NCBI GenBank assembly: GCA_007745635.1
Contig: CP036272.1
Coordinates: 2,599,266 to 2,663,265 of the forward strand
Reading direction: 5' to 3'
Origin: Stieleria bergensis
GTDB lineage: Bacteria; Planctomycetota; Planctomycetia; Pirellulales; Pirellulaceae
Length of the DNA stretch: 64,000 nt
The position numbers and the translations under genes were made by a program. The notes beneath the pieces were generated by a model. It was not told the DNA's origin, made no database searches, and saw only the letters and a list, made by a program, of their open reading frames with translations. Within the stretch, counting starts at the first letter, position 1. Each line of letters begins with the position of its first letter. Positions 1 to 64,000 of the stretch are shown in pieces.

Positions 1-60
1 CAACGCTAAAGCTACCCCGGATGCTCGCAACGCGGTACGTCGTGAAATTGGCTTGTGCAT
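1..60 (-). CDS. DUF1552 protein, N-terminal 20 codons only (cut by window edge)
   Basis: An ATG at 58-60 on the minus strand opens a frame that runs off the window. It reads MHKPISRRTALRASGVALAL, a twin-arginine (SRRTALR) export signal followed by the start of a hydrophobic stretch. It lies 45 bases downstream of a DUF1592-type cytochrome gene read in the same direction. The two complete DUF1592 genes elsewhere in the window (39353-42616 and 46028-49195) are each followed within about 5 bases by a Tat-exported DUF1552 gene, and one of those begins with the very similar TSRRTVLRAAGVGLSLP. The DUF1552 assignment therefore rests on context plus the signal peptide; the diagnostic body is not visible. 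Confidence 0.6.
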   Translation of the reverse strand, partial: MHKPISRRTALRASGVALAL

Positions 61-105
61 CAGACGGTTCTTGTGAAAAGACAGTGAGAGAAAGGCGGGA
101 CGCAG

Positions 106-2550
106 TTATTGTTGCCGGAACATTCGACTGTGCACGACATCATGAATCAGTTCGCGCAGCGGGTAATCGGCCTTCTGATGGCGAGCAAGAATTGCCTCGA
201 CTTCTGCTCGGTCGGCAAACTGGAGTTCGCCCCCGGTAGCAAACGTGATCAATTGTGTCACCAAATTTCGCGCCACCTGTGTCTTCGATTTCATGAGGTG
301 CTGTTTGAAGTCGCGAATGTCAGTGAACTTGAATCCATCCTCGGTTTGTCCCGCGCAATCGACTGGTCCGCCGAGGGTGTAGTCTTTCGTAAGCAGTCGC
401 AGTCCCGTGGTGCCGGGGCGTTTGACGTCTTTGCTTTGACGGTATTGCTGACGATAATTGCCAATTGGGTCAAAGCACTCCAGAGCAAAACCAGGTGGAT
501 CAATCCGGCGGTGGCAAACGGCACAGGAATCCACTGATTGGTGCTTCTTGAGCGTTTCGCGAATGGTGGTTGCACCTCGCGTGTCCGGTTCAATCGAACC
601 CACTCCAGGTGGAGGGGGGCTGAGCGGCAATCCAAGCAGCTTTGTCAGCACAAAACTGCCGCGTTTGACGGGCGTCGTCACCGATCCGTTTGCCGTCACT
701 TTCGCGATGGAGGCATGTGACAGAATGCCACCGCGAACGCTGTCCTCGTCCAGGATGACCTTCCGCATCTGTTCACCGTCGATCCCTTCGATCCCGTAAT
801 GTTCGGCGAGTCTCCGATTCAGAAACGTGAAGTCAGAATCGATGAGATGGGCGATGCGAAGGTTTTCGTCGATGAGATGTTTGAAGACGAATCGCGTTTC
901 GGCCAGCATGGCGCGACGGAGAACGTCGTCATATTCCGGGTATAGGTACTTGTCAGGCGTGGTGGCGTCGATCAATTCCAAGCCCAGCCATTGGTCAAGA
1001 AATTCGTTGATGAACCGTTCACTGCGTCGGTCGGACAACATACGGTTGATCTGTGCGTCAAGTGTTTGGGGGTCGGCCAGCTTGTTGTCACTGGCAAGTT
1101 GAATCAGTTCCTGATCTGGCGGGCTGCGCCAGAGGAAATAGGACAGCCGACTGGCCAGTGCATGATCGGTCAGAGTTGGTTCCGACGTTTGTGTTTCGTT
1201 GGTCAGGAACAGCGTCTGAGGCGAAATCAAGATGGCTCTTAGCGAAACTCGAGCGCTGGCGACGAAGCCGCGTTGAGCCTTTAGGGACGGAACGGCAAGG
1301 TTGGTGAAAGACTCGATTTCTTGGTCGGTTACCGGCCGTCGAAAAGCCCTGGGCGCCAGCGCAGCGACCGCGTCCCTGATTTGTTCGTAATGAGACTTTG
1401 TCGTCACCGGTTTGTAATAGCGACCGTTTGCAGCAGGTTCCCACTGGACGCCGGGGAACAAGTCTCGCGTTCGTTGTGGCGGCCATGTGGATTCCAGTGG
1501 GCCTTCTACCAGCACTTTGCGAACCCGTACCCCTTCACCTTTGAATTCGCTTGCCGGCTGCGAATTGTAAATCACTTTTCCGTCGGGTGCCGGTTCCAGT
1601 TCGTCGGCGCTGACATAGAAGTAGTCGTCGAGGCGGAGGTACTTGATCGTGGAAACCGTCCGAAGTTTCTCATCGACATCCCACGCGGCAAAGAGTTCGC
1701 TGTGGCCCTGAATGTCGTTTTGACGCCTGAGGCTCATTGTGACCGAGGACCTTGGCTGATAAGCCGATCCGGTGACTGTGATGCGGTATTGGCCGGCGAC
1801 AGGAATCCGCAGCCCGTTGTGGTCGCTGCGCAGATTGTAGTTCTCGCCTCGGAACATGATCAGATCTTCTTTGTCCCGGAACACGGTCCCACCGCCTCGT
1901 CGGACGGGACGTTCGAACCACATCTGCATGAAGCGAGAATTTGGATAATCAAGTTCGCGAGACATCGGCGGCTTCGGGCCCAGCTGAATTGCTTCCTCCA
2001 ACGCGGCATCGGCAGCGGCCAGGAAACCTTTGATATGGACGCTGGACATGTCCTGCTTGGTCGCCACAACATCGAAGGCCCCAGACTTGTTTTCCGGCGG
2101 AAGAAACTTCGCGAAGTCGCCCCCGATGCTCAGCAGTTCGTGAAGCGTGTGTTCGTATTCCAGTCGACTGAGCCGTCGCGAGGGGACTCGGCCCTGCGCC
2201 AGTTGCTGGCGGCGATTGACCTGCATCAGCTTTTTGTTCAGAAACCTCAGCGCGGCGGTTTGCGTTTGTGGGTCGGGACGAGCCTCCGATTCCGGGGGCA
2301 TTTCTCCGCTAGAGAGGCGGTCCACGATCTTGACCCACGCGCCAAACGTGCCGGCATCTTCAAAGTTTCGGTCGAGCTTCGTGAAGTCCAGTCGCGTTTG
2401 CGTCTGCTCGTCGTGACAGTCAATGCAGGAGGAGTCGATCAGCGATTGGAGACCCTCTGCCTGAGCTGATTGCACGCACGTCAACAGCGCGCACATCAGC
2501 ATGACCCAGAGCACGACACAACGAGGGGCTGTTATCTGAAGGACGCTCAT
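106..2550 (-). CDS. DUF1592/DUF1588/DUF1585-type planctomycete cytochrome c protein
   Basis: Secreted 814-residue protein with a signal peptide (residues 1-32, ending SAQAEG) and a haem-binding CIDCH at residues 42-46 in a PSCyt1-like N-terminal domain. The body has the features of the DUF1587, DUF1592, DUF1588 and DUF1585 family: a RRLSRLEYEHTLHELL block, ALASRLSYFLWRSPPD, and near residue 676 a second CAVCH followed by RRIDPPGFALECFDPIG. Family members are large periplasmic proteins abundant in Planctomycetes; electron transfer tied to polymer breakdown is inferred, since no biochemical role is firmly established. Its ATG overlaps the upstream gene's stop by 4 bases (ATGA), indicating translational coupling. 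A Tat-signal gene follows after 45 bases. Length is normal for the family. Confidence 0.88.
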   Translation of the reverse strand: MSVLQITAPRCVVLWVMLMCALLTCVQSAQAEGLQSLIDSSCIDCHDEQTQTRLDFTKLDRNFEDAGTFGAWVKIVDRLSSGEMPPESEARPDPQTQTAALRFLNKKLMQVNRRQQLAQGRVPSRRLSRLEYEHTLHELLSIGGDFAKFLPPENKSGAFDVVATKQDMSSVHIKGFLAAADAALEEAIQLGPKPPMSRELDYPNSRFMQMWFERPVRRGGGTVFRDKEDLIMFRGENYNLRSDHNGLRIPVAGQYRITVTGSAYQPRSSVTMSLRRQNDIQGHSELFAAWDVDEKLRTVSTIKYLRLDDYFYVSADELEPAPDGKVIYNSQPASEFKGEGVRVRKVLVEGPLESTWPPQRTRDLFPGVQWEPAANGRYYKPVTTKSHYEQIRDAVAALAPRAFRRPVTDQEIESFTNLAVPSLKAQRGFVASARVSLRAILISPQTLFLTNETQTSEPTLTDHALASRLSYFLWRSPPDQELIQLASDNKLADPQTLDAQINRMLSDRRSERFINEFLDQWLGLELIDATTPDKYLYPEYDDVLRRAMLAETRFVFKHLIDENLRIAHLIDSDFTFLNRRLAEHYGIEGIDGEQMRKVILDEDSVRGGILSHASIAKVTANGSVTTPVKRGSFVLTKLLGLPLSPPPPGVGSIEPDTRGATTIRETLKKHQSVDSCAVCHRRIDPPGFALECFDPIGNYRQQYRQSKDVKRPGTTGLRLLTKDYTLGGPVDCAGQTEDGFKFTDIRDFKQHLMKSKTQVARNLVTQLITFATGGELQFADRAEVEAILARHQKADYPLRELIHDVVHSRMFRQQ

Positions 2551-5033
2551 TGGTCGGAACTGCTATCCTTGTGGTAACTGACGGACTGAATGTAGGCAAG
2601 CAGATCGTAAATTTCCGCTTCGTTAAACGTATCCAGTAGCCCCGTGGGCATTGTTGAGATGTCGGCGGTTTTGCGCTGTTCGATGGTCGACTTCGGCATC
2701 ACCTCTATCTTATCCGGTTTCAGCAGGTTGGGAATGAAGTGGATCTCTTCGTTGGTTTCCTGGATCACCAGACCGGTTCGGAGTTTGCCGTCGTCGCCGA
2801 GAATCATCTGCGTCTGAAACTCCTTGTGAATCTCAGCCGATGGTTTGACGATCTGTTGCAGCAATTTGGAGCCACGGAATCGCTTGGTTACTTCGCTCAA
2901 GTCAGGACCGAGTTTCTTTTCGCCAGGACCGATATTGTGGCAACGACTGCAGGTCGCTTGTTGAAAAACGAGTTTTCCGCGTTCAAGATTTCGGTTCCCA
3001 AGGTTGTCCGGCGTGCTGCCAAACCCATGGTGTTGCCATTTCTTGACAAAGCGACGCGTCACGGGGGTTTCATGTTTGATCAAGTAGTCGATGATTTTCA
3101 CGTAGAACCGCCCGTCGTTTTTGCGGTCCGGGTGCGTTTGTCGGAATTCATTCCACATCGAACCCGCGAGGCTGCGTTTGTGTTTTGGGAAGGCGGCCAG
3201 GCGTGAGTCGACCCACTTCTGGTGAGGCATTGTTTGGTACGCTTCAGGTAGCGGTGTTGCGTCGATCTTTGCGAACAGCGCAGCCCGCGCTGGACTTGTC
3301 GACGGTTTCACCTTGGGGGCGTTGGCGAGGTTGCCGATGTCGTGGTTGCCTTCATAGTGCTTCGGCGTGAGCTGGATGCCTCCGCCCTTGGGCAGATCTT
3401 TGGGCAGAGAAAGACGGATCACTGCACCGACGCCGCGCTCCATATGCCGGGCGGGACCGGAGGTGCTTGTCCAGACGTTGCCCTCATCATCAAACTCTAT
3501 CTCACGCGTGTAAGAAACGCGCGTCGGTAATTGGAACTCGACCAGTGTTTCTGTCGTTGGATCGAATCGGTTGATAGTGTCGTTTCCGGTGCCGCAGACC
3601 CAGACAATGCCGTCCCGATCGACATTCAACGCGTAGGGAATCTGGTTCTCGGCGTCGGGAAGTTCGTAGACCGTCCAGTGTTCGGTATCGGGATTGAACT
3701 TTGCAAAGACGCCGGAACCAAAGCCTGGCACCCAAACCATACCATCGGGTGCGACGTGCAAACGACGGGGGCCTCGGAAGGGCGGGTTCCATTCTTTGAT
3801 GTCGCCATCGGCGGCATTCGGATCAATGCGACCGATGCGGTTACCGTTTAGCTTTGAATACCAAATCGTGCCGTCGACGGGTGAGTAGTCGATGCCGTAG
3901 GGCGTGATGCCACGCGATTCACCTCGTCCTGCACCCATCGCCTGGCCGGCACTCAAAAGTTTGTATTCTTTGACGAATCCTGTTTTGGGATGAATGGAAA
4001 AACAAGAGTTGGAACCCGCATCGGTGTACCAGATCAGGCCTTGGGGATCATTGGGATTGATTCGCAAAGTGTGCGGATAATCGCCGCGTCTTTTGGGCGC
4101 TTCGGCGCTACTGTAAACTTGAAACTGTTTCGTTTGGATGTCGTAGCGCACCATGTGTCCACTGGCACACATGGTCGTCCAGAGGCTGCCGTCATTGGCC
4201 GTTTCAATGGAATGGGGGGCGTAGGATCCACGTGGAAACCTGATCGCGGTTTGTTCGCTGGTCTTGGGATTCATTGCGATCATTCGACCTTTGCTGATGT
4301 TGACCGCGTAGACAAGCCCGTCCCTGCCAAGCTCCAGATCATGAAAGGAACCTTGCAGCGGTTCATCCATCTCCCACATCGTGATCGTTGCTGCAGCCGC
4401 CGCGCCCGACGGGGCAGGTGGCGGGACAAACGCCGGCCACTTCTTGACGGCATCGTCTTTGTAGGTGTTCATCAGACGCGGGATAATGGTTTCCCGAGTA
4501 TGCGGGTAAAGGCCGCCAAACCCGTCCATCCGCCGTAACATGGTTTCCCAATCAACCGGCTCTTCGGGTGTTCGAAACCCGAGTGTCCCGATTTGGTGAC
4601 AGTACGAGCACATCATCTTGAAGTTTAGCTTGTCGCGAGGGTTGTCAAAGCTGAGCATACTGAACGCACTGCTGGCCGGGCGCTGCAGCTTAAGTTCCTC
4701 GCCTTCGGCCGGATGCGTTTTAATGATAAGGTCGTCTGTTCCAGCGGCGACTCCGCTGCTCCATTCATCTGACAGTCCCATCAGACGGGTGCGGATGCTG
4801 TGATCAACCTTCCGCAGCCCTGTGATTTCGAACGAACCATCTTGTTGAGAGAACACGGATGTCCATTTGCGGTGCTCGCCATCGATTGCTGACACCATCA
4901 CGCCCGCGACAGGCTTTGCAGCTTCATCAACGATGGTGCCGCGAATGGATTCTGCGTTGACCGCAACGGCCATAGAAAGAGTCGCGATGGTCGTTGTGAA
5001 CCATGACAACGAGGGAATCCAGCTTTTCATCAA
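2547..5033 (-). CDS. Secreted carboxypeptidase-regulatory / Vgb-lyase-like propeller / cytochrome c fusion
   Basis: 828 residues with a signal peptide (about 1-27). Order of modules: carboxypeptidase-regulatory-like beta-sandwich (about 28-90), a first haem motif CSYCH (about 141-145), a streptogramin-lyase (Vgb)-like beta-propeller (about 210-560) with repeated blades such as GRIDPNAADGDIKEW and NRFDPTTETLVEF, a helical segment of about 70 residues (582-654), and a Pirellula-type cytochrome c domain with CSRCH at 695-699. The helical segment is clearly similar to the C-terminus of the double sulfatase in the same locus (8342-8575). True lyase activity is uncertain: many Vgb-like propellers are only structurally related. 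Likely periplasmic. Coupled by a 4-base overlap to the downstream DUF1592 gene; 347 bases separate it from the hydrolase upstream. Confidence 0.82.
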   Translation of the reverse strand: MMKSWIPSLSWFTTTIATLSMAVAVNAESIRGTIVDEAAKPVAGVMVSAIDGEHRKWTSVFSQQDGSFEITGLRKVDHSIRTRLMGLSDEWSSGVAAGTDDLIIKTHPAEGEELKLQRPASSAFSMLSFDNPRDKLNFKMMCSYCHQIGTLGFRTPEEPVDWETMLRRMDGFGGLYPHTRETIIPRLMNTYKDDAVKKWPAFVPPPAPSGAAAAATITMWEMDEPLQGSFHDLELGRDGLVYAVNISKGRMIAMNPKTSEQTAIRFPRGSYAPHSIETANDGSLWTTMCASGHMVRYDIQTKQFQVYSSAEAPKRRGDYPHTLRINPNDPQGLIWYTDAGSNSCFSIHPKTGFVKEYKLLSAGQAMGAGRGESRGITPYGIDYSPVDGTIWYSKLNGNRIGRIDPNAADGDIKEWNPPFRGPRRLHVAPDGMVWVPGFGSGVFAKFNPDTEHWTVYELPDAENQIPYALNVDRDGIVWVCGTGNDTINRFDPTTETLVEFQLPTRVSYTREIEFDDEGNVWTSTSGPARHMERGVGAVIRLSLPKDLPKGGGIQLTPKHYEGNHDIGNLANAPKVKPSTSPARAALFAKIDATPLPEAYQTMPHQKWVDSRLAAFPKHKRSLAGSMWNEFRQTHPDRKNDGRFYVKIIDYLIKHETPVTRRFVKKWQHHGFGSTPDNLGNRNLERGKLVFQQATCSRCHNIGPGEKKLGPDLSEVTKRFRGSKLLQQIVKPSAEIHKEFQTQMILGDDGKLRTGLVIQETNEEIHFIPNLLKPDKIEVMPKSTIEQRKTADISTMPTGLLDTFNEAEIYDLLAYIQSVSYHKDSSSDQ

Positions 5034-5380
5034 TCAGTTCTCCAGCAGGGCAGGCAAAGAATCGCGTCGGATGAAGTTTGGCTAGCCTGATCCAAACGAT
5101 ATCCGTCTCTATAACCGGGGAAATGGCAGGGGTGTGGACAGGAATCTTTCGGGAAATCATCACCTCGCGTTGGCGTAGGTCTCAAGCACTGCGAGGCTCA
5201 GGATTCACTGGCGACTTTAGGAGATTTCTCGATCAGATCGGTCCAGCCAGCATGCCAGTAGAGCTGGCGGTCTTGAATGACTGTTGCTCGATCGTTCCGT
5301 CGCACCTGCTGCTGTGCCTTCCGTCTCCGTCACCGTTTCCTGCGGATCCCACGTCGAACAACCGTTTGCAGTCTGGTTTT
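5034..5380. other. Intergenic spacer, no gene seen
   Basis: 347 bases between two minus-strand genes. No coding frame with recognisable composition and no strong hairpin followed by a T-run was seen. It is long enough to carry a promoter for the gene ending at 2547, so the 13555-to-106 array may be more than one transcript. Confidence 0.5.
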
Positions 5381-6412
5381 TCAATCATTTGGGTTTTTGA
5401 GATGCTTGTCGAACCAGTTGAGTTCCTTTTTCAGGATCGCATCCTGGTGCTTGCCGTAGATGCTGTAATGAGACATCTCCTCGATCATGTGGTATTCAAA
5501 GGGTGAGTCGTTCTCTTCGACGATTTGCGCGACACGCCCACCTTGCTGGGTGATATCCATCAACTCTTCGTTGCCAGCATCGATGATCATCAGTGGCGTC
5601 TTGAGCTTTTCGACCGCTTGGAAAACATCGTAGACGACGTTTTTCGAAGGGTTGTAACGCATGTGCTTATAAGCGGCCATCGTGCCGCCTGGCGCTCCCG
5701 TCTTGAACGGAACCGGTTCGACGTCGCCTCGAGCCTGATGAGCCATCAGGGTGTACGCATGTTGATAGTACGGAAGACCGCGTTGGCCTCCCATGCCCGG
5801 CACTTGCGCAACGGCGCATTTGACACGCGGGTCCTTCGCAGCAATCCAGGTCGCCAGGCCACCGCCGTAGCTGGTGCCAAAAACTCCGATGCGTTCGAAG
5901 TCGACGTTCGGTTCCCCGGCGATGAAGCCGATGGCGTTGCGGATATCGGTCACTTGGTCACCAAAGTCCATCTGCCAGCGGATTGCCCGTGCCTTGACGG
6001 TGACATTTCCCTCGGCGTCTGGTTCTGGCATTTCCTGCAGCATCATCAATCGGCTGTCGCTCTCTCCCCAACCGCGATAGTCAAAGTTGAGGAAGGCGTA
6101 GCCGCGCCGAGCGCTCTCGACGGCAAGCTTGATCGACCACGGCATCTTCTTGACTCCACCGGTACCATGCACGAACACGATGGCTGGTAGTTTGGCATCG
6201 GCGGCAACCATTTTTGGTAGGTACACATCGCCGGCCATTCTCGTTCCATCGCTCCAGATCACCACCTGCTTCCGCGTCACATCCTCGGGCAGGGGCGGAT
6301 AGGACTTTTCCTTCCATGCGGCTCGCGACATGTCTTCCTGCGCAAAGCAAGGAAGGTTGAAGGGCAGTGCCAGTAGACACAAAGCAACGGCAAGGATTTG
6401 ATTTCGACTCAT
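5381..6412 (-). CDS. Secreted alpha/beta hydrolase (dienelactone hydrolase / S9-like)
   Basis: 343 residues. The ATG at 6412 is preferred to one seven codons upstream because GGAG lies seven bases before it and a clean signal peptide follows (SRNQILAVALCLLALPF, cleavage near CFAQE). The fold signs are an oxyanion region FVHGTGGVKK, the nucleophile elbow GVFGTSYGGG (GxSxG), a likely acid in LMIIDAGNEELMD, and a C-terminal histidine in EEMSHYSIYG. Members hydrolyse ester or peptide bonds; the substrate here is unknown, but the setting among sulfatases suggests removal of acyl groups or processing of a polysaccharide in the periplasm. Only 36 bases follow the stop of the upstream propeller gene, so the two are probably co-transcribed. 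Confidence 0.8.
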   Translation of the reverse strand: MSRNQILAVALCLLALPFNLPCFAQEDMSRAAWKEKSYPPLPEDVTRKQVVIWSDGTRMAGDVYLPKMVAADAKLPAIVFVHGTGGVKKMPWSIKLAVESARRGYAFLNFDYRGWGESDSRLMMLQEMPEPDAEGNVTVKARAIRWQMDFGDQVTDIRNAIGFIAGEPNVDFERIGVFGTSYGGGLATWIAAKDPRVKCAVAQVPGMGGQRGLPYYQHAYTLMAHQARGDVEPVPFKTGAPGGTMAAYKHMRYNPSKNVVYDVFQAVEKLKTPLMIIDAGNEELMDITQQGGRVAQIVEENDSPFEYHMIEEMSHYSIYGKHQDAILKKELNWFDKHLKNPND

Positions 6413-6448
6413 GGTATTTCTCCGTTGGAGCATTGTGTGATTTCTGCG

Positions 6449-8221
6449 TTATTCGGTTCCGGCCCCCATGCGATCGACTTCATCCTCTCCGGGGAGGCCA
6501 AAGGAGATCAGGGAGCCCTTTAGTTGTTTTTTCAGGAAAAGCATGCTTCCGGTCCCGACATAGATTCGACCTCTTGAGATCGACGGCCCGCTCCACACCG
6601 TTCCGACGTGCACGTCTTTGACCATCTTGCCGGTCATCGCATCGACGACGACTAAACGCTCGCTGACGGTGCTGGTGAAGCAGGCGATGCCGCCAGCGTT
6701 CACGGCGATGCCTGAAGCGATTGGGTCACCGCCGTCGTAACCAGGCACTCGAACGCGCGGCCGCTCGTGACGCCAATGCTCCTCCGCAAGGTTGGCTGAC
6801 AGACAAACAACACGGCCGGCTTCCGGCCATCCTGGCGTGGTCGTTGTGCTGGTGAGCCAGTCGATACCGTTGGTGAAGACACGTTTCCCGTTGGTGGCAC
6901 AACCCGTCTGGATACCGCCAATCGTACTGGGTAACGCGATCATCCGCGGATGGCGTTTTGGATCCAGCGGGTACTTCGGCTTGCCCTTGTAGACTGGCGT
7001 GTTCCCAAGGATTCGCCCGTCTCCTGAGCCAAGCAGGTAGAAGCCTCCGTTCTTGCAGCCAACGCCAAGCACCGTCGCGGGCGATCCATCGGGTGCCGGT
7101 AGCGTATAGATCTTGGGCGTGTCACCAATCGAACAGTCTTTGTATGCCGCTGACGCCGGATCGTAGCCGGCCATTGTATGGTTGAAGACATCATTCTTGT
7201 TCAACTGAGTGACCCATTTCTCAGCGCCGGTCTTGACATCCACCGCGACAACGGCGGCAGAGTACTTGGTGTAGAGCCGAGGGTCGTCCTCGGTTGGTTC
7301 GCGCGGCGAATTGTGCACGTCCGTTCCGAAGAAAATCGTGCCCGTGGCAGCATCGAAGGACGGCGTGCACCAGACCGAACTCGTTGATGGTCCATAGTGG
7401 TAGGTGCGCGATCCCTTGACGTCGTCGATCGTGATCGGCTTGCTGAACTGACGAGGCTTCTCACCGACCTCGTACTTCCACACGACCTCACCGTCGTCCG
7501 GGTTGAAGGCGACGACGAAACCACGCCCTTGGCAGCACGGGTAGTTTGGATCGATCGGATGCGCATGCTCGTAACCGCCTCCACCGACGATGACTTTTCC
7601 GTCCGCGAGGATCGCCGACGCATTGAAAAGATTGGCGTGGTGATGATTTGGAAAACCTGGCGCTCGGGTGTCAACCTTCCACAGTTCCCGGCCCGTCAGC
7701 CGGTCGAGTGCATAAAAAACGCCAGCATTGCTGCCGATGTACACGGCTTTGTCCGTGACCAGTGGGGACGCTAGGAAGCCGGCGCCAGCATTGATCCGAT
7801 TGAGGCCGCCCTTTGGCAACTCGACCGTCGCCCCAACACCAGGACGGAACACCCAGGCCAGCTGCCCGTTCGGCTTGAGCTTATAGAAGGCCGGAAACGA
7901 TCCGGTGCCGAAGTAGACATGCCCGTTGACCACGGCCGGCGTTCCGTGGATCACGCCAACCTCCGCCGTCACTCCCTCCGCCGGAAACCGCCATTTTTCG
8001 ACTAGCTGCGGAGCAGACTTCGGCGTCAGTGTTTTCTCGTCAGCATTGTATCTCCATCCTTCTACGCCGTTGTTGTAGCTCTCCCAGTCGGCGTCGACCA
8101 CGGGCGGAACGGTCTGCCCCGCAGCCTTTGTTGCCAAGCCGATGAAGACCAGTGAGATGACTGCAAGCAGCAAAACGGATCGATGGATGTGCCATGATTG
8201 CGGATGGTCTATGGAATTCAT
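6449..8221 (-). CDS. PQQ-type beta-propeller dehydrogenase-like protein
   Basis: 590 residues from the ATG at 8221, chosen over an upstream in-frame start at 8314 because a signal peptide (SVLLLAVISLVFIGLATKAAG) follows it closely. The body consists of repeated PQQ/BamB-like propeller blades: VNGHVYFGTGSFPAFYKL, KAVYIGSNAGVFYALDRLTG, GTIFFGTDVHN, VVAVDVKTGAEKWV and RIYVGTGSML. PQQ enzymes oxidise alcohols or sugars, but many planctomycete members are non-enzymatic propellers, and the quinone-binding residues cannot be confirmed by eye. A cysteine pair (NYPCCQGRG) resembles the vicinal disulfide next to PQQ in alcohol dehydrogenases, which weakly favours a real dehydrogenase. It lies between the double sulfatase and the hydrolase. 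Confidence 0.78.
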   Translation of the reverse strand: MNSIDHPQSWHIHRSVLLLAVISLVFIGLATKAAGQTVPPVVDADWESYNNGVEGWRYNADEKTLTPKSAPQLVEKWRFPAEGVTAEVGVIHGTPAVVNGHVYFGTGSFPAFYKLKPNGQLAWVFRPGVGATVELPKGGLNRINAGAGFLASPLVTDKAVYIGSNAGVFYALDRLTGRELWKVDTRAPGFPNHHHANLFNASAILADGKVIVGGGGYEHAHPIDPNYPCCQGRGFVVAFNPDDGEVVWKYEVGEKPRQFSKPITIDDVKGSRTYHYGPSTSSVWCTPSFDAATGTIFFGTDVHNSPREPTEDDPRLYTKYSAAVVAVDVKTGAEKWVTQLNKNDVFNHTMAGYDPASAAYKDCSIGDTPKIYTLPAPDGSPATVLGVGCKNGGFYLLGSGDGRILGNTPVYKGKPKYPLDPKRHPRMIALPSTIGGIQTGCATNGKRVFTNGIDWLTSTTTTPGWPEAGRVVCLSANLAEEHWRHERPRVRVPGYDGGDPIASGIAVNAGGIACFTSTVSERLVVVDAMTGKMVKDVHVGTVWSGPSISRGRIYVGTGSMLFLKKQLKGSLISFGLPGEDEVDRMGAGTE

Positions 8222-8338
8222 TCCTAACGCCGATGGTGGGGTGTCTTTTGATGTGCTGTTAAATAGTGGGACGGTGGTGCAGGCGACTTTCCACGACGGT
8301 TCTTGAATCGGCAAGTGGATCCTTGTCTGGTGCGTCGG

Positions 8339-11300
8339 TCATTCCTTTTCTGCGCCTGCTGCCGCTTCGGCGACATGGTTGAGAATCTTGACGAACGAGG
8401 CTCCCGGGTTGGGCATGTCAGGATCGAGGCGGCGTTTTTCTTTCCAGAGCTGACCGACTCGGACGCGTTGTTCGGGTTTGAGCTCGGCCATGATGCGATC
8501 GACATAGCGCTGATGGTTGAATCCGTCATAGGCTTTGGGAAGAGAGTTTCTGTCGATGCGTGCCAGGAGCTTCGCGGTATCGGTGTCCGCTGCGCCGGGG
8601 GCAGGCCGTTGCGGTGGATTTTCTTGCGACTTCTTCGCAGCGGTCTGTGCCTCAGGTGCGGGCCATTGGGGAGCATCCGCCATGACGCTTCGGTAGATAG
8701 TCGCGGCTTGCTTTTTCAAGCGGGCGGCGAGTACGGGCCGCTCTTTCGCAATGTCGTTTTGCTGACCGAGATCTTTGGAGAGGTCATACAGTCCGACACG
8801 ACCAAGTCCACTCTTTTTCAGCTCCGGGATCCAGGACTCCTGGAAATAGAACAATCTCCGGTGTTGATCCCTTAGTCGATTGGCTTCGGGATTGGCGAAT
8901 CTTCCGTTGAACATTCGAGAGCGAAGATCCATTCCGCCCAGCTCTTTCTCAAGATCGTCGCCAAGGACTTCTTTGACTTGCTCCATGAGTCGATTGGCAG
9001 TTTTAAAGTCGATCGGCGATTTCGCAGTGCTGGAAGCGAAAAGTGTATGGTCACCCACTCTCATGACCATGTTTGTTCCAGCGATCCAAAACAGGGGCTG
9101 ATGCCTCTTGAAGGAACCGGAGCGAGTGAGCAACGGTGCGAGGTCGGAGCCGTCGAGATGCACGCCCTTGGGTTTGTCGATGCCGATCAGACCACACAGC
9201 GTGGGGAGAAGATCAACGACTCCAGCCGGTTCCTTCTCGACGCGTCCGCCAGGGATCCCGTCTTTCCAATAGAAGATGCCCGGAACGCGATGCCCGCCTT
9301 CGAAAAGTGCCCCCTTCTTGCCACGCAGTTCACCGTTTCGCTCTTGCAGGTAACTGCCGTTGTCGGAAGAGTAGATGATGATGGTGTTGTTTAGCTCACC
9401 GAGTTTTTCAAGCTTAGCGACGAGGCGTCCGATGGCTCGATCGGTATTGTCGATGGTGCCACTGTAGATTGCTTCCCGTTCGTTCAGCCCGCCATACTGT
9501 GAAACGATCTCGTCGGGCGCCGCGATCGGGTCATGGGGTTCATTGAACCAGAGATTAAGGAAGAAGGGTTCGTTGTCGGCGCGCTTTTGATCGAGCCAGG
9601 TAAGCGCCTCGTCGACCACGATCTGACAGGAATAGCCTTTGATGGTTCCAACTCGCTTTCCATTGCGCAGAAAGTTGGTCGGGTCTTTGTGGCTTGGCCC
9701 CGGGCCGTTGACGACGGCGAACCAGTCGTCAAAGCCGTGATCGGCCGGAGTGGGGTTCTCGCGATTCTGCACGGGCATGCCGAGGTGCCACTTACCGAAA
9801 TGAGCGGTGGCATAGCCGTTTTCCTTAAGCATTTCGGCGATCGTCGTTTCGCTCTCCAGGAGGTGCATCCGGTGAAAACGCTCGTCGAGGACGGAGTAGA
9901 CTCCGGTGCGGCAGTGTTGGCGGCCCGTCAGAAAGGTCGCCCGCGACGGAGAGCAGGTAGGCGCTCCCGAGTGGAAATCGGTGAAACGCACGCCACCGGC
10001 AGCCAACTGATCGAGGACAGGGGTCTTGACGGGACCGTCGTAGCAGCCGATGTCGCGGTAGCCAAGATCGTCAGCGTAGAGTGTGACGACATTGGGACGT
10101 TTCTTCGTTTGGTTCTTTGTCGACACATGTCCCCGATAGTGAGGCGCGTTCGTGGTGGGGAGCGATTGTTTTAATTCGGCCTTGGTCGAGAGGTACGACG
10201 GGTCATCAGCGAGGTTCTTGCGTTGAAGTGGATCGGCGTTGACGTCGTAAAGTTCTTCGCCACCGTCGCTGTAGTGGATGTAGTGAAACTCGCGTGAGCG
10301 AACAGCGTGGTTAGTGCCCAGCCAGTGGGGCGAGTGCGTGATGATTGCTGGATAAGGCCAATCAACGCTAGGGTCGTTGACAAGCGGTGCGAAGCTGCGA
10401 CCGTCGAGTTGTTCATTCTCCGGTAATCCGCATAAGTCGATTAATGTTGGATACAGATCGACCAGACTGACCGGGCTCTTGCAGATCAGACCATTGGCCG
10501 CAGTGCCGGTCGGCATTGTTCCCGGCGCAGCGATGAGAAGTGGTGTGCGCGTCGTCTGTTCCCAGAGCGCCGACTTAGCGATCTTCTTTTCGCCGACGTC
10601 GTAGCCGTGATCACCCCAAAGGACAACGATGGTGTTGTCGCGATAACGACTTTTTTCCAATGCGTCGAGAACATGACCGACGCAGGCATCAGCGAACGAG
10701 TCCGCGGCCAGGCAGCCCTGGACAGCTTCCTTCCATTTGCCGCTTTCACGAATGTGCTTGATGTGACGTTCGCCCATCCGCCGGCCAATCGCTGGAATGT
10801 CATCGAAATCGTCTGCCTTGTAGGGCGGAAGTTCGATGTCTTCGAGTGGATGCATGTCGAAGAATTTCTTTGGGGCATACCATGGCAGGTGAGGCAAGTA
10901 GATGCCACAGCCAAGGAAGAAGGGCTTGTCGTGATCACGCTGTAAAAACTGTGCGGCGCCTTCTGCGGTCTTCCAATCCGGATTGGCCTCGATCGCGTGA
11001 TCGGTCGGTCCCCAGTCAATCAGTCGGGCGAGGATGGGATTGGATTCGAACTTGGGGCGCAAGCCGTGCTTGTAGCGTTCGCTCTGAGCGGGCGGTAGGG
11101 TGCCCGTTCGCGTGGAATAAACATGATCCCAGGCCGCGGCATCGGAGAATTTTCCGTGCGTCTGATGGTACAGCTTGCCGCCGCCCCAGGCGACATAACC
11201 ATGCTTGCGGAAATATTGTGGGAGCGTCACCCAATCCTGGTACTGCGGCATCTCGCGAAACCAGTTCAGATTGCCGTAGATACCGGTTGTTGATGGTCTT

Positions 11301-11614
11301 AGTCCCATCATGATCGAGGTGCGTGAGGGGCTGCAAAGAGGAGCCGCGCAGTGGGCCTGATCGAAGAGAACCCCTCTGCCAGCAAGCTTGTCGATGTTCG
11401 GTGTCTTTGCCTGGGGATGTCCGCCGAGGCAGCCAACCCAGTCGTTCAAGTCATCGACGGCGATGAACAGAACGTTGGGGCGATTCATCGCGCTGTCGGC
11501 AACGCCTGGCTCGCTGGACGGCAAGAGAGTTGTAAGGAGTGCAAATGCCAAAACATTCATCAGTCGCTTGAACTGACGCGCGGTTGGATTGAGTTTCGTT
11601 GGAGTTAACTTCAT
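8339..11614 (-). CDS. Double sulfatase: two arylsulfatase domains plus C-terminal accessory domain
   Basis: 1091 residues from the ATG at 11614, which follows the upstream FecR stop by 16 bases; earlier in-frame starts would lie inside that gene. After an uncleaved or cleaved hydrophobic leader (about 17-40) comes an iduronate-2-sulfatase-like domain with PNVLFIAVDDLNDW and formylglycine motif CSPSR (C94), then a second complete sulfatase domain with PNVVTLYADDLGYRDIGCYD and CSPSR (C554). Both retain the early DD metal ligands and GDHG or SDNG blocks. Normal sulfatases are about 450-550 residues, so this is a true tandem fusion. The last 78 residues match a segment of the cytochrome at 2547-5033. 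Cys-to-formylglycine maturation would need an FGE or anSME enzyme encoded elsewhere. Role: desulfation of sulfated glycans, probably periplasmic. Confidence 0.88.
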   Translation of the reverse strand: MKLTPTKLNPTARQFKRLMNVLAFALLTTLLPSSEPGVADSAMNRPNVLFIAVDDLNDWVGCLGGHPQAKTPNIDKLAGRGVLFDQAHCAAPLCSPSRTSIMMGLRPSTTGIYGNLNWFREMPQYQDWVTLPQYFRKHGYVAWGGGKLYHQTHGKFSDAAAWDHVYSTRTGTLPPAQSERYKHGLRPKFESNPILARLIDWGPTDHAIEANPDWKTAEGAAQFLQRDHDKPFFLGCGIYLPHLPWYAPKKFFDMHPLEDIELPPYKADDFDDIPAIGRRMGERHIKHIRESGKWKEAVQGCLAADSFADACVGHVLDALEKSRYRDNTIVVLWGDHGYDVGEKKIAKSALWEQTTRTPLLIAAPGTMPTGTAANGLICKSPVSLVDLYPTLIDLCGLPENEQLDGRSFAPLVNDPSVDWPYPAIITHSPHWLGTNHAVRSREFHYIHYSDGGEELYDVNADPLQRKNLADDPSYLSTKAELKQSLPTTNAPHYRGHVSTKNQTKKRPNVVTLYADDLGYRDIGCYDGPVKTPVLDQLAAGGVRFTDFHSGAPTCSPSRATFLTGRQHCRTGVYSVLDERFHRMHLLESETTIAEMLKENGYATAHFGKWHLGMPVQNRENPTPADHGFDDWFAVVNGPGPSHKDPTNFLRNGKRVGTIKGYSCQIVVDEALTWLDQKRADNEPFFLNLWFNEPHDPIAAPDEIVSQYGGLNEREAIYSGTIDNTDRAIGRLVAKLEKLGELNNTIIIYSSDNGSYLQERNGELRGKKGALFEGGHRVPGIFYWKDGIPGGRVEKEPAGVVDLLPTLCGLIGIDKPKGVHLDGSDLAPLLTRSGSFKRHQPLFWIAGTNMVMRVGDHTLFASSTAKSPIDFKTANRLMEQVKEVLGDDLEKELGGMDLRSRMFNGRFANPEANRLRDQHRRLFYFQESWIPELKKSGLGRVGLYDLSKDLGQQNDIAKERPVLAARLKKQAATIYRSVMADAPQWPAPEAQTAAKKSQENPPQRPAPGAADTDTAKLLARIDRNSLPKAYDGFNHQRYVDRIMAELKPEQRVRVGQLWKEKRRLDPDMPNPGASFVKILNHVAEAAAGAEKE

Positions 11615-11630
11615 TTCTGTCGTAGACCTT

Positions 11631-13019
11631 TCACTCGGGTGGGAGCAATTCAACTTCGCTGACTTCAAGGCCACTCGGACTACCGGTGTGTGTAAACACC
11701 CAGACGCTACCGAGAACCAAATCGTCAGGCCTGACGGCTAAATCTTGTTCACGATCACGAACGCAGGGATCGAGTGTAAAGTCGCGGATGCGAAAGACGA
11801 CTTCGAACTCACCGTTCTCGTCGGGCTTGGACATCGGTTGTTTTTCAGCAAAGTCCCCGCGGAACTTCCCTGCGAATTCTCCAGCCGAATCGGAGACTGC
11901 GATGCCGAAATAAACCCGGGCCGGTTTATCCAGGCGACCGCGGACAACGAAGCGGGAATCCGGCCGGACAACCACCGGAGGATCGTTGCGACGGGAGACT
12001 GAAATTCCCAGCAGATGCAGCGTTGCGTTGGGGTTGTCCGGCGGGACAAGGGGGATCGCTTTTTGAACAGCCGCCCTGCCCTGCATCGCTGGCAACCACT
12101 TCCCATAGCTTCCGGGCTTCAAGTGAAGTTGGCTGTTCCAATGATCGACGGACTCAGGAAGCGACTGTAGGGACAGCTCGCCGCTTCCTTCGGCAATCAC
12201 GCGATGCTTTGCTGGAACGTCCACTTCGCGACCATCGCTCAGCCGCTTCATCCGAACTTTGCCTTCGGTAACGTTCAGCATGGTCGAGGCCAGATTCGCT
12301 TTGACGTCGAATTGCGTTCCCAGGATTTTGAGCAACGTAGACGGCGTGTGGATCAACATGGGTTTGCCGTTGGGTTGCGGCATGACATTGGCTGAAAAGG
12401 TGCCTTCTCTTAGCCGTAGTTCTTTCTGCCCAAGGTCGGCGAATGTTAGCATTGACGTGCCCGAGATCATCACCGTCGAACCGTCGTTGAACTGAAGTTC
12501 GAACCATGAGTCGGGCGCCATGCCTTCAATCGTACCGCCTGCGAGTTCCTCGCCGACTTTTAGTTCGCGAACGATTTGTCCGCGGTCGCCGGTCCAGATC
12601 AGCGATCCGCTCAAGCCGGTGATCCGGGCAATGGACATGTCCGAAGCCCGAGGGGCTGTGGCAACGTCGGTTTCAGGAGTCCCGGTTTGTGGAGAAGCCA
12701 ACTGGTAGATCAAGCCTGCTGAAAGCGCCATGATCACGACGGCGGCGATCGCCAGCATCGGCCTCAACACGGATGGCTTGGAGGCCCACTGGCCATCCGC
12801 TGTTTGTTGCACAGCCAGGACGTTCGCATCGTGGGATGACTGGCTGCTCTCGCGCAAAGCCTCCGCGAATTCGGTATCCCACTGTGCATGCTGAACGAAG
12901 TCCTGCCGCGCGTCGGCATTGCTGTCGAGCAGTTCCGCAAGACCCTCTTTTTCGGATTCGTTCAATTCGCCACGCAAGTGACGATCAATGAACTCATCCC
13001 AATGATTCTTGTCGTTCAC
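11631..13019 (-). CDS. FecR-family anti-sigma-like regulator
   Basis: 462 residues. The GTG at 13019 is chosen as start: it overlaps the sigma-factor stop by 4 bases (GTGA) and has AAGGGA nine bases upstream. An N-terminal zinc-free anti-sigma-like helical region (ELNESEKEGLAELLDSNADARQDF) is followed by one membrane segment (about 90-110, LAIAAVVIMALSAGLIYQLA), then a FecR beta-domain with GQIVRELKVGEELAGG, FELQFNDGSTVMISG, LRLREGTFSANV and LLKILGTQFDV. The C-terminal half (about 300-462) is extracytoplasmic and unassigned. FecR proteins carry surface signals to a partner ECF sigma factor; here the partner is the gene immediately upstream. Confidence in the regulatory role comes from this coupling. 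Confidence 0.85.
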   Translation of the reverse strand: MNDKNHWDEFIDRHLRGELNESEKEGLAELLDSNADARQDFVQHAQWDTEFAEALRESSQSSHDANVLAVQQTADGQWASKPSVLRPMLAIAAVVIMALSAGLIYQLASPQTGTPETDVATAPRASDMSIARITGLSGSLIWTGDRGQIVRELKVGEELAGGTIEGMAPDSWFELQFNDGSTVMISGTSMLTFADLGQKELRLREGTFSANVMPQPNGKPMLIHTPSTLLKILGTQFDVKANLASTMLNVTEGKVRMKRLSDGREVDVPAKHRVIAEGSGELSLQSLPESVDHWNSQLHLKPGSYGKWLPAMQGRAAVQKAIPLVPPDNPNATLHLLGISVSRRNDPPVVVRPDSRFVVRGRLDKPARVYFGIAVSDSAGEFAGKFRGDFAEKQPMSKPDENGEFEVVFRIRDFTLDPCVRDREQDLAVRPDDLVLGSVWVFTHTGSPSGLEVSEVELLPPE

Positions 13020-13555
13020 TGTACTTCCCTTAAGCTGGTTTCCACGCACGAGCGGACTTGCTTCTTGAGCCGAAATAACGCCTTCCGCACCGCCTCAATC
13101 GTCATCCCGATTCGCTCGCCAATCTGCTGATAGCTCAGCTCGTCTGCGAACCGCGCTCGCAGCACGCCTTGGCCGCGCTCCGGCACCCGTTCCAAACAAC
13201 ACCGCAGTGCCTCTCGCCAAGACTCCACTTCGTCGTGTCGTCTGGCCGTTTGAAATTCATCGAAGGCGGCGTCAATCGCGTCGTCCAGCAGACGATCCGC
13301 CAGCGTTCGCTCTCGCTGCCGTCGTTGTTTGGCTCGCATCACTTCAATCCGCACGATTGAGCGGCACCAAGCGAGCATCGATGTCCCTTCCTGGAACTGG
13401 TCGTACTTCTTAACGACGACCAGCATTGCTTCCTGCACGACGTCGTCGGCAGTGGCGTAGTGACCGAGCAGTGAACGCGCGTAGGCGAGCAGTTCTGTGC
13501 GGCACTCCAATGCCGCTTTCAGCGCGCGGTATCTCTTGTCGTCAGCGTTATCCAT
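13016..13555 (-). CDS. ECF-type RNA polymerase sigma factor (planctomycete/Verrucomicrobia type)
   Basis: 179 residues, normal for an ECF sigma factor. Region 2 is visible as AYARSLLGHYATADDVVQEAM and MLAWCRSIVRIEVMRAKQRRQ; region 4 as LPERGQGVLRARFADELSYQQIGERIG-type helix-turn-helix (residues about 125-165) ending AVRKALFRLKKQVRSCVE. It directs RNA polymerase to a small regulon, presumably including its own locus. It is the first gene of the minus-strand array and is translationally coupled to the FecR-like regulator, so signal input is probably across the membrane. Confidence 0.9.
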   Translation of the reverse strand: MDNADDKRYRALKAALECRTELLAYARSLLGHYATADDVVQEAMLVVVKKYDQFQEGTSMLAWCRSIVRIEVMRAKQRRQRERTLADRLLDDAIDAAFDEFQTARRHDEVESWREALRCCLERVPERGQGVLRARFADELSYQQIGERIGMTIEAVRKALFRLKKQVRSCVETSLREVQ

Positions 13556-13873
13556 TCAAGTTGTGACCCGAAAGTCTTCTGCCAAGTTGTGGAAGCGTGT
13601 TGTTTCGAGCGGGCGCCGCAGAGATGTCGGCGCGTCGCGGCGGGTGGATTGGAAGAAACGTCGCCGGCCACCAACAATTGCATTTCGTTTTGGAGAAACC
13701 AGGCACAACGATCTTACGACGTCTATTTACCAGAGTTTCTTCGCAAGAATGGACAACCATTTGACGAGAATGGCAGGCTTTCCAGGACGTCTCGGACTAA
13801 GCGTCCACTGGCGGACTGACTTCATTGCGTTGTTCGGATTCGATCGATGCCGCCGCGCAAACGAATCACTCGA

Positions 13874-14075
13874 TTAGCGCGCGCCGCCACTTCGTCTTTC
13901 GTGAGTGATCAGGACAATGGTCTTCCCACCGGAAATCAGGGATTCAAAACATTCAAAGACTTTATCGGTGGTTTGTGAGTTCAGGTTTCCGGTCGCCTCA
14001 TCTGCGAGAACGAACGAAGGATATTCGACGAGGCTGCTGACCAGCGGGCAATTCTCGCACCTCGTGCGTTGGTGT
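13874..14075 (-). pseudogene. ABC transporter ATPase fragment (LolD/MacB-like), decayed
   Basis: On the minus strand a frame ending in TAA at 13874 reads LVEYPSFVLADEATGNLNSQ then GGKTIVLITHERRS. These are the Walker B, D-loop and H-loop of an exporter-type ATPase (normal form LLLADEPTGNLDS...THD). Upstream in another frame is ARIARWSAAS, the usual IARAL stretch after the signature motif, so there is a frameshift at about 14040. No Walker A or signature motif lies further upstream, and the frame stops soon after the H-loop. It is the tail of a dead gene. Confidence 0.7.
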
Positions 14076-14076
14076 C

Positions 14077-14099
14077 TTCGCCGATCACCGATCGGCGAA
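14077..14099. repeat. Perfect 10-bp inverted repeat
   Basis: TTCGCCGATC, three-base loop ACC, then GATCGGCGAA. It sits in the spacer beside the decayed ABC fragment. The plus-strand side is moderately T-rich, but no clean terminator tail is present, so its function is open. Confidence 0.55.
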
Positions 14100-14590
14100 T
14101 TTCCAGAGTTTTGTGTTTTTTTGCTATCTGACGTTGGTGATTCGGTATGGCGCGTGTACGGTTACCCTTGATCGGAAGTTGATTGAAGATCATATTTATT
14201 ACTACTTAAGTCACGAACGGACGAGAGTGATGGCCTGGGGCCGTGCACGTCGTGACGAGTGAAGCTTGTTGCCGCTGGCGAAATTCGCCGCTTACTGCAG
14301 TCCAACTGTCTCTAGACGAACAGGGCCGCAGCCGCGTCGCACGGAAGACGCATCTATTCTCGTGACATTCTTGTTCGTCACGAGTCTCAGCCACCATATC
14401 GGGCCTGCAGGCGACTGAATTCGCCTTTGCATTGGTTTTAGAAGGCCCATCAAACAATAGATCCAAGCGATTGTGAAGATCGCAGGTCCTCTATTTCGCT
14501 TTGGCGTGGCGATTCCCAAACGCAACTGAATCGATCGCATGAGGTTCAGACCCTACAAATTACATCAAACTTTTAGACCGAGTTGTCTAC

Positions 14591-15907
14591 GTGGAATCCT
14601 TTCAGAACCTTGACTTGTTCGCTCCGCTGGGGAAAGCCCTTGCGGAACTGGACTACCAAACTCCCACCCCGATTCAAGCCAAAACGATCCCGCCAGCGAT
14701 GGATGGCCTGGATATTCTCGGCTGTGCCAAAACGGGGACTGGGAAGACAGCCGCGTTTGCGTTGCCCGTTCTGGACTTCATTGGCAATGAACGGCCCAAG
14801 TGTTCGCCAAAGTTTCCAGCGGCACTCGTGCTGGCACCCACTCGCGAATTGGCAAGCCAAATCAGCGCGAACTTTGCTGAGTACGGAAAGCACATGCGTT
14901 TTCGTCAAGCAACCGTGTATGGCGGTGTTGGCAAAGCGAAGCAAGTTTCGGCGCTCCGCGCCGGCGTAGACGTGCTGATCGCCACACCGGGACGGCTGCT
15001 TGATCTGATGGATCAGGGCGATGTCAAGCTGGGCAAGGTTCAGATGTTCGTTCTGGACGAAGCTGATCGGATGCTCGACATGGGCTTCCGCCCTGCCCTG
15101 AAGAGAATCATTGCAGCATTGCCCGAAGAGCGTCAGTCGCTGTTCTTCTCAGCAACTCTGGCACCTGGAATTCGAAAGCTTGCCGCTGAATTGCTGTTCA
15201 ACCCGGTCTCGATCGATGTCAGTCCAAAGTCGACGGGTGTTGCCAAGATCGATCAGACGATTCGTATTGTTGATCGAAGCAAAAAATTCGATACGATCTG
15301 CACGGCACTTCGGGATGAAAAAGCCGAACGAGTGATCACGTTCACGCGGACCAAGCACGGTGCCAATGCTCTGGCAAAGAAGTTGGATCGGTCCGGTATC
15401 GGCGCTGTTGCAATTCATGGAAACAAGTCCCAGGCGGCGCGGGAAAAGGCGCTGCATGCCTTTCGCAACAACAAAGTCTCTGTGCTTGTCGCAACCGACG
15501 TTGCCGCACGTGGGATCGACATCGATGGTGTCACTCACGTCATCAACTACGACATGCCAGTTGATCCGGAAAGCTATGTGCATCGCGTCGGTCGGACCGG
15601 ACGAGCTGGGGCGTCGGGAATCGCAGTCTCCTATTGCACCTTGGACGAACGCGATAAACTGCTGGCAATCGAGGCGTTGATCGGCAAAGAATTAGCCATC
15701 ACGGATCCCGATTCGATCGGCTTTTCCAGGCACTCGAAATCAAACAACGCAGGCGGGAAATCAAACGGACCGCGCGGGAAGTCAAACGGCTCAGGCTCGA
15801 AATCAAGGTCCGGCGGCTTTTCCAATGGAAACAAAGGACGCGGGAAGTTCAAAAAGAACAAGAAGAAACGGCGACCCGAAGGTGCCTCCATGAACGGTCG
15901 TCCCTAA
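14591..15907 (+). CDS. DEAD-box ATP-dependent RNA helicase, RhlE-like
   Basis: 438 residues from a GTG at 14591. All helicase motifs are present: Q-motif (YQTPTPIQAKTIPPAMDG), Walker A AKTGTGKT, PTRELA, TPGR, DEAD (VLDEADRML), SAT, the ARGIDIDG and HRVGRTGRAG blocks. The C-terminal tail (about 375-438) is a low-complexity basic Gly/Ser/Asn/Lys region typical of RhlE-type proteins and likely to bind RNA. It unwinds RNA duplexes in ribosome assembly or mRNA decay. The next two genes are a small basic protein and a cold-shock protein on the same strand, pointing to a cold or RNA-structure response. A start a few codons away cannot be ruled out. Confidence 0.93.
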   Translation: MESFQNLDLFAPLGKALAELDYQTPTPIQAKTIPPAMDGLDILGCAKTGTGKTAAFALPVLDFIGNERPKCSPKFPAALVLAPTRELASQISANFAEYGKHMRFRQATVYGGVGKAKQVSALRAGVDVLIATPGRLLDLMDQGDVKLGKVQMFVLDEADRMLDMGFRPALKRIIAALPEERQSLFFSATLAPGIRKLAAELLFNPVSIDVSPKSTGVAKIDQTIRIVDRSKKFDTICTALRDEKAERVITFTRTKHGANALAKKLDRSGIGAVAIHGNKSQAAREKALHAFRNNKVSVLVATDVAARGIDIDGVTHVINYDMPVDPESYVHRVGRTGRAGASGIAVSYCTLDERDKLLAIEALIGKELAITDPDSIGFSRHSKSNNAGGKSNGPRGKSNGSGSKSRSGGFSNGNKGRGKFKKNKKKRRPEGASMNGRP

Positions 15908-15957
15908 AATCAATTCAGTAAACGACTCTGGCTGTACTCACTTCAAGGAGCAATGTT

Positions 15958-16161
15958 ATCGCGAAGAACCAAAACACATTCGCCAAGCGTCAACGTGAAA
16001 TGGAAAAGAAACGCAAGGCCGAGGAAAAGCGGCAGCGTCGAATCGACCGAAAGGTCGCAGGAACAGAGTCACCTAAGTTGGAAGAGAGCGACGAAGGCGA
16101 TCAAGAGGTGTCAGAGCAGACGCCTCAAGATCCAGGTAACGCTCCCGATGACCAGCTTTAA
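15958..16161 (+). CDS. Small highly charged protein with apparent ATC start
   Basis: A 67-residue frame reads (M)AKNQNTFAKRQREMEKKRK then continues basic, followed by an acidic tail ending PDDQL. It begins at an ATC codon. AAGGAG at 15945-15950 is placed seven bases before this ATC; the only nearby ATG (15953) is out of frame and just two bases after AAGGAG, and no ATG, GTG or TTG exists in frame upstream. Short proteins beginning MAK(S/N)Q-TF-K with a lysine/arginine/glutamate-rich body are, as I recall, common beside cold-shock genes in several phyla, which supports this frame. Function unknown; RNA binding is an inference from charge and neighbours. Confidence 0.65.
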   Translation: MAKNQNTFAKRQREMEKKRKAEEKRQRRIDRKVAGTESPKLEESDEGDQEVSEQTPQDPGNAPDDQL

Positions 16162-16174
16162 ACAAACGAACGAC

Positions 16175-16191
16175 TAGCCCATGTTGGGCTA
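16175..16191 (+). terminator. Small hairpin between the charged protein and cspA-like gene
   Basis: TAGCCCA, loop TGT, TGGGCTA: a 7-bp stem 13 bases after the preceding stop. No T-run follows, so it may be an attenuating or mRNA-stabilising structure in the cold-shock leader rather than a terminator. Confidence 0.3.
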
Positions 16192-16273
16192 ACAACAACC
16201 AGTGTGTCGGGTGTTCTTGGAAACGGTTTTCAATGAATACCCTCTCACCCAATCTCCATTAAGGAAGATCGAT

Positions 16274-16480
16274 ATGCAAGAAGGTACTATTAAGCGGCTT
16301 ACGGACAAAGGCTTCGGTTTCATCGCTCCTACGGGCGGCGACAACGATATGTTCTTTCACAGTTCGGCTGTAGAAGGCACGCACTTCAACGACCTGCGTG
16401 AAGGCCAAAAAGTGACGTACTCTGTTGGTCAAGGACCAAAGGGACCTCGCGCCGAGAACGTTCAGTTGGTAGGCAACTGA
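16274..16480 (+). CDS. Cold-shock domain protein (CspA family)
   Basis: 68 residues from the ATG at 16274, preceded by AGGA ten bases upstream; an earlier in-frame start would add an unrelated 24-residue tail. The single OB-fold cold-shock domain has RNP1-like KGFGFIAP and RNP2-like DMFFHSSAV, then VTYSVGQGPKGPRAENV. It binds single-stranded RNA/DNA and melts RNA secondary structure at low temperature. A leader of about 110 bases with a hairpin separates it from the upstream small gene; long leaders are typical of cold-shock genes. Location and order after a DEAD-box helicase suggest a shared role in RNA remodelling. Confidence 0.95.
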   Translation: MQEGTIKRLTDKGFGFIAPTGGDNDMFFHSSAVEGTHFNDLREGQKVTYSVGQGPKGPRAENVQLVGN

Positions 16481-17261
16481 TCTCCGGAAACGGACCTGTT
16501 GCAGGCGCGAGGTCAATGACGTCCGCCGCGCACTGAATGCCGCATAACGCTGACGCCATGTCTTTGGCCAGCGGAACGGGGCCGCCGATGTGGTGTGCTG
16601 ATTGACAACGGCAATTGTACGATTGCCGCTGTTCTCAGGACGCAGCCCATCGGTGTGTCTGACTTGTTGAGCGACTACCTTCGCCGGTTGCATCGCATCG
16701 ACCCCTCTTCTTTGGCTTCACCCTCTGGTGGCCAACACATGGGATCACTCAGATCTCTAACGACGATGCCTGAGCGACCAAGGGTCGGCAGCAGTTCGTT
16801 GAACTCCGTTTGATGGTCGCCTTGGAAAACTCCGTTTCCATACCGGTGACTCATGAACCCGCAAGAAATACACGGGCACTTGCTGCATGGAATCTGCTTG
16901 CGAGTTGCGAGGGCGGCGAATTCTGATCGCCAAAAGCTGTCCTCTGACTGAAAAAAATCTTCTCCGATTGACCTAACGTGTCACGGGGGACGCATACACT
17001 GCGAGCCTGATTTTGCGGCGGCAAAGGTGCGTGTTGCCCCAGCCGCTCTGTAGTTCAGACCCTCTAAAGTCCAGCCGCATCTGAAATTCAGCCCCGCAAA
17101 ATCCGGCCCCACTGATTCGGGCGCTTTGCAGCCGTTCGGCCGCGTGATTGCACTCGCAATCCAGCCGGCGATCGTGTTTGCGGTTTGCGTTGCCTCCGGC
17201 GGATGCGTTGGCAAATTCCTTTTTTTTGTTCGTTCGAATACCATCTTTCTGCGGATTCCAA
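16481..17261. other. Spacer with possible pentapeptide-repeat relic on minus strand
   Basis: No convincing gene. On the minus strand around 17055-17145 one frame reads ERLQS ARISG AGFCG AEFQM then LDFRG SELQS, five-residue units with L/I/F at the centre as in pentapeptide-repeat proteins. The open frame (16973-17287) overlaps the start of the next gene on the other strand and has no other support, so it is noted as a possible relic only. Confidence 0.3.
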
Positions 17262-18521
17262 ATGCGAGTTTTAATCTCTGGCGACATTCATATTGGTCGT
17301 CGTTCAAGCAAAATTCCTGAGAACGCCACCGGATTTCGGGCGCGAGACGCCTGGATGAAGATCGTTGAAACGGCGATCAAAGAGCGTGTCGACCTTGTCC
17401 TGCTTAGCGGTGATGTCGCGGATCGAGACAATCGGTTTTGGGAAGCAATTGGCCCGCTGGAAGCCGGTACGTCTAAGCTTGCAGCGGCCGGCATCCAGAC
17501 GATTGCCGTGAGCGGAAACCACGATTTTGATGTCCTGGTTCGACTCGCCGATGATCTGCCCGATGAACAGTTTCGGCTTCTCGGCAGGAACGGGCAGTGG
17601 GAACGCTATACGGTCGAAAAAGGCGGTCACGCTGCCTTGCATCTTGATGGTTGGAGTTTCCCTGCAGAGCATGCCTCGGCTAGCCCGCTTGATACTTACC
17701 AAGCAGGCCACAGCGATGGGGTGCCGGTGGTGGGATTGGTTCACGGCGATCTTGCCCAGCCCACTTCGCGATACGCGCCGCTTGACCTGCGATCATTAGA
17801 GACTTCCGGGGCCGACGCTTGGGTGCTAGGGCATATCCATGCCAAAAAGTTGATCCACCATTCGCCGTCCCCCTGGATTCTTTACCCGGGGTCTCCGCAG
17901 GCACTTGATCCAGGAGAAACCGGAGAACACGGCGTCTGGGTGTTCAACGTACAGGACAACTCAGTTCAATCTCCTGAATTCATTCCCCTTTCAACGATTT
18001 GGTACGGCCGCTGTGGCGTTGATGTGGACGGCATTGAGACCCGTGCTGCATTCGAGTCAAAAGTGGTTTCGGCGATTAAACAGCACGCTCAAGACGTTCG
18101 TCAAGCGATGGGGAGCAACCTCGCTGCCATTTCCTTCCGAGTTGAAATCACCGGTGCCACTGCACTTGCCAACCAAGTGAGTGCGATTGTTGCCGGCATT
18201 GAAAAGGATCTGCAATTCAATATCGGTGACGCGGTCGCGATGGTTGAAAAAGTCACGCATTGCGTCACCCCCGCGATCAACGTGGATGACTTGCTGCGAT
18301 CTAGCTCCGCACTCGGTGTTGCGGTGCAAATGCTGAAAGAACTTGAAGACGGCGGGAACGCTGACCTGATCGCAGAAGCGATGGCAGACCTTCAAGAGGC
18401 GGATCGCAAGCGAAGCTATCGCGCTTTGGATTGCCCACCTCCAAGTCGTGACAACACCAATCGCCTGCTAAAAGCCCAATTGCAGCAGATCATCAATCAA
18501 CTTGCAGGACAGACCTCATGA
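17262..18521 (+). CDS. SbcD/Mre11-like metallophosphoesterase
   Basis: 419 residues from the ATG at 17262, where the first beta-strand MRVLISGDIHIG begins; an upstream start would add 38 unrelated residues. Phosphoesterase motifs: GDIHIG, LSGDVADRDN, SGNHDFD, GLVHGD and LGHIHAKK, with two-metal ligands D, H, D, N, H, H in place. SbcD-like enzymes form a complex with an SbcC/Rad50-like ATPase and nick or trim DNA ends and hairpins. The downstream gene is such an ATPase and overlaps by 4 bases (ATGA), so the two are translationally coupled. Similarity to the Bacillus YhaO/YhaN pair is equally possible. Likely cytoplasmic, but see the partner's membrane segments. Confidence 0.87.
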   Translation: MRVLISGDIHIGRRSSKIPENATGFRARDAWMKIVETAIKERVDLVLLSGDVADRDNRFWEAIGPLEAGTSKLAAAGIQTIAVSGNHDFDVLVRLADDLPDEQFRLLGRNGQWERYTVEKGGHAALHLDGWSFPAEHASASPLDTYQAGHSDGVPVVGLVHGDLAQPTSRYAPLDLRSLETSGADAWVLGHIHAKKLIHHSPSPWILYPGSPQALDPGETGEHGVWVFNVQDNSVQSPEFIPLSTIWYGRCGVDVDGIETRAAFESKVVSAIKQHAQDVRQAMGSNLAAISFRVEITGATALANQVSAIVAGIEKDLQFNIGDAVAMVEKVTHCVTPAINVDDLLRSSSALGVAVQMLKELEDGGNADLIAEAMADLQEADRKRSYRALDCPPPSRDNTNRLLKAQLQQIINQLAGQTS

Positions 18522-21500
18522 GCAATAAACAACTCGAAGTCAACCGAATTGCCATCCGTCGATTCCTCGGAATTCAAGACGTTGACGAATTCAAAGTGGA
18601 TTCGATCGGCAAGGGCGTCAACATCATTCATGGTCCAAATGGTGTTGGGAAAAGTACCTTGTTGCATGCAGTGGCAACATTGCTGGACGCTACCAAGCAT
18701 CAATCCGAGCGTCCCACCATCAGTTATGACCTAACCGTCGCGGGTGACCCATGGCAGGTCGATATCGATGCCGGGCATGTCACTTGGCTGCAAAACCATC
18801 AGCAGTCCTCTGCCCCCGATCTTGGCCCCGCAGTGAATCGCAGCAAGTATCGGTTGGCGTTGGAAGAAATGATCGCCGGGCAGGGAGAGCGATTCGCGAA
18901 AGTCATTGCAGACGAAAGTCGGGGCGGGTTTGACCTTGATGCTGCCGCGCAGGCGGTGAGTGAAAAATTTACCTCCACCACTGCGGCAGCCTCGCTCAAA
19001 AATGCTCTGAACGATGTAAAGCAGTTGAAGCGAAAGGAAGACGGCACCACCAATGAATCTGCAAGTCTCAGTGAGCAGTCCCAACGCCTGATTGATGCCA
19101 ACGAAGCGTTCCACCAGCAAGTTCTGCACCAGCGCGTTGTCGAGTACAAAGAAGCGGATGAAAAAGCGAACGCAGAACTCAAACAACTGGAAACGTTCCC
19201 AGAGCAGCTCAAACGCATCCAAGGGAATGAAGCGGATACGCTGGAACGCTTAGACAAGAATCTTCGCAAATACACACAACAGGTCAGTCTTGAAGAACAG
19301 CGTGTTGCAGAAGCCACTGCAGAGCGTGATCAAACACAACTGCAATGCGCTCTTGATGACCGTTTTCAGAACGCGATCGAGGCAGATGTTCAGCGTTTGG
19401 AAAAACTGGAGGGATCGTTACGAGAACTTCGTCGACAACTGAACGAACACTCCGAAATTGCTTCTCGCAACCAAAAACGTCTCGTTAGTTTACAGCTCAC
19501 GGAGGCTCAGTTGGAAGGGCTGTCCAAGGTGGAGGTAGACGATGTCAGCAAGGTGGTTCGCCAACTGCTTTCTCATCGCGCGGAGATGCTGTGCTTGCAA
19601 AAGCAGAAGGATTGGCTTGAACAAATCGGGGACAAAGAGAGTCTGCCAGAGGTCTCCGAGATCGAAGAAGCATCCTCTGCGTTGACTCGATGGCTTGCAA
19701 CTCCCACAGTATCCGCGGTGTTCAAGCGGGCGATTTCGTGGCCAGCGGTTGCAGCCAGTTTGGCTCTCGCAGGTGGCTGCGGGGCAGCAGGATTCCAGCT
19801 TGACCCGCGTTGGTACTGGGGGCTGATCGTCCCGGTCGGCTTGACATCATGGGAACTCTTTGCAGCAAAGATGTTCTCGCAAGACAGTGTCGCTGAAGCA
19901 TTATTGCTCCACCAGCAGGCCTTTCAGCAAACGGGCCTCCAGCCACCCAAGCAATGGTCGCGCGTCGACGTTGAATCACGACTTCGCGCGATCTTCAAGT
20001 TTTTGGCCGAAGCTCGTGTCAACCACGAGATCCACGCGCGGCATGGCAGTCTAGTCAGCCAACTAAACAGGGCTCGCATCAATCAAAATCAGATTCAGCA
20101 GACGTTACAGGGGATTGAAAACAAGATTGGAATCAAGCCAGACATCGATCCCGAATGGCTGCCGAGATTCGTGGACACGCTGAACCAGTGGTGTGAAGCG
20201 TCCGACAAACGCGACGTCGTTGGCGTGAACTATCGAAATGAACGCATCCGATTCAGGCAACTGCAACAGTCTCTCGTCGAACAGCTTCTGCCGTTTGGCT
20301 ATGAAGAGCTCTCGACGGTCGAATCCATTCAAACTGCAGTGAGAGCCCTGAAGAGTCGCCACAGCACGTACGTCAAGAATGAGACATCGCGTGCCTCGTC
20401 ACAGCGGTTCTTGGACGAACAGTACCATCCTCAGCTAGCCAAAGCGACTGAGGATCGAGAGAAACTGCTCTGCAAGTATGGCTTGATCGATTCCACGGCG
20501 CAACAACTGAAGCAGTTCTGCAAACAATTGCCTGAGTACAAACGCATTGTCGAGCAATCCCGGAAGTGGTCCGATCTTCGAACGAATCTGCTCAGCCAAC
20601 TGGAAGGCTCTGAACATTTGATACGCCAGCCAATCGAAAAGCTGACGACGCAGATCGAAACGTTTGCACAGCAGGCAGCGCAGCGCGACAGCATTAGCAA
20701 GACGATTGGCACCATTGAAGAACGGATTCGGGTCGCCAAGGACAGCGATGCGATTGATCGTGCCATCGCTACGCGAGACGAGGCCTCTGATCGGCTCGAA
20801 GAATGTCGTGATGGCGAACACCGGAATCGGATGTCCGCCTTGCTGCTGAAACATCTCCGTAAACGTTCACTGGAGCTCTCCAAGCCAGTTGTCTACCAGA
20901 GAGCACAGCAACTGCTGTCACGCTATACCAAGGGACGTTTGGAGTTGCAGGTCAACGACAGTGCCGATGATGCCGCCTTCCACATCAGCACCCCTCGCGG
21001 ATCGAAAACCCTGGATCAGTTATCACTTGGTGAACGAGTGCAAACCATGCTCGCGATTCGAATTGCCTTTCTGGAACATGACGAACCGGTCATGCTGCCC
21101 GTGCTATTGGATGAGCCGCTGGCGACCAGTGACGCCCGCCGTGCCGAAGAAATCATGGACACGGTGATTGAGATCGCAAAGACTGGCCGACAGGTGTTCT
21201 ACTGCACCGCGCGCAGCGAAGAACTCTCGCAGTGGAAAACGCGACTCGCCTCTGAAGTCGTTCCGCATCAATGCATCGACCTTGCGAAGGTGCGAATCCA
21301 TTCGGAGTTTCAATCCAACCCTCCGGTGGCAACGGCAATCGTTCGCACCACGGTACCGTCACCTGATGGGATGTCGCGTGAGGAATATGGGACAGTGTTG
21401 CAGGTGCCTGCTCTTGAGCGATACCGAATCGATCCCCAAAGCGTCCACCTTTGGTATGTCATTGATGACCTCGACCAATTGAAAATGCTGTTGGAGCACG

Positions 21501-21988
21501 ACATCACGACGTGGTGGCAACTCAAAACAATGCTGGACCAGGGCGATGCGGAGAAACTGATCGGGGGTCAGGGACGCGTTGAAGCTCTGACGTACGTATT
21601 TCGGGCAGTCCAAGTCGTGCTCAACAATGCATCGATTGGGCGTCCGCCTCTGGTAGACCGATCGGCACTGATTGAATCCGATGCGGTCAGTGAGACCTTT
21701 ATGGATGCACTCGATGAATTGGCAGAGGAATGCGGCGGTGAGGCCTGCAAACTGATTGAACGATTGGATCAGAAAGCGCCTCCCCGGTGGCGGAGTGCCA
21801 GCACGGAGAAACTGATTGCCTATTTCACAGACAAGGGATACCTCTTGGATGTGAAGCCTTTGACGCAAGGTGCACTCCGGTTGAAGGTTCTTTCCGCGCT
21901 TCACGATGACATTGAATCGGATCGAATCAGTGAAACGGATCTCGATTGGATTCTCAGTCGTCTGGACATAGGCAGTCAATTGTTTTAG
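18518..21988 (+). CDS. SbcC/Rad50/YhaN-like coiled-coil ATPase with internal membrane segments
   Basis: 1156 residues. N-terminal Walker A IIHGPNGVGKSTLL (about 37), long coiled coils (about 190-400 and 500-780), then the ABC signature LDQLSLGERVQTM, Walker B LPVLLDEPLATSD (about 862) and a switch region QVFYCTARSEE. Between the coils, residues about 405-450 form two hydrophobic stretches (AISWPAVAASLALAGGC and YWGLIVPVGLTSWELFA), as in YhaN-type proteins, in place of an Rad50 zinc hook: no CxxC is seen. About 240 residues follow the ATPase half (from about 913), containing DDLDQLKMLLEHDITTWWQL, reminiscent of a helix-hairpin-helix; this tail is not usual for SbcC. Pairs with the coupled SbcD-like gene; probably acts on DNA ends, possibly at the membrane. 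Confidence 0.85.
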   Translation: MSNKQLEVNRIAIRRFLGIQDVDEFKVDSIGKGVNIIHGPNGVGKSTLLHAVATLLDATKHQSERPTISYDLTVAGDPWQVDIDAGHVTWLQNHQQSSAPDLGPAVNRSKYRLALEEMIAGQGERFAKVIADESRGGFDLDAAAQAVSEKFTSTTAAASLKNALNDVKQLKRKEDGTTNESASLSEQSQRLIDANEAFHQQVLHQRVVEYKEADEKANAELKQLETFPEQLKRIQGNEADTLERLDKNLRKYTQQVSLEEQRVAEATAERDQTQLQCALDDRFQNAIEADVQRLEKLEGSLRELRRQLNEHSEIASRNQKRLVSLQLTEAQLEGLSKVEVDDVSKVVRQLLSHRAEMLCLQKQKDWLEQIGDKESLPEVSEIEEASSALTRWLATPTVSAVFKRAISWPAVAASLALAGGCGAAGFQLDPRWYWGLIVPVGLTSWELFAAKMFSQDSVAEALLLHQQAFQQTGLQPPKQWSRVDVESRLRAIFKFLAEARVNHEIHARHGSLVSQLNRARINQNQIQQTLQGIENKIGIKPDIDPEWLPRFVDTLNQWCEASDKRDVVGVNYRNERIRFRQLQQSLVEQLLPFGYEELSTVESIQTAVRALKSRHSTYVKNETSRASSQRFLDEQYHPQLAKATEDREKLLCKYGLIDSTAQQLKQFCKQLPEYKRIVEQSRKWSDLRTNLLSQLEGSEHLIRQPIEKLTTQIETFAQQAAQRDSISKTIGTIEERIRVAKDSDAIDRAIATRDEASDRLEECRDGEHRNRMSALLLKHLRKRSLELSKPVVYQRAQQLLSRYTKGRLELQVNDSADDAAFHISTPRGSKTLDQLSLGERVQTMLAIRIAFLEHDEPVMLPVLLDEPLATSDARRAEEIMDTVIEIAKTGRQVFYCTARSEELSQWKTRLASEVVPHQCIDLAKVRIHSEFQSNPPVATAIVRTTVPSPDGMSREEYGTVLQVPALERYRIDPQSVHLWYVIDDLDQLKMLLEHDITTWWQLKTMLDQGDAEKLIGGQGRVEALTYVFRAVQVVLNNASIGRPPLVDRSALIESDAVSETFMDALDELAEECGGEACKLIERLDQKAPPRWRSASTEKLIAYFTDKGYLLDVKPLTQGALRLKVLSALHDDIESDRISETDLDWILSRLDIGSQLF

Positions 21989-22143
21989 CGTTAGCTGAGG
22001 TTTGGTCGTCGCCCGGGGCCCATCAGTCGTTTTGGCGTTAGCGACTGGATACCGTTGGCGTTGCCAACCACTTCACCCTCACCTCGCTGACGCTCCCGCC
22101 AGCGGGAGAGTTCAGTCAACGGTTCTTTCAGCATACAAGGGTT

Positions 22144-22223
22144 GGCCGGTTTGCGGTGGTGGCGCGCCGATGAGTGTTCCGATTTGCAAGGCGTGGGAAT
22201 TGATTGTCTCAATGGCCGGCCGG
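22144..22223 (+). repeat. 80-bp dispersed repeat, copy 1
   Basis: Starts GGCCGGTTTGC and ends CTCAATGGCCGGCCGG. It aligns without gaps with 55707-55786, with about 67 of 80 bases the same by eye. Upstream of both copies lies a short CTCCCGC/GCGGGAG palindrome (here 22093-22108). Not coding. Confidence 0.75.
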
Positions 22224-22245
22224 TAGCAGACAATGCAGTGGAACT

Positions 22246-22271
22246 GTCCCTCTCTTTGATAGAAGAGGGAC
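22246..22271. terminator. Hairpin between convergent genes
   Basis: GTCCCTCT and AGAGGGAC form an 8-bp stem with a 10-base loop, immediately followed by a second stronger hairpin at 22273. Position between two convergent genes suggests transcription termination or mRNA 3'-end protection from either side. Confidence 0.4.
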
Positions 22272-22272
22272 A

Positions 22273-22297
22273 CCGGAGGGCAGGGGCTGCCCTCCGG
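22273..22297. terminator. Strong 11-bp hairpin between convergent genes
   Basis: CCGGAGGGCAG, loop GGG, CTGCCCTCCGG: a perfect 11-bp GC-rich stem between the stop of the plus-strand ATPase gene (21988) and the stop of the minus-strand gene (22371). There is no T-run, so it is not a textbook intrinsic terminator, but placement supports an end-of-transcript role for both genes. Confidence 0.5.
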
Positions 22298-22370
22298 CAA
22301 AGTGCATTGTTTCTCGCCAACGTTTGCTTCAAGGAATCGCAGCGAATGCGATTCGCATTCCTCGGTGGAT

Positions 22371-22907
22371 CTAGTTAACGACTGCGCCGTCGCCTGTCAT
22401 CCAAATGTACTCGGTGCCGCCGGCACCGATTTTCTTGATTCGAAACTGAGCGGGCCGCGTGTGATCGTGTGCAAAGTCTCCCGCATTGACGCCCAATGAT
22501 CGGCCGCCGACTTGTTTCAAGCCGAGCGTTTGGCAGGCCATCCAGTGCAGTTCGACACTTTCTTGCTTTTTGCCATAGTAGGAAAAGATCTGACTGAGCG
22601 AATAGCGACCATTTTCAGGCGGAGTGATCAGCCCCCAATCAATGTCGTTGCGATTCTTCAGTTTGGCCTTCGAGCGTTCCGTCCAGGACGCTTCTTGTCC
22701 TGAGAGAACCATGTTGGGACACTGATTGAATTCGCCAATGGTGCGTTCGACTTCGGTGTAAGATCCGTCCAGAATCTTGTACTCCATCCCGGTGATTAGA
22801 TTCTTGGCGAAATGAGTGTAGAAGTTGATTTTGCAACCCTTGGGAACTTCGGTGTAGCCCTGTGAAGGTGTCCAGCCTCCGTGGCCACTAAGAAAAATCT
22901 GGCGCAT
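22371..22907 (-). CDS. Stv-like putative adhesin-domain protein
   Basis: 178 residues, ATG at 22907 with AAGGA nine bases upstream. The protein begins RQIFLSGHGGWTPSQGYTEV and continues VPKGCKINFYTHFAKNL, a pattern I associate with the putative adhesin Stv domain: a strand, then a GHGG turn, then a strand with FYT. The C-terminal half carries SYYGKKQESVELHWMACQ. There is no signal peptide or membrane segment, so how it would reach the surface is unclear; the name comes from the domain family and not from a shown function. It stands alone, convergent with the SbcC-like gene. Alternative: a small cytoplasmic hydrolase-like fold using the GHGG turn. Confidence 0.55.
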   Translation of the reverse strand: MRQIFLSGHGGWTPSQGYTEVPKGCKINFYTHFAKNLITGMEYKILDGSYTEVERTIGEFNQCPNMVLSGQEASWTERSKAKLKNRNDIDWGLITPPENGRYSLSQIFSYYGKKQESVELHWMACQTLGLKQVGGRSLGVNAGDFAHDHTRPAQFRIKKIGAGGTEYIWMTGDGAVVN

Positions 22908-23468
22908 GCTTGTTCCTTGGATGTAACGAAAGTGTGTTGCGTTATGTGTATCGGTAATCAGTTCGAATGAAAGCTAGCTCCCTGTTCGGCGACATGACCG
23001 ATCCCGATAAAGCGAGAGGGTGGCCGATGAAGCTAATTTGATAGGGCTCTAAACTATGCGGTTTGTTTCGCCAGTCGCGGCGCCGATGACGTGGGACTTT
23101 CCAGTCTTGTCTTGGCGCAGTTCTATCTGGCGCGTTTGCATCGCCTTCGCAGGGGTGTTTTGAGTGGCCCTCGGGGGTGGCCGAAGTCAATGACTGGTGC
23201 ATCAAACAGCACAGCGACTCGTCCTGCGGCCACTGGCTGCCAAACAGATCAACCGATTCACCATCAACTGGCGTGATTTCAATAAACTGATGCCTCCAGT
23301 TTTCCGCTGCACGTGGGCACGCGTCCACGAGTTCGACCGGCAAGAGCATCAACCGTTTCAATAACCGTGGGCACTTCCCTGCCCTTGCCCTTGCTGGCCG
23401 AACTAGAATTCGTGTTTGCGGTCAGTGGGAAAGACCGACGCATCTTCGCTTCAACAAAACGAGTCATC
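22908..23468. other. Divergent intergenic region, no gene seen
   Basis: Spacer between the minus-strand Stv-like gene and the plus-strand sulfatase. Frames in it have no recognisable motifs. It presumably holds both promoters; none could be assigned by eye. Confidence 0.45.
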
Positions 23469-24818
23469 ATGAAAAAACTCTATTGCCTGTTGGTCATCCT
23501 GTTCGGGGCCACGGCAGCCGTTCGGGCTGATTCACCGAATCTCATTTTGATTCTGACCGACGACCAGGGCTGGAGTCAGCGGTCGGGATTCATGGACCCC
23601 GAAAATCCAGAGTCCCGATCCGGTTATCTTCACACTCCATCGATGGATCGGATCGCGGAAGAGGGGATGCGTTTTACTGGTGGCTATTCACCTGCCCCGC
23701 TATGCACTCCGACTCGTCGCAGCATCCTCTGCGGAACCAGTGCGGCACGCTCCGGATCGGAATTCGTCAGTCAGTGGGTGCCGGCGGATCATCTGACGGT
23801 TCCGCGGGCACTCAAGCAAGCGAATCCTGATTACCAATGTGCCCACTTCGGGAAGTGGGGAGAGAAAATGATTTCTTCACCGGAAGAGTGCGGCTATGAC
23901 GTGAGCGACGGGCACACCGGAAACGTGACAGGAGGCATGGTAGACAAGATGCAGCCGGCCCATCTCGTTGAAGATCCCAAACGCACCGGCACGGTCACCG
24001 ATCGGTCGATTGAATTCATTCGGAAGCAAGCCAAAGCAGGCAAGCCATTCTATGCTCAGGTCAGTTACTATGCAGTGCACCTGAGAACCGAACTGTTGCA
24101 GACCTCACTGGAAAAGTACCAGGACAAGGGCGCTCCCGATCGGGCTTATTCGCAGGGATGGGCTGGAATGCTGGAAGAGCTGGACAGCGGCATTGGCAGG
24201 CTGCTGGACGAGCTGGATGCTCTGGGAATCTCTGACAATACCTATGTGGTGTTCACCACGGACAACGGCGGCCGCGGCACTGTTCCTGGCGGCGATCCTA
24301 AGAGTCCTGCACCGAATGTTCCCTTGTCCGGGGCCAAGCATTCGCTGCTCGAAGGCGGCATTCGCGTCCCCTTGATGGTTCGAGGCCCGTCGATCGAAGC
24401 TGGATCGGTCTGTCGGGTCCCCGTGGCAGGCTACGACTTTCTGCCGACCTTTTATGAGCTCGCTGGCGGCAAAGGCAAACTCTCTAAAGAACTCGATGGA
24501 GGAAGCTTTGTCACGTTGTTTTCCAATCCAGAATCCGGTTCCGTCGAACGTTCAATGGATGGCTTGGTGTTTTCGCGGCCCCGTCAGCGAATGGCCGCGC
24601 TTCGTACCGGTCCATGGAAGCTACTGGCAGAGGTGAATGCCAAGCGCGAAATCCAGTCGGCAAAGCTCTTCAATGTTGTTCAGGATATCGCCGAAAAACA
24701 TGATCGTTCCGTGATGCAGGCTGACAAAGCCAAGCAATTGCAAGCACGCCTGCAAACATATCTTGAAACCGTGGTTGATCCATCGCCAACCGTGCGGCGA
24801 AGAAAGAAAACCGATTGA
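23469..24818 (+). CDS. Secreted arylsulfatase-family sulfatase
   Basis: 449 residues from the ATG at 23469, followed at once by a signal peptide (KKLYCLLVILFGATAAVRAD). The N-terminal metal-binding strand is NLILILTDDQGWS; the formylglycine motif is CTPTR (C79) with the downstream CG two helical turns later; VVFTTDNGGRG supplies the C-terminal Asp/Asn ligands, followed by GAKHSLLEGGIRVPLMVRGP, the typical lysine and arginine block. It should hydrolyse sulfate esters, probably on a glycan, after Cys-to-formylglycine conversion. Length is usual. The substrate cannot be told by eye. It stands apart from the two ECF-led loci, followed 357 bases later by an esterase fusion on the same strand. Confidence 0.9.
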   Translation: MKKLYCLLVILFGATAAVRADSPNLILILTDDQGWSQRSGFMDPENPESRSGYLHTPSMDRIAEEGMRFTGGYSPAPLCTPTRRSILCGTSAARSGSEFVSQWVPADHLTVPRALKQANPDYQCAHFGKWGEKMISSPEECGYDVSDGHTGNVTGGMVDKMQPAHLVEDPKRTGTVTDRSIEFIRKQAKAGKPFYAQVSYYAVHLRTELLQTSLEKYQDKGAPDRAYSQGWAGMLEELDSGIGRLLDELDALGISDNTYVVFTTDNGGRGTVPGGDPKSPAPNVPLSGAKHSLLEGGIRVPLMVRGPSIEAGSVCRVPVAGYDFLPTFYELAGGKGKLSKELDGGSFVTLFSNPESGSVERSMDGLVFSRPRQRMAALRTGPWKLLAEVNAKREIQSAKLFNVVQDIAEKHDRSVMQADKAKQLQARLQTYLETVVDPSPTVRRRKKTD

Positions 24819-25175
24819 GTACCCTGCACGTCTCCGTTTTTGAATCGTTGGCTCAGGATGACGGCTCTCTGCGCGCTGCCATTCACCCCACCGTGGCCCA
24901 TGGGGCATTTGACCGGAAATGATCAGGTCAACCTCGCGAACCCAAATGACGAATTCGGTCCGAGGTATACTTGCTGGAGCGGGCTCGCTTGCCAGGTCGT
25001 CTTTGACTCTGTCGGGCAAGGAGCTTGCATCGAATGAACAAGCCTGCCTGCTGCCAGCAGGTCATGGTTGATTCGCTCTGACTGTACAAAACATGATGAT
25101 TCGAAGTCCAGCGAAACGCCCATTCCCAGGCAACTGTTGGGCTTCGACTACAAAACGAAACAGGATGCTTCACCG
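24819..25175. other. Spacer, no gene seen
   Basis: 357 bases between two same-strand genes. A TTG-started in-frame extension of the next gene reaches 25068, but it lacks a signal peptide and is not favoured. One short palindrome (CCTGCTG C CAGCAGG) lies near 25046. Nothing else is seen. Confidence 0.4.
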
Positions 25176-27842
25176 GTGAAACTCAACAGCCTTCTCGTTG
25201 CTCTGCTTTTTGCGTTCATGCCCGTGACAGCACTCGCGGACGTGGTTCTTCCGACGATCTTCTCCAGCAACATGGTGCTGCAACGGGAGTTGACCGTTCC
25301 GATTTGGGGAACCGCTGACCCCGGTGAAAATGTCACGGTGAGGTTTGCTGGGCAGGTCAAACGGACGAAGGCAGATTCTGACGGCAAGTGGATGGTCCGC
25401 TTGGAGCCGCTGGCAACCTCCAGCCAAGAACAAACCTTGCAGGTCGAAGGAAACAACCGCCTCGAGCTTTCGGGTGTTTTGGTTGGCGAGGTTTGGCTTT
25501 GTAGCGGCCAGTCGAACATGGCTGATTCGTTCAACTCAAGCAAGAATCGATTCATCGAACCGGAGTCTTTCGAGCAAGGTCTCAGCCGCATGCGAGTCTC
25601 CACTCGGCATGGCTGGACGGGCATTGATGAAAAGACACAGCGATCGATCTCCCGAGTCGGATTCTACTTTGGCGAAAAACTGTATCGAGAACTCGATGTG
25701 CCGGTCGGTTTAATTCTTCGCTACAACTCCGGTACGCCGATCCAAGCTTGGATCCCCCATGACGAATCCGAAGTGATTCGAAAACGGCTTGGGATTCCCG
25801 AAGGTTGGAATGACGTGCAAGAGAACCGTAATCCGGGCGTTCAGTTCACTGACAAGATTCAGCCGATCGTGCCGGTCTGTTTTCGAGGTGTGATCTGGTA
25901 TCAGGGTGAACGAAATGCCAAAGCACAGACGGGCTATGAATACCGGGAACTCTTGCCGTTCATGATCGAGAATTGGCGTGGGCTGTTTGCGAGTCGCAGC
26001 GGAACGCCTGAGCGAAAGTTCCCTTTCTACTATGTCCAGGTTCCAACTCAGGATGCAAAAGGCGAATGGCCGTGGCTGCGAGATGCCATGCGTCGCGCAC
26101 TTGCGACCACGTCCAACACCGGGATGGCAGTCTTCTACGACCACGGCCCAAGCTTGCACCCTCATGAGAAACGGTATGCTGGCGAGCGATTGGCGCTGTG
26201 GGCACTGGCCAAGGACTACGGCAGATCCGATTTGCAATACTCTGGCCCCTTATTGAAGAGCGTCGAGTATCGCGGCAAGACAGCCGTACTTTCCTTTGAT
26301 CATGTTGCGGGAGGACTCAGCAATCCAGCCGGTGACGACTCAAGCCTTGATTTCTTTGAAGTCGCTGGTGACGACGGCAAGTATGTTCCCGCAAACGCAA
26401 GCATTGATGGCGACCAGGTCCTTGTGACCAGTCCGCAAGTCAGTCATCCCAAATTCGTTCGTTACCTGTTTCGCAAACCGGAACCTGATCCTACCATCAG
26501 TCTTGTCAATTCAGCCGGCCTGCCTGCATCGAGCTTCATGACGGACGATTTCAAGCCGGCACGGGAGTCAATCGATCAGGGCGTGCCCAAGCGAGGCGTC
26601 AACGAAACCGAATGGTTGCCACGTAGAACGTCTCGACAGGCAAGGACTGCCGCACCACCCGCTTCGTCGAAAACGTCATCGCCCGACGAACCGCTGACGG
26701 CAGAAGACGTGGTGGCGATCACGGAGGCCAATGGACTGGCGCCCGAAGTGACAGATTTGTCGTCGGATGATGTTTCGTTCGCCAAAGAGCAACACCTGGC
26801 TGATCTTAAGCAACCCTTCATCGACATTGCTCCTGAGGATAGGGGGGACGGGATTGAAGTCGGCCAAATTGGTTTGGACAGCGGAAAGAAAGATCTGGTC
26901 CTGGCCCTGGCACAAGAGATCGCGGCGGGGCAACACGGTGAAATCGATAGCCTGTTGATTCACCATGACGGTCGCTTGATTTTTGAGTCGTACTATCGTC
27001 GTGGGCGAGCCAATTACCCTCACTACCAGATGTCAATTACCAAGTCCTACACGGCATTGGCTTTGGGACGCGCCATTGAATTGGGCTATCTGAAAATGAG
27101 CGATTTGGATCGGCCAGTGCTGGAGTATCTGATGGAGATCGATCAGAGCAAGCTTGCAGAGGGTTGTGAGACGATCACGATCAATGATGCGTTGAACATG
27201 CACTCAGGAATTCGCGTCGACAAAGCAACAGTCGATAAACTGCGGAGGACGCAGGGCGTGTTGAAAGGACAAGGTCAGATTCAAGCTTATCTTGAACACA
27301 CCGCACCGATCACTTCACAGTCCAAGCAATACAAATATCAGTCTTCAGACCCGTCGATCGTGATGCAGGTGCTTGAAACGGTTGTGCCTGGAACAGCAAA
27401 GGAATTCATCAACGGCGAATTGCTCGGCCCGCTGGGGATTTCCAATTTTGGCTGGCAAGACGACGTGAGCGGGTTGCCCAAATCAGCCGCCGGCAGCAGC
27501 ATGAGGTCACGTGACATGGTCAAGTTTGGCATGTTGGTTCAGAATGCTGGCCGTTGGGATGGCCAGCAACTCATACCGGCCAGTTTCATCGAGAAAGCGA
27601 CTTCCCGAATCCACACCAATCCACAGGACACCTCCTATGGATACTTTTGGTGGCGGCATGACGCTGATGTCGATGGGAAGACCTACCAGATCAAGTCCGG
27701 CCGAGGCGCGGGGGGACAGTTCATCATCATGATCGATGAATTGAATTTGATCATCGCCATCACCTCACACAACAAGGGGATGGGCAAGATGCTCAGCACC
27801 GCGCCACAGCGAATCATTCCCGCCATCAACATCAGTAACTGA
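25176..27842 (+). CDS. Sialate O-acetylesterase-like / serine beta-lactamase-fold fusion
   Basis: 888 residues from a GTG at 25176, chosen because a signal peptide follows (KLNSLLVALLFAFMPVTALAD). Residues about 20-450 are a sialate O-acetylesterase-like (SASA/GDSL) domain: WLCSGQSNMAD with the nucleophile serine, GVIWYQGERNA, and the catalytic block LHPHEKRYAGERLALWAL. After a Pro/Ser/Thr-rich linker (about 480-530), residues about 545-888 form a beta-lactamase-like serine hydrolase with SITK (SxxK, about 620), a YK-Y region, and YGYFWWRHD. One acts on acetylated sugars, the other on an ester or amide; together they could deacylate a complex glycan. Both active sites look intact. The fusion is unusual; most family members carry one of these domains. 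Confidence 0.85.
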   Translation: MKLNSLLVALLFAFMPVTALADVVLPTIFSSNMVLQRELTVPIWGTADPGENVTVRFAGQVKRTKADSDGKWMVRLEPLATSSQEQTLQVEGNNRLELSGVLVGEVWLCSGQSNMADSFNSSKNRFIEPESFEQGLSRMRVSTRHGWTGIDEKTQRSISRVGFYFGEKLYRELDVPVGLILRYNSGTPIQAWIPHDESEVIRKRLGIPEGWNDVQENRNPGVQFTDKIQPIVPVCFRGVIWYQGERNAKAQTGYEYRELLPFMIENWRGLFASRSGTPERKFPFYYVQVPTQDAKGEWPWLRDAMRRALATTSNTGMAVFYDHGPSLHPHEKRYAGERLALWALAKDYGRSDLQYSGPLLKSVEYRGKTAVLSFDHVAGGLSNPAGDDSSLDFFEVAGDDGKYVPANASIDGDQVLVTSPQVSHPKFVRYLFRKPEPDPTISLVNSAGLPASSFMTDDFKPARESIDQGVPKRGVNETEWLPRRTSRQARTAAPPASSKTSSPDEPLTAEDVVAITEANGLAPEVTDLSSDDVSFAKEQHLADLKQPFIDIAPEDRGDGIEVGQIGLDSGKKDLVLALAQEIAAGQHGEIDSLLIHHDGRLIFESYYRRGRANYPHYQMSITKSYTALALGRAIELGYLKMSDLDRPVLEYLMEIDQSKLAEGCETITINDALNMHSGIRVDKATVDKLRRTQGVLKGQGQIQAYLEHTAPITSQSKQYKYQSSDPSIVMQVLETVVPGTAKEFINGELLGPLGISNFGWQDDVSGLPKSAAGSSMRSRDMVKFGMLVQNAGRWDGQQLIPASFIEKATSRIHTNPQDTSYGYFWWRHDADVDGKTYQIKSGRGAGGQFIIMIDELNLIIAITSHNKGMGKMLSTAPQRIIPAINISN

Positions 27843-27870
27843 TAACGGGCTCTGAAGCCGCGACAGCAAG

Positions 27871-28057
27871 CACCACTGTTTTGAACCCGTGTAGGGTGCC
27901 GTGCTTGCCTTGGTTCGTTCGGCCACGAGTGTAGAACACCTACGGCGTTCGGCAGGTTGAACGCAACGCTCACCCAGGGTGCGCTGCGCGACCCTGGGCT
28001 GTGAGTATGGAACACCTACGGCGTTCGGCAAAGACGTAGGCTGCCGTGCAAGCCACG
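27871..28057 (+). repeat. 187-bp tandem repeat, unit 1
   Basis: Begins GCACCACTGTTTTGAACCCG and runs to AAGCCAC. Each unit holds two copies of GAACACCTACGGCGTTCGGC and one palindrome (CCCAGGGT...ACCCTGGG). The second unit follows directly with only a handful of differences. Partial copies of the same core occur at 44276-44372 and, reversed, at 44471-44492. Confidence 0.9.
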
Positions 28058-28244
28058 CACCAGTGTTTTGAACCCGTGTAGTGTGCCGTGTTTGCCTTGG
28101 TTCGTTCGGCAACGAGTGTAGAACACCTACGGCGTTCGGCAGGTTGATCGCCACGCTTACCCAGGGTGCGCTGCGCGACCCTGGGCTGTGAGTATGGAAC
28201 ACCTACGGCGTTCGGCAAAGACGTAGGCTGCCGTGCAAGCCACG
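28058..28244 (+). repeat. 187-bp tandem repeat, unit 2
   Basis: Direct tandem copy of 27871-28057; a third unit appears to begin (GCACCC at 28245) but stops at once. Minus-strand frames read through both units because of the composition of the repeat, giving spurious proteins with PNAVGV motifs. Confidence 0.9.
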
Positions 28245-29277
28245 CACCCTGTGAGCTAACCCAAGTAATCACCAGAGAGACCATCAGGAGTTTTAGCAAT
28301 CAATGGGTCATCCCGCGTTACCTTCAGGTTTGCTTTTTCGGTTCGCTGCCGAAGTTTCGATTCTTTGGGAATGTTGTTCCGCTTCGTGACAGGCTGTTGG
28401 CTTAGAGGCGTGAGTTTTACCGGGTTCCAGATGTCTTTCTGAGCAGACAGGGTTGGGCATCTTCGGAACCCAACGAGCGGTTGGAGGATTTTCGGTGATG
28501 CTTCACGTCTCGCCCGACGGCTAGGGTCCGTGAGGTCCGCTCCCCACTGTTATGGTGAATATCTGTACCGCTGGTGATATCGGGGCCGTTGCAGGAAAAA
28601 GTTTGCCACCGAGATGGCAGGCCGCCACCTTGTCGGATAACGGGGACGGGCTAAGCTGTGTTTGTAAACCGTGACGGAGTGCCCGTCATTTTGTATCTTT
28701 CTTCGGGGCATCGTTTTTTTCAGGATCAACGATCGCCTCCAGATACCCGTGGACTGATGCAGCGAGGCGTCGTCGGATGTAAATGTTCATAATTCTTGTT
28801 TTTTTTTGGTGTACTTGTCGCTTTTTGACGCGTTGTTCAGGCTAGGTGTTTCTGCAATGGACTTTAACATTTTTAATCGGGCGTTGATTGTGGAAGTGAA
28901 ATGATTGGGAAGAGACGCGTGGAGAAATTCGCGTGCAATCGATGCCTGGAAGTCCGCGAGTGAAGAAGGTGTGGCCACTTGATCTGAGATCAGAGCCGAT
29001 TGAGTCTGGCGATTTTGGAAACGCTAATTTCATTTGCTTGGCCAGTAGAAAGCGGCGACGGCGATGAGGAATGCTTCCATCCACCGAAATTAGCTAAAGT
29101 GCGGAGTACGCAATTTGTTTGTTCTGAATAGATGACTTATCGGCCGTGAATAGCAATCGCGCGAACCGCATCGACAGCATTTGAAACTTCACTTCCGGCT
29201 GGACGTCATTGCGAGTTTATTTTCTCGAGACATGTGCTTGCCTTAACCCCATACGCGTTTCTACGCACACGACAGCT
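28245..29277. other. Spacer downstream of the tandem repeat
   Basis: About 1 kb without a confident gene. TGACGG, loop, CCGTCA followed by TTTTGT at 28672-28694 is a weak plus-strand terminator candidate. A minus-strand frame at 28787-28978 (listed separately) has protein-like composition. Confidence 0.4.
28787..28978 (-). CDS. Possible small hypothetical protein
   Basis: A 63-residue frame from a GTG at 28978 reads SLADFQASIAREFLHASLP then a lysine-rich tail ending KKKQEL. The sequence has amphipathic, protein-like composition, unlike the surrounding spacer frames, and the frame is open 17 codons further upstream. No motif, no clear ribosome binding site and no conserved neighbour support it. 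It could be the tail of a decayed gene. Confidence 0.22.
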   Translation of the reverse strand: MATPSSLADFQASIAREFLHASLPNHFTSTINARLKMLKSIAETPSLNNASKSDKYTKKKQEL

Positions 29278-30225
29278 ATGACATCTATCATTCCAGCATC
29301 TCGCGTGACGCTACTGAGGCAAGTCGTTTGCCCACATTGTTGGCACGAGTTAGTTTCAGAAGATGCGCTTTGGGTTGCTGAGCACCCTGATTTAATTGGT
29401 GATTTAAAGCTGGGTGACTCCGCGCAGCTCAGGTTTTTACCTTCAAGATTCTCGATGGAGGGAGATGCGATCGATCCGGAAGGATATAGGTGCTCAAAGC
29501 TAGCGTGCCCCAACTGCCACCTTGAGATTCCCCGGCCTTTTTTTCAAGTTCCAGCAAGTTTCTTCTCGATTCTTGGAGCGCCTGCGTGTGGCAAGAGCTA
29601 CTTCTTGGCTTCCATGACTTGGAAATTGAGGCAGATACTGCCGAATTACTTTGGGGTTTCCGTCGGGGACGCAGACACCTCCGCTAACGCGAGGCTTCAT
29701 CAGTACGAAGAGCAACAGTTTCTCAATTCTGATCCTGACAAGTTGGTTGCGATTGCAAAGACGGAAACTCAGGGCGATCTGTATGATCAAGTCAACATGG
29801 GCGATCACACAGTGACGCTACCGCGCCCATTCATGTTCCATCTGCAGCCGACACAGGAGCATCGGAACCATCAACGTTCAAAGGATGTGTCACGTGTTGT
29901 CTCGCTCTATGACAACGCGGGAGAAAGCTTTCTTCCAGGGGCTGATAGTGTGTCTTCGCCGGTCACTAGGCACCTCGCTCACTCGACACGACTCTTCTTT
30001 TGCTTTGACCCTACTCAGGACCCTCGATTTCGCAAGGCGTGCAGAGGGAAGACTCATGACCCTCAAATGGAGCATCGGGCAAATCGCCTCGATCGAGAAT
30101 CGAATGTCCGTCAGGACACGATTCTTCTAGAAGCGATCCAGCGAGTTCGCCGTCATGTCTTGGTTCAACGGGAATTGGAATTTGCTAACCGGCGAGTAGT
30201 ACAGGATGGCGGCTTCCTGCCGTGA
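29278..30225 (+). CDS. Zinc-ribbon P-loop NTPase (double-GTPase-like), probably 3'-truncated
   Basis: 315 residues from the ATG at 29278; a GTG/ATG-type start 23 codons earlier is possible. An N-terminal zinc ribbon (VVCPHCWHEL ... LACPNCHLEIPRP) precedes a P-loop GAPACGKSYFLASM (about residue 108) and a Walker B-like VVSLYDNAGESFLPG (about 210). This order resembles the GTPase-like proteins (DO-GTPase families) found with VWA or TPR partners in bacterial conflict and signalling clusters. It keeps RLFFCFDPTQDPRF but lacks the later base-specificity (TKxD-like) part; the frame ends 166 bases before an IS3 transposase gene, with the final residues FANRRVVQDGGFLP looking unlike the domain. Insertion-linked truncation is inferred. 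Confidence 0.6.
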   Translation: MTSIIPASRVTLLRQVVCPHCWHELVSEDALWVAEHPDLIGDLKLGDSAQLRFLPSRFSMEGDAIDPEGYRCSKLACPNCHLEIPRPFFQVPASFFSILGAPACGKSYFLASMTWKLRQILPNYFGVSVGDADTSANARLHQYEEQQFLNSDPDKLVAIAKTETQGDLYDQVNMGDHTVTLPRPFMFHLQPTQEHRNHQRSKDVSRVVSLYDNAGESFLPGADSVSSPVTRHLAHSTRLFFCFDPTQDPRFRKACRGKTHDPQMEHRANRLDRESNVRQDTILLEAIQRVRRHVLVQRELEFANRRVVQDGGFLP

Positions 30226-30390
30226 AGATCAGGCATCCTGCCCGAAGGTTTTTCGCATTGTGGAAACATCGAAGGGAAGAGTAGCGACATCGTCTGACAC
30301 CGCTGCCCTTCGACGTTTCACTTGGCACGGCGCTCGGGTTGGTCCTCACCAGTGCCCTATCCTCCGACCAAGTTCTCTCAGTCTCTCACA

Positions 30391-31377
30391 TCAGCTCGCG
30401 ATTGCAAGTGATGCTTGCTCGCGACGGCGTGAACGAGCTTCTTCAAGCTTGCGATCACGCTCTGCATGGATCTCGCCGGACAGGCCATTCAAGCAGTCCG
30501 CTGGCGTGATGTAACCGATCCCGCTGTGCAAACGCGTCTCGTTGTAATGACACACATAAGCAGCTATTTGCTTGACCGCTTCGTCACGATCTCGCGGCGG
30601 ATTGGGACGAATGCACTCCGTCTTCAACGTCCCGTAAAATCGCTCCTGCTTTCCGTTGCTTTGCGGGTAGTAAGGACTCGTCGTCACATGCGTCAAACCG
30701 TTGAAGCGAACGAATGCTTTAAAGTCTTTCGCGATGTACTGCGGACCATTGTCGCTGATGATTCGGGGCTTCACACCGGGATGTTTTTCCAGCGCTGCTT
30801 GAATCACAATCTCAATATCCACTTCCGTCATCGACTCGCGAAGTTCATGGTGCACGATGTAACGACTGAAGCCATCGAGTACCGTGATCAAGTAAAAAAA
30901 CGTTCCACCAACGTTGATGTAAGAAACATCGGTATGCCAATGGCTATGCGGCTTTTTAGGCTGTTTGAAGCCTGTTCCTTTGAGCGACTTGGTCGCGGAT
31001 TTGCGGTCCAAACGCCCCGCTGCTTTGAGAACGCGATAAACCGTCGAAGGGCTCACCGCAACGATGTCATCGTCAAGCATCATGAAAGTCAATCGGCGAT
31101 AACCCTCCAGTGGATTCTTGTCATGGAACGCGACAATGGCTTGCCGCTCCCAATCCGCGAGCCACCAGTCGCGAGGGATCTTTCCGTTGTGGTCATTGAC
31201 CATTCCGTAGCGTTTCTTCCAGGTGTGGAACTTGTTGGCCGCCAAGCCAAGCCAAGCCACAGCAGCAGTTGCTTTGCAGGCAGCTCAGTTTGTTTCGTCC
31301 AATGGTTGATGTAATCGACGATTTGGTCTCGTGTATCGTGAGGAACCCAGCGACCGGTTAGAGCTCCCCATTTTCTT
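30391..31377 (-). pseudogene. IS3 transposase orfB, frameshifted by a 5-bp duplication
   Basis: The catalytic DDE integrase region is intact: HTDVSYINVGGT, IISDNGPQYIAKDFKAF and YPQSNGKQERFYGTLKTE. In IS3 elements orfB is made by a -1 slip on orfA; here AAAAAAAG at 31375-31382 gives a fusion reading RKWGALTGRWVPHDTRDQ. However the fused frame is lost at 31242-31256, where the 5-base unit GCCAA occurs three times; two units would join the upstream frame (LLLWLGLAANKF) to the rest of the transposase. The extra unit looks like a slippage duplication that inactivates this copy. A shorter protein from a GTG at 31260 could still be made but would lack its N-terminal region. Confidence 0.75.
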
Positions 31378-31672
31378 TTTTTGAGCGGATGTTCTCCTCC
31401 ATCAGCTCAGAGATGACTTCGTTCTTAGCGTCGAGTTTCTCACGCATCTTCTGGAGCTTGGCATCGTGCTTGGACGTTTCAGCCTTCGTCGATCGCGGCG
31501 ACTCAAAAGAGCGTTCAGCCTGTTGAAGCACGGAATTGATCCAGTTGTGGATCATCGTTGGCTGGACGTGCATCTCGTCAGCGATCTGCGAGACAGGAAT
31601 TTGGTCTTTAAGATGCCTGCGAACCGCATCAGCCTTCTGTGAAGCGGTGAAAGATCGTCGTTTTTTTGTCAT
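31358..31672 (-). CDS. IS3-family transposase orfA (helix-turn-helix)
   Basis: 104 residues: MTKKRRSFTASQKADAVRRH, then an IADEMHVQPTMIHNWIN helix-turn-helix and a leucine-rich coiled coil ending ENIRSKKENGEL. It binds the element ends. The final codons TCA AAA AAA GAA form an A-rich slippery site for programmed -1 frameshifting into orfB. AGGAG lies seven bases before the ATG at 31672. The downstream orfB of this copy is broken, so the product would be orfA alone. Confidence 0.85.
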   Translation of the reverse strand: MTKKRRSFTASQKADAVRRHLKDQIPVSQIADEMHVQPTMIHNWINSVLQQAERSFESPRSTKAETSKHDAKLQKMREKLDAKNEVISELMEENIRSKKENGEL

Positions 31673-31734
31673 CAGAATTCTCCTCGGGGGGTGAGATTAA
31701 TTCACCGGAGGCAAAATTCCAATTCCATGAGAGG

Positions 31735-31977
31735 CAAGACAGTATCGGGTGTAAAGAGTGTGCCAATCAACTGCAGTTGCTTGCGTCCTAGCACCTTGCC
31801 TTTCACCGCCAGTCGGCGACGCTGATCGTCGCTAAGCAGAATTCATTTTTTGCCAAGCCTCTCTTTGAGAATATCGTTTTCGGTGCGCAAGTAATCGATT
31901 GTTTCTTGCTGTTGCCGATTTACCCAGCCAGCAAGCAAAATGGCAATTAGCTGCCAAGGTTGCAGAACAAACTTCAT
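31735..31977 (-). pseudogene. Integrase-core transposase N-terminal fragment with in-frame stop
   Basis: From the ATG at 31977 the minus strand reads PWQLIAILLAGWVNRQQQET, then TENDILKERLGKK, a TGA, and in the same frame [20 protein letters not shown] and [10 protein letters not shown]. This is the start of a common planctomycete integrase-type transposase in which the lysine pair is followed by arginine; CGA to TGA explains the stop. Homology ends at about 31735, close to the IS3 end at 31704. Confidence 0.6.
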
Positions 31978-32199
31978 CCTCGCCTCAGTGACTAATCAAA
32001 AAGCATCACAATCATCGATGCGTTGCAGCCTGAAAAGCATGATCACTGAAACCGCGAAGCCCTGCCTCGGCATTCGCTCCAGTCAAATCGATAATGAGGC
32101 TATCGCGGGTGTTTAGATGGCCATCACACCGGCCGAAATACCCTACTTGGCAAACACGTTGAGACGCTTTTTGCCGAACGAAGTGCTCGGCTGAGTATT

Positions 32200-32497
32200 T
32201 TGACGACACGGGCTCTTCGATCCTTGGCCGCCCGCCCTTACTGGACGTTTTCTTCGGCTTTGCTGTTCCATCTTCAGACTCACGAACCCAGCGGCGGAAG
32301 GTCGAATTGCTGATGATAGTGAGCAGCTGACGTATCTTCCCTCCGAGTGGCTTCCCGTGTTTGAGGATCTTTTCCCGGTCCTTCGGTGTGAACTCAATCC
32401 TCTTTGGGAGCTTCGAACGCAGGATTTGGTTTTCGGCTTTCAGCAGACGGTTCTGAGCCGCCAATTGTTGCCGAGAACTCGATGCAAGCAGGATCAA
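32200..32497 (-). pseudogene. Second integrase-core transposase fragment, both ends lost
   Basis: The minus strand reads LLASSSRQQLAAQNRLLKAE, LPKRIEFTPKDREKILKHGK, IISNSTFRRWVRES and KGGRPRIEEPV, the helix-turn-helix N-terminal part of an integrase-core transposase. The integrase domain is missing: the frame runs on to 32012 with unrelated sequence. The 5' end is missing too, since no ATG exists and the intact IS3 copy begins 50 bases away. It is a remnant. Confidence 0.6.
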
Positions 32498-32570
32498 AAA
32501 GGGGTGTGCGGTAACATCGCTGGGGCACGCATCGAGCGGTAGTGGAATGCCCCCGAAACTTGGTCCAGGG

Positions 32571-33482
32571 TTATGAAGGTAGGGATTGGGTTACTGAATC
32601 ACATTCGTTGTGCCGCTTCGACGTAAGGAGCGCAGCGACTGGAGTTGAAGCGGCACAACGGGTCGCGAACTCCGCAGGAGTAAGCCCGCTCAGCGAGCTG
32701 TGGGGACGTCGATGGTTGTACGTCGATCTCCATTGCCCGATTACCTGTTGCGCTTCGGCAAGCGTGCTGAACGCTTCGCAGGACAAACACTCGTCACGAA
32801 ACCGGCTGTGGAAGCTCTCGACATAGCCGTTCTCCCAGGGGCTACCTGGTTCAATGAACGATGTGCCGACATCAATGCGTCCAAGGAAATCGCGGACGCG
32901 GCGACTGATGAACTCTGGTCCGTTGTCACTTCGGATAAATGCCGGAATGCCTCGAATTGCAAACACATCCACTAGAAGGGCAACCAAGTCATCGCCGGTG
33001 AACCGGCGTGAGACCTCCAAGGCGATGCATTCTCGTGAGTACTCATCGATCAACGAAAGGATCTTCACTGACCGCCCATTGATTGTTCGATCAAAGATAA
33101 AGTCAATCGACCAAACGTGATTGATGCGTTCGGCGCGGCGACGGCAGATCCCTCCTGAAACGCTTCCAAGCCTGCGTTTCTTCGCCTTTCTTCGTGGCAC
33201 TCGAAGACCTTCTCGTTTCCAAAGCCGATAGATTCGTTTGTAATTCACTGTCCATCCTTCGCGGCGTAACATCCGCGTGATCATCCGGTAGCCGTAGCGG
33301 GGGAATTCTCGAACCAGTTCGTAAATGCGGCGAAGCAATCGCTCTTCGTCGCTCTTGGATTTCGCTTGGTACCGATGAGTACTCCGCGGTTGGCCAAGCG
33401 TTTTGCATGCCCGACGTTCTGACACTGCAAAGGATTTCTGAGCCTTTGCAACAGCCTCACGTCGTCGCGTCGGGCTCAGAAG
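32571..33482 (-). CDS. IS3-family transposase orfB (DDE integrase), made by -1 frameshift
   Basis: In the -1 frame from the slippery site the protein reads KLLSPTRRREAVAKAQKSFA and on through a HTH_21-like region (YELVREFPRYGYRMITRMLR) to an rve integrase domain with all catalytic residues: D in NHVWSIDFIFDR, D in FIRSDNGPEFIS, E in WENGYVESFHSRFRDE. It ends STYNHRRPHSSLSGLTPAEF and a short tail. A separate GTG-type start at 33425 could give orfB alone. It catalyses excision and insertion of the element as the OrfAB fusion. No disrupting change was found, so this copy may be active. Confidence 0.88.
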   Translation of the reverse strand, partial: LLSPTRRREAVAKAQKSFAVSERRACKTLGQPRSTHRYQAKSKSDEERLLRRIYELVREFPRYGYRMITRMLRREGWTVNYKRIYRLWKREGLRVPRRKAKKRRLGSVSGGICRRRAERINHVWSIDFIFDRTINGRSVKILSLIDEYSRECIALEVSRRFTGDDLVALLVDVFAIRGIPAFIRSDNGPEFISRRVRDFLGRIDVGTSFIEPGSPWENGYVESFHSRFRDECLSCEAFSTLAEAQQVIGQWRSTYNHRRPHSSLSGLTPAEFATRCAASTPVAALLTSKRHNECDSVTQSLPS

Positions 33483-33760
33483 TTTCCCTCTGCGGCCATC
33501 TTGAGGATCTTCTTGTCTAGCTCGGCCTCGGCGAGAAGCTCTTTGAGTCGTTGATTCTCGACTTCAAGCTCACGAAGTCGTTTTGCTTCATCCGACTTCA
33601 TTCCGCCATACAGTTTCTTCCAACGCTCCCAGGTCGTTACGCTGATTTCAAGCGTTTGAAACACCTCGGCCTCTGTCTTGCCCGCCGCCATCATCGCATC
33701 GCCTTCTTGAATCGCCTTCACGATCTGCTCGGGTTTCCGTCGTTTGCGTTTCTTAGTCAT
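33476..33760 (-). CDS. IS3-family transposase orfA
   Basis: 94 residues: MTKKRKRRKPEQIVKAIQEG, a helix-turn-helix (AEVFQTLEISVTTWERWKKL) and a leucine-zipper-like RELEVENQRLKELLAEAEL. The last codons GAG GGA AAC TTC TGA contain a G GGA AAC slippery heptamer (33482-33488); slipping back one base continues into orfB. AGGAG lies about eight bases before the ATG. It binds the element's inverted repeats and regulates transposition. Confidence 0.88.
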   Translation of the reverse strand: MTKKRKRRKPEQIVKAIQEGDAMMAAGKTEAEVFQTLEISVTTWERWKKLYGGMKSDEAKRLRELEVENQRLKELLAEAELDKKILKMAAEGNF

Positions 33761-33827
33761 AAAAAGTCTCCTTTGGCCGGCTCGGCCGGTAAACCTTCAT
33801 AACAGATGGATTAGTTTTTGGGGAGCA

Positions 33828-34554
33828 CGCCAGTAGAAAGGGGCTTAAAAGCACTGGAAAAATGGATGTGGCGAGGTTTTTGTACCCCGCTGAGAGGTCG
33901 AAGATATTCGGCGTCAATTTTCCCGATAGATCAAAGCCATCAAGACGCGCCCACAGGCCGCACAGGGGCTAGGCAAGAAGTCGCCACACTGTCGGCCGGC
34001 TGACCGGTTAACAGGCCAGAGTAAAAACCTGTTGACCAGGAGACCCAACTTCGTCGCCAAGACGGTTCAGATCGGACAACCGTCGCCTCATTATCACATT
34101 GCACTATCGGCAAGTGATGTCTCTCTTTGTGTTAAACCGTTATTGCCACGAAGAAATGGAGAACCGGTTAACACAAGCTGTTAACCGAGACAGCATCGAA
34201 AGGCCCAGGAGTTGGGACCGAATGAGGCCACCGAAGAATTGGTTTCGCCCGTCAGTCCCGTCCGTCCAACGCTTTGCTCAATTCCACGAAACAGAGAATC
34301 GGCGTCAATTGAGTTGTATACGGGGAGAGGAGGCTCGACACCGGGCAAGCTCGAAGTAGCGATGCTGCAACTCGTAACGGTGATATGCACTCAACTCTTC
34401 TTCGACGGACGTGCCACAGGATTGCTGAACGTCAATTCCCGGAACGGGAATTGCTAGCCAGCCCGCTATAGTGAAAAGTGTTCTGGTTGAATACCCAATC
34501 GTGATCGGCTCGCCCAAAAAATGGCATCAACAAACCCAACGGAGACCTCCAGCA
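33828..34554. other. Spacer right of the intact IS3 copy
   Basis: 727 bases with no convincing gene. A perfect 9-bp hairpin (CAATTCCCG, GAA, CGGGAATTG) lies at 34433-34453, about 100 bases before the next start. The remainder shows no known element. Confidence 0.4.
34433..34453. repeat. Perfect 9-bp inverted repeat
   Basis: CAATTCCCG, loop GAA, CGGGAATTG, about 100 bases before a small charged gene and its membrane neighbour. Could be an operator or leader hairpin; no further support. Confidence 0.4.
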
Positions 34555-34719
34555 ATGTTTGTCTCAGCAAATAGCAAAGACAAATTGCAAGCCAAGTCTA
34601 ACAAGGTTATGCAAGAGTCTTACGACCTCTCTACCGTGAATCGGAAGAAGAGCGACCAAAAGCGAACCGAGGCGGAGGAGATTGGCCGGCATCTCGATGA
34701 GTTGGAAAAGCAAGCATAG
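34555..34719 (+). CDS. Small charged hypothetical protein
   Basis: 54 residues from the ATG at 34555 (an upstream in-frame ATG at 34471 gives an unlikely extension). GGAG lies about ten bases upstream. Sequence: FVSANSKDKLQAKSNKVMQE then a lysine/glutamate-rich helix ending GRHLDELEKQA. No family is recognised. It lies 39 bases before the M48-like membrane gene on the same strand and probably shares its transcript. A role as a partner or regulator of that membrane protein is only a guess. Confidence 0.5.
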   Translation: MFVSANSKDKLQAKSNKVMQESYDLSTVNRKKSDQKRTEAEEIGRHLDELEKQA

Positions 34720-34758
34720 CACCCTTCTGAACCTACAATTTACCATTGGGACTCAACG

Positions 34759-35922
34759 ATGACCTACGCCCGCGCTCGTCTGCTTCTTGGCATGTCCGCT
34801 GTCGGCTGCATCGTAGTGTTGAGTACGGTACTACTCCTGTGGCAGTACCCGCTCGAGATCCTGCCCAACTCCGAGTCTTGGAGCGGCAATGACCTTGCGT
34901 CTCTCGTTTCGCTTTTCGGCTTCCTGGCTGCCGCTCTGTTTCCTATGGATCTGCTGGGTGGTTTCCTACTTCCGAATCGCTGGCGACCAAACACGATTTC
35001 GTTTGGGAACTTTGTGGCTGGGTGGATCCGCGGTGTTCTTGTCCAGGGAACGCTCTTTGTTGCGGCCAGCCTAGTGATTCTTTTCATGGGACGTTGGCTG
35101 GGCGCATCTGGTGCAGCATTGGGTGTCGCCGGCTTTGCGATCATTCTTGTCGGTTCGCAACTTCAGATTGCCAAGTTTGTGGGAGCCTTGAGGTCGACCG
35201 CCGGAGAGAAGTTGGAAGAGGTCCCTGTAATTGAGCAGGCTCAATCCTTAGTCTCAAAGTGGGGTTGGAAGTCACGACGGGTCACTGCCCTCGATCATCA
35301 CGACACCGGCTTCACAGGAGGCATTGTCGGTTTGCCCGGAATGGAGACGGTCGTGCTGCCGGCATCAACGCTAACGAAACTTTCACCGGAGCAGTTAGCA
35401 ATCGTGGTAGCGCGACGACTGGAAGCGATCCAGAGCGGAAGTCGAACACGTAGCCTTTTACTGGCACTTGTCTGGGTGATCGTGGGTTTCGCATTGTCGA
35501 CACTCTTACCGGGAGCCAGCGTTTCGAGCGTTGCCGGGCTGACGATGACGTGCCTGGGCTTCAACCTTTGGACATTCTTAGGCTTGCTGACCTTGCCGAC
35601 ACTTAGCCGCCAGGCATCGTATGCGATTGACGGCAAAGTCCTTCAGTCTGGAGCTTCACCGGAGGTTTTCAAACAAACGGTGAAGACTCTTGATATGTTG
35701 CAGGATGATGAACCGCGACGATCGGCATTGATCGAAACGATCTTCCATCCCGTTCCGAGCGTCGATAATCGCCGTTCCGCTGCCTCCGGTAACGCCCCAA
35801 TTGCATGGCATGCGGCCCGGATCACGCTGTTCGTTTCCTGGGCTTGCATGGGAATGCTCGTCCGAGCAGTTCACTGCAATATCGGCCGACCCGAGCTATG
35901 GGTGATGCTGCCGACGGATTGA
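34759..35922 (+). CDS. M48-like membrane protein without the HExxH zinc site
   Basis: 387 residues with four or more hydrophobic segments (about 8-28, 48-68, 96-118, 120-140, 230-275). The middle reads IVGLPGMETVVLPASTLTKL then SPEQLAIVVARRLEAIQSGS, lining up with the M48 peptidase block (normal form LSPEQLAAVLAHELAHI). The zinc-binding HExxH is replaced by RRLEA, so the protein cannot be a zinc protease of this type. It may have kept the membrane fold for a non-catalytic task. The C-terminal part (DEPRRSALIETIFHPVPSV) looks conserved and not decayed. Follows a small charged gene in the same direction. Alternative: an unrelated membrane protein with chance resemblance. Confidence 0.6.
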   Translation: MTYARARLLLGMSAVGCIVVLSTVLLLWQYPLEILPNSESWSGNDLASLVSLFGFLAAALFPMDLLGGFLLPNRWRPNTISFGNFVAGWIRGVLVQGTLFVAASLVILFMGRWLGASGAALGVAGFAIILVGSQLQIAKFVGALRSTAGEKLEEVPVIEQAQSLVSKWGWKSRRVTALDHHDTGFTGGIVGLPGMETVVLPASTLTKLSPEQLAIVVARRLEAIQSGSRTRSLLLALVWVIVGFALSTLLPGASVSSVAGLTMTCLGFNLWTFLGLLTLPTLSRQASYAIDGKVLQSGASPEVFKQTVKTLDMLQDDEPRRSALIETIFHPVPSVDNRRSAASGNAPIAWHAARITLFVSWACMGMLVRAVHCNIGRPELWVMLPTD

Positions 35923-35981
35923 GTCTAGCGTCGGTCGATCAGACGGCGCCCGCGATCACTCTTGCCAGAACTGTGGATGGC

Positions 35982-36118
35982 GTGAGGTCAAAAAAGTCGA
36001 ACGAGCTTTTTGATTGGAGATGTTCGATCTTGGAGGTGATTCCTATGGCTTGGTCTCAGCCGAGGTGGTCGTCGGCGGGTGGCGGTTTTGACTCAAATTG
36101 CCGCTTACTGGCACTGAT
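35982..36118. repeat. 137-bp dispersed repeat, copy A (IS256 side)
   Basis: Starts GTGAGGTCAAAAAAGTCGAA and ends CTGGCACTGAT. A second copy at 43822-43957 has the same order of blocks (AACGAGCTTTTT, GAGGTGATTCC, CTTGGTCTCAGCCGA). Here it directly follows a truncated IS256-type transposase, so it is probably the far end of that element. Confidence 0.7.
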
Positions 36119-36125
36119 TGTGCAG

Positions 36126-36546
36126 CGGTGAATTCGCTGGCTCTGACGCCGGGAGAAATTGGCTTGATCTCCTCGATGGCTCGCGAGCTAACGCCGGAAA
36201 CAATCGCTTGCACGTTCTGTGCTTGCAACTGCTGGGGGTCCTTGGCGGCCTTGTAGTTGGCCAGTTCAACCTCTTTGCTGGTTCCGCTAGATGTTTTGTG
36301 ACGCATTCGTGGCCGATCGATGTCCTCTCGTTCGCCCTCCAAGAGCACACGCCCTGACGCTGAGCCAGCGCGGTAATGATCACTGGAGGAGGGTGCATGC
36401 TTGAAGCCGCAAAGCTCAGTGACTTCAGAGGCCATGACTTCACAGATCATTTCACGCACTTGGCCTCGCAAAAAGTCTCGAAAGACGCGACCGGTTTCCG
36501 ACGCAGGAACTTGGCCAAGGGATTCAATAAGATTAACTTCGTTCAT
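36126..36546 (-). pseudogene. IS256-family (mutator-type) transposase, N-terminal third
   Basis: From an ATG at 36546: MNEVNLIESLGQVPASETGR, then FLRGQVREMICEVMASEVTE, LCGFKHAPSSSDHYRAGSAS and YKAAKDPQQLQAQNVQAIVS, followed by VSSRAIEEIKPISPGVRASE. This is the N-terminal region of IS256-type transposases; the catalytic DDE part is missing. The frame goes on about 30 codons into the terminal repeat. Non-functional. Confidence 0.7.
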
Positions 36547-36626
36547 GATGGTCTCCCCGTTGGTTGCAGCCGACGTAAATTGAGAAATGGCGAAAGGCAG
36601 TATTCTGCCTTCCGGGAGACCATCCT

Positions 36627-37637
36627 TCAACTTTTAACAATCAGCGGGACACTTCCATTCGTTTCCCCCAGGGCGAAACCGTGGTCTCCCCTGATCACAA
36701 CAATCGTATTCTGGCCGAGCCCGAGTCGCTCCAGCGCATCGAGCACTTTGCCGACTTGTGCATCAACATAGCTCACGCAGGCATAGTAACCGTGCCGCAG
36801 AATTCGACTTTGGTTGACGTCCAGGTCTTCGTCGTTCGGCACGCCCTTGTAACCGCCCAGTTCACGATGAGAATGCAGGGCGATTTCGGGAGATAATTTC
36901 ACTGGATCGCGCAGTTCGTCCGGCAATTCAAACGCCGCTCCGTCGTACAGATCCCAGTACTTCCTGGGTGCGTTAAAAGGCAAGTGAGGCTTGAAGAATC
37001 CAACCGCCAAGAAGAACGGCCCACCGCCTTGCTTTAGATTCTCAAGGGTCTTCACTGCGAGATCGGAAAGTTTACCATCGGGATAGGCAGCTTCCGCCAC
37101 GTCAGCGACTTCGTAAGCCGCCTGCTTCTTTCCCTTGCCCTGGTTGTGCGGAAGCAGATAGTTCTTCCAGCCTGTGCGTCTTAGGACTTCAGGTTCTGAC
37201 CACGAAATCGGGTCAAGCTCCCTCTCATTGCCGCTGAAAACCTTTCCAAAACTGAGTGTGCGATAACCGTTCTGCTTGAAAAGCTGTGGCAGCGTCACAT
37301 GCTCCGGCAGAGTGTCACGGAAACGATTGCGGTTGTGCCAAGCCTGAGTGTGATCTGGCAACAGGCCAGTCAGAAGCGCTGTCCGCGACGGCCCGCAGAC
37401 CGCTTGTTGAACATAAGCAGGATTAAATTGTCGGGCGTTTTTCGCAAAGTGGTCCAGATTGGGCGACTTGGCCAGACGGTCACCATAACATCATAAAGCG
37501 GGACGCAGGTCGTCAATCGCAATGAACAAGACATTTGGTCGCGATGCACCATTCAAAGGGACTTCGGCCAACAGTCCAGCGACGTCGATGCAAAGGAGGA
37601 GACAAGCGGCACAGGTGATCGATAGATGGCGTAACAT
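36627..37637 (-). pseudogene. Sulfatase pseudogene: nonsense codon plus IS256 truncation
   Basis: From an ATG at 37637 the minus strand gives a signal peptide (LRHLSITCAACLLLCIDVAG), then ASRPNVLFIAIDDLRPAL, a TGA, and in the same frame CYGDRLAKSPNLDHFAKNAR and the sulfatase motif VCGPSRTALLTGLLPDH. The TGA stands where glycine (GGA) is expected, a one-base change. The rest is a good iduronate-2-sulfatase-like body (GKVFSGNERELDPISWSEPE, FFLAVGFFKPHLPFNAP, TIVVIRGDHGFALGE) until about 36657, where it runs into IS256 sequence and stops at 36627. Both lesions make it inactive. It lies upstream of a DUF1592/DUF1552 pair on the same strand as a former member of that locus. Confidence 0.8.
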
Positions 37638-37931
37638 TCACTGCTCATTTCAACGCACGGCTCATTCAGTCCACAGGCTTTGGAGTATACCCTACATCGA
37701 TCCGTCTTGCCGCTGAAGGATCGGATGTCTCGTCGTCGCGCGTTAAAATAGCCACCTCTGTAGGGCTCTGTAGTTCTCATCTGTCTCGAAAGGGACACTG
37801 TTGCTTGAGTGCAACACACAAAGCCGATGCAATGGTTCGGCACAGCGCAATGATTCGGCCAAAGCGACCAAACACAGCAGATCAGCCACAACGCGATAGC
37901 GTGCGGTTAGGCTGGGGCATTGAATTCCCGC

Positions 37932-39347
37932 TTAGGCCAAGAACTGTTCAATGGCGCCAGTCTGTTTCAAACCTTTGCGTTGCATGGTTAGGTCCTGGTC
38001 ACCGTAGTGTTCAATGGGGTTGCCGTAGGCGTTGAGCAACGTTGTATACCAATTGCTTAGGGTCTTATGGCCTTCCGTTCCATGAAATGGCAATCGGATG
38101 AACCGCCCAGCAAGATCAAGCTTGCTGTTCTTCCCACTCATAACGATCATCGGAGCCTCGGTGTCAGGGCTATGGTGCCCAGCTCCGGTCTCTGGCAGAT
38201 AGATGATTGTCGTATTGTCAAACAGCGTACCAGTGCCTTCGGGGATGGCCATCAGTTTTGTGACCAGCGTCTGAACCTGTTTGATATGGTGCGTCTTGAT
38301 AACGTTACGCATGAACGCTGCACGACCACCAGGATCACCTCCACCGTGGCCGACTGCATGGATGGTCGTCTTTTCCTGGTTCTCAGGCAGAGATGCAATT
38401 TTGGTGCCCAGGTCATCAATGGTGTAGGTCACAACGTTGGTCAGGCCGGCCGCCAAGGCGCCAACAATCACATCAGTGAAGGCAGCTTGTTTCTGAGGCA
38501 GCGTTGCATTCTGGCCGCCGCCCGCATGGATGGGATCGAGCCCAGGAAGGTGCTTATTAATCCTCGTTGCAAGCCCCGCAACCTTGGCATTCCGATCGCG
38601 AGTTGACTTGAGTGAGTTAACCTGGTTGTCGATTTTCAGCCGTTCACCGCCGCGCAGCCCATTGAGACGTCGGGACTCTTTCTGGTGAAGATAATCCAAC
38701 AAGGCATTGTCAGAAGCGACGGCGTCTGGATTGGTCACCGACTTGAAGAGTTCGTTGTATGCGGTCATTGGATCGGCATAGCAATAATTGCGTTGCTGGG
38801 CAGCGGGCGCGGAATAACCCGAGACAATGCCTGTCCGAATCTCACGACCGTGGGGAACTGCCAACGACATCTCGACATGGCCAAACGGCGACGGAAACAG
38901 TTTTGCCAACTCGAAGTCGATCGTCGCTCGCTTGATATTGCTTAACACATTTCGGCCGGCCTTGAACGCCCCCATGCAACCAGAGTAGGAGTAATGACCT
39001 CCGCCACTGACGGACATTGAGACGCCATGCAGGATCGTCATTCGGTCTTTGAAACCGTCAAGCGCCCCGAGCCACTGGGGGAGCTCGTGCTTATCGAGAT
39101 CAACTTCGAACGCCTGCTTCTCCTTGTCCTTCTTCGCTTGTTCAGCCGAGAAAGAGGGAAGTGCAAATTGCTGTGGCAGGTTGCCATTGGACTTTCGAAT
39201 AAAGATAAAGCGGTGTGGGGGCCGGTCGGGGTTCAATTCCACTGCAGAGGCGGGCGCCGCAAGCAGATGGTTGAACGCCGGGGTCATGGCCATGGTCACG
39301 GCGCCTGTGGCGGTCGTTTTGATGAATTCACGTCGATGGATCACCAT
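37932..39347 (-). CDS. DUF1552 family protein, Tat-exported
   Basis: 471 residues with a twin-arginine signal (HRREFIKTTATGAVTMAMTP). The body has DUF1552 features: PHRFIFIRKSNGNLPQQF near the start, RMTILHGVSMSVSGGGHYSY, MSLAVPHGREIRTGIVSGYS, and a C-terminal LFDNTTIIYLPETGAGHHSP. DUF1552 proteins resemble the alkaline-phosphatase-like DUF1501 group and occur next to DUF1592 cytochromes in Planctomycetes; no reaction is established. The gene starts 5 bases after the stop of the DUF1592-type gene upstream, so the two form an operon. Likely periplasmic. About 290 bases separate its stop from the pseudogene sulfatase start on the same strand. Confidence 0.82.
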   Translation of the reverse strand: MVIHRREFIKTTATGAVTMAMTPAFNHLLAAPASAVELNPDRPPHRFIFIRKSNGNLPQQFALPSFSAEQAKKDKEKQAFEVDLDKHELPQWLGALDGFKDRMTILHGVSMSVSGGGHYSYSGCMGAFKAGRNVLSNIKRATIDFELAKLFPSPFGHVEMSLAVPHGREIRTGIVSGYSAPAAQQRNYCYADPMTAYNELFKSVTNPDAVASDNALLDYLHQKESRRLNGLRGGERLKIDNQVNSLKSTRDRNAKVAGLATRINKHLPGLDPIHAGGGQNATLPQKQAAFTDVIVGALAAGLTNVVTYTIDDLGTKIASLPENQEKTTIHAVGHGGGDPGGRAAFMRNVIKTHHIKQVQTLVTKLMAIPEGTGTLFDNTTIIYLPETGAGHHSPDTEAPMIVMSGKNSKLDLAGRFIRLPFHGTEGHKTLSNWYTTLLNAYGNPIEHYGDQDLTMQRKGLKQTGAIEQFLA

Positions 39348-39352
39348 GACGA

Positions 39353-42300
39353 TTAGTCCTCAGGGGTTGGCTTACGGTAGATAAATGAGTCGGAGGTCAG
39401 CAGCGAGACAACAACTTCATCAAAGCTGCCGTTGCTCTTAAGGTACGCCTGTTCGGCGTCAATCAGTGTCTTCGAATCGGACAGTGTTTCATTGCGTCCC
39501 AGGAAGTAACGGAAGGCATGGCGGATGATTGACTGGCGCACCCGGTCGGACTTGGCAAGTCGGTCCACTAAGTCGAATGCACCGTCGACTTCGCCATCGA
39601 GGTCGGGATCGTTTGTCCCGTCGAGCACGCCCCGTGTATCAACAGGCAGGGTCTTGTAGACCGGTAGGCTTGCGCCGAATTCATTCGTTGTCTCTCGTTT
39701 GGCAGGCTCGATGAGATTGTCGGGGTGTTCCAGTTTTTCCTCTGTGCGGTATCGTCCAAAGTCGTCGAAGCTCTCGAACGGGAATCCCAGCGGGTCCATC
39801 TTTTGATGACATCTCCAGCAATAACTCTCGCCAGTCCGTTTCTCCATCCGCTGCCGGAGCGTCTTACCATTGTCCGGCGGAATCACCGCGTCGACAGTGA
39901 TTGGCACATCGGGAATGGTCCCTGCGAGCAGTTTTTCACGAATCCACTTACCGCGGTGGATCGGGTCGGTTTCCAAGTTCTGTGCATGCGCGATCAGCCA
40001 GGCGGGGTGAGTAAGCAGCCCTTTGCGATGGGGGATCTTTGCCGGCTGTTGAGTTGGAAAGTCCCAGCTCCGCCAGTCCAGATTCCAATAGGTCGTGACC
40101 TGCTCGCCGCGCATCTGCTGCCCACTGCGACCGAGCACTGGTCCACCATGCCAGTAGCCCATGCCATTTTTCATGTAGGGCAGGGCACCGGATTGCCCCG
40201 CATCGAAGTGCAGTTGAAGTCCGAGCATCAGCTTTTGTAGTTTCCGAAGGATTTTCACATGATCGCCCTCCTTCTCGCGTTGAAACTCCCAGTGAGTCCT
40301 TAAGAAAGCCTCGTGCGGAGCGACGTCCTCTGGCTCCCATGCCTGCCAGTTTTTGTCCTTGAAGTAGAGGTAGATGTCATGCAACGAATCAGACGCTGCT
40401 TTCATCGACGCATTGTCACCGTTATGAAAGACGTAAAACTTGTCCGTTGTAAGCAAGCTTTCAAAGACCTGCTGATCCTGTTGAAGAATGAACTCGACCA
40501 ACATGTCAGCTTCTTCAATCAGGCGACTGACGGCGGGTTCGTGCCGTCCAGCCCCAAACCGGCTATCGTCCTTAAAAACTTTGATCGCCTTGGGATAGCC
40601 AAAGAATTCTCGGAAGAATCGCAGCTTCCGGATCGGCTGATTGGTGACGCTGGGATTCAGGTTGGCCGCCTGCACCGCTTCGTCGATAATCGTCCAGCGG
40701 TCACGACGCTGGAGCATCCGCCGCACCTCGCGTTCGTAGTCTTCACGCGTCAGGAGACGACCGGTCAAAGCGGCTTGTTTCAGTTCCACATCAGGGCTTG
40801 AGTCGGTCAATGCGTAGGCCAGGGCATAGCTTGCATCGGTCGGCGACATCAATCGTCGACCATGTTGATCCGCAGTGCCGGTCCCAAATTCGTGACGGTA
40901 AACAAATTCGGTGTCCAGGATGAACGACTCGATGAGTTTGGCGATCGCCTGCGAACGACCAAGCTTGCTAATCAGTTGCTCAAACAGTTCTCGATTCTGG
41001 ACACGCTCGGATTCGCTGGGTGGGCGTTCGAAGACACAGGCGTATAACTCGACGATCAGTTCATCAATCAACACATCATCTGCGTCACCCGCTTCCGCTC
41101 TGACTCGCTCCAGCGACTCGGTCCAGTCAAGCAGGCATTGGTCAATAATCGTTTGGTAGCTGTCACCCTTTTGACGATACGTTTTGATCGTCGCAGTTAT
41201 CACTTGCATCTCGGCGTCATTCAGGGGTTTGTAAACCGGCGCCGAACCACGCTTCTTGGCTTCGCGGTAAATCAAATTCATGTCCCAGTGATCCCAGAAC
41301 AACTTCATTAACTCAACACGATTCCGAATACGATGTTCTGGTACCCCAGCCATAAACCAATCACGTTCGGCTTGCAGGACAATGCGTTGATAGTCAGCGC
41401 GCTGTTGGTCCATGTAGGGCGTCCAGGTCGAACCAGCGCTATCCTTGAGCGTCTTAGTTGCGTCCTCAGTGACTTCATAGGGCGTTGTCTTATACGTTAC
41501 GAGACTGCGAAACACCGCATCAACGTCTTGCTTATCCAGACCGCCGAGAAACTCAGGACGCTGAATGCGATACGTTTTCTCCCCTGGGAATTTCCTCGGT
41601 CGCATGCCTGGGAATGGAATTTCAACGCGTTTCAAAGTGGGTAAAAGTGCCTCATGTTGGTCGCCATAGATCGCTTGAAGCAGTTGTTCCATGTACCCGT
41701 CGGTCGTCAGGAAGGCTTTGCGTAAACGCAGTGTTTCGCGGTCCTTCAGTTCGCGTTGCATGAATGCGCCCATTGCTGGGAACTGAGATTTCATCACGGA
41801 TTCGGACGACATGTGCGCCGCGATCCGCTTGGCGTTGGTGACCATGGTCAGCAAATGCCCCGTCGTTAGCGATTCCGTGCCGTAGTACCGCACGCCGATT
41901 TTTTCTGGCAGAAGAAATGGATTGGTGATCGTGCGACGAAACTTGTTGCCGTGTTCCGTCTTTGGACTCCAGTGCACCCCGCTGTCTCCAGCGACCTGCT
42001 GCCGAACACCATAGATCGTTCGCGAAGGTTGGTAATCCAGTAACCGATTGACCTTCTCACTGAAAATGAATTCGCTAATCATCCAGCGTCGATCGTGAGT
42101 GTAGCCAGGCACATGAGCGTATTGGCCCGAGAACAAATCATCATGATCGATCACGTTGCCATACTCAAAGCGTTCTAGCTTTTCCGCCAGCGCCTGGGCC
42201 GCCTTGCCGTTGAGTTGGCTGTTCAGCCAGTTCAACAGAACCTTGCGGTCGGCCTCGCTTGGCTGCTTCGCGTCCTTTGGTGGCATGTCTCCAAGGTGGA

Positions 42301-42616
42301 CCAGTTCATGAACGTTCGCTAGAAGCGTCTGCCGCGCGACTGCGTCCATTGCTACCAAGTCGTTGAGCTCCACTTCGCCCTCTTGCTTGTCGGGGCCGTG
42401 GCAAGAAACACAGTAGCGGCTTAAGACACGTGTGGCCGCATCTTCCAACTCGACCGGACTTAGCTGAGACGCTGCTAAAGTGGTCTCAGAGCGCAACTCA
42501 TCAGAAGAGCCTGATTCTTGAGCCTCAGCACGGACAGCAAGCGGAGGGCTGCAAAGCCAACCGAAAACCATCAATTCTAAGCCGCACAGAAGCATTGCAT
42601 AACTCGTCGACTTCAT
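39353..42616 (-). CDS. DUF1592/DUF1588-type planctomycete cytochrome c protein
   Basis: 1087 residues with a signal peptide (MLLCGLELMVFGWLCSPPLA). An N-terminal PSCyt1-like domain has RYCVSCHGPDKQEGEVELND (CVSCH at 69-73), then LERFEYGNVIDHDDLF. The C-terminal part has GESYCWRCHQKMDPLGFPFE followed by SFDDFGRY, the DUF1588 haem block, and a DUF1585-like end RQSIIRHAFRYFLGRNETL. It is longer than the other two copies in the window because of a divergent middle (about 180-700). Probably an electron-transfer or oxidoreductase protein of the periplasm; the substrate is unknown. Coupled to the DUF1552 gene 5 bases downstream. Confidence 0.85.
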   Translation of the reverse strand: MKSTSYAMLLCGLELMVFGWLCSPPLAVRAEAQESGSSDELRSETTLAASQLSPVELEDAATRVLSRYCVSCHGPDKQEGEVELNDLVAMDAVARQTLLANVHELVHLGDMPPKDAKQPSEADRKVLLNWLNSQLNGKAAQALAEKLERFEYGNVIDHDDLFSGQYAHVPGYTHDRRWMISEFIFSEKVNRLLDYQPSRTIYGVRQQVAGDSGVHWSPKTEHGNKFRRTITNPFLLPEKIGVRYYGTESLTTGHLLTMVTNAKRIAAHMSSESVMKSQFPAMGAFMQRELKDRETLRLRKAFLTTDGYMEQLLQAIYGDQHEALLPTLKRVEIPFPGMRPRKFPGEKTYRIQRPEFLGGLDKQDVDAVFRSLVTYKTTPYEVTEDATKTLKDSAGSTWTPYMDQQRADYQRIVLQAERDWFMAGVPEHRIRNRVELMKLFWDHWDMNLIYREAKKRGSAPVYKPLNDAEMQVITATIKTYRQKGDSYQTIIDQCLLDWTESLERVRAEAGDADDVLIDELIVELYACVFERPPSESERVQNRELFEQLISKLGRSQAIAKLIESFILDTEFVYRHEFGTGTADQHGRRLMSPTDASYALAYALTDSSPDVELKQAALTGRLLTREDYEREVRRMLQRRDRWTIIDEAVQAANLNPSVTNQPIRKLRFFREFFGYPKAIKVFKDDSRFGAGRHEPAVSRLIEEADMLVEFILQQDQQVFESLLTTDKFYVFHNGDNASMKAASDSLHDIYLYFKDKNWQAWEPEDVAPHEAFLRTHWEFQREKEGDHVKILRKLQKLMLGLQLHFDAGQSGALPYMKNGMGYWHGGPVLGRSGQQMRGEQVTTYWNLDWRSWDFPTQQPAKIPHRKGLLTHPAWLIAHAQNLETDPIHRGKWIREKLLAGTIPDVPITVDAVIPPDNGKTLRQRMEKRTGESYCWRCHQKMDPLGFPFESFDDFGRYRTEEKLEHPDNLIEPAKRETTNEFGASLPVYKTLPVDTRGVLDGTNDPDLDGEVDGAFDLVDRLAKSDRVRQSIIRHAFRYFLGRNETLSDSKTLIDAEQAYLKSNGSFDEVVVSLLTSDSFIYRKPTPED

Positions 42617-43821
42617 TTCAGTTCACACACCAGTGATGGCTAAGGCTAGAAGTTGTGCTTTCCACGTTCCTGCCAACGTTTCAAACGTAATCATTTTTGA
42701 CAGGCAATGTAAGAAGACGATGCGGCACTACCCAATTGCATGTAAGCCGCTTCGATCGGGCAGTCAACGCATCTTCGTCAGAAAGAGACGTGTGGTTAAA
42801 AGACCTCACTTCAAGATTGTAAACTCTCCTGGCATCAAACGCCAACGCACTGCTAGCTCCCCGGAAACAAACGCCAAAACCCAACAAATTTCGCGACAAA
42901 ATTGAATTCGAACCAACCGCACCTGAGCTGCCTAAAGCGCTATCCGAAACAAGCCAAAATCCAGCGTATTCTTGACGCAATGCAAAACGCTATTGAAAAG
43001 CACTGGTTCGAGAGTTCGACCTTCCCACGATTCAATGACAGTGAACCAGAACTGTTCAGTGGGATGCCCCGACTGTTGTTCAAAACACTGACCGTCTCTC
43101 TGGTGATTCTTTGCTTAAAGTTGCAGTGACGCGTCGCAGAGGTGCCGATGTCCTCGGAACACGTTGGAGGCGCCACCAAGGACGGTGGTGACTGGCGATC
43201 AGCAATCTGATAAACGCTTTTTTCCCAACAAAGTACTCGTCCGGCCTTTTGCCACCGCGAGTCTTTCAACGCCTGCTGCCAGACCAGAACTGATTTTTCT
43301 AAAAAGTCTTGATTTCAAGCGTTGAATTCGGCGGAGAGCGGACGCAATCCCATTGAGGAACAACGCTGGCAACCGATTCCAACCGTGAAACTGACACTGC
43401 TCTCATGAATGGGACGATTCGTTGGCTATCGGTATCGTAAGACATGAGATCTGATCGCAAAAGTGTCACAAAGTCGTTGACACATTCCGGAATGGCAAGC
43501 ACGGCACCCTACGTCGTTTAAATTCCAGGCAACTCTGTGCGGACGGGGCAAGGCCTCGGCAATGGAACCACGAAGGACGCGATGAGCACGAAGGGATAAG
43601 TCATGGAACGACCTCGCGGGCGCGGCACCCGCCTGCGTCCCGTTTACTGTCGCCGCTGCGCGACCGGGAGCGTTCCAGTGTGGCGGCAACCGAGTTGAAA
43701 CCCGGATCAGCCCCGGATCATAGAACTGAGATTCGAAGAAACTCTCCATGTTCTCGGTGCCTCTGTGTTTTGATTTTCTTCGCCACGCAAGTTAGAACGC
43801 GCTCCCCGAAGGCAGACCGCC

Positions 43822-43957
43822 GTGAGGTCAAAAAACTCGAACGAGCTTTTTAAGTGGGGATTGCAGAGCATTGAGGTGATTCCAATGCCTTGGTCTCAGC
43901 CGACGTGTTATCGGCGGGTCGCGTTTTCGGCTTGAATTGACGCTTGCTGGCAGTGAG
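43822..43957. repeat. 137-bp dispersed repeat, copy B (no transposase)
   Basis: Matches 35982-36118 block by block: GTGAGGTCAAAAAACTCGAA, CGAGCTTTTT, GAGGTGATTCCAATGCCTTG, GTCTCAGCCGA, ending GCTGGCAGTGAG. No transposase gene is beside it, so it is a solitary element end or a small non-autonomous derivative. Confidence 0.7.
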
Positions 43958-44275
43958 CCCAGTCTTCGGTGTGCTGCCAACGCACAAGCTGATCCAGCGC
44001 TCGCTCGGGGATTTCCAGCAGCGGGTTCATGTGCTGCACAGGCCCCTCACAGTTCTTGCAGCGGAGGATGTTTGTGACCGCATCCTTCGTGCTCTTCGCC
44101 TCCTTCGTGGTTCATTCCCGGTTTCGCGACGATTGCAAGTTTCGGTGGACTGTCCTCGGCAGATTATCAGCGCTTGCATGACCAGCGACGCTGGTGTCAT
44201 TTTTCTAGTGCAAGGGTTTGGGCGAGAAGCCCTGGCGTTGCTTGCATTCCAAGGGACTATCCCGAACCAGTTGTC

Positions 44276-44372
44276 GAACACCTGCGGCGTTCGGAGACGA
44301 TGTGTGTGGGGCCTGTCCCCAGGGTGCTCTGCGCGCCCCTGGGCTATGGGGTAGAACACCTTTGGCGTTCGG
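44276..44372 (+). repeat. Partial copy of the 187-bp repeat core
   Basis: GAACACCTGCGGCGTTCGG, then CCCCAGGGTGCTCTGCGCGC and CCCTGGGCTATG, then GAACACCTTTGGCGTTCGG: the same order as within the units at 27871-28244. A reversed copy of just the GAACACC core lies at 44471-44492. Confidence 0.75.
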
Positions 44373-44470
44373 AACTCTGGATGCAATTGTGAAAGCCACT
44401 ACCTTGGATTTGGCTGGTTGCTTGGGCGTGTTTCTCTGATCATGTGCTTCGAAGGAACGTCACGCTGGGC

Positions 44471-44492
44471 TGCCGAACGCCGTAGGTGTTCC
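44471..44492 (-). repeat. Reversed copy of the GAACACC core
   Basis: On the minus strand GGAACACCTACGGCGTTCGG then CA, identical to the core in the 187-bp units. Confidence 0.7.
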
Positions 44493-44769
44493 ACATGCGG
44501 TTTCGGGCCAATCGAGCAGAGAGCAAATGTTATCTGCTGCACAGGCTTTCGCCGGAGGTTTCTCAGCCATGCGTTGTCAGCGGCGCTGGCTCATTCAGTA
44601 AGCCCTCTTAAGACGCGCAGAGCAGCTGTTTACTCAAGTGATCAGTGACAGGCAAGCGGATCTTCTGGCTGTGCAACCAGTCCTCGATCCTGACGATCTC
44701 GGCCGGTCAACCGTGCTAACAGTGGGAGCAGCTTTTGGGGAGCACGCCATCAGCGTTCTGCTGGTTGAC

Positions 44770-46023
44770 TCACACCAGCCCTGTCAGCGTGCCAGTGCTG
44801 CTTGCGAAGCGGTCGGTCTGCAGCCCCATGTTGTGGAGCATGCTCAGATAGAGATTGGCAAGCGGCCTGTTGCTTTGCGGATTGAACGCGAGGTGCTGGC
44901 CGTGGCGGAAGCCGCCGCCGGCGAAAATGATCGGCAGATTCTTGTTGTTGTGGATGTTGGCATCTCCCATGTGGCATCCATAGAGCACCATGGTGTGATC
45001 CAGCAGGCTGCCATCGGGCTCGTCAACGGCCTTCAGATCGCCAAGCAGTTCGCCGAACAACCCCATCTGCGCCACTTCGATTTCCTCCAGCTGTTTCAAC
45101 TTCCGCTCGTCTTTGCCGTGATGGGAGAGGTTGTGGTAACCACCGAGCGACCTGCCGTCGTCAAACTTCACGCCCGGGGTGCGCACACTGCCCAGGAACA
45201 GGGTGATCACCCGAGTGGAGTCCGTCTGGAAGGCGAGCCGAGACATGTCATTCATCATGCGCACCATTGCGAAGAATTCCTTCTTGTCGCTTGGGTAATC
45301 CGGCTTGGCTTCGTCCACGTTGGGCTTGGGCCGCGTCTCCCACGATTCGGCCTCGGCGAGCCGCTGTTCGAGGCTGCGGACGGCGGTTTGAAACTGATCG
45401 ATCCGCTCGCGATCCGAAACGCTCACGCGCTTGCTAAGATCAGAGCTCTGTCCCATCACGACGTCGAGAATACTTCCTTTTTTACGCAGCCGCACCAATT
45501 GCCGCTGCATCGCCTTGCGATCCCCCTGAAGAAACATCTTCTTGTACAGTTCGGCCGCACTTTGAATGGTGGGAATCTCAACGCCGGCCTGGGTGTAGGA
45601 CAAGCTTCTTGTATCGTTGATCCCAAGTGAAAGTGACCGGAAACGCGTCTCATGACCCAATTCATTGGCGATCACTTGGTCGAGTGAAATGCTGTTCCGA
45701 AAACTCGCTCGCCCGGGATGGGGAGCCGCGGTCAAAAACGTTTTGTCGGCGCGGTGTCCCCCGTCAACGCCGGGATGAGAGAGACCGCTGAACACGGTGA
45801 ACTGCCCTCGGTGCGCCGCGATTTGCTTGAGGTAAGGGGACAAGGCATAGTCCCTGCCCGACGTTTTCGGAAAGAAGTGTTTAGGAATGAAGCCGAGATC
45901 CTGGTTGATCGCGATCATGCGCTTCGGCGATGCCTTTGCACGTTCAGCCCCGAAGGATTCAAGCACAGGTAGACTCAGACCGACACCAGCGGCGCGCAGC
46001 ACTGTTCGACGAGATGTTGTCAT
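44770..46023 (-). CDS. DUF1552 family protein, Tat-exported
   Basis: 417 residues from the ATG at 46023, where a twin-arginine signal begins (TTSRRTVLRAAGVGLSLPVL); an earlier in-frame start would overlap the upstream gene and hide the signal. DUF1552 traits: KRMIAINQDLGFIPKHFFPK, FTVFSGLSHPGVDGGHRADK, FRSLSLGINDTRSLSYTQAG, and the C-terminal LDHTMVLYGCHMGDANIHNN with GGGFRHGQHL. It follows the DUF1592 cytochrome stop by 4 bases and is the last gene of the second ECF-led locus. Reaction unknown; partner of the cytochrome by conserved neighbourhood. About 100 bases of its first half resemble the start of the edge gene at 1-60. Confidence 0.85.
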   Translation of the reverse strand: MTTSRRTVLRAAGVGLSLPVLESFGAERAKASPKRMIAINQDLGFIPKHFFPKTSGRDYALSPYLKQIAAHRGQFTVFSGLSHPGVDGGHRADKTFLTAAPHPGRASFRNSISLDQVIANELGHETRFRSLSLGINDTRSLSYTQAGVEIPTIQSAAELYKKMFLQGDRKAMQRQLVRLRKKGSILDVVMGQSSDLSKRVSVSDRERIDQFQTAVRSLEQRLAEAESWETRPKPNVDEAKPDYPSDKKEFFAMVRMMNDMSRLAFQTDSTRVITLFLGSVRTPGVKFDDGRSLGGYHNLSHHGKDERKLKQLEEIEVAQMGLFGELLGDLKAVDEPDGSLLDHTMVLYGCHMGDANIHNNKNLPIIFAGGGFRHGQHLAFNPQSNRPLANLYLSMLHNMGLQTDRFASSTGTLTGLV

Positions 46024-46027
46024 CAGA

Positions 46028-49000
46028 TTACTTCCGCAGGAACAATGGACTCTGAATGATTTCATGGATAATGGTACGAACGGCAAACTCCGACGGCCGA
46101 CTCTTTTCGAGAATCACTGAAACGTCATCGCGATCCGCAAAACGAACGGGTGCTCCGGTGGCATAGACTAAAAGCTGCTCGGTCAAATTCCGTGCAATGG
46201 CTTCTTCATCCTGCAGGAGTCGTTTCTTGAATTGGAGAATGTCAGCGAAGGGTTCACCGCTGGGCATCACACCGGAAGCATCGACTTCCTTTCCGATGTA
46301 GTGAACAAACTCGTTACCACTTCGGCCCACTCCCTCGACTCGCATGGATCCCTCCGCGAGTGAGCGATAGTTCTGCCTCCAGCGGCCCATGACGTCGAAG
46401 TTCTCCAGCGCGAAGCCCGGAGGATCGATCTTTCGGTGACAGCTGGCACAGGATGAGTCGGCCCGATGTTTTTTTAATAACTCTCGAATCGTTGCCGCAC
46501 CACGGATATCCGGTTCCACGGCGGGGACAGACGGTGGCGGCGGAGAAGGGGGATCACCCAGCAGTCGCTCCATCACGTACACGCCGCGTAAGACCGGCGA
46601 CGTAACGGTTCCGTTTGCTGTCACCTTTAGCACCGAAGCCTGAGTCAGGATTCCGCCGTAAGGGCTATTCTCTGGAAGAGACTTGCGCTGGAACGCGGGG
46701 CCGAAGACGCCAGGAACGCCGTAATGTCGAGCCAGACGTTCATCAAGAAACGTGTAATCCGCATCGATGATGTTGCGAGCCGGCAGATCGCGATCAATCA
46801 GATCAGCGAAATAGAGACGAGACTCTTCGACCATCGAGTTCACCAGCCACCAGTCTCCAGCGTATTCCGGATAGAGCTCCCGGTCAGGATCGGTGTCATT
46901 GATCTTGTCGAGCTTGAGCCAGGAATTGAGGAACTCCTTTACGAATCGTTTCGCTTCCGGCTTTTCGAGCAGGCGATCGACTTCCGCTCGAAGCGTATCA
47001 GGCTCGCGAAGTTTTCCTTGTCCAGCCAGGGAGCGAAGGTGCTGGTCCGGCATCGATTCGCCAAGGAAAAATGAGATTCGTTCGGCGAGCGCAAAATCAT
47101 CGAGTTCTCCCGGCGCGCCGCAATGAAAGAGGAATTCTGGCGAAGCCAGCACCGCCGAATACGTCGCGATCATCGCCTCCGTAAACGTCTCGCCCTCCTT
47201 CAGCAACTGCTTCGTGTATCGGTAGAATCGATCGAACTCCGCCTCGGCAACCGGACGCCGATACGCCCGATCCATAAACGCCGCCAACAACGTGCCGGCA
47301 TCCTTTACTGGTTGTTCAGAGACCGCCTGAACATGGCGGCCCGCTTGCTGGAATGGCACGTCGCCAAACAACGCCCTGTAGGAAGCGGGTGGCCACTGCT
47401 TGACGATCGGTCCTTCAACTTCCAGCCAATGAAACGCGACGCCGGGATACGCACCATCCGTTTTCTGGATCGTATGTGGCATCGCGGGAACCATCGGACT
47501 TGGCAATCGCATGCAATCGAGTTTTACCATGGCCCCTTTCTCCAGAAACGCTTCTAGCTGAGAAACCCCTGGCGTTTCCGGCGGCGCCTCAAAGACTCCA
47601 ATCGGCAACTTGCTTTGGGTGTTTGGTTCGTCCAGCGTGGACGAGTACACCTTGACCGGCTCACTGCGTTTTCCGGATGAGACCCGGTCATTGACAGGAG
47701 TCGGATAGCGTCGCGAGGCATCCAGCACCAAATCCGGATAGAAACGCGGCTTCTTCTCGCCTTCCCAATCAACGTAGTCCGTCTGGCGAAGCACCGATCG
47801 TGCCTTGAGGCGAAGCTTGTAATCACCTCGGACCGGCGCTTTGAATTTTTCGAAGCCATAGTAGAACGGGGTATAGGCTCCTCGAAAAATGGCGGTGGAC
47901 GCATCTTCCAGAGGCCGAACCTGAGTGATCTTTTTCTCCAAATCATCGACGTGAACGAATTGAACGGCATCCGCGATCACCCAACCCTGGGCATCCTTGT
48001 TGCTCAGCGATACCTCCGCTGCGCGGTCGAATGTGAAACGTCCCAGAGGAAACCACCGCCCTTGAATTGGCGGCTTCTGTCTTTGATCAATAGACAGGTC
48101 GGTTTCGCCGTTGGCGTGGCGAACCCGATACGGCGCGGTCCTGGCGAGGCCTTCTCCGCCACAGAAACTGACTCGCACTTCGTAGGTCCCTGGTTTCGGC
48201 AATCTAGCCTTCCACGTGATCGCGTAGGCGCCCGTGTGCTTGTTGTCGTCAGCCAGATAGTGGTCACCGATGTGATTGGATCGACGCGTGGACTGGATCC
48301 AGGGCCCGGTGCGTTCCGCCTCGGTATCGTCGACGATGGTTCCCGCCGATGGGGACGACTCCACCGGAGCAGCAAAGCCTCTCTTGTTGAAAGAGTAATC
48401 CTCGTTGATGTTCAAGCCTTCCAGCGCGAGTGAACAGCGCGCCCAGCCGAGATTCCCTTTCCCGGCCCACATCTTCGCTTGTTCACGAGCGTAATATCGC
48501 TGCGTCGTGGAATCTGGCTTGCTGGTGGGAAACTCAATCGCACGGCGAAGCGCAAATTCGGCTGCATCCAGATAGGCATCGACCTGCACATGAGAAACAT
48601 CAAGCGCTTCGCCCACTTTCGCGAAGCCATGGACCTGACCGTCCAGGGGTAACTGATCAGCGATCTTGAGGTAAGGATCGTGCAGAAGATCGCGAAGAAT
48701 GTTCTCGTATTCAAAACGATTCACCCGACGTGAAACGGAGCGTCCGTGACGTGCGTCCCTGTTTGTCTGAAACCGGACGATTCGATTGGCCAGATCCTTC
48801 ACCGCCGAGTCGCGCCGGCCCTTGCTCAAATGGCCTGCATCCTTTGGCGGCATTTCCCCGGAAGCAAGTCGATCATGAATCTTCACCCAGATACCGGCCA
48901 GATGAGGATCCTCAAGATTCCATTCAAGCGATGGAAGGTCCAATCCGCCCTCGGCCTCCCCGCCGTCGTGGCAATCCACGCAGTGTTTGTCAAAGAGCGT

Positions 49001-49195
49001 GGTCATTGTCTCTGCCAAATCTGCCTGATGACTCAGTTGCGCATCACTCACTGGGGCGAAGATCGCGATCCCAAACGCAATGAGCACGGCCAATGCAAGC
49101 CGCGACAGAAGCGTGCTTCGTTCGTTGACCACAAAACCACACAGGAAAAGCAGGCTGTGACGAGAAAGGTTGTTCATTTTAATCGCAATGCTCAC
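46028..49195 (-). CDS. DUF1592/DUF1588-type cytochrome c with golvesin-like insert
   Basis: 1055 residues from a GTG at 49195 that overlaps the upstream sulfatase stop by 4 bases (GTGA); an ATG six codons later is also possible. Signal region about 27-52, then CVDCH at 72-76 and RVNRFEYENILRDLLHDPYL. Residues about 288-418 form a golvesin/xanthan-lyase-like beta-domain: WIQSTRRSNHIGDHYLADD, GTYEVRVSFCGGEGLARTAP, VSLSNKDAQGWVIADAVQFV. The C-terminal half returns to the family: LAERISFFLGESMPD, CASCHRKIDPPGFALENFD near 915, and a DUF1585 end. The insert suggests binding of a polysaccharide or surface. Last but one gene of the locus headed by the ECF sigma factor at 58200. Confidence 0.87.
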   Translation of the reverse strand: MSIAIKMNNLSRHSLLFLCGFVVNERSTLLSRLALAVLIAFGIAIFAPVSDAQLSHQADLAETMTTLFDKHCVDCHDGGEAEGGLDLPSLEWNLEDPHLAGIWVKIHDRLASGEMPPKDAGHLSKGRRDSAVKDLANRIVRFQTNRDARHGRSVSRRVNRFEYENILRDLLHDPYLKIADQLPLDGQVHGFAKVGEALDVSHVQVDAYLDAAEFALRRAIEFPTSKPDSTTQRYYAREQAKMWAGKGNLGWARCSLALEGLNINEDYSFNKRGFAAPVESSPSAGTIVDDTEAERTGPWIQSTRRSNHIGDHYLADDNKHTGAYAITWKARLPKPGTYEVRVSFCGGEGLARTAPYRVRHANGETDLSIDQRQKPPIQGRWFPLGRFTFDRAAEVSLSNKDAQGWVIADAVQFVHVDDLEKKITQVRPLEDASTAIFRGAYTPFYYGFEKFKAPVRGDYKLRLKARSVLRQTDYVDWEGEKKPRFYPDLVLDASRRYPTPVNDRVSSGKRSEPVKVYSSTLDEPNTQSKLPIGVFEAPPETPGVSQLEAFLEKGAMVKLDCMRLPSPMVPAMPHTIQKTDGAYPGVAFHWLEVEGPIVKQWPPASYRALFGDVPFQQAGRHVQAVSEQPVKDAGTLLAAFMDRAYRRPVAEAEFDRFYRYTKQLLKEGETFTEAMIATYSAVLASPEFLFHCGAPGELDDFALAERISFFLGESMPDQHLRSLAGQGKLREPDTLRAEVDRLLEKPEAKRFVKEFLNSWLKLDKINDTDPDRELYPEYAGDWWLVNSMVEESRLYFADLIDRDLPARNIIDADYTFLDERLARHYGVPGVFGPAFQRKSLPENSPYGGILTQASVLKVTANGTVTSPVLRGVYVMERLLGDPPSPPPPSVPAVEPDIRGAATIRELLKKHRADSSCASCHRKIDPPGFALENFDVMGRWRQNYRSLAEGSMRVEGVGRSGNEFVHYIGKEVDASGVMPSGEPFADILQFKKRLLQDEEAIARNLTEQLLVYATGAPVRFADRDDVSVILEKSRPSEFAVRTIIHEIIQSPLFLRK

Positions 49196-50607
49196 TTCTG
49201 AAACTTATCCAGCCACGTCTGGACTTTGAGTCCTGGATGCTGATTGTCCGGGATCATTCGAGCCAGACTCTTCCTTGTTTGGTTGTGCTCCGGTTTGGTT
49301 GCCAGGTTGGTCCATTCGTTGGGATCCGTTCGGTGATCGTAAAGTTCCTCTGAACCGTCCTCATACCGAATGTATCTCCAGTGTTCGGTGCGGACCGAAG
49401 TGTTGCCTTCACCATACGAAGAAATCGCAGGCCCGCGAGACGCCGAAGGATTAGCCAGTTGAGGCTGAATGGATGTTCCGTCGAGCCATTGTGGCACGCC
49501 TAATCCGGCGAGGTCAACCAGTGACGGATAGACATCGATCAGACTCACTGGTTGTGTGCACTTGCTTCCGGGCCTGATTCCCGGACCGCGAACCATGAAG
49601 GGAATATGCGTTGTCTGTTCCCAGATCGCTCCTTTGCACCAATGCTTCTTTTCCCCCAGATGCCATCCGTGATCGCTGACCAGCATGACATAGGTTTCGC
49701 GTCCACGAGGGTTCTGCTTCAGGCTCTGCAGAAACCGGCCGATCTGGCGGTCAACGAATGCAACCGACGCATGATAGGCTCGAATGGTCGCCTCCCAATC
49801 GTCGTTGGCAACGATGTATTCGTGATCGCTCTGGCCGTTGTGAAGCGCTTTGTGAGCATGAGTGCGAGCGAGTCGCCGAGCGAATTCGGGCAGGTCATCC
49901 CAGTCATCCACGCCCTCCGGTTCAACAGGGCGGCGAATTGATGCGAGCGGGAATTTCTCGAACCACGGCTTCGGTACGTGCAGCGGACGATGGGGACGAA
50001 AGAAGCCGACAGTCATCAAGAGCGGTTTATCGGTGACAGTGTTCCATTGTTCCGTCGCCCACTGAGCCACTTTGTAGTCGCTCATTTCTTCGTCTTTGGC
50101 ATCCAGGGCAAACCCGTCGTTGGGCGCTGCCATGGCGTTGAAGTTATTCTTTCCCGGCGGCGGTGCGGGATCCTTGGGCTTTCTAAACAGCGAATCACCA
50201 TGTTTGCCGGGCGTGCCATGGAACACTTTCCCGCCACTGGCAACGCGATAGCCGTTGTTCATGAAAAACTGCTGCAGAGTCGGCGTTGTGACGCCGGTTT
50301 CTTTGCGGAAGCGAGCGTTAAAATAGGTTCCCGTCTTGAACGGATAGACGCCGGCCATCAGGCTGGTTCGAGACGGACGACATTGCGGCGAGTTGCAATA
50401 GGCTTGCGAGAACAGCATGCCGCTTGTGGCCAAAGCGTCGATGTTCGGCGACTGCGCATCCGGGTGCCCAGCGAGGCAACCAATCCAATCGTTCAGATCA
50501 TCGACGATGATAAACACGATATCGGGACGCTTCTCCTCGGCCAACGTGACATTCGACAACGCGGCGAACAGAATAACTGTTGCAAAGATGAGCTTGTAGA
50601 TGTGCAT
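49192..50607 (-). CDS. Secreted sulfatase, iduronate-2-sulfatase-like
   Basis: 471 residues from the ATG at 50607, where a signal peptide begins (HIYKLIFATVILFAALSNVT). N-terminal metal site PDIVFIIVDDLNDWIGCLAG, formylglycine motif CRPSR (C76), TVGFFRPHRPLHVPKPWFEK, and C-terminal VMLVSDHGWHLGEKKHWCKG with histidine and lysine ligands. Family members remove sulfate esters; close relatives are called iduronate-2-sulfatases, but planctomycete substrates vary. Stop overlaps the start of the DUF1592 cytochrome (GTGA), so they are coupled; 123 bases separate it from the sulfatase upstream. Confidence 0.9.
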   Translation of the reverse strand: MHIYKLIFATVILFAALSNVTLAEEKRPDIVFIIVDDLNDWIGCLAGHPDAQSPNIDALATSGMLFSQAYCNSPQCRPSRTSLMAGVYPFKTGTYFNARFRKETGVTTPTLQQFFMNNGYRVASGGKVFHGTPGKHGDSLFRKPKDPAPPPGKNNFNAMAAPNDGFALDAKDEEMSDYKVAQWATEQWNTVTDKPLLMTVGFFRPHRPLHVPKPWFEKFPLASIRRPVEPEGVDDWDDLPEFARRLARTHAHKALHNGQSDHEYIVANDDWEATIRAYHASVAFVDRQIGRFLQSLKQNPRGRETYVMLVSDHGWHLGEKKHWCKGAIWEQTTHIPFMVRGPGIRPGSKCTQPVSLIDVYPSLVDLAGLGVPQWLDGTSIQPQLANPSASRGPAISSYGEGNTSVRTEHWRYIRYEDGSEELYDHRTDPNEWTNLATKPEHNQTRKSLARMIPDNQHPGLKVQTWLDKFQK

Positions 50608-50730
50608 GGGTGTTGCCTGTGTTAAGCCGCCAAACGACGGCAGTTGAGAGCCCACTGCATTGAGCCGCCACTTCTTAGCGCGCGGTGTTCTCTCGCTCAA
50701 TGACGCGTCGGGCTGGCTGCCTTGGTGCCG

Positions 50731-52125
50731 TTATCCGCGCGGTTCTTGTTTCGGCTTGCCTGCCTTGGGAGCCGACGACGTAAACTTGCCGACCTGCCGC
50801 TGATCGGGAATGTACCATTCGTTCAAGAGCTCGCTCAATTGTATGACACGCTCGGCATTCCTGCTGGCAAGATTGTTTTCTTCTTTGGGATCTAACTTCA
50901 GATTGTACAGTTGAGGCTCTCCGCTGGTTGGCGGATACTTCATTTTCCCTGGTTGGCCATCATAGGTCAGCAGCAGTTTATGGTCCCCTTTAATCACCCA
51001 GCGATACAGGAGTGATGCCTGAAGGTTCTGGATGTCGGCGATATCGTGAGCGAACGATTCGCCGAACAAGGTCTCTCGCTCGATGGCTTTGCCAGACTTC
51101 AGTTCCGGCAGGAGATTGAGTCCCGGGAAGTCGTGTGGGCCAGTTGCTCCGGCGGCGGCCAGAACGGTCGGGACGAAATCGATTGACGAACACAGCTCGG
51201 GGCGGTCCAGTGCTGGGATGGTTCCCGGCCAGCGGAACATGATGGGCGTCCGCGTGCCGTGCTCATTCGGACTGCGTTTGGATCGCATTGCATAGCTGCC
51301 TTTTTCGCTCTGAATCCACCCATTGTCACAGATGTAGAACACGAGTGTGTTTTCTTTGATCCCTGAGTCATCGATGTGATTGATCAGCGTTCCGCAGGTT
51401 TCATCGAACCATTCGCACATCGCATAATATTTCGCGATCCGCTCGTGGACTCCCTTCGCCTTGTACTTTTCTAACAGTCGAGCCGGAGGAGTGTGTGGCG
51501 TATGCGGCATGAACGGGGCATACCAGACAAAGAAGGGCTTTTCGTCCTTCACAGAGCGATCGATGAAATCCAAGACCGGATCCAATCCTTCGCGTCCGAT
51601 CTTGAGCCCGGCATCGCCGTGTCGCCCGCGAGGATTCGGGTAGCCCGCTGTCATGCCTTCGGTGAATCCGCCTCGCTGGTAAGAACCCTCCCACCACTTA
51701 CCGCTCTGGTGGCTCACGTAACCTCGCTCTTTCAGCCACTTCGGCAGCGATCCCGTCTTGTCGATGTGAGAGATGAGAAGTTCTTTGGCGTCTTTGCCCG
51801 CCTTCTGAGCGTGAGCCTTATTTGCAGCGGTGTTCGCTGGATCGTTGCCGGTCGTTAAATTCTGATGTGAATAGAGACCGGTGATCAACGTCATCAAAGA
51901 AGGACGACACAACGCAGTGGGAACATAACCTCGGCGAAACAAGGCGCTCTCCTTCGCTAGCTTGTCAAGGCTGGGCGTCTCAATTTCCGGATGCCCCATG
52001 AATCCGTAATCGGTGTACCCCTGATCATCAGAGAGGATCAGAACGATGTTAGGAGGCTTTGATTCAACGGCGGCTGCGTTTGCCACAATCAAGAGAAAAG
52101 AGAGCGCGCAAAGAATGTGTTTCAT
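50731..52125 (-). CDS. Secreted sulfatase with non-canonical active-site motif (CRPSL)
   Basis: 464 residues from the ATG at 52125, followed by a signal peptide (KHILCALSFLLIVANAAAVE). The N-terminal PPNIVLILSDDQGYTDYGFM is canonical. The active-site block reads ALCRPSLMTLITG: the cysteine (C73), proline and the final TG are present, but the arginine of C-x-P-x-R is leucine (L77, codon TTG). Other parts are normal: SGKWWEGSYQRGGFTEGM, FVWYAPFMPHTPHTPPARLL, LVFYICDNGWIQSEKGSYAM with metal ligands. I recall this CRPSL form in other planctomycete sulfatases, so it may be a subfamily trait. Activity is uncertain because formylglycine maturation usually needs that arginine. Sits between the DUF1080 fusion and the canonical sulfatase. 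Confidence 0.85.
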   Translation of the reverse strand: MKHILCALSFLLIVANAAAVESKPPNIVLILSDDQGYTDYGFMGHPEIETPSLDKLAKESALFRRGYVPTALCRPSLMTLITGLYSHQNLTTGNDPANTAANKAHAQKAGKDAKELLISHIDKTGSLPKWLKERGYVSHQSGKWWEGSYQRGGFTEGMTAGYPNPRGRHGDAGLKIGREGLDPVLDFIDRSVKDEKPFFVWYAPFMPHTPHTPPARLLEKYKAKGVHERIAKYYAMCEWFDETCGTLINHIDDSGIKENTLVFYICDNGWIQSEKGSYAMRSKRSPNEHGTRTPIMFRWPGTIPALDRPELCSSIDFVPTVLAAAGATGPHDFPGLNLLPELKSGKAIERETLFGESFAHDIADIQNLQASLLYRWVIKGDHKLLLTYDGQPGKMKYPPTSGEPQLYNLKLDPKEENNLASRNAERVIQLSELLNEWYIPDQRQVGKFTSSAPKAGKPKQEPRG

Positions 52126-52198
52126 GCTGTCGTCCGATGGTTGGTTTGATGGTTGTCCATGAGCAGCATGGCTGCTCATGAACTCGGCGCAAGTCGCC

Positions 52199-55100
52199 CT
52201 ACTTCTTAAAGAGCTCGTGCTTTGAATCCCCACCACTAATCAAGTAGGCGGTCAAATCGAGGATCTCGTCTTTCGTCATCCGATTGAATAAACCGGCCGG
52301 CATCGGAGAGACGTTTGAAACAAAGATCTGTTCAACCGAATTGCGGTTGATCGTCACTCGTTTGTCGGGAGCAGTAAGATCCGTATTGAGTGTAATCTGG
52401 TCGCCGTTCAAGTTGACGACCACGCCTGTATAGATAACGCCATCCTCGGTAAGCACCTTTACCGACGAGAACTGGTCATTGATGACTTTGCTGGGATGGA
52501 TCACCTGGTCGAGCAGGTCGTGGGCCGAATAGCGACGGCCGGCGGACGTCAGATCGGGACCGGTCATACCGCCTTGATTTCCAAAGCGATGACAGGCGTA
52601 ACAGGCAGCAGCGGCAAACATTTTGCGTCCGTTGTCAAAGTCCCGCTGTTTCAGGTCCGTGCGAGCCGCTTGCGAGAGTTCGTCAAGCGTCCACTGCGTC
52701 TCGGAACGCCCCGCGAAAATGTCGCCGAGATTTTCAAGTGCGGACTTCTCCGTTGGCTTCTTGGCCAGAACCTCATTGAGCGACTCTTTCTCAGAGACAC
52801 TCAGCGATGCGACCGCGTCGTTACGGATGAACTCGATGAACTTGGCGAAGCTCGCTCCACCACGATAATTGGCGGCTTTGAGAAACCATTCAAAGTACGC
52901 GGTGTGCAACTCATGGTTCCAGCCAGCTTTCAAAAATCGGATCGAACGGGCATACTGCACCTGCTCTTCCTGCGTCGGAGCGGCCTTGATCAACGCCATC
53001 GCTTTCGCTGCGACCGTCGGTGATTCCAGCCAGGCGAGAGTTTCGCACAACAGCCAGTTCAGCTCGAAGGACTCGGACGGAAACAAAGGGTCCAGGGCCG
53101 CTGTCAGCTTTCCAACCATCTCATCATCGGGACGACCGAAGCGAGTGAGAATGATTTGCAATGTGCGTTGCAACGTGAGCTGAGTTGTGGCATCCAACTC
53201 TGCCCAATCGATCGCCAGTACCGCGGTCAGCAGTTTGTCGCGCATCTTGGTGTCCACAGCAGGGCTGGATTCGCCTCGATGCTGTGGGCAGACGCCAGCC
53301 ACTCGCGAAAGAGCCAGCAGAGCTTCGACCTGAAGCTCTGGATCGGACTCTGCCAGAGCCTTGCCGGCCCATGTTTCGGCAGGCTGATGTTCGATCGCTG
53401 TTCGTGCTGCATTCCGAATGAAGCGGTCGCTGCTAGAAAGGTGCGGCCATGCGACGGTGACAGCCTTGGGATCCTGGCGGCCGTGATACTTCTCCAGTGA
53501 ACGACGAAGCTCAAGAGCGTCCGTCGTCATCGGCTCCGCTTCAACAAGTTCCGTGGATTCATCACCAACATAAGTCACGCGGTAGAGACCCGATTGCACT
53601 CGGCGGCCTCCGATCGTGAAATACATCGCTCCGTCACTCGGACGAATGATCGCGTCGGTAATGGGCAGCGGCGCTCCGGTGACAAATTCCTCTTTGGTTG
53701 CTGTGTAACTTGAGCTGTTTGGATCAAGCTTGAGATGAATGGCGTAGAGCTTTCCCCAGCTCCAATCGAGTGCATACATTGCGTTCTGATACATCGCCGG
53801 GAACTTCGCGCCGTATCCGAAGGTGACACCCGTGGGCGACCCAGGCCCGATATCGAGAACGGGAGGCAGATTATCTGCATAGAACGTCGGCCGTTTACCG
53901 GCTCCATTTCGCCAGCCGAATTCGGCGCCGCTGGTCACTTGGCAGATCCGCGTTGGCCGGTACCACGGCACATTGAAGTCGTACTCCATGTCTGCGTCAT
54001 AAGTAAACAATTCCCCATCACGATTGAATGCCGCATCGAAGATGTTGCGAAACCCATTGGCGTAGGCTTCAAAGTTTTTGCCATCCGGATCCACTTTATA
54101 AATGATCCCGCCCGGTGCAAGTCGTCCACGATTGTGTCCTCGCCCATCAGGCATGCTCGGCAGAAGATGGTCTTCGCCCCAGACTTGTGGGACTTGTGAC
54201 GTCTTCGCCAATTCCGTTGGCGTGGTGTTGTTGCCAGTGATCAGAAACAACGACTTACCGTCGGGACTGGGGACCACTGCGTGGACTCCATGGTCTCCCC
54301 TGGCCTTCATCTCTCGCAGCAGTTCCACCTTGTCAAGATGGTCGTCTCCATCGCTGTCGGTGATCCGATACAAGCCAGATGGAATCTTTTTTTCGTAGTC
54401 ATTGACGGCGACATACAGGGCATCAAAAGCCCACACCATCCCATTGACCGCGCGAATATCAGCGGGCACCTTCTCAATCTCGGAGGCACTCAGTGTCTCT
54501 CCAACCGCTGGCGGCGTGATTCGATAAAGCCCGCCAAATTGGTCGCTGACAATCAATCGCCCCTTGTTGTCGGTGCAAAGGTTGACCCACGATCCCTGCG
54601 TATCGCCGGGGACTGAGTAAAGCAGTTCCGCCTTGAACCCCTTGGCGACCTTGATGCGATCAATGGGAGTCGCCGTGTTGCCAGCCTTCTCCGTCACCGA
54701 ATCAATCACGGCCTTGGCGGCCTTGCCTTTGAGATGACGCAGGCGGATGTCTTTGAACTCGACGGTCATCGGCGCTCCGGCGTGAAGCTGGAGAGCGAGA
54801 ATCCCTTTCCGCTTCGCTTCGGGATGATTGTCAGTCAGGTCCATCGTGGTCACGCCGCCCACTTGATGAATCTGCCGATTGCCGACTGCGATGATGGTCA
54901 ACTCGTTCCACTCGTTATCGACAAGCTTTTGCTCTTGATCGCCAACTTCACCAACGACCTGTGGCTGACCATCATCACCCACCACAACCCGCTGAAAACG
55001 CTTGGCAACGATCCCCCGCCACTTCTCAGCATAGAGCATGCCGAAGAACTCTTGCTTGGGATGCAAATCGGCTTGATAACCTTTGACGACGAAGTCCTCA

Positions 55101-55426
55101 GGCTTTCCAACCAACTCACTGCGATACTGTACGCCAGAGTTGTTTCCTGAAAAACGGACCTTGGCCTTAAAGACAAAGTCGGCAACATCACCACCCTGCC
55201 AGACGAGAAATGTGTTGCCTTTGGTCGGCTTGTCTTTCGTGGTCTGCCCAAAGATCACGCCGTTTTTAACCTTCCAAAACTCCGTCTTACCAGCCCAACC
55301 GGACAGGTCTTCTCCATTGAAGAGGGACTGGAAATTTTCTTCGGCAGAAGCCGGCTTGGCCGAAAGGCTCAAGGCGATCAGCCCGATAGAAAGCACAGCG
55401 AATCTGGCAGCACAATTGATAAACAT
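52199..55426 (-). CDS. DUF1080 / PVC-type dehydrogenase propeller / cytochrome c fusion
   Basis: 1075 residues with a signal peptide (about 1-28, ending KPASAEE). Modules: a DUF1080 (3-keto-disaccharide hydrolase-like) domain, about 30-230 (FQSLFNGEDLSGWAGKTEFW, NNSGVQYRSELV, NEWNELTIIAVGN); a membrane-dehydrogenase (glucose/sorbosone dehydrogenase-like) propeller, about 250-620 (GRLAPGGIIYKVDPDGKNFE, YANGFRNIFDAAFNRDGELF); a helical HEAT-like stretch, about 640-890; and a Pirellula-type cytochrome c with CYACHRFGNQGGMTGPDL near 945. Likely oxidises a sugar and passes electrons to its own haem, in the periplasm. First catabolic gene after the spacer behind the FecR/sigma pair; probable same regulon. 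Confidence 0.88.
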   Translation of the reverse strand: MFINCAARFAVLSIGLIALSLSAKPASAEENFQSLFNGEDLSGWAGKTEFWKVKNGVIFGQTTKDKPTKGNTFLVWQGGDVADFVFKAKVRFSGNNSGVQYRSELVGKPEDFVVKGYQADLHPKQEFFGMLYAEKWRGIVAKRFQRVVVGDDGQPQVVGEVGDQEQKLVDNEWNELTIIAVGNRQIHQVGGVTTMDLTDNHPEAKRKGILALQLHAGAPMTVEFKDIRLRHLKGKAAKAVIDSVTEKAGNTATPIDRIKVAKGFKAELLYSVPGDTQGSWVNLCTDNKGRLIVSDQFGGLYRITPPAVGETLSASEIEKVPADIRAVNGMVWAFDALYVAVNDYEKKIPSGLYRITDSDGDDHLDKVELLREMKARGDHGVHAVVPSPDGKSLFLITGNNTTPTELAKTSQVPQVWGEDHLLPSMPDGRGHNRGRLAPGGIIYKVDPDGKNFEAYANGFRNIFDAAFNRDGELFTYDADMEYDFNVPWYRPTRICQVTSGAEFGWRNGAGKRPTFYADNLPPVLDIGPGSPTGVTFGYGAKFPAMYQNAMYALDWSWGKLYAIHLKLDPNSSSYTATKEEFVTGAPLPITDAIIRPSDGAMYFTIGGRRVQSGLYRVTYVGDESTELVEAEPMTTDALELRRSLEKYHGRQDPKAVTVAWPHLSSSDRFIRNAARTAIEHQPAETWAGKALAESDPELQVEALLALSRVAGVCPQHRGESSPAVDTKMRDKLLTAVLAIDWAELDATTQLTLQRTLQIILTRFGRPDDEMVGKLTAALDPLFPSESFELNWLLCETLAWLESPTVAAKAMALIKAAPTQEEQVQYARSIRFLKAGWNHELHTAYFEWFLKAANYRGGASFAKFIEFIRNDAVASLSVSEKESLNEVLAKKPTEKSALENLGDIFAGRSETQWTLDELSQAARTDLKQRDFDNGRKMFAAAACYACHRFGNQGGMTGPDLTSAGRRYSAHDLLDQVIHPSKVINDQFSSVKVLTEDGVIYTGVVVNLNGDQITLNTDLTAPDKRVTINRNSVEQIFVSNVSPMPAGLFNRMTKDEILDLTAYLISGGDSKHELFKK

Positions 55427-56101
55427 TTGTTCCCGTTAGTCTTTTCTGATCATTGGAGGAGACTGATATCCGATGTCGGCCCTGCAGAACCGACTCAGCG
55501 AGTCAGGTTACTCTATTCGGCCAATCCGTATCATGTTGCTGCCGACACCCGAAAAATCTAACGCGGAAATCGAAAGTTTTTTTTGACGCAATCCCCCAGG
55601 CTCTCGTGCAACCGCACGTTGGGCTGCCATGGCCGGTCGTTTATCGGACCCAAAACGACGGTGTGACGTCGGCCTCAACCGAAAGGCTCCCGCTTGCGGG
55701 AGCGTCGGCCGGTTTGCAGTGGTGGCGCGCTGATGATGGTGCAGAGTTGCAAGGCGGCGACATTGATGATCTCAATGGCCGGCCGGGGAGGGTTTCGTTG
55801 TGGCTGCCTGCGGTTGGCGTTGCCCCGATTTGTTGATGCCTGCAAGCACGCTCCCTACGAACCCGCCCACTCACCCTACGAATCCTTGCATGCACATTAC
55901 GAACCGAATCCCGGTGCCAGGAAGCCAGAATGCGCATTGGTTCAAAGCAGCGGCCTAAACCGTCACCTTGCGGACACCGTTTTCAATCAGGGGACCTGAA
56001 GCAAGGCCTTTGGCCTCCCGTTGTGAAGCCATCCAGCAATGAACACTGGATTCAAAATCGAGAACGATCTCGTCCGGAAGATTTGAGTTTGTCGGGGTCG
56101 T
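55427..56101. other. Spacer behind the FecR gene, with dispersed repeat
   Basis: 675 bases between two minus-strand genes. Holds a GCTCCCGC/GCGGGAGC palindrome (55686-55703) and the second 80-bp repeat (55707-55786). No gene seen. It probably contains the promoter for the catabolic part of the locus. Confidence 0.5.
55707..55786 (+). repeat. 80-bp dispersed repeat, copy 2
   Basis: Gap-free match to 22144-22223 with about 13 differences; same GGCCGG-rich ends and the same palindrome just upstream. Not coding. Confidence 0.75.
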
Positions 56102-57655
56102 TTACTCTGTCACCTTCCACACCGCTTCTTCCGATACAGAAAACGAGCCCATCGTCCTCTGTTCCAAATGATCCACCAACCGCTTGAACTCCCCTGCCTC
56201 TTCGGTACTGGGTGTTTCAGTCAGAAAGAGCGGCCACTTTGGCTGGCCCCAGAATGTCTCTTCGTAGGTCTCACCTTCGCGTTCGATAAGCAGCAGGCCG
56301 GACGTGATGTTGCCACCGATTTCTCCAAACAGAATGTCCAGACGAACCGGATCATTCCCCACTTCGATCCACTTACTGCAGGCGAAACCAGCCGGTGCAA
56401 TCAGACATGGCAACGCAGGATGATCGGTGCGTTCAATCCCGAGATTCTTGAAGCACGAGTCCTTCCGGGACCCTTCAAAGACTGGCTTTCCATTGATCGC
56501 GACCAGCAGGTGATTGTCTGCATAACCCCAGAATCGATAGCGTCCTGCAGCAGGCGGATTCACCTGCCCTTGGTACCACGCAATCCAACCATTTTTGCGC
56601 GCATAAGGTGCTAGGCCGGTTCGGTCTGGGAACTCGTGAAAGCCTCCTGCAATGCCGCGGAAGCGAAGCGGATCACCTTGCTTGAACCCTTCAATACTGG
56701 GGTCGTCGTTGAATCCCGAACGAATCAGCGGCAACAACTCGCGCGCCAGCACGTCCTCGCTGAGAGTTTTCTTGGCGACGGTGGTTGATCGTTGGTAACC
56801 AAAGACCATCCCCTGGAATGAACCGTCACCGGGAGACGCTGCCAGAACCGACAGTTCGGGCAATCCCTGCGACAGGTGGGCTGGTGTTCGTTTCTCGAAC
56901 TTGCCATCGCGACCAAATCTTGCAAACTCCCCTTCATGCATCAGCTCTGCAGACGAGCCTTTGTGATCATCGACTGAAATTTTGCCATCGAGAACCAGAA
57001 CCTCGGAGCCCTCCGCACCAGCTGTGACGACAAAACTCGTGCCCAGATCAACAAACTTCCGCTGAGCCGTATCAACAACAAATCCGACACCTTGCGGCGG
57101 GACGACCAGCTTGACCTGTCCCTCATGAAGTGACACGCGTTGATCACTGCTGAGCATCAGCTTAAGCGGAGCTGTCGCGACGACATGCACACCGGTTTCG
57201 CGAAACGCCAGCTCGATCAGCCCTCGCTGCATTTCGAGTTCTTCGCCAGCGAACAGTTCCATTCCATTGGCAACATTGCGATCATTTCCGGTGGTGCCAT
57301 CGCCTTCGATCCGAATGACTCTGGCGATGCCGTGTCGGATCTCGCCGACGCGTTTTTCAGGAGGGCGAAACCAGCCGAAGGCGCCGAACACCACCGAAGC
57401 AGCGATCGCGCTGATGGTCAGCCACAACGGGATCGACCGCCTGGCCATTCGCAATGCCGTTACGCGGTCCCTGGACGCCGCGACCACCTCTTCGGTCGCA
57501 AGCTGTTGCCACTTTGCATCAATCGTCGCGAGCGAACGCAGCGTGGCCCGAGCTTCCGCACTGGTCCGCAGCAGATCCTCCAAGAGCTTCAGCTCTTCAG
57601 GAGTGATTGCGCCATTGAGATATTGATGAAGCAGATTGAGTTCATCGTTGTTCAT
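56102..57655 (-). CDS. FecR-like regulator with PA14-like extracytoplasmic domain
   Basis: 517 residues. Start of a short anti-sigma-like helical domain (NDELNLLHQYLNGAITPEEL), one membrane segment (about 73-95, SIPLWLTISAIAASVVFGAF), then a FecR-type beta-domain (GMELFAGEELEMQRGLIELA, VSLHEGQVKLVVPP, KFVDLGTSFVVTAG, VLVLDGKISVDD). The C-terminal 200 residues include a PA14-like sugar-binding-type fold (PPAAGRYRFWGYADNHLLVA then INGKPVFEGSRKD). It overlaps the sigma-factor stop by 4 bases (ATGA). Proposed role: sense a carbohydrate outside the cytoplasmic membrane and control the partner ECF sigma factor. The pairing with PA14 points to glycan sensing. Confidence 0.82.
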   Translation of the reverse strand: MNNDELNLLHQYLNGAITPEELKLLEDLLRTSAEARATLRSLATIDAKWQQLATEEVVAASRDRVTALRMARRSIPLWLTISAIAASVVFGAFGWFRPPEKRVGEIRHGIARVIRIEGDGTTGNDRNVANGMELFAGEELEMQRGLIELAFRETGVHVVATAPLKLMLSSDQRVSLHEGQVKLVVPPQGVGFVVDTAQRKFVDLGTSFVVTAGAEGSEVLVLDGKISVDDHKGSSAELMHEGEFARFGRDGKFEKRTPAHLSQGLPELSVLAASPGDGSFQGMVFGYQRSTTVAKKTLSEDVLARELLPLIRSGFNDDPSIEGFKQGDPLRFRGIAGGFHEFPDRTGLAPYARKNGWIAWYQGQVNPPAAGRYRFWGYADNHLLVAINGKPVFEGSRKDSCFKNLGIERTDHPALPCLIAPAGFACSKWIEVGNDPVRLDILFGEIGGNITSGLLLIEREGETYEETFWGQPKWPLFLTETPSTEEAGEFKRLVDHLEQRTMGSFSVSEEAVWKVTE

Positions 57656-58200
57656 GATTCAGCCCCCGGAAGCGTCTTTTCCATGCAGCGATACAACTCC
57701 TTGCGAATCCGCGAAAGAAGTTGATACAGCGAACCTTCTGTTCGTTCAAGCTGCTTGGCCAGTTCGCGAATAGTTGTGTCCTTGCCGTAGGCAGCAAGCG
57801 CCAATTCTCGACGCTCACGCGGCAGCTTGTTAATGCACTGATCCAAAGCGCGCAGTTGCCGTTGACGCAATGGCAATTCCTCGGCCCCTTCGTCAGCCAG
57901 CAACTCAACAATCTCTTCTGCCAACACCAGCCGATCCCGCGCAAACCGACGCCGAGCCGACAGCAGTTCATAACGGGCGATCAGACAGCACCAAGCGCCA
58001 AACGCGGAATGGTCATCAAGTGTCGAAAACTTCCGCAACGCCGCAACGCTGACCTCCTGCATCACGTCGTCCACTTCCTGCGCCTTGGGGCAGCAAGATC
58101 GCACATACGCTCGCAATTCCGACTCATGTTGCATCCAGAGCCTCAGAAACGTCTCGCTTAAATCGGGGGCCTTGTCTTGCCGATCAGATGCTGTTGCCAT
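57652..58200 (-). CDS. ECF-type RNA polymerase sigma factor
   Basis: 182 residues from the ATG at 58200, with GAGGA about seven bases upstream; a longer open frame to 58446 has no sigma-like sequence and is rejected. Region 2: ELRAYVRSCCPKAQEVDDVM then QEVSVAALRKFSTL and AFGAWCCLIARYELLSARRR; region 4: INKLPRERRELALAAYGKDT with TIRELAKQLERTEGSLYQLL. It resembles the planctomycete ECF subgroup with long N-terminal acidic region 2. Coupled to the FecR-like gene downstream by 4 bases; probably regulates the locus down to 44770. Confidence 0.9.
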   Translation of the reverse strand: MATASDRQDKAPDLSETFLRLWMQHESELRAYVRSCCPKAQEVDDVMQEVSVAALRKFSTLDDHSAFGAWCCLIARYELLSARRRFARDRLVLAEEIVELLADEGAEELPLRQRQLRALDQCINKLPRERRELALAAYGKDTTIRELAKQLERTEGSLYQLLSRIRKELYRCMEKTLPGAES

Positions 58201-59682
58201 GTTTAGTCCTCGCCCTTCTGCTACCGCCCCACGCCAAATCCAACGCAGATTTCTTTTTTTTATCTGTTTAATTTTCTTCTTCCGAGTGCCGTCACGCAGT
58301 ATCGCAACAAGAGCCCCGCTTAACAAAGTCCGAAATCGCAAATGCACGCGACCGATTTGGAGGACGGCTATCCCAAGACGATCGAAACGTTCGTCGTGCA
58401 AACGACGCAATGTCCGAGGTCCCGGATCTGGAGAACTCATCGGCACCCAATCTCACGAAATGATCAGGCTTGATTCGGGCGTCTTGGTGTTCTGCATCTG
58501 CAACGATTGCCTCCATTTGCGTTTGAAGCTGTGGGCTGGACCGTCCGAAACGCGTCGACACCAACGCTGAAAACCAGGCTGCTGATTGCAACGACCGCTG
58601 GCCCATTGGAATTTGAATCGGGTACACCGGAAACGTACGTCGGACGTCCGCCCGGCGCCGACAATCACTCGACGAACCAAGCATTGCCCCGCAGGCACGG
58701 AGCCGAGATTTTCCTGAATTCAATCCACTCGCCGAGCCGCTGAATTTCAATCTTCTTCGCAACGCAATTTTTCCGGGGTCCGCTTCGTCATCGACCATAC
58801 CAATGTAAAACGAAACGCGTCATGCAGGATCCAGGACCAGCGGGCGGCGGCGCTTGGTGTCGCCCGTTAGGGACTGAGCAAATCTTGCTGACTAGCGAAC
58901 AATCTGCAGTGACTTTCCCAAAGGAGTTGTGAGAGCGTCTGGGCGGCGCGCACATTTTGTGTTCATGTGTCATTCATTATCGATGCGTTAAACACAGGGC
59001 TGCATCAACAAATAGCATCTGATTGGAAAGGGAGCCTACTCGCCGCGACATGAAAAAGACTGGTGACCGACAACAGGGTAGAGCATGCTCCGGTTGCGAC
59101 AGGCCGAACGTTTCTCTTGTCCCCGATGCCGCTCCCGTTGGTTCTTCGCCTATCGGATCACGCAATGCATTTGATCTCGCGTGTGTCGTTTCAGAGGCCA
59201 GAGCCTGAGGGATCGGGTTCAGCGGATGCCCTGAATCGTTTTTTGCAGGAGAGGTTTCCAGCGGAACGCAGTGCCTGCCGCCGACGCTAGATTACCGACC
59301 AACGCAAGTCTGTACCGCGACAGCCACTTCGCCGTCCAGAAACTCACTAGAAAACTTGCTTCGGCGACAGCCTGAGCAAGAATAGTCACTCTGTCGTAGA
59401 TAGTGTCTCGGGGAAGAACATCGATAAAATCGGTGTCACGACCGAATAAGCCCTAACAAACGCATACCCAAGCAAAAAGTTCCAGAACCCCTGTCTGGTT
59501 TGCAACATGAAACTTGCCGAGGGGCCTGCAAAAGATTAAAATCGTTGATGAGTTGGCACCCTCCGACAAACAAAAACGTCCCAGAAGGCAAATTCGGACA
59601 TCAGCGATTCTTTCGCACAACTTTCAACGGTGATTCGGACACGTCGAGTCGGCTTGTGAACTTTGCGCAAACAAGGAACCCC
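58201..59682. other. 1.5-kb spacer upstream of the sigma factor, no gene seen
   Basis: Divergent region between the sigma factor (minus) and the SHD1-type gene (plus). Several frames stay open for 60-170 codons on the minus strand but have compositional, not protein-like, sequence and no motifs. An upstream in-frame extension of the next gene starts at 59500 but lacks a signal peptide. Promoters presumably lie here. Confidence 0.45.
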
Positions 59683-60462
59683 ATGCGATCTTTTATCCAC
59701 ATCTGCCAATCGCTGGCAATTTTCTTGCTGCCATGCACTGCACTCGCGGAGTGGCAGACTTTCAAAAGCAAAGCGGGAACCGAAGTCCGAGCAGAGATCG
59801 TCGGCGTCACCTTTCTCGGCAAACTGAGACTTCGGACAGTTTCCGAGACCATTGAAGTCGACATCGACCAACTGGATCTCGATAGCCAGCGGCAGGCGCT
59901 CTTAGACCTACACGCGATGATCCCTCAGACAGTTGCAAACGGGGAGAAACCTGTCAAGAAACGGAAACTGTCGCCAGAGGACGAATTGAGCCGGGCGTGG
60001 AATGCCTACAGACGGAACCTGACGAACGAGCTAACGGATTCTTGTGGGCAACTCCGCCGCTTCGTTTTGAAAATCAAAGATCCTGCCAATAAGCGTACTG
60101 CACTCCTGTATATGGAGAGAATCAACAGTGAAATGATCACACGACCGGGCTCTTGCTTGTCGCTCACAGATACAATCAGCGACTACTTGCGTGACCCGGA
60201 GTCAGCAAAGGTTGTGGTGCGGTTTAAAGCCCTGCTTTCGCTGACGGAATCCACCCAGGATAGATTCGATAAAATCACGGCGGACAGCCTGATCAGTAAG
60301 GCAAAGAACCGTGATTACGCGCGGTACCTGGCCTTAATCCAGAGTGTCAAACGAGAAGCGTCATCGCTTAGCCTGGACGCAATGGAAGAGGACGTCGGAG
60401 CACTGGAGTCGGCGTTCTTGGCACTCTACAACGCTTGGATCGGTGGGAATGATCAAAACTAG
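59683..60462 (+). CDS. Secreted SHD1-type domain protein, hypothetical
   Basis: 259 residues from the ATG at 59683, with AAGGA eight bases upstream and a signal peptide following (RSFIHICQSLAIFLLPCTAL, cleavage near ALAEW). The mature N-terminus, EWQTFKSKAGTEVRAEIVGV then GKLRLRTVSETIEVDIDQL, has the pattern of the SLA1-homology domain 1 (SHD1) common in secreted planctomycete proteins: a W, two short strands, and a vpl/IDQL end. Residues about 95-259 are helical and charged, with no recognised fold (ELSRAWNAYRRNLTNELTDS). Function unknown; likely binds a partner outside the membrane. It stands alone between spacers. Confidence 0.6.
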   Translation: MRSFIHICQSLAIFLLPCTALAEWQTFKSKAGTEVRAEIVGVTFLGKLRLRTVSETIEVDIDQLDLDSQRQALLDLHAMIPQTVANGEKPVKKRKLSPEDELSRAWNAYRRNLTNELTDSCGQLRRFVLKIKDPANKRTALLYMERINSEMITRPGSCLSLTDTISDYLRDPESAKVVVRFKALLSLTESTQDRFDKITADSLISKAKNRDYARYLALIQSVKREASSLSLDAMEEDVGALESAFLALYNAWIGGNDQN

Positions 60463-61518
60463 CTGTGTGAGAAGCGATTCAATCGTGTTCAAAAACAGCG
60501 ACGTGGAGAACACTTTTGCCATGCCCATTGCATTCGACGTGAAGTTTATAACGTTTCCCGTCATGTTTTTTGGTTCAGCGTGAAATTGATTTTTCGAACT
60601 GAGTCGTTAATCTCTTTTGGAAGCAGTGCCTATTGCGCTCACGCGCGAATCTCCAGCAAAGGCAAGTGAAATCACCTTCTCTGTCTCCACCAGTTCGCCG
60701 CCAAAGACTTGGCGAGCGACCAATCGATGGCTCCGACGAAGGCAGATTCCAAACGGCCTACGCGCTACAAGCCAAGTCCGGCTGACGTTGTTCAGCGCGA
60801 TGTTGTCTTGCCGCTCTTAGTTTTCTGTCTCGACTTTCATGAATTCCCCTGTGTCTTGCGGTCAGACGATCATGTGGGGGCACGTGGCGTGCTCCTCTAG
60901 CAGTTCATCGACGACTTCGTTCTTGTGAACGAACTCTGCTTCTAGCTTATCGTTTTTTTGCTCGTGGCTGGTTTTGCGTTGTTGATTGCCTGTCGACTCA
61001 AACGCTTTCTCGCCGTTTTCAAAGAGTTGCTTCTGCCACCAGTACAACAGAGTGGGCTGGATTCGATATTCTTCACAGAGCAACGAGATCGGAACTTGAC
61101 CGACCGGATGTCGGTGGACGATTTGCTAGCCACTGATGGTGCCTCGCTTTCTACGAGGCATGGAAATCTCCTGAGGAAGTCAAGAGATTAACTCACCAAA
61201 CTGAAACGTCCGGTTCTAACGGAAGCATTACGCATGGAAACACAAGAGTCTAGACGACGTGCTAATGGCAATCACAGTGAACACGTCATGGATGGAAACG
61301 GGAAACGCTCAAACAGACTTGCAAATGCGAGGCTCCCCATGCCTCGATTGAGTGGCATGAGTTTCTCTAAGACGAATTAATCGTCGGTGAAGTTTTCCCC
61401 TGGAAACGATCCGCAGTTCCTTCCCATGGCCCTTACCACGATTGGGATGCAGTGAGTCAGATCATGGAAGAAGAGATGATACACTCGGTCGGTATCTCAC
61501 TTAGCTTGAAAATGTTTG
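60463..61518. other. Spacer with IS3 relic
   Basis: About 1 kb. It holds the orfA relic listed separately (60862-61162), whose start region carries a TGAGTTAATCTC end sequence similar to that of the broken IS3 copy at 31704. Nothing else is seen. Confidence 0.45.
60862..61162 (-). pseudogene. IS3-type orfA relic with premature stop
   Basis: From an ATG at 61162 the minus strand reads MPRRKRGTISG, a TAG, then in frame QIVHRHPVGQVPISLLCEEY and RIQPTLLYWWQKQLFENGEK, a helix-turn-helix and coiled coil typical of IS3 orfA (KLEAEFVHKNEVVDELLEE). No orfB follows. The start is preceded by AGGAG and, further out, TGAGTTAATCTC, similar to the IS3 end at 31704. Dead remnant. Confidence 0.65.
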
Positions 61519-62358
61519 CTAGTTACCGGTGACGATTTTGGCCGTGGTAAAGACACCATGGCCATTATCTCTTGCAAGAGTCTCGAGCGTTTGCATGTCC
61601 TCGCTGAGCCCAATGGTGTGAATCCTCGTCAGCTTTGGCCGACTCCGATTGTAACTCGTAATTTGTTCAGTTTCGCGAGAATCAAATTCGCCATCAGTGA
61701 GGATGACCACGCAATCCGGGGAGAGATCCAAAGCAATTTTAACGGCTCCCAAAGGAGAGGTGCCTCCGCCTGGAGTGACACGATCTAGCGACCTCTTGGT
61801 TCGTTGCTTAACTGAATCGCTCGCTGAAACAAGACTTGGTTGCGTGATCTCATACGCACTTGTGTCAAACATCAACACTGCAAACATCTGCTGCGAATCC
61901 AAGGCGTCGATGGAGTCTTTCAGCGCTTTCAAAACACTCTGAAACCGGGAAAGAGACATACTCCCCGATTTGTCGATCACATAAACAACAGACCCCATTT
62001 CTTCACTTACTCGAAGCGGGTTGCCAACTCCTTCACAAAGCGGGACAGGATTAGTGTCAAACTCGATCAACCGTGAAGGCTTGGAAGGCTTCGTCCGACT
62101 GGTTGATCGTAATCGGTCGCCCCTGTCAGATTGGGTGTTTCCGGAGTGCACACCTGCCCCTTCGCCCTCGCGGCCTCGCCCATTTCCTAAGAGCCCTCTC
62201 GATTTTCCAACAAGGATCGCAGTGAAAATGATCAAGAGTGCCAAAGCAGATATCGCAAGTCCAATCCAGTACCAGTAGGCCTCCCGTTCCCGTGAAGTCC
62301 GCTCAACAAGCGGAGGTCCTTCGCGATACAGCGGTGGCGGGCCAGACTGCCTATTCAT
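61519..62358 (-). CDS. Membrane-anchored von Willebrand factor A (VWA) domain protein
   Basis: 279 residues. A short cytoplasmic N-terminus (NRQSGPPPLYREGPPLVERT) precedes one membrane segment (about 31-50, IGLAISALALLIIFTAILVG), a Gly/Arg-rich linker, and a VWA domain (about 120-279) with a complete MIDAS: SVVYVIDKSGSMSLSRF (DxSxS), the threonine in GGGTSPLGAVKIAL, and VVILTDGEFDSRE. It probably binds a metal and a partner outside or at the membrane. Ends VFTTAKIVTGN. It is the last gene of a minus-strand cluster with two coiled-coil membrane proteins upstream, separated from them by about 110 bases. Similar VWA proteins act as chaperone-like or sensor parts of ATPase or motor systems. Confidence 0.82.
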   Translation of the reverse strand: MNRQSGPPPLYREGPPLVERTSREREAYWYWIGLAISALALLIIFTAILVGKSRGLLGNGRGREGEGAGVHSGNTQSDRGDRLRSTSRTKPSKPSRLIEFDTNPVPLCEGVGNPLRVSEEMGSVVYVIDKSGSMSLSRFQSVLKALKDSIDALDSQQMFAVLMFDTSAYEITQPSLVSASDSVKQRTKRSLDRVTPGGGTSPLGAVKIALDLSPDCVVILTDGEFDSRETEQITSYNRSRPKLTRIHTIGLSEDMQTLETLARDNGHGVFTTAKIVTGN

Positions 62359-62467
62359 TCGATATCATCTCCGAAGAACAAATATTTAAGTGGTCTCGGC
62401 CTTCTCTCCATTGACGCCCATTATCGAATGCAGTCGCATCAAAGAGATTCTCGTGGACCTGACGCCA

Positions 62468-63373
62468 CTATTGAACCATTTGCGTTCCTGAACCGCGACT
62501 CAACGTCAGAGGCTGATCCTTTTCCATTAGCCAAAGTTGGTAAGAGACACCTTTTTCAATCAACAGCCCCCTCAAGATGTGGAAATCTGCATATGAGTTT
62601 GGCCAGATAGCAATCGTCAAGATTTTTCGGCTACTCGCAATATCGCCGAGTAGTTTCTGGAATTCTGGGTTTTCCTGCAAACGTGCCAGTTCCCAACCTT
62701 CGCCTACTATCGGCTCGACGCCCCAACTTCCTGAATCCTGCTGGGTGAAGCGAATCTGACCGGTACTTGAAACCCCCGAAAAAAGTGCAATTGGCCCCGA
62801 AAAATAGCCATAGCTGCGGTCAACGAGTGCTAATTCCGACCCCGCGCGACTGCTTTGCACCTTTGGCAATTGCAGAGTCATCATTTTACTCTCAAACAAG
62901 GCGCTATTTCGCCTCTCAGCCGCTTTGTATCTTTTCATGGCAGCCGAATGCGAAGTCTGAACGTCGCGGTTTTCTTCTTTTTGCTTTGCGTTTCTGTCAA
63001 GCAAGTTAGCGAGTTGCTTTGCGACATCTGAACGAGTGGAGGAAACTTGCCGCAGAGTTTCTTCATATTCAGAAAGTTCATTGCGCAGATCGAGGTACTC
63101 TTGGTCATCACCGGTCGGTTCGGTCTCCGGTAATGCTTGCAGAGCCGCATGTAAGTTCGAAGACTCCGCCGAAAGAGAATCTAGCTTTGTCGTCAAATCT
63201 CGGAGTTCGTCAGAACTAGGGGCCCGCTCGGACGGATCATTGGTCTCGATGATCGAACGACTTTGAATCATGATTGCCAAGAGTATGGCAAGGAAAACAA
63301 TGCCACCGAACGTGTTGCAAATGGTATCAAGGAACAGATCGAAACTTGAACCGGAATCTTCCTTATTTCTCAT
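62468..63373 (-). CDS. TolR/MotB-like single-pass membrane coiled-coil protein
   Basis: 301 residues. Near the start FDLFLDTICNTFGGIVFLAI then LLAIMIQ is one membrane segment (about 11-36) with an aspartate just before it, as in proton-channel partner subunits (TolR, ExbD, MotB); the FLDxxCxxFG-type signature is common to a planctomycete family. A coiled coil follows (about 55-155), then a C-terminal domain (about 170-301) ending DFHILRGLLIEKGVSYQLWL. That C-terminal part resembles the end of the neighbouring protein (63370-64000), so the two are paralogues. Overlaps its upstream neighbour by 4 bases (ATGA). A MotA/TolQ-like partner would be expected upstream of the window edge; not seen here. 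Confidence 0.65.
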   Translation of the reverse strand: MRNKEDSGSSFDLFLDTICNTFGGIVFLAILLAIMIQSRSIIETNDPSERAPSSDELRDLTTKLDSLSAESSNLHAALQALPETEPTGDDQEYLDLRNELSEYEETLRQVSSTRSDVAKQLANLLDRNAKQKEENRDVQTSHSAAMKRYKAAERRNSALFESKMMTLQLPKVQSSRAGSELALVDRSYGYFSGPIALFSGVSSTGQIRFTQQDSGSWGVEPIVGEGWELARLQENPEFQKLLGDIASSRKILTIAIWPNSYADFHILRGLLIEKGVSYQLWLMEKDQPLTLSRGSGTQMVQ

Positions 63374-64000
63374 TTTAGGTCGGCTGCCTCGAATTCGAGG
63401 AGAACAGAATGCTGCGTCTCGACGACGGAATAGCCAAAGGATGCACGAGACTTTTTAAGCGAAGACTTGATCGCCCGAAACTCCGACGCCCCCCCTGGTT
63501 CGACCAACACGAGTACGTGGCGATCGTTTAATGGAGTTAACGCCAGCCAATCATCTACACGGTCTGCTCGATCCCCGCCGACGAAACTCTCCTGCGAACG
63601 TGTTAGGCTATCCTTGATCTTAATCGCGTCTCGTGACACTGTGATCAGAACGAGGAACCGACCATCCTCGAGCCGACTGCGATAGATCTCCGAACTGTCA
63701 CTTGAAAGCCGTTGGGAATGCGACTCAAATTCCTGTGACTCATTGTTAAGTTTGACGGTGTCCTGCTTTAGTGGACCAAGATCACTTGCCTGCGCCAACA
63801 GACCTTCAAATTCATGTTCGGTTTTACCTTGATGCTCGTTCAGGCGAGCTATCTCGGCATGAACCTGCTCTATTAGCCTCTTGGAGGACTGCACACTGTT
63901 CTTGAGAGTAGCGATGGTCTCCTCTCGATTAAATTGATTCACTTCACTGGAAGTCGCAAGTTGTTTGGAACGTGTTTCTAGCTTTTCTCTGAGATCCTGA
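63370..64000 (-). CDS. Coiled-coil paralogue of the TolR-like protein (5' end beyond window)
   Basis: Open to the window edge; a GTG at 63942 is only an internal candidate, since the frame continues upstream with coiled-coil sequence (DLREKLETRSKQLATSSEVN). The visible part is a long coiled coil followed by a domain with EIYRSRLEDGRFLVLITVSR and NDRHVLVLVEPGGASEFRAI then KKSRASFGYSVVETQHSVLL. The strand-helix-strand ending parallels that of the downstream gene (RKILTIAIWPNSYADFHILR). The membrane segment, if any, must lie beyond 64000. Stop overlaps the next start by 4 bases, so the two are made together, probably in equal amounts. Confidence 0.7.
   Translation of the reverse strand, partial: QDLREKLETRSKQLATSSEVNQFNREETIATLKNSVQSSKRLIEQVHAEIARLNEHQGKTEHEFEGLLAQASDLGPLKQDTVKLNNESQEFESHSQRLSSDSSEIYRSRLEDGRFLVLITVSRDAIKIKDSLTRSQESFVGGDRADRVDDWLALTPLNDRHVLVLVEPGGASEFRAIKSSLKKSRASFGYSVVETQHSVLLEFEAADLK

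Follow-up and report, generated by a model that had tools for sequence, protein, structure and literature searches.

The two closest described systems each correspond to one half of the locus reported here. GAP1-N2 systems, as set out in the accessible part of their description (eLife 9:e52696, 2020, PMC7159879), combine a zinc-ribbon DO-GTPase with a GAP1 protein that carries N2 and M domains and a transmembrane (TM) segment, with an FNIII protein and with variable components; some planctomycete systems include a twin-GYF protein with a TM-rich region, and the accessible main text makes no mention of MotA, ExbB, MotB or TolQ. In PVC bacteria, clusters of one TolQ-like gene, two different, paired TolR-like genes, a TPR gene and a vWA gene with one TM segment have been described (PMC12204202, Mol Biol Evol 2025), in a main text where GTPase and GYF have 0 occurrences each. 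According to the accessible parts of the sources, the AglRQS-Glt machinery comprises one channel, two B-type paralogues (AglQ and AglS, both matching PF02472) and a GYF-bearing membrane protein (PMC3169522, PMC9389320), and Zorya ZorAB is a MotA-type channel with a TM-Asp partner, for which a link between ion flow and a switch or effector has been proposed (PMC11890865). We found no description, in the literature searched, of a GTPase switch and a proton motor in one operon.

Three minus-strand genes at the far end of the window, by which we mean the whole 64,000-nucleotide stretch of Stieleria bergensis DNA that was analysed, are the distal end of a conserved operon with the order DO-GTPase, GAP1, a 967-aa membrane protein (P967), a twin-GYF membrane protein (GYF-TM), a MotA/TolQ/ExbB channel, protein B, protein A and an exchangeable gene. 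An earlier note on the window had described these three genes as encoding a membrane VWA protein with intact MIDAS and two coiled-coil paralogues, and had placed missing partners beyond the edge; on all these points it was right. Past the edge lie the channel gene, as the immediate upstream neighbour of B, then the genes for the twin-GYF protein, P967, GAP1 and the 3' third of the DO-GTPase, the core genes abutting or overlapping by 4 bases in succession. The gene for B (276 aa in full; 63370..64000, minus strand, on to G000:C1:2663465; full-length gene L007:7636-8466), whose TM segment is outside the window, has the 4-base overlap seen earlier with the gene for A (301 aa; 62468..63373, minus strand). 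The VWA protein (279 aa; 61519..62358, minus strand) matches PF13768 (Pfam, E = 1.6e-14) and has one hydrophobic stretch, an N-terminal TM segment at about residues 26-50, followed by a linker and a VWA domain (residues 123-272) with the MIDAS motif DxSxS at residue 129. No match to an OmpA-type domain was found (Pfam), as the note had also stated.

The channel protein (297 aa) matches PF01618 (Pfam, E = 1.6e-10). Its Thr206 and Thr248, which we take to be equivalent to the ring threonines of ExbB and TolQ, occur in 112 of 112 rows and Thr247 in 111; rows here and for the aspartates of A and B below are stretches with E ≤ 1e-10, at times two per locus, weaker relatives such as B of loci L046 and L047 being outside. 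A channel with such polar ring residues has the features of the A subunit of MotA/TolQ/ExbB motors, and proteins A and B, both in the TolR position and each with a single TM segment and a conserved Asp, have those of the B subunit, with the exception of B of L046. The TM segment of A carries Asp16, and the second Asp of FDLFLDTICNTFGG is retained in 19 of 19 aligned sequences, which bears out the TolR-like membrane segment with an aspartate proposed from the window. Of 19 B sequences, 18 have its counterpart (Asp18 of FxFQD); the one that does not is from the distant locus L046. Across the rows, the axle Asp is present in 108 of 121 for A (13 gapped; 108 of 108 ungapped) and in 111 of 113 for B (2 gapped; 111 of 111 ungapped), and no substitute residue was found at either column.

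A and B are homologous (hhalign probability 99.3%, a score inflated because the aligned length is partly coiled coil), and their predicted models are alike in the order of elements: one N-terminal TM helix, a long helix (114 residues in B, coiled coil in A) and a small C-terminal alpha/beta domain (pTM 0.41 and 0.40). The last two residues of A are VQ in 16 of the 19 sequences aligned. Neither protein matches PF02472 (TolR/ExbD) or a MotB/OmpA family (Pfam; E ≤ 1 for A, E ≤ 0.1 for full-length B), so that membership of the TolR/ExbD family was dropped and the assignment as B subunits rests on position, the TM aspartate and the channel partner. Foldseek searches with the two models gave nothing at E ≤ 0.001, and we therefore draw no conclusion from the entries listed, which were RNase-H-like folds and ribosomal proteins for the C-terminal domain of B (best E = 3.1e-3) and, third in the list for A, E. 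coli TolR (5by4, E = 0.21). Because an acidic triad is absent from the conserved columns of B, nuclease activity is not proposed. PDB sequence searches with the channel, B, A and P967 profiles returned coiled-coil or chance matches only, and a search of genome contigs with protein A alone returned no relatives.

The upstream half of the operon has the hallmarks of a GAP1-N2 system. GAP1 contains both GAP1-N2 (PF20013, E = 8.7e-28) and GAP1-M (PF20014, E = 4.9e-12) domains, a zinc-ribbon DO-GTPase lies beside GAP1 in orthologous loci (the gene is split here), and the twin-GYF protein matches PF14237 (E = 3.5e-22) over two stretches and has a hydrophobic C-terminal part (all Pfam). In an alignment of 15 GTPase rows, one of them the window fragment, the CxxC cysteines, the P-loop GK and DNAG are invariant and TKxD is nearly so; 11 of the 15 match PF19993 at E ≤ 0.01, and the fragment adjoining GAP1 has no Pfam match. 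Most P967 and GAP1 relatives have a hydrophobic stretch at a similar place, none being detected in P967 of L122. TPR_21 matched one of 15 P967-type proteins, below the cut-off, and a TPR identity of P967 was dropped. FN3 was matched neither by the operon proteins scanned nor by the 15 P967-type proteins (Pfam); since an FNIII protein is stated for GAP1-N2 systems in the accessible part of PMC7159879, the operon would be a variant without FNIII.

A profile search of genome contigs with the channel alignment gave at least 552 relatives among 591 stretches, of which the best 80 were named; as these are the best-scoring loci, counts based on them lean to close kin. Within the best 80, A and B lie near the channel in 67 of the 70 loci with at least 2.5 kb downstream, in agreement with the earlier expectation that the genes are conserved together. 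GTPase and GAP1 were counted wherever they stood in a locus, before or after the channel and on both strands. Of the 35 named loci that extend 9 kb or more upstream of the channel, 31 have both; L182, one of the four misses, starts near its GAP1 gene, so that its GTPase may fall off the stretch. In the phylum set, 13 of 15 loci have both. Among 294 phylum genomes, GAP1-N2 was found in 31, the channel (E ≤ 1e-20) in 40 and, by our reading of the matches, the two within 15 kb on one contig in 15. Because the gene set is found across phyla, chance does not account for it.

Each half also occurs without the other, so neither strictly needs its partner. Of 14 loci examined in the same-family/order set, 6 that bear P967 and 2 others have channel, A and B without GTPase and GAP1. 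That set was picked by protein A similarity, and its 20 of 20 A/B pairs thus exist by construction. Within the genus, GAP1-N2 is present in 14 of 14 genomes and the fused operon is patchy (4 of 14); the GTPase-GAP1-P967-GYF unit stands without any motor gene in the stretch covered in 11 of 12 loci examined, and genus members G007, G008 and G010 have the unit and no channel at E ≤ 1e-30. The motor-less unit looks core in the genus. Some loci fall in two sets (L030/L136, L031/L144, L039/L150, L042/L189, L043/L194 and L038/L203); duplicates were removed from the residue-row counts and the distal-gene list, and locus co-occurrence counts took each set whole.

The last gene of the operon is exchangeable. 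Scanning 66 distal or inserted genes (65 of 91 ORFs plus L033:12153-13313; most of the 26 left out were short or overlapped core genes, though some measured 175-230 aa and one 644 aa) revealed VWA_3 in 15, GYF_2 in 11, Trypsin_2 in 6, and Hsp70, FHA and PD40 in one each. The VWA protein, which the earlier note had counted as part of the set, is indeed present here, but it is less constant than thought and was dropped as a constant partner.

On balance, we think it probable that the operon encodes a proton-driven motor that is switched by the GTPase and has two unlike shaft proteins. From the observed gene content, order, conservation and domains and the predicted topology, we infer its proton flow, stoichiometry, GTPase control and role. 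MotA-like subunits would form the ring of an inner-membrane motor of the MotA/TolQ/ExbB kind, with an axle made of one A and one B rather than a homodimer. The aspartates of A and B, facing the ring threonines, would carry protons; to this extent the proton-driven complex suggested earlier is supported, as a prediction from sequence. Motion would pass across the periplasm via the A/B coiled coil, the 114 helix residues of B reaching about 17 nm. On the cytoplasmic side, the zinc-ribbon GTPase and GAP1 would constitute a nucleotide switch, the state of which GAP1 and P967, with one predicted membrane crossing each, may relay to the motor; the GYF domains may provide a docking point, and the last gene could supply an interchangeable output or adaptor (in relatives VWA, trypsin, GYF-toroid, Hsp70 or beta-propeller). 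Most likely, the machine would respond to a cytoplasmic signal by exerting force, or doing conformational work, on the outer envelope. A bolder version, which we find possible and somewhat doubtful, is a GTPase-gated rotary motor, in which DO-GTPase/GAP1 turns on the MotA-type ring and an obligate heterodimeric coiled-coil axle drives the exchangeable output. If true, this would be a new control mode for ion-driven motors, across PVC bacteria and perhaps further, joining GAP1-N2 GTPase systems to the orphan TolQ-like channels whose two TolR-position proteins differ. Should the link be real, the GTPase switch would have in the motor an output open to testing, and an axle of two paralogues would allow a direct test of an ion-driven motor running on an asymmetric B dimer.

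The same gene content could belong to an antiviral conflict system, with GTPase/GAP1 sensing infection and the motor or the exchangeable distal protein as effector, along the lines of the GAP1-N2 proposals and the Zorya 5:2 motor. For GAP1-N2 systems a conflict role has been predicted, the core being constant and the effectors variable (PMC7159879, accessible part), and the variable distal gene and the patchiness of the fused operon in the genus agree with this. Against it, the motor-less unit looks core, the channel tree follows the phyla fairly well (6 label changes, minimum 4, shuffled mean 15.7), and Pfam showed no nuclease or toxin domain among the proteins of the operon itself. PADLOC families were not visibly enriched in 95 flank versus 88 control proteins, a weak test with one member for each of the up to 25 families listed, which covered 95 of 142 flank and 88 of 95 control ORFs, ORFs of GC-rich bins being possibly spurious and the control coming partly from related motor loci. 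The best PADLOC model match among the eight operon proteins was no better than E = 2.1e-5, the value reached by ZorA models with the channel over 75 residues (the NCBIfam ZorA model gave 16 bits, its cut-off being 100); ZorB matched protein B at E = 5.4e-4, amid coiled-coil matches of similar or better score, and no ZorC/D/E match was listed for the eight proteins. With ZorA and ZorB matches this weak and partial and no ZorC/D/E, membership of the Zorya type, to which the earlier note had seen a distant likeness, was dropped. The MotA-type channel with a TM-Asp partner and a proposed link from ion flow to a switch or effector are common to both, but the operon differs from ZorAB in having no ZorC/D/E or OmpA-type match, a 297-aa channel without the long tail and two different B-type proteins. 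A defence role is possible, weakly supported, and as a whole we consider the conflict-system reading unlikely.

The GTPase of the Myxococcus Agl-Glt system is MglA, a Ras-like protein in control of a TolQ-like channel that has two TolR-like partners and a GYF-bearing protein. A surface-motility or adhesion machine of that type strikes us as quite improbable here. One channel with two B-type proteins does recall AglR/AglQ/AglS (PMC9389320, PMC3169522, accessible parts), and the twin-GYF protein scores 44 bits with the GltJ model (cut-off 450), the match being confined to the GYF domain. However, A and B lie outside PF02472, unlike AglQ and AglS in the accessible part of PMC3169522, no further Glt model is listed for the eight operon proteins (NCBIfam, E ≤ 0.1), and the GTPase is of a different family, with no MglA- or MglB-type Pfam family listed for it or for GAP1; the operon was therefore not assigned to Agl-Glt. 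We give similarly little credence to the VWA protein being a TolA/TonB-like force transducer, as predicted in PVC bacteria, with GTPase-GAP1 an unrelated neighbour. Its TM segment, linker and globular domain suit that function, and the set shares with the PVC clusters a single TolQ-like gene, a pair of unlike TolR-like genes, a one-TM vWA protein and a PVC distribution. In TonB, the spacing of the SHLS motif is S-x3-H-x6-L-x3-S. This pattern, searched for in hydrophobic stretches with a spacing not drawn from PMC12204202, is absent from all 66 distal or inserted genes, from the 568 ORFs of 41 loci and from the 1701 ORFs of the 80 named loci (best 80 of at least 552), so the protein was not classed as an SHLS-type vWA. 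The 4-base overlaps between operon genes also speak against this alternative, as does the presence of VWA_3 in 15 of 66 distal or inserted genes compared with that of GTPase and GAP1 beside the channel in 31 of 35 loci (best 80 of at least 552); the single sub-threshold TPR match among 15 P967 members may count against it too. The absence of SHLS and the presence of GTPase and GYF genes are differences from the PVC clusters as described; the two may be of one family.

The GTPase placed at the head of the proposed GTPase-switched motor is encoded by a gene that is split in this genome, which counts against that reading; between its parts lie inverted IS copies, some 42 kb from each other. The 5' two thirds lie in the window (29209..30155, plus strand, start codon uncertain) and encode the CPHC...CPNC cysteines, the P-loop GAPACGKS and DNAG; the 3' third is found outside it on the minus strand (G000:C1:2670881-2671351). 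The 5' part is cut off by an insertion element (30156..31743, minus strand) with an integrase core, presumably of the IS3 family, and 99.6% identical to the inverted second copy (G000:C1:2671352-2672934), which abuts the 3' fragment.

The operon runs on rightward beyond the window, which confirms and extends the earlier note's observation of three minus-strand genes at its edge (VWA and the coiled-coil paralogues A and B) and supports its suggestion that they belong to a proton-driven or mechanical membrane complex. The genome, G000, is a single contig of 7.1 Mb, in which the window covers G000:C1:2599266-2663265; the DNA to the right was read in flanking stretch L007 (G000:C1:2655000-2674999; adding 55734 to an L007 coordinate gives the one in the window). 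Read from its upstream end, the minus-strand operon begins with a GTPase 3' remnant (L007 15882 to about 16352), followed by GAP1 (13186-15885; PF20013, E 8.7e-28; PF20014, E 4.9e-12), the 967-residue membrane protein P967 (10286-13189), the twin-GYF membrane protein GYF-TM (9357-10289; two stretches of PF14237, E 3.5e-22), a MotA/TolQ/ExbB channel (8467-9360; PF01618, E 1.6e-10), B (7636-8466), A (6734-7639) and VWA (5785-6624; PF13768, E 1.6e-14). The core genes follow one another with 4-base overlaps or abutting ends, and 109 bases separate A from VWA. P967 matched no family above cut-off, including in a scan of 15 P967-type proteins. A hydropathy scan placed one transmembrane segment near residue 350 in most P967 relatives and close to residues 315-390 in the majority of GAP1 relatives, so each protein should lie partly in the cytoplasm and partly in the periplasm, in an inferred orientation. 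The same scan detected no such segment in P967 of locus L122 and two hydrophobic stretches each in GAP1 of L108, L112, L113 and L118.

A has relatives in 22 of the 98 related genomes, G000 counted in. Of 20 further loci, those on a sufficiently long contig carry this operon or a version that lacks GTPase and GAP1. Among 294 genomes of the phylum, the channel (E ≤ 1e-20) was found in 40 and GAP1-N2 in 31; by our reading of both tables, the two lie at most 15 kb apart on one contig in 15 genomes. GTPase and GAP1 are present in 13 of 15 loci of the phylum set (all except L116 and L119). A scan of named genomes returned at least 552 channel relatives. Record titles place the best 80 in Planctomycetota, Verrucomicrobiota, Lentisphaerota, Thermodesulfobacteriota and Nitrospirota, and the nearest of them are from Pirellulaceae. 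Within these best 80, the 35 loci with at least 9 kb upstream contain P967 in 34 cases and GTPase plus GAP1 in 31 (misses: L177, L182, L189 and L194), while A and B are both present in 67 of the 70 loci with at least 2.5 kb downstream (misses: L146, L147 and L148). Single loci of rare phyla, such as the Syntrophus-labelled L201, are weak evidence because bins can hold foreign contigs. L161 and L171 carry B, A, GTPase and GAP1 twice in direct succession, an apparent tandem duplication covering much of the operon.

Profile comparison of 19 A with 19 B sequences gave a probability of 99.3% across 263 columns, a value inflated by the coiled coil, with the N- and C-terminal parts aligning as well. 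Neither protein reached a curated cut-off in family scans, where matches were coiled-coil-like. The B model (mean pLDDT 82.9) has helices at 14-45 and 54-167, then strands and helices; the order of elements is similar in the A model (mean pLDDT 75.1). Across all loci with E ≤ 1e-10, the transmembrane Asp is kept in 108 of 121 rows of A (13 gaps) and 111 of 113 of B (2 gaps), never replaced by another residue, and the channel has Thr206 and Thr248 in 112/112 rows and Thr247 in 111. Against this pattern, B of the distant locus L046 lacks the Asp and has lost the FQD motif. The channel-B-A sets of L046 (12085-15452) and L047 (12097-15437) are more distant, and their channel protein is longer (about 450-460 residues). 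Despite no recognition by PF02472, A and B look like B partners of the channel. The last two residues of A (window 62468-63373) are VQ in 16 of 19 aligned sequences (exceptions: L034, L046 and L047), a sequence pattern that suggests a conserved C-terminal docking site.

Beyond the gene content, gene order, residue conservation and predicted topology that the data show, we infer proton flow, stoichiometry, GTPase control and the role of the system. We propose that the products form a proton-driven ring-and-axle motor controlled by the GTPase, in which A and B pair as a heterodimeric axle and the distal protein is the output. At 0.15 nm per residue, the 114 residues of the long helix in B would come to about 17 nm, a length that could bridge much of the periplasm.

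With a relative's GTPase as query, three places in G000 matched: a full-length paralogue (G000:C1:3251943-3253199), residues 10-297 on the plus strand inside the window (G000:C1:2628561-2629430; gene part 29209-30155, with the CxxC cysteines, P-loop and DNAG), and residues 278-427 on the minus strand (G000:C1:2670947-2671399). Both breaks adjoin copies of one element, which we take to be IS3-like, lying in opposite orientation within the window span 29209-31743 and at G000:C1:2671352-2672934; the copies share 99.6% identity across 1588 aligned columns and bracket about 42 kb. The four bases GTCA stand at both GTPase flanks, the pattern expected from a target duplication, and the other two flanks differ. 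G000 holds nine near-full-length copies. The split of the DO-GTPase gene is explained by insertion and then inversion, between two copies, of a span of about 42 kb; misassembly at the repeats could give the look of an inversion, not of an insertion. The G000 operon therefore has no intact GTPase gene of its own, and relatives have full-length versions.

Three arrangements were seen across 14 genomes of the genus. The fused operon occurs in four (G000, G005, G011 and G013). By channel similarity, eight have a second motor type, P690-channel-B-A (L035, L038 and L040-L045), whose fetched stretch contains neither GTPase nor GAP1. Its neighbours in L041 include AstA, aldehyde dehydrogenase and AstB genes, and genes of similar size next to other copies suggest that much of the genus keeps it at one fixed chromosomal position. 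Of 12 genus loci examined, 11 have a motor-less GTPase-GAP1-P967-GYF unit (L126 and L211-L220, not L221); that of G000 (L126 5875-13222; G000:C1:3251874-3259221) contains the full-length GTPase, and the 16 kb fetched around it show no motor genes. G007, G008 and G010 have the switch unit and no channel of the operon's family at E ≤ 1e-30. The GTPase-GAP1 switch unit can thus be separated from the motor unit.

Kaur et al. 2020 (PMC7159879) describe GAP1-N2 systems, some of them planctomycete ones that have twin GYF and TM-rich proteins, and predict conflict roles for them. GAP1-N2 matched in 14/14 genus genomes, and the switch unit appears to be core to the genus, an argument against a role in defence alone. 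PMC11237479 predicts that the DO-GTPase family acts in membrane-related stress. The main text of PMC7159879 mentions none of MotA, ExbB and MotB, that of PMC12204202, on TolQ-like/paired TolR-like/vWA clusters, neither GTPase nor GYF, and the passages of PMC12505986 no GTPase. Our literature searches, which covered main texts, chiefly of open-access papers, recognised no paper joining GAP1/DO-GTPase to a MotA/TolQ channel.

The distal position varies. Among 66 genes that follow A or lie as insertions between channel and B, the matches in Pfam (E ≤ 1e-4) were VWA_3 (15), GYF_2 (11), Trypsin_2 (6), SQHop_cyclase_C (3), SHD1 (3) and one each of Hsp70, FHA, PD40, sulfatase and transposase-nuclease; some of the 66 are likely mere neighbours or spurious ORFs. 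The DxSxS motif is present in 16 of 19 VWA candidates; of the others, L034 is cut by a contig end, and L149 and L109 were perhaps wrongly read. The convergent gene at window 59500-60462 encodes a probably secreted product that looks SHD1-type by eye, and SHD1 is also fused to trypsin in operon-adjacent genes of relatives L028, L029 and L030.
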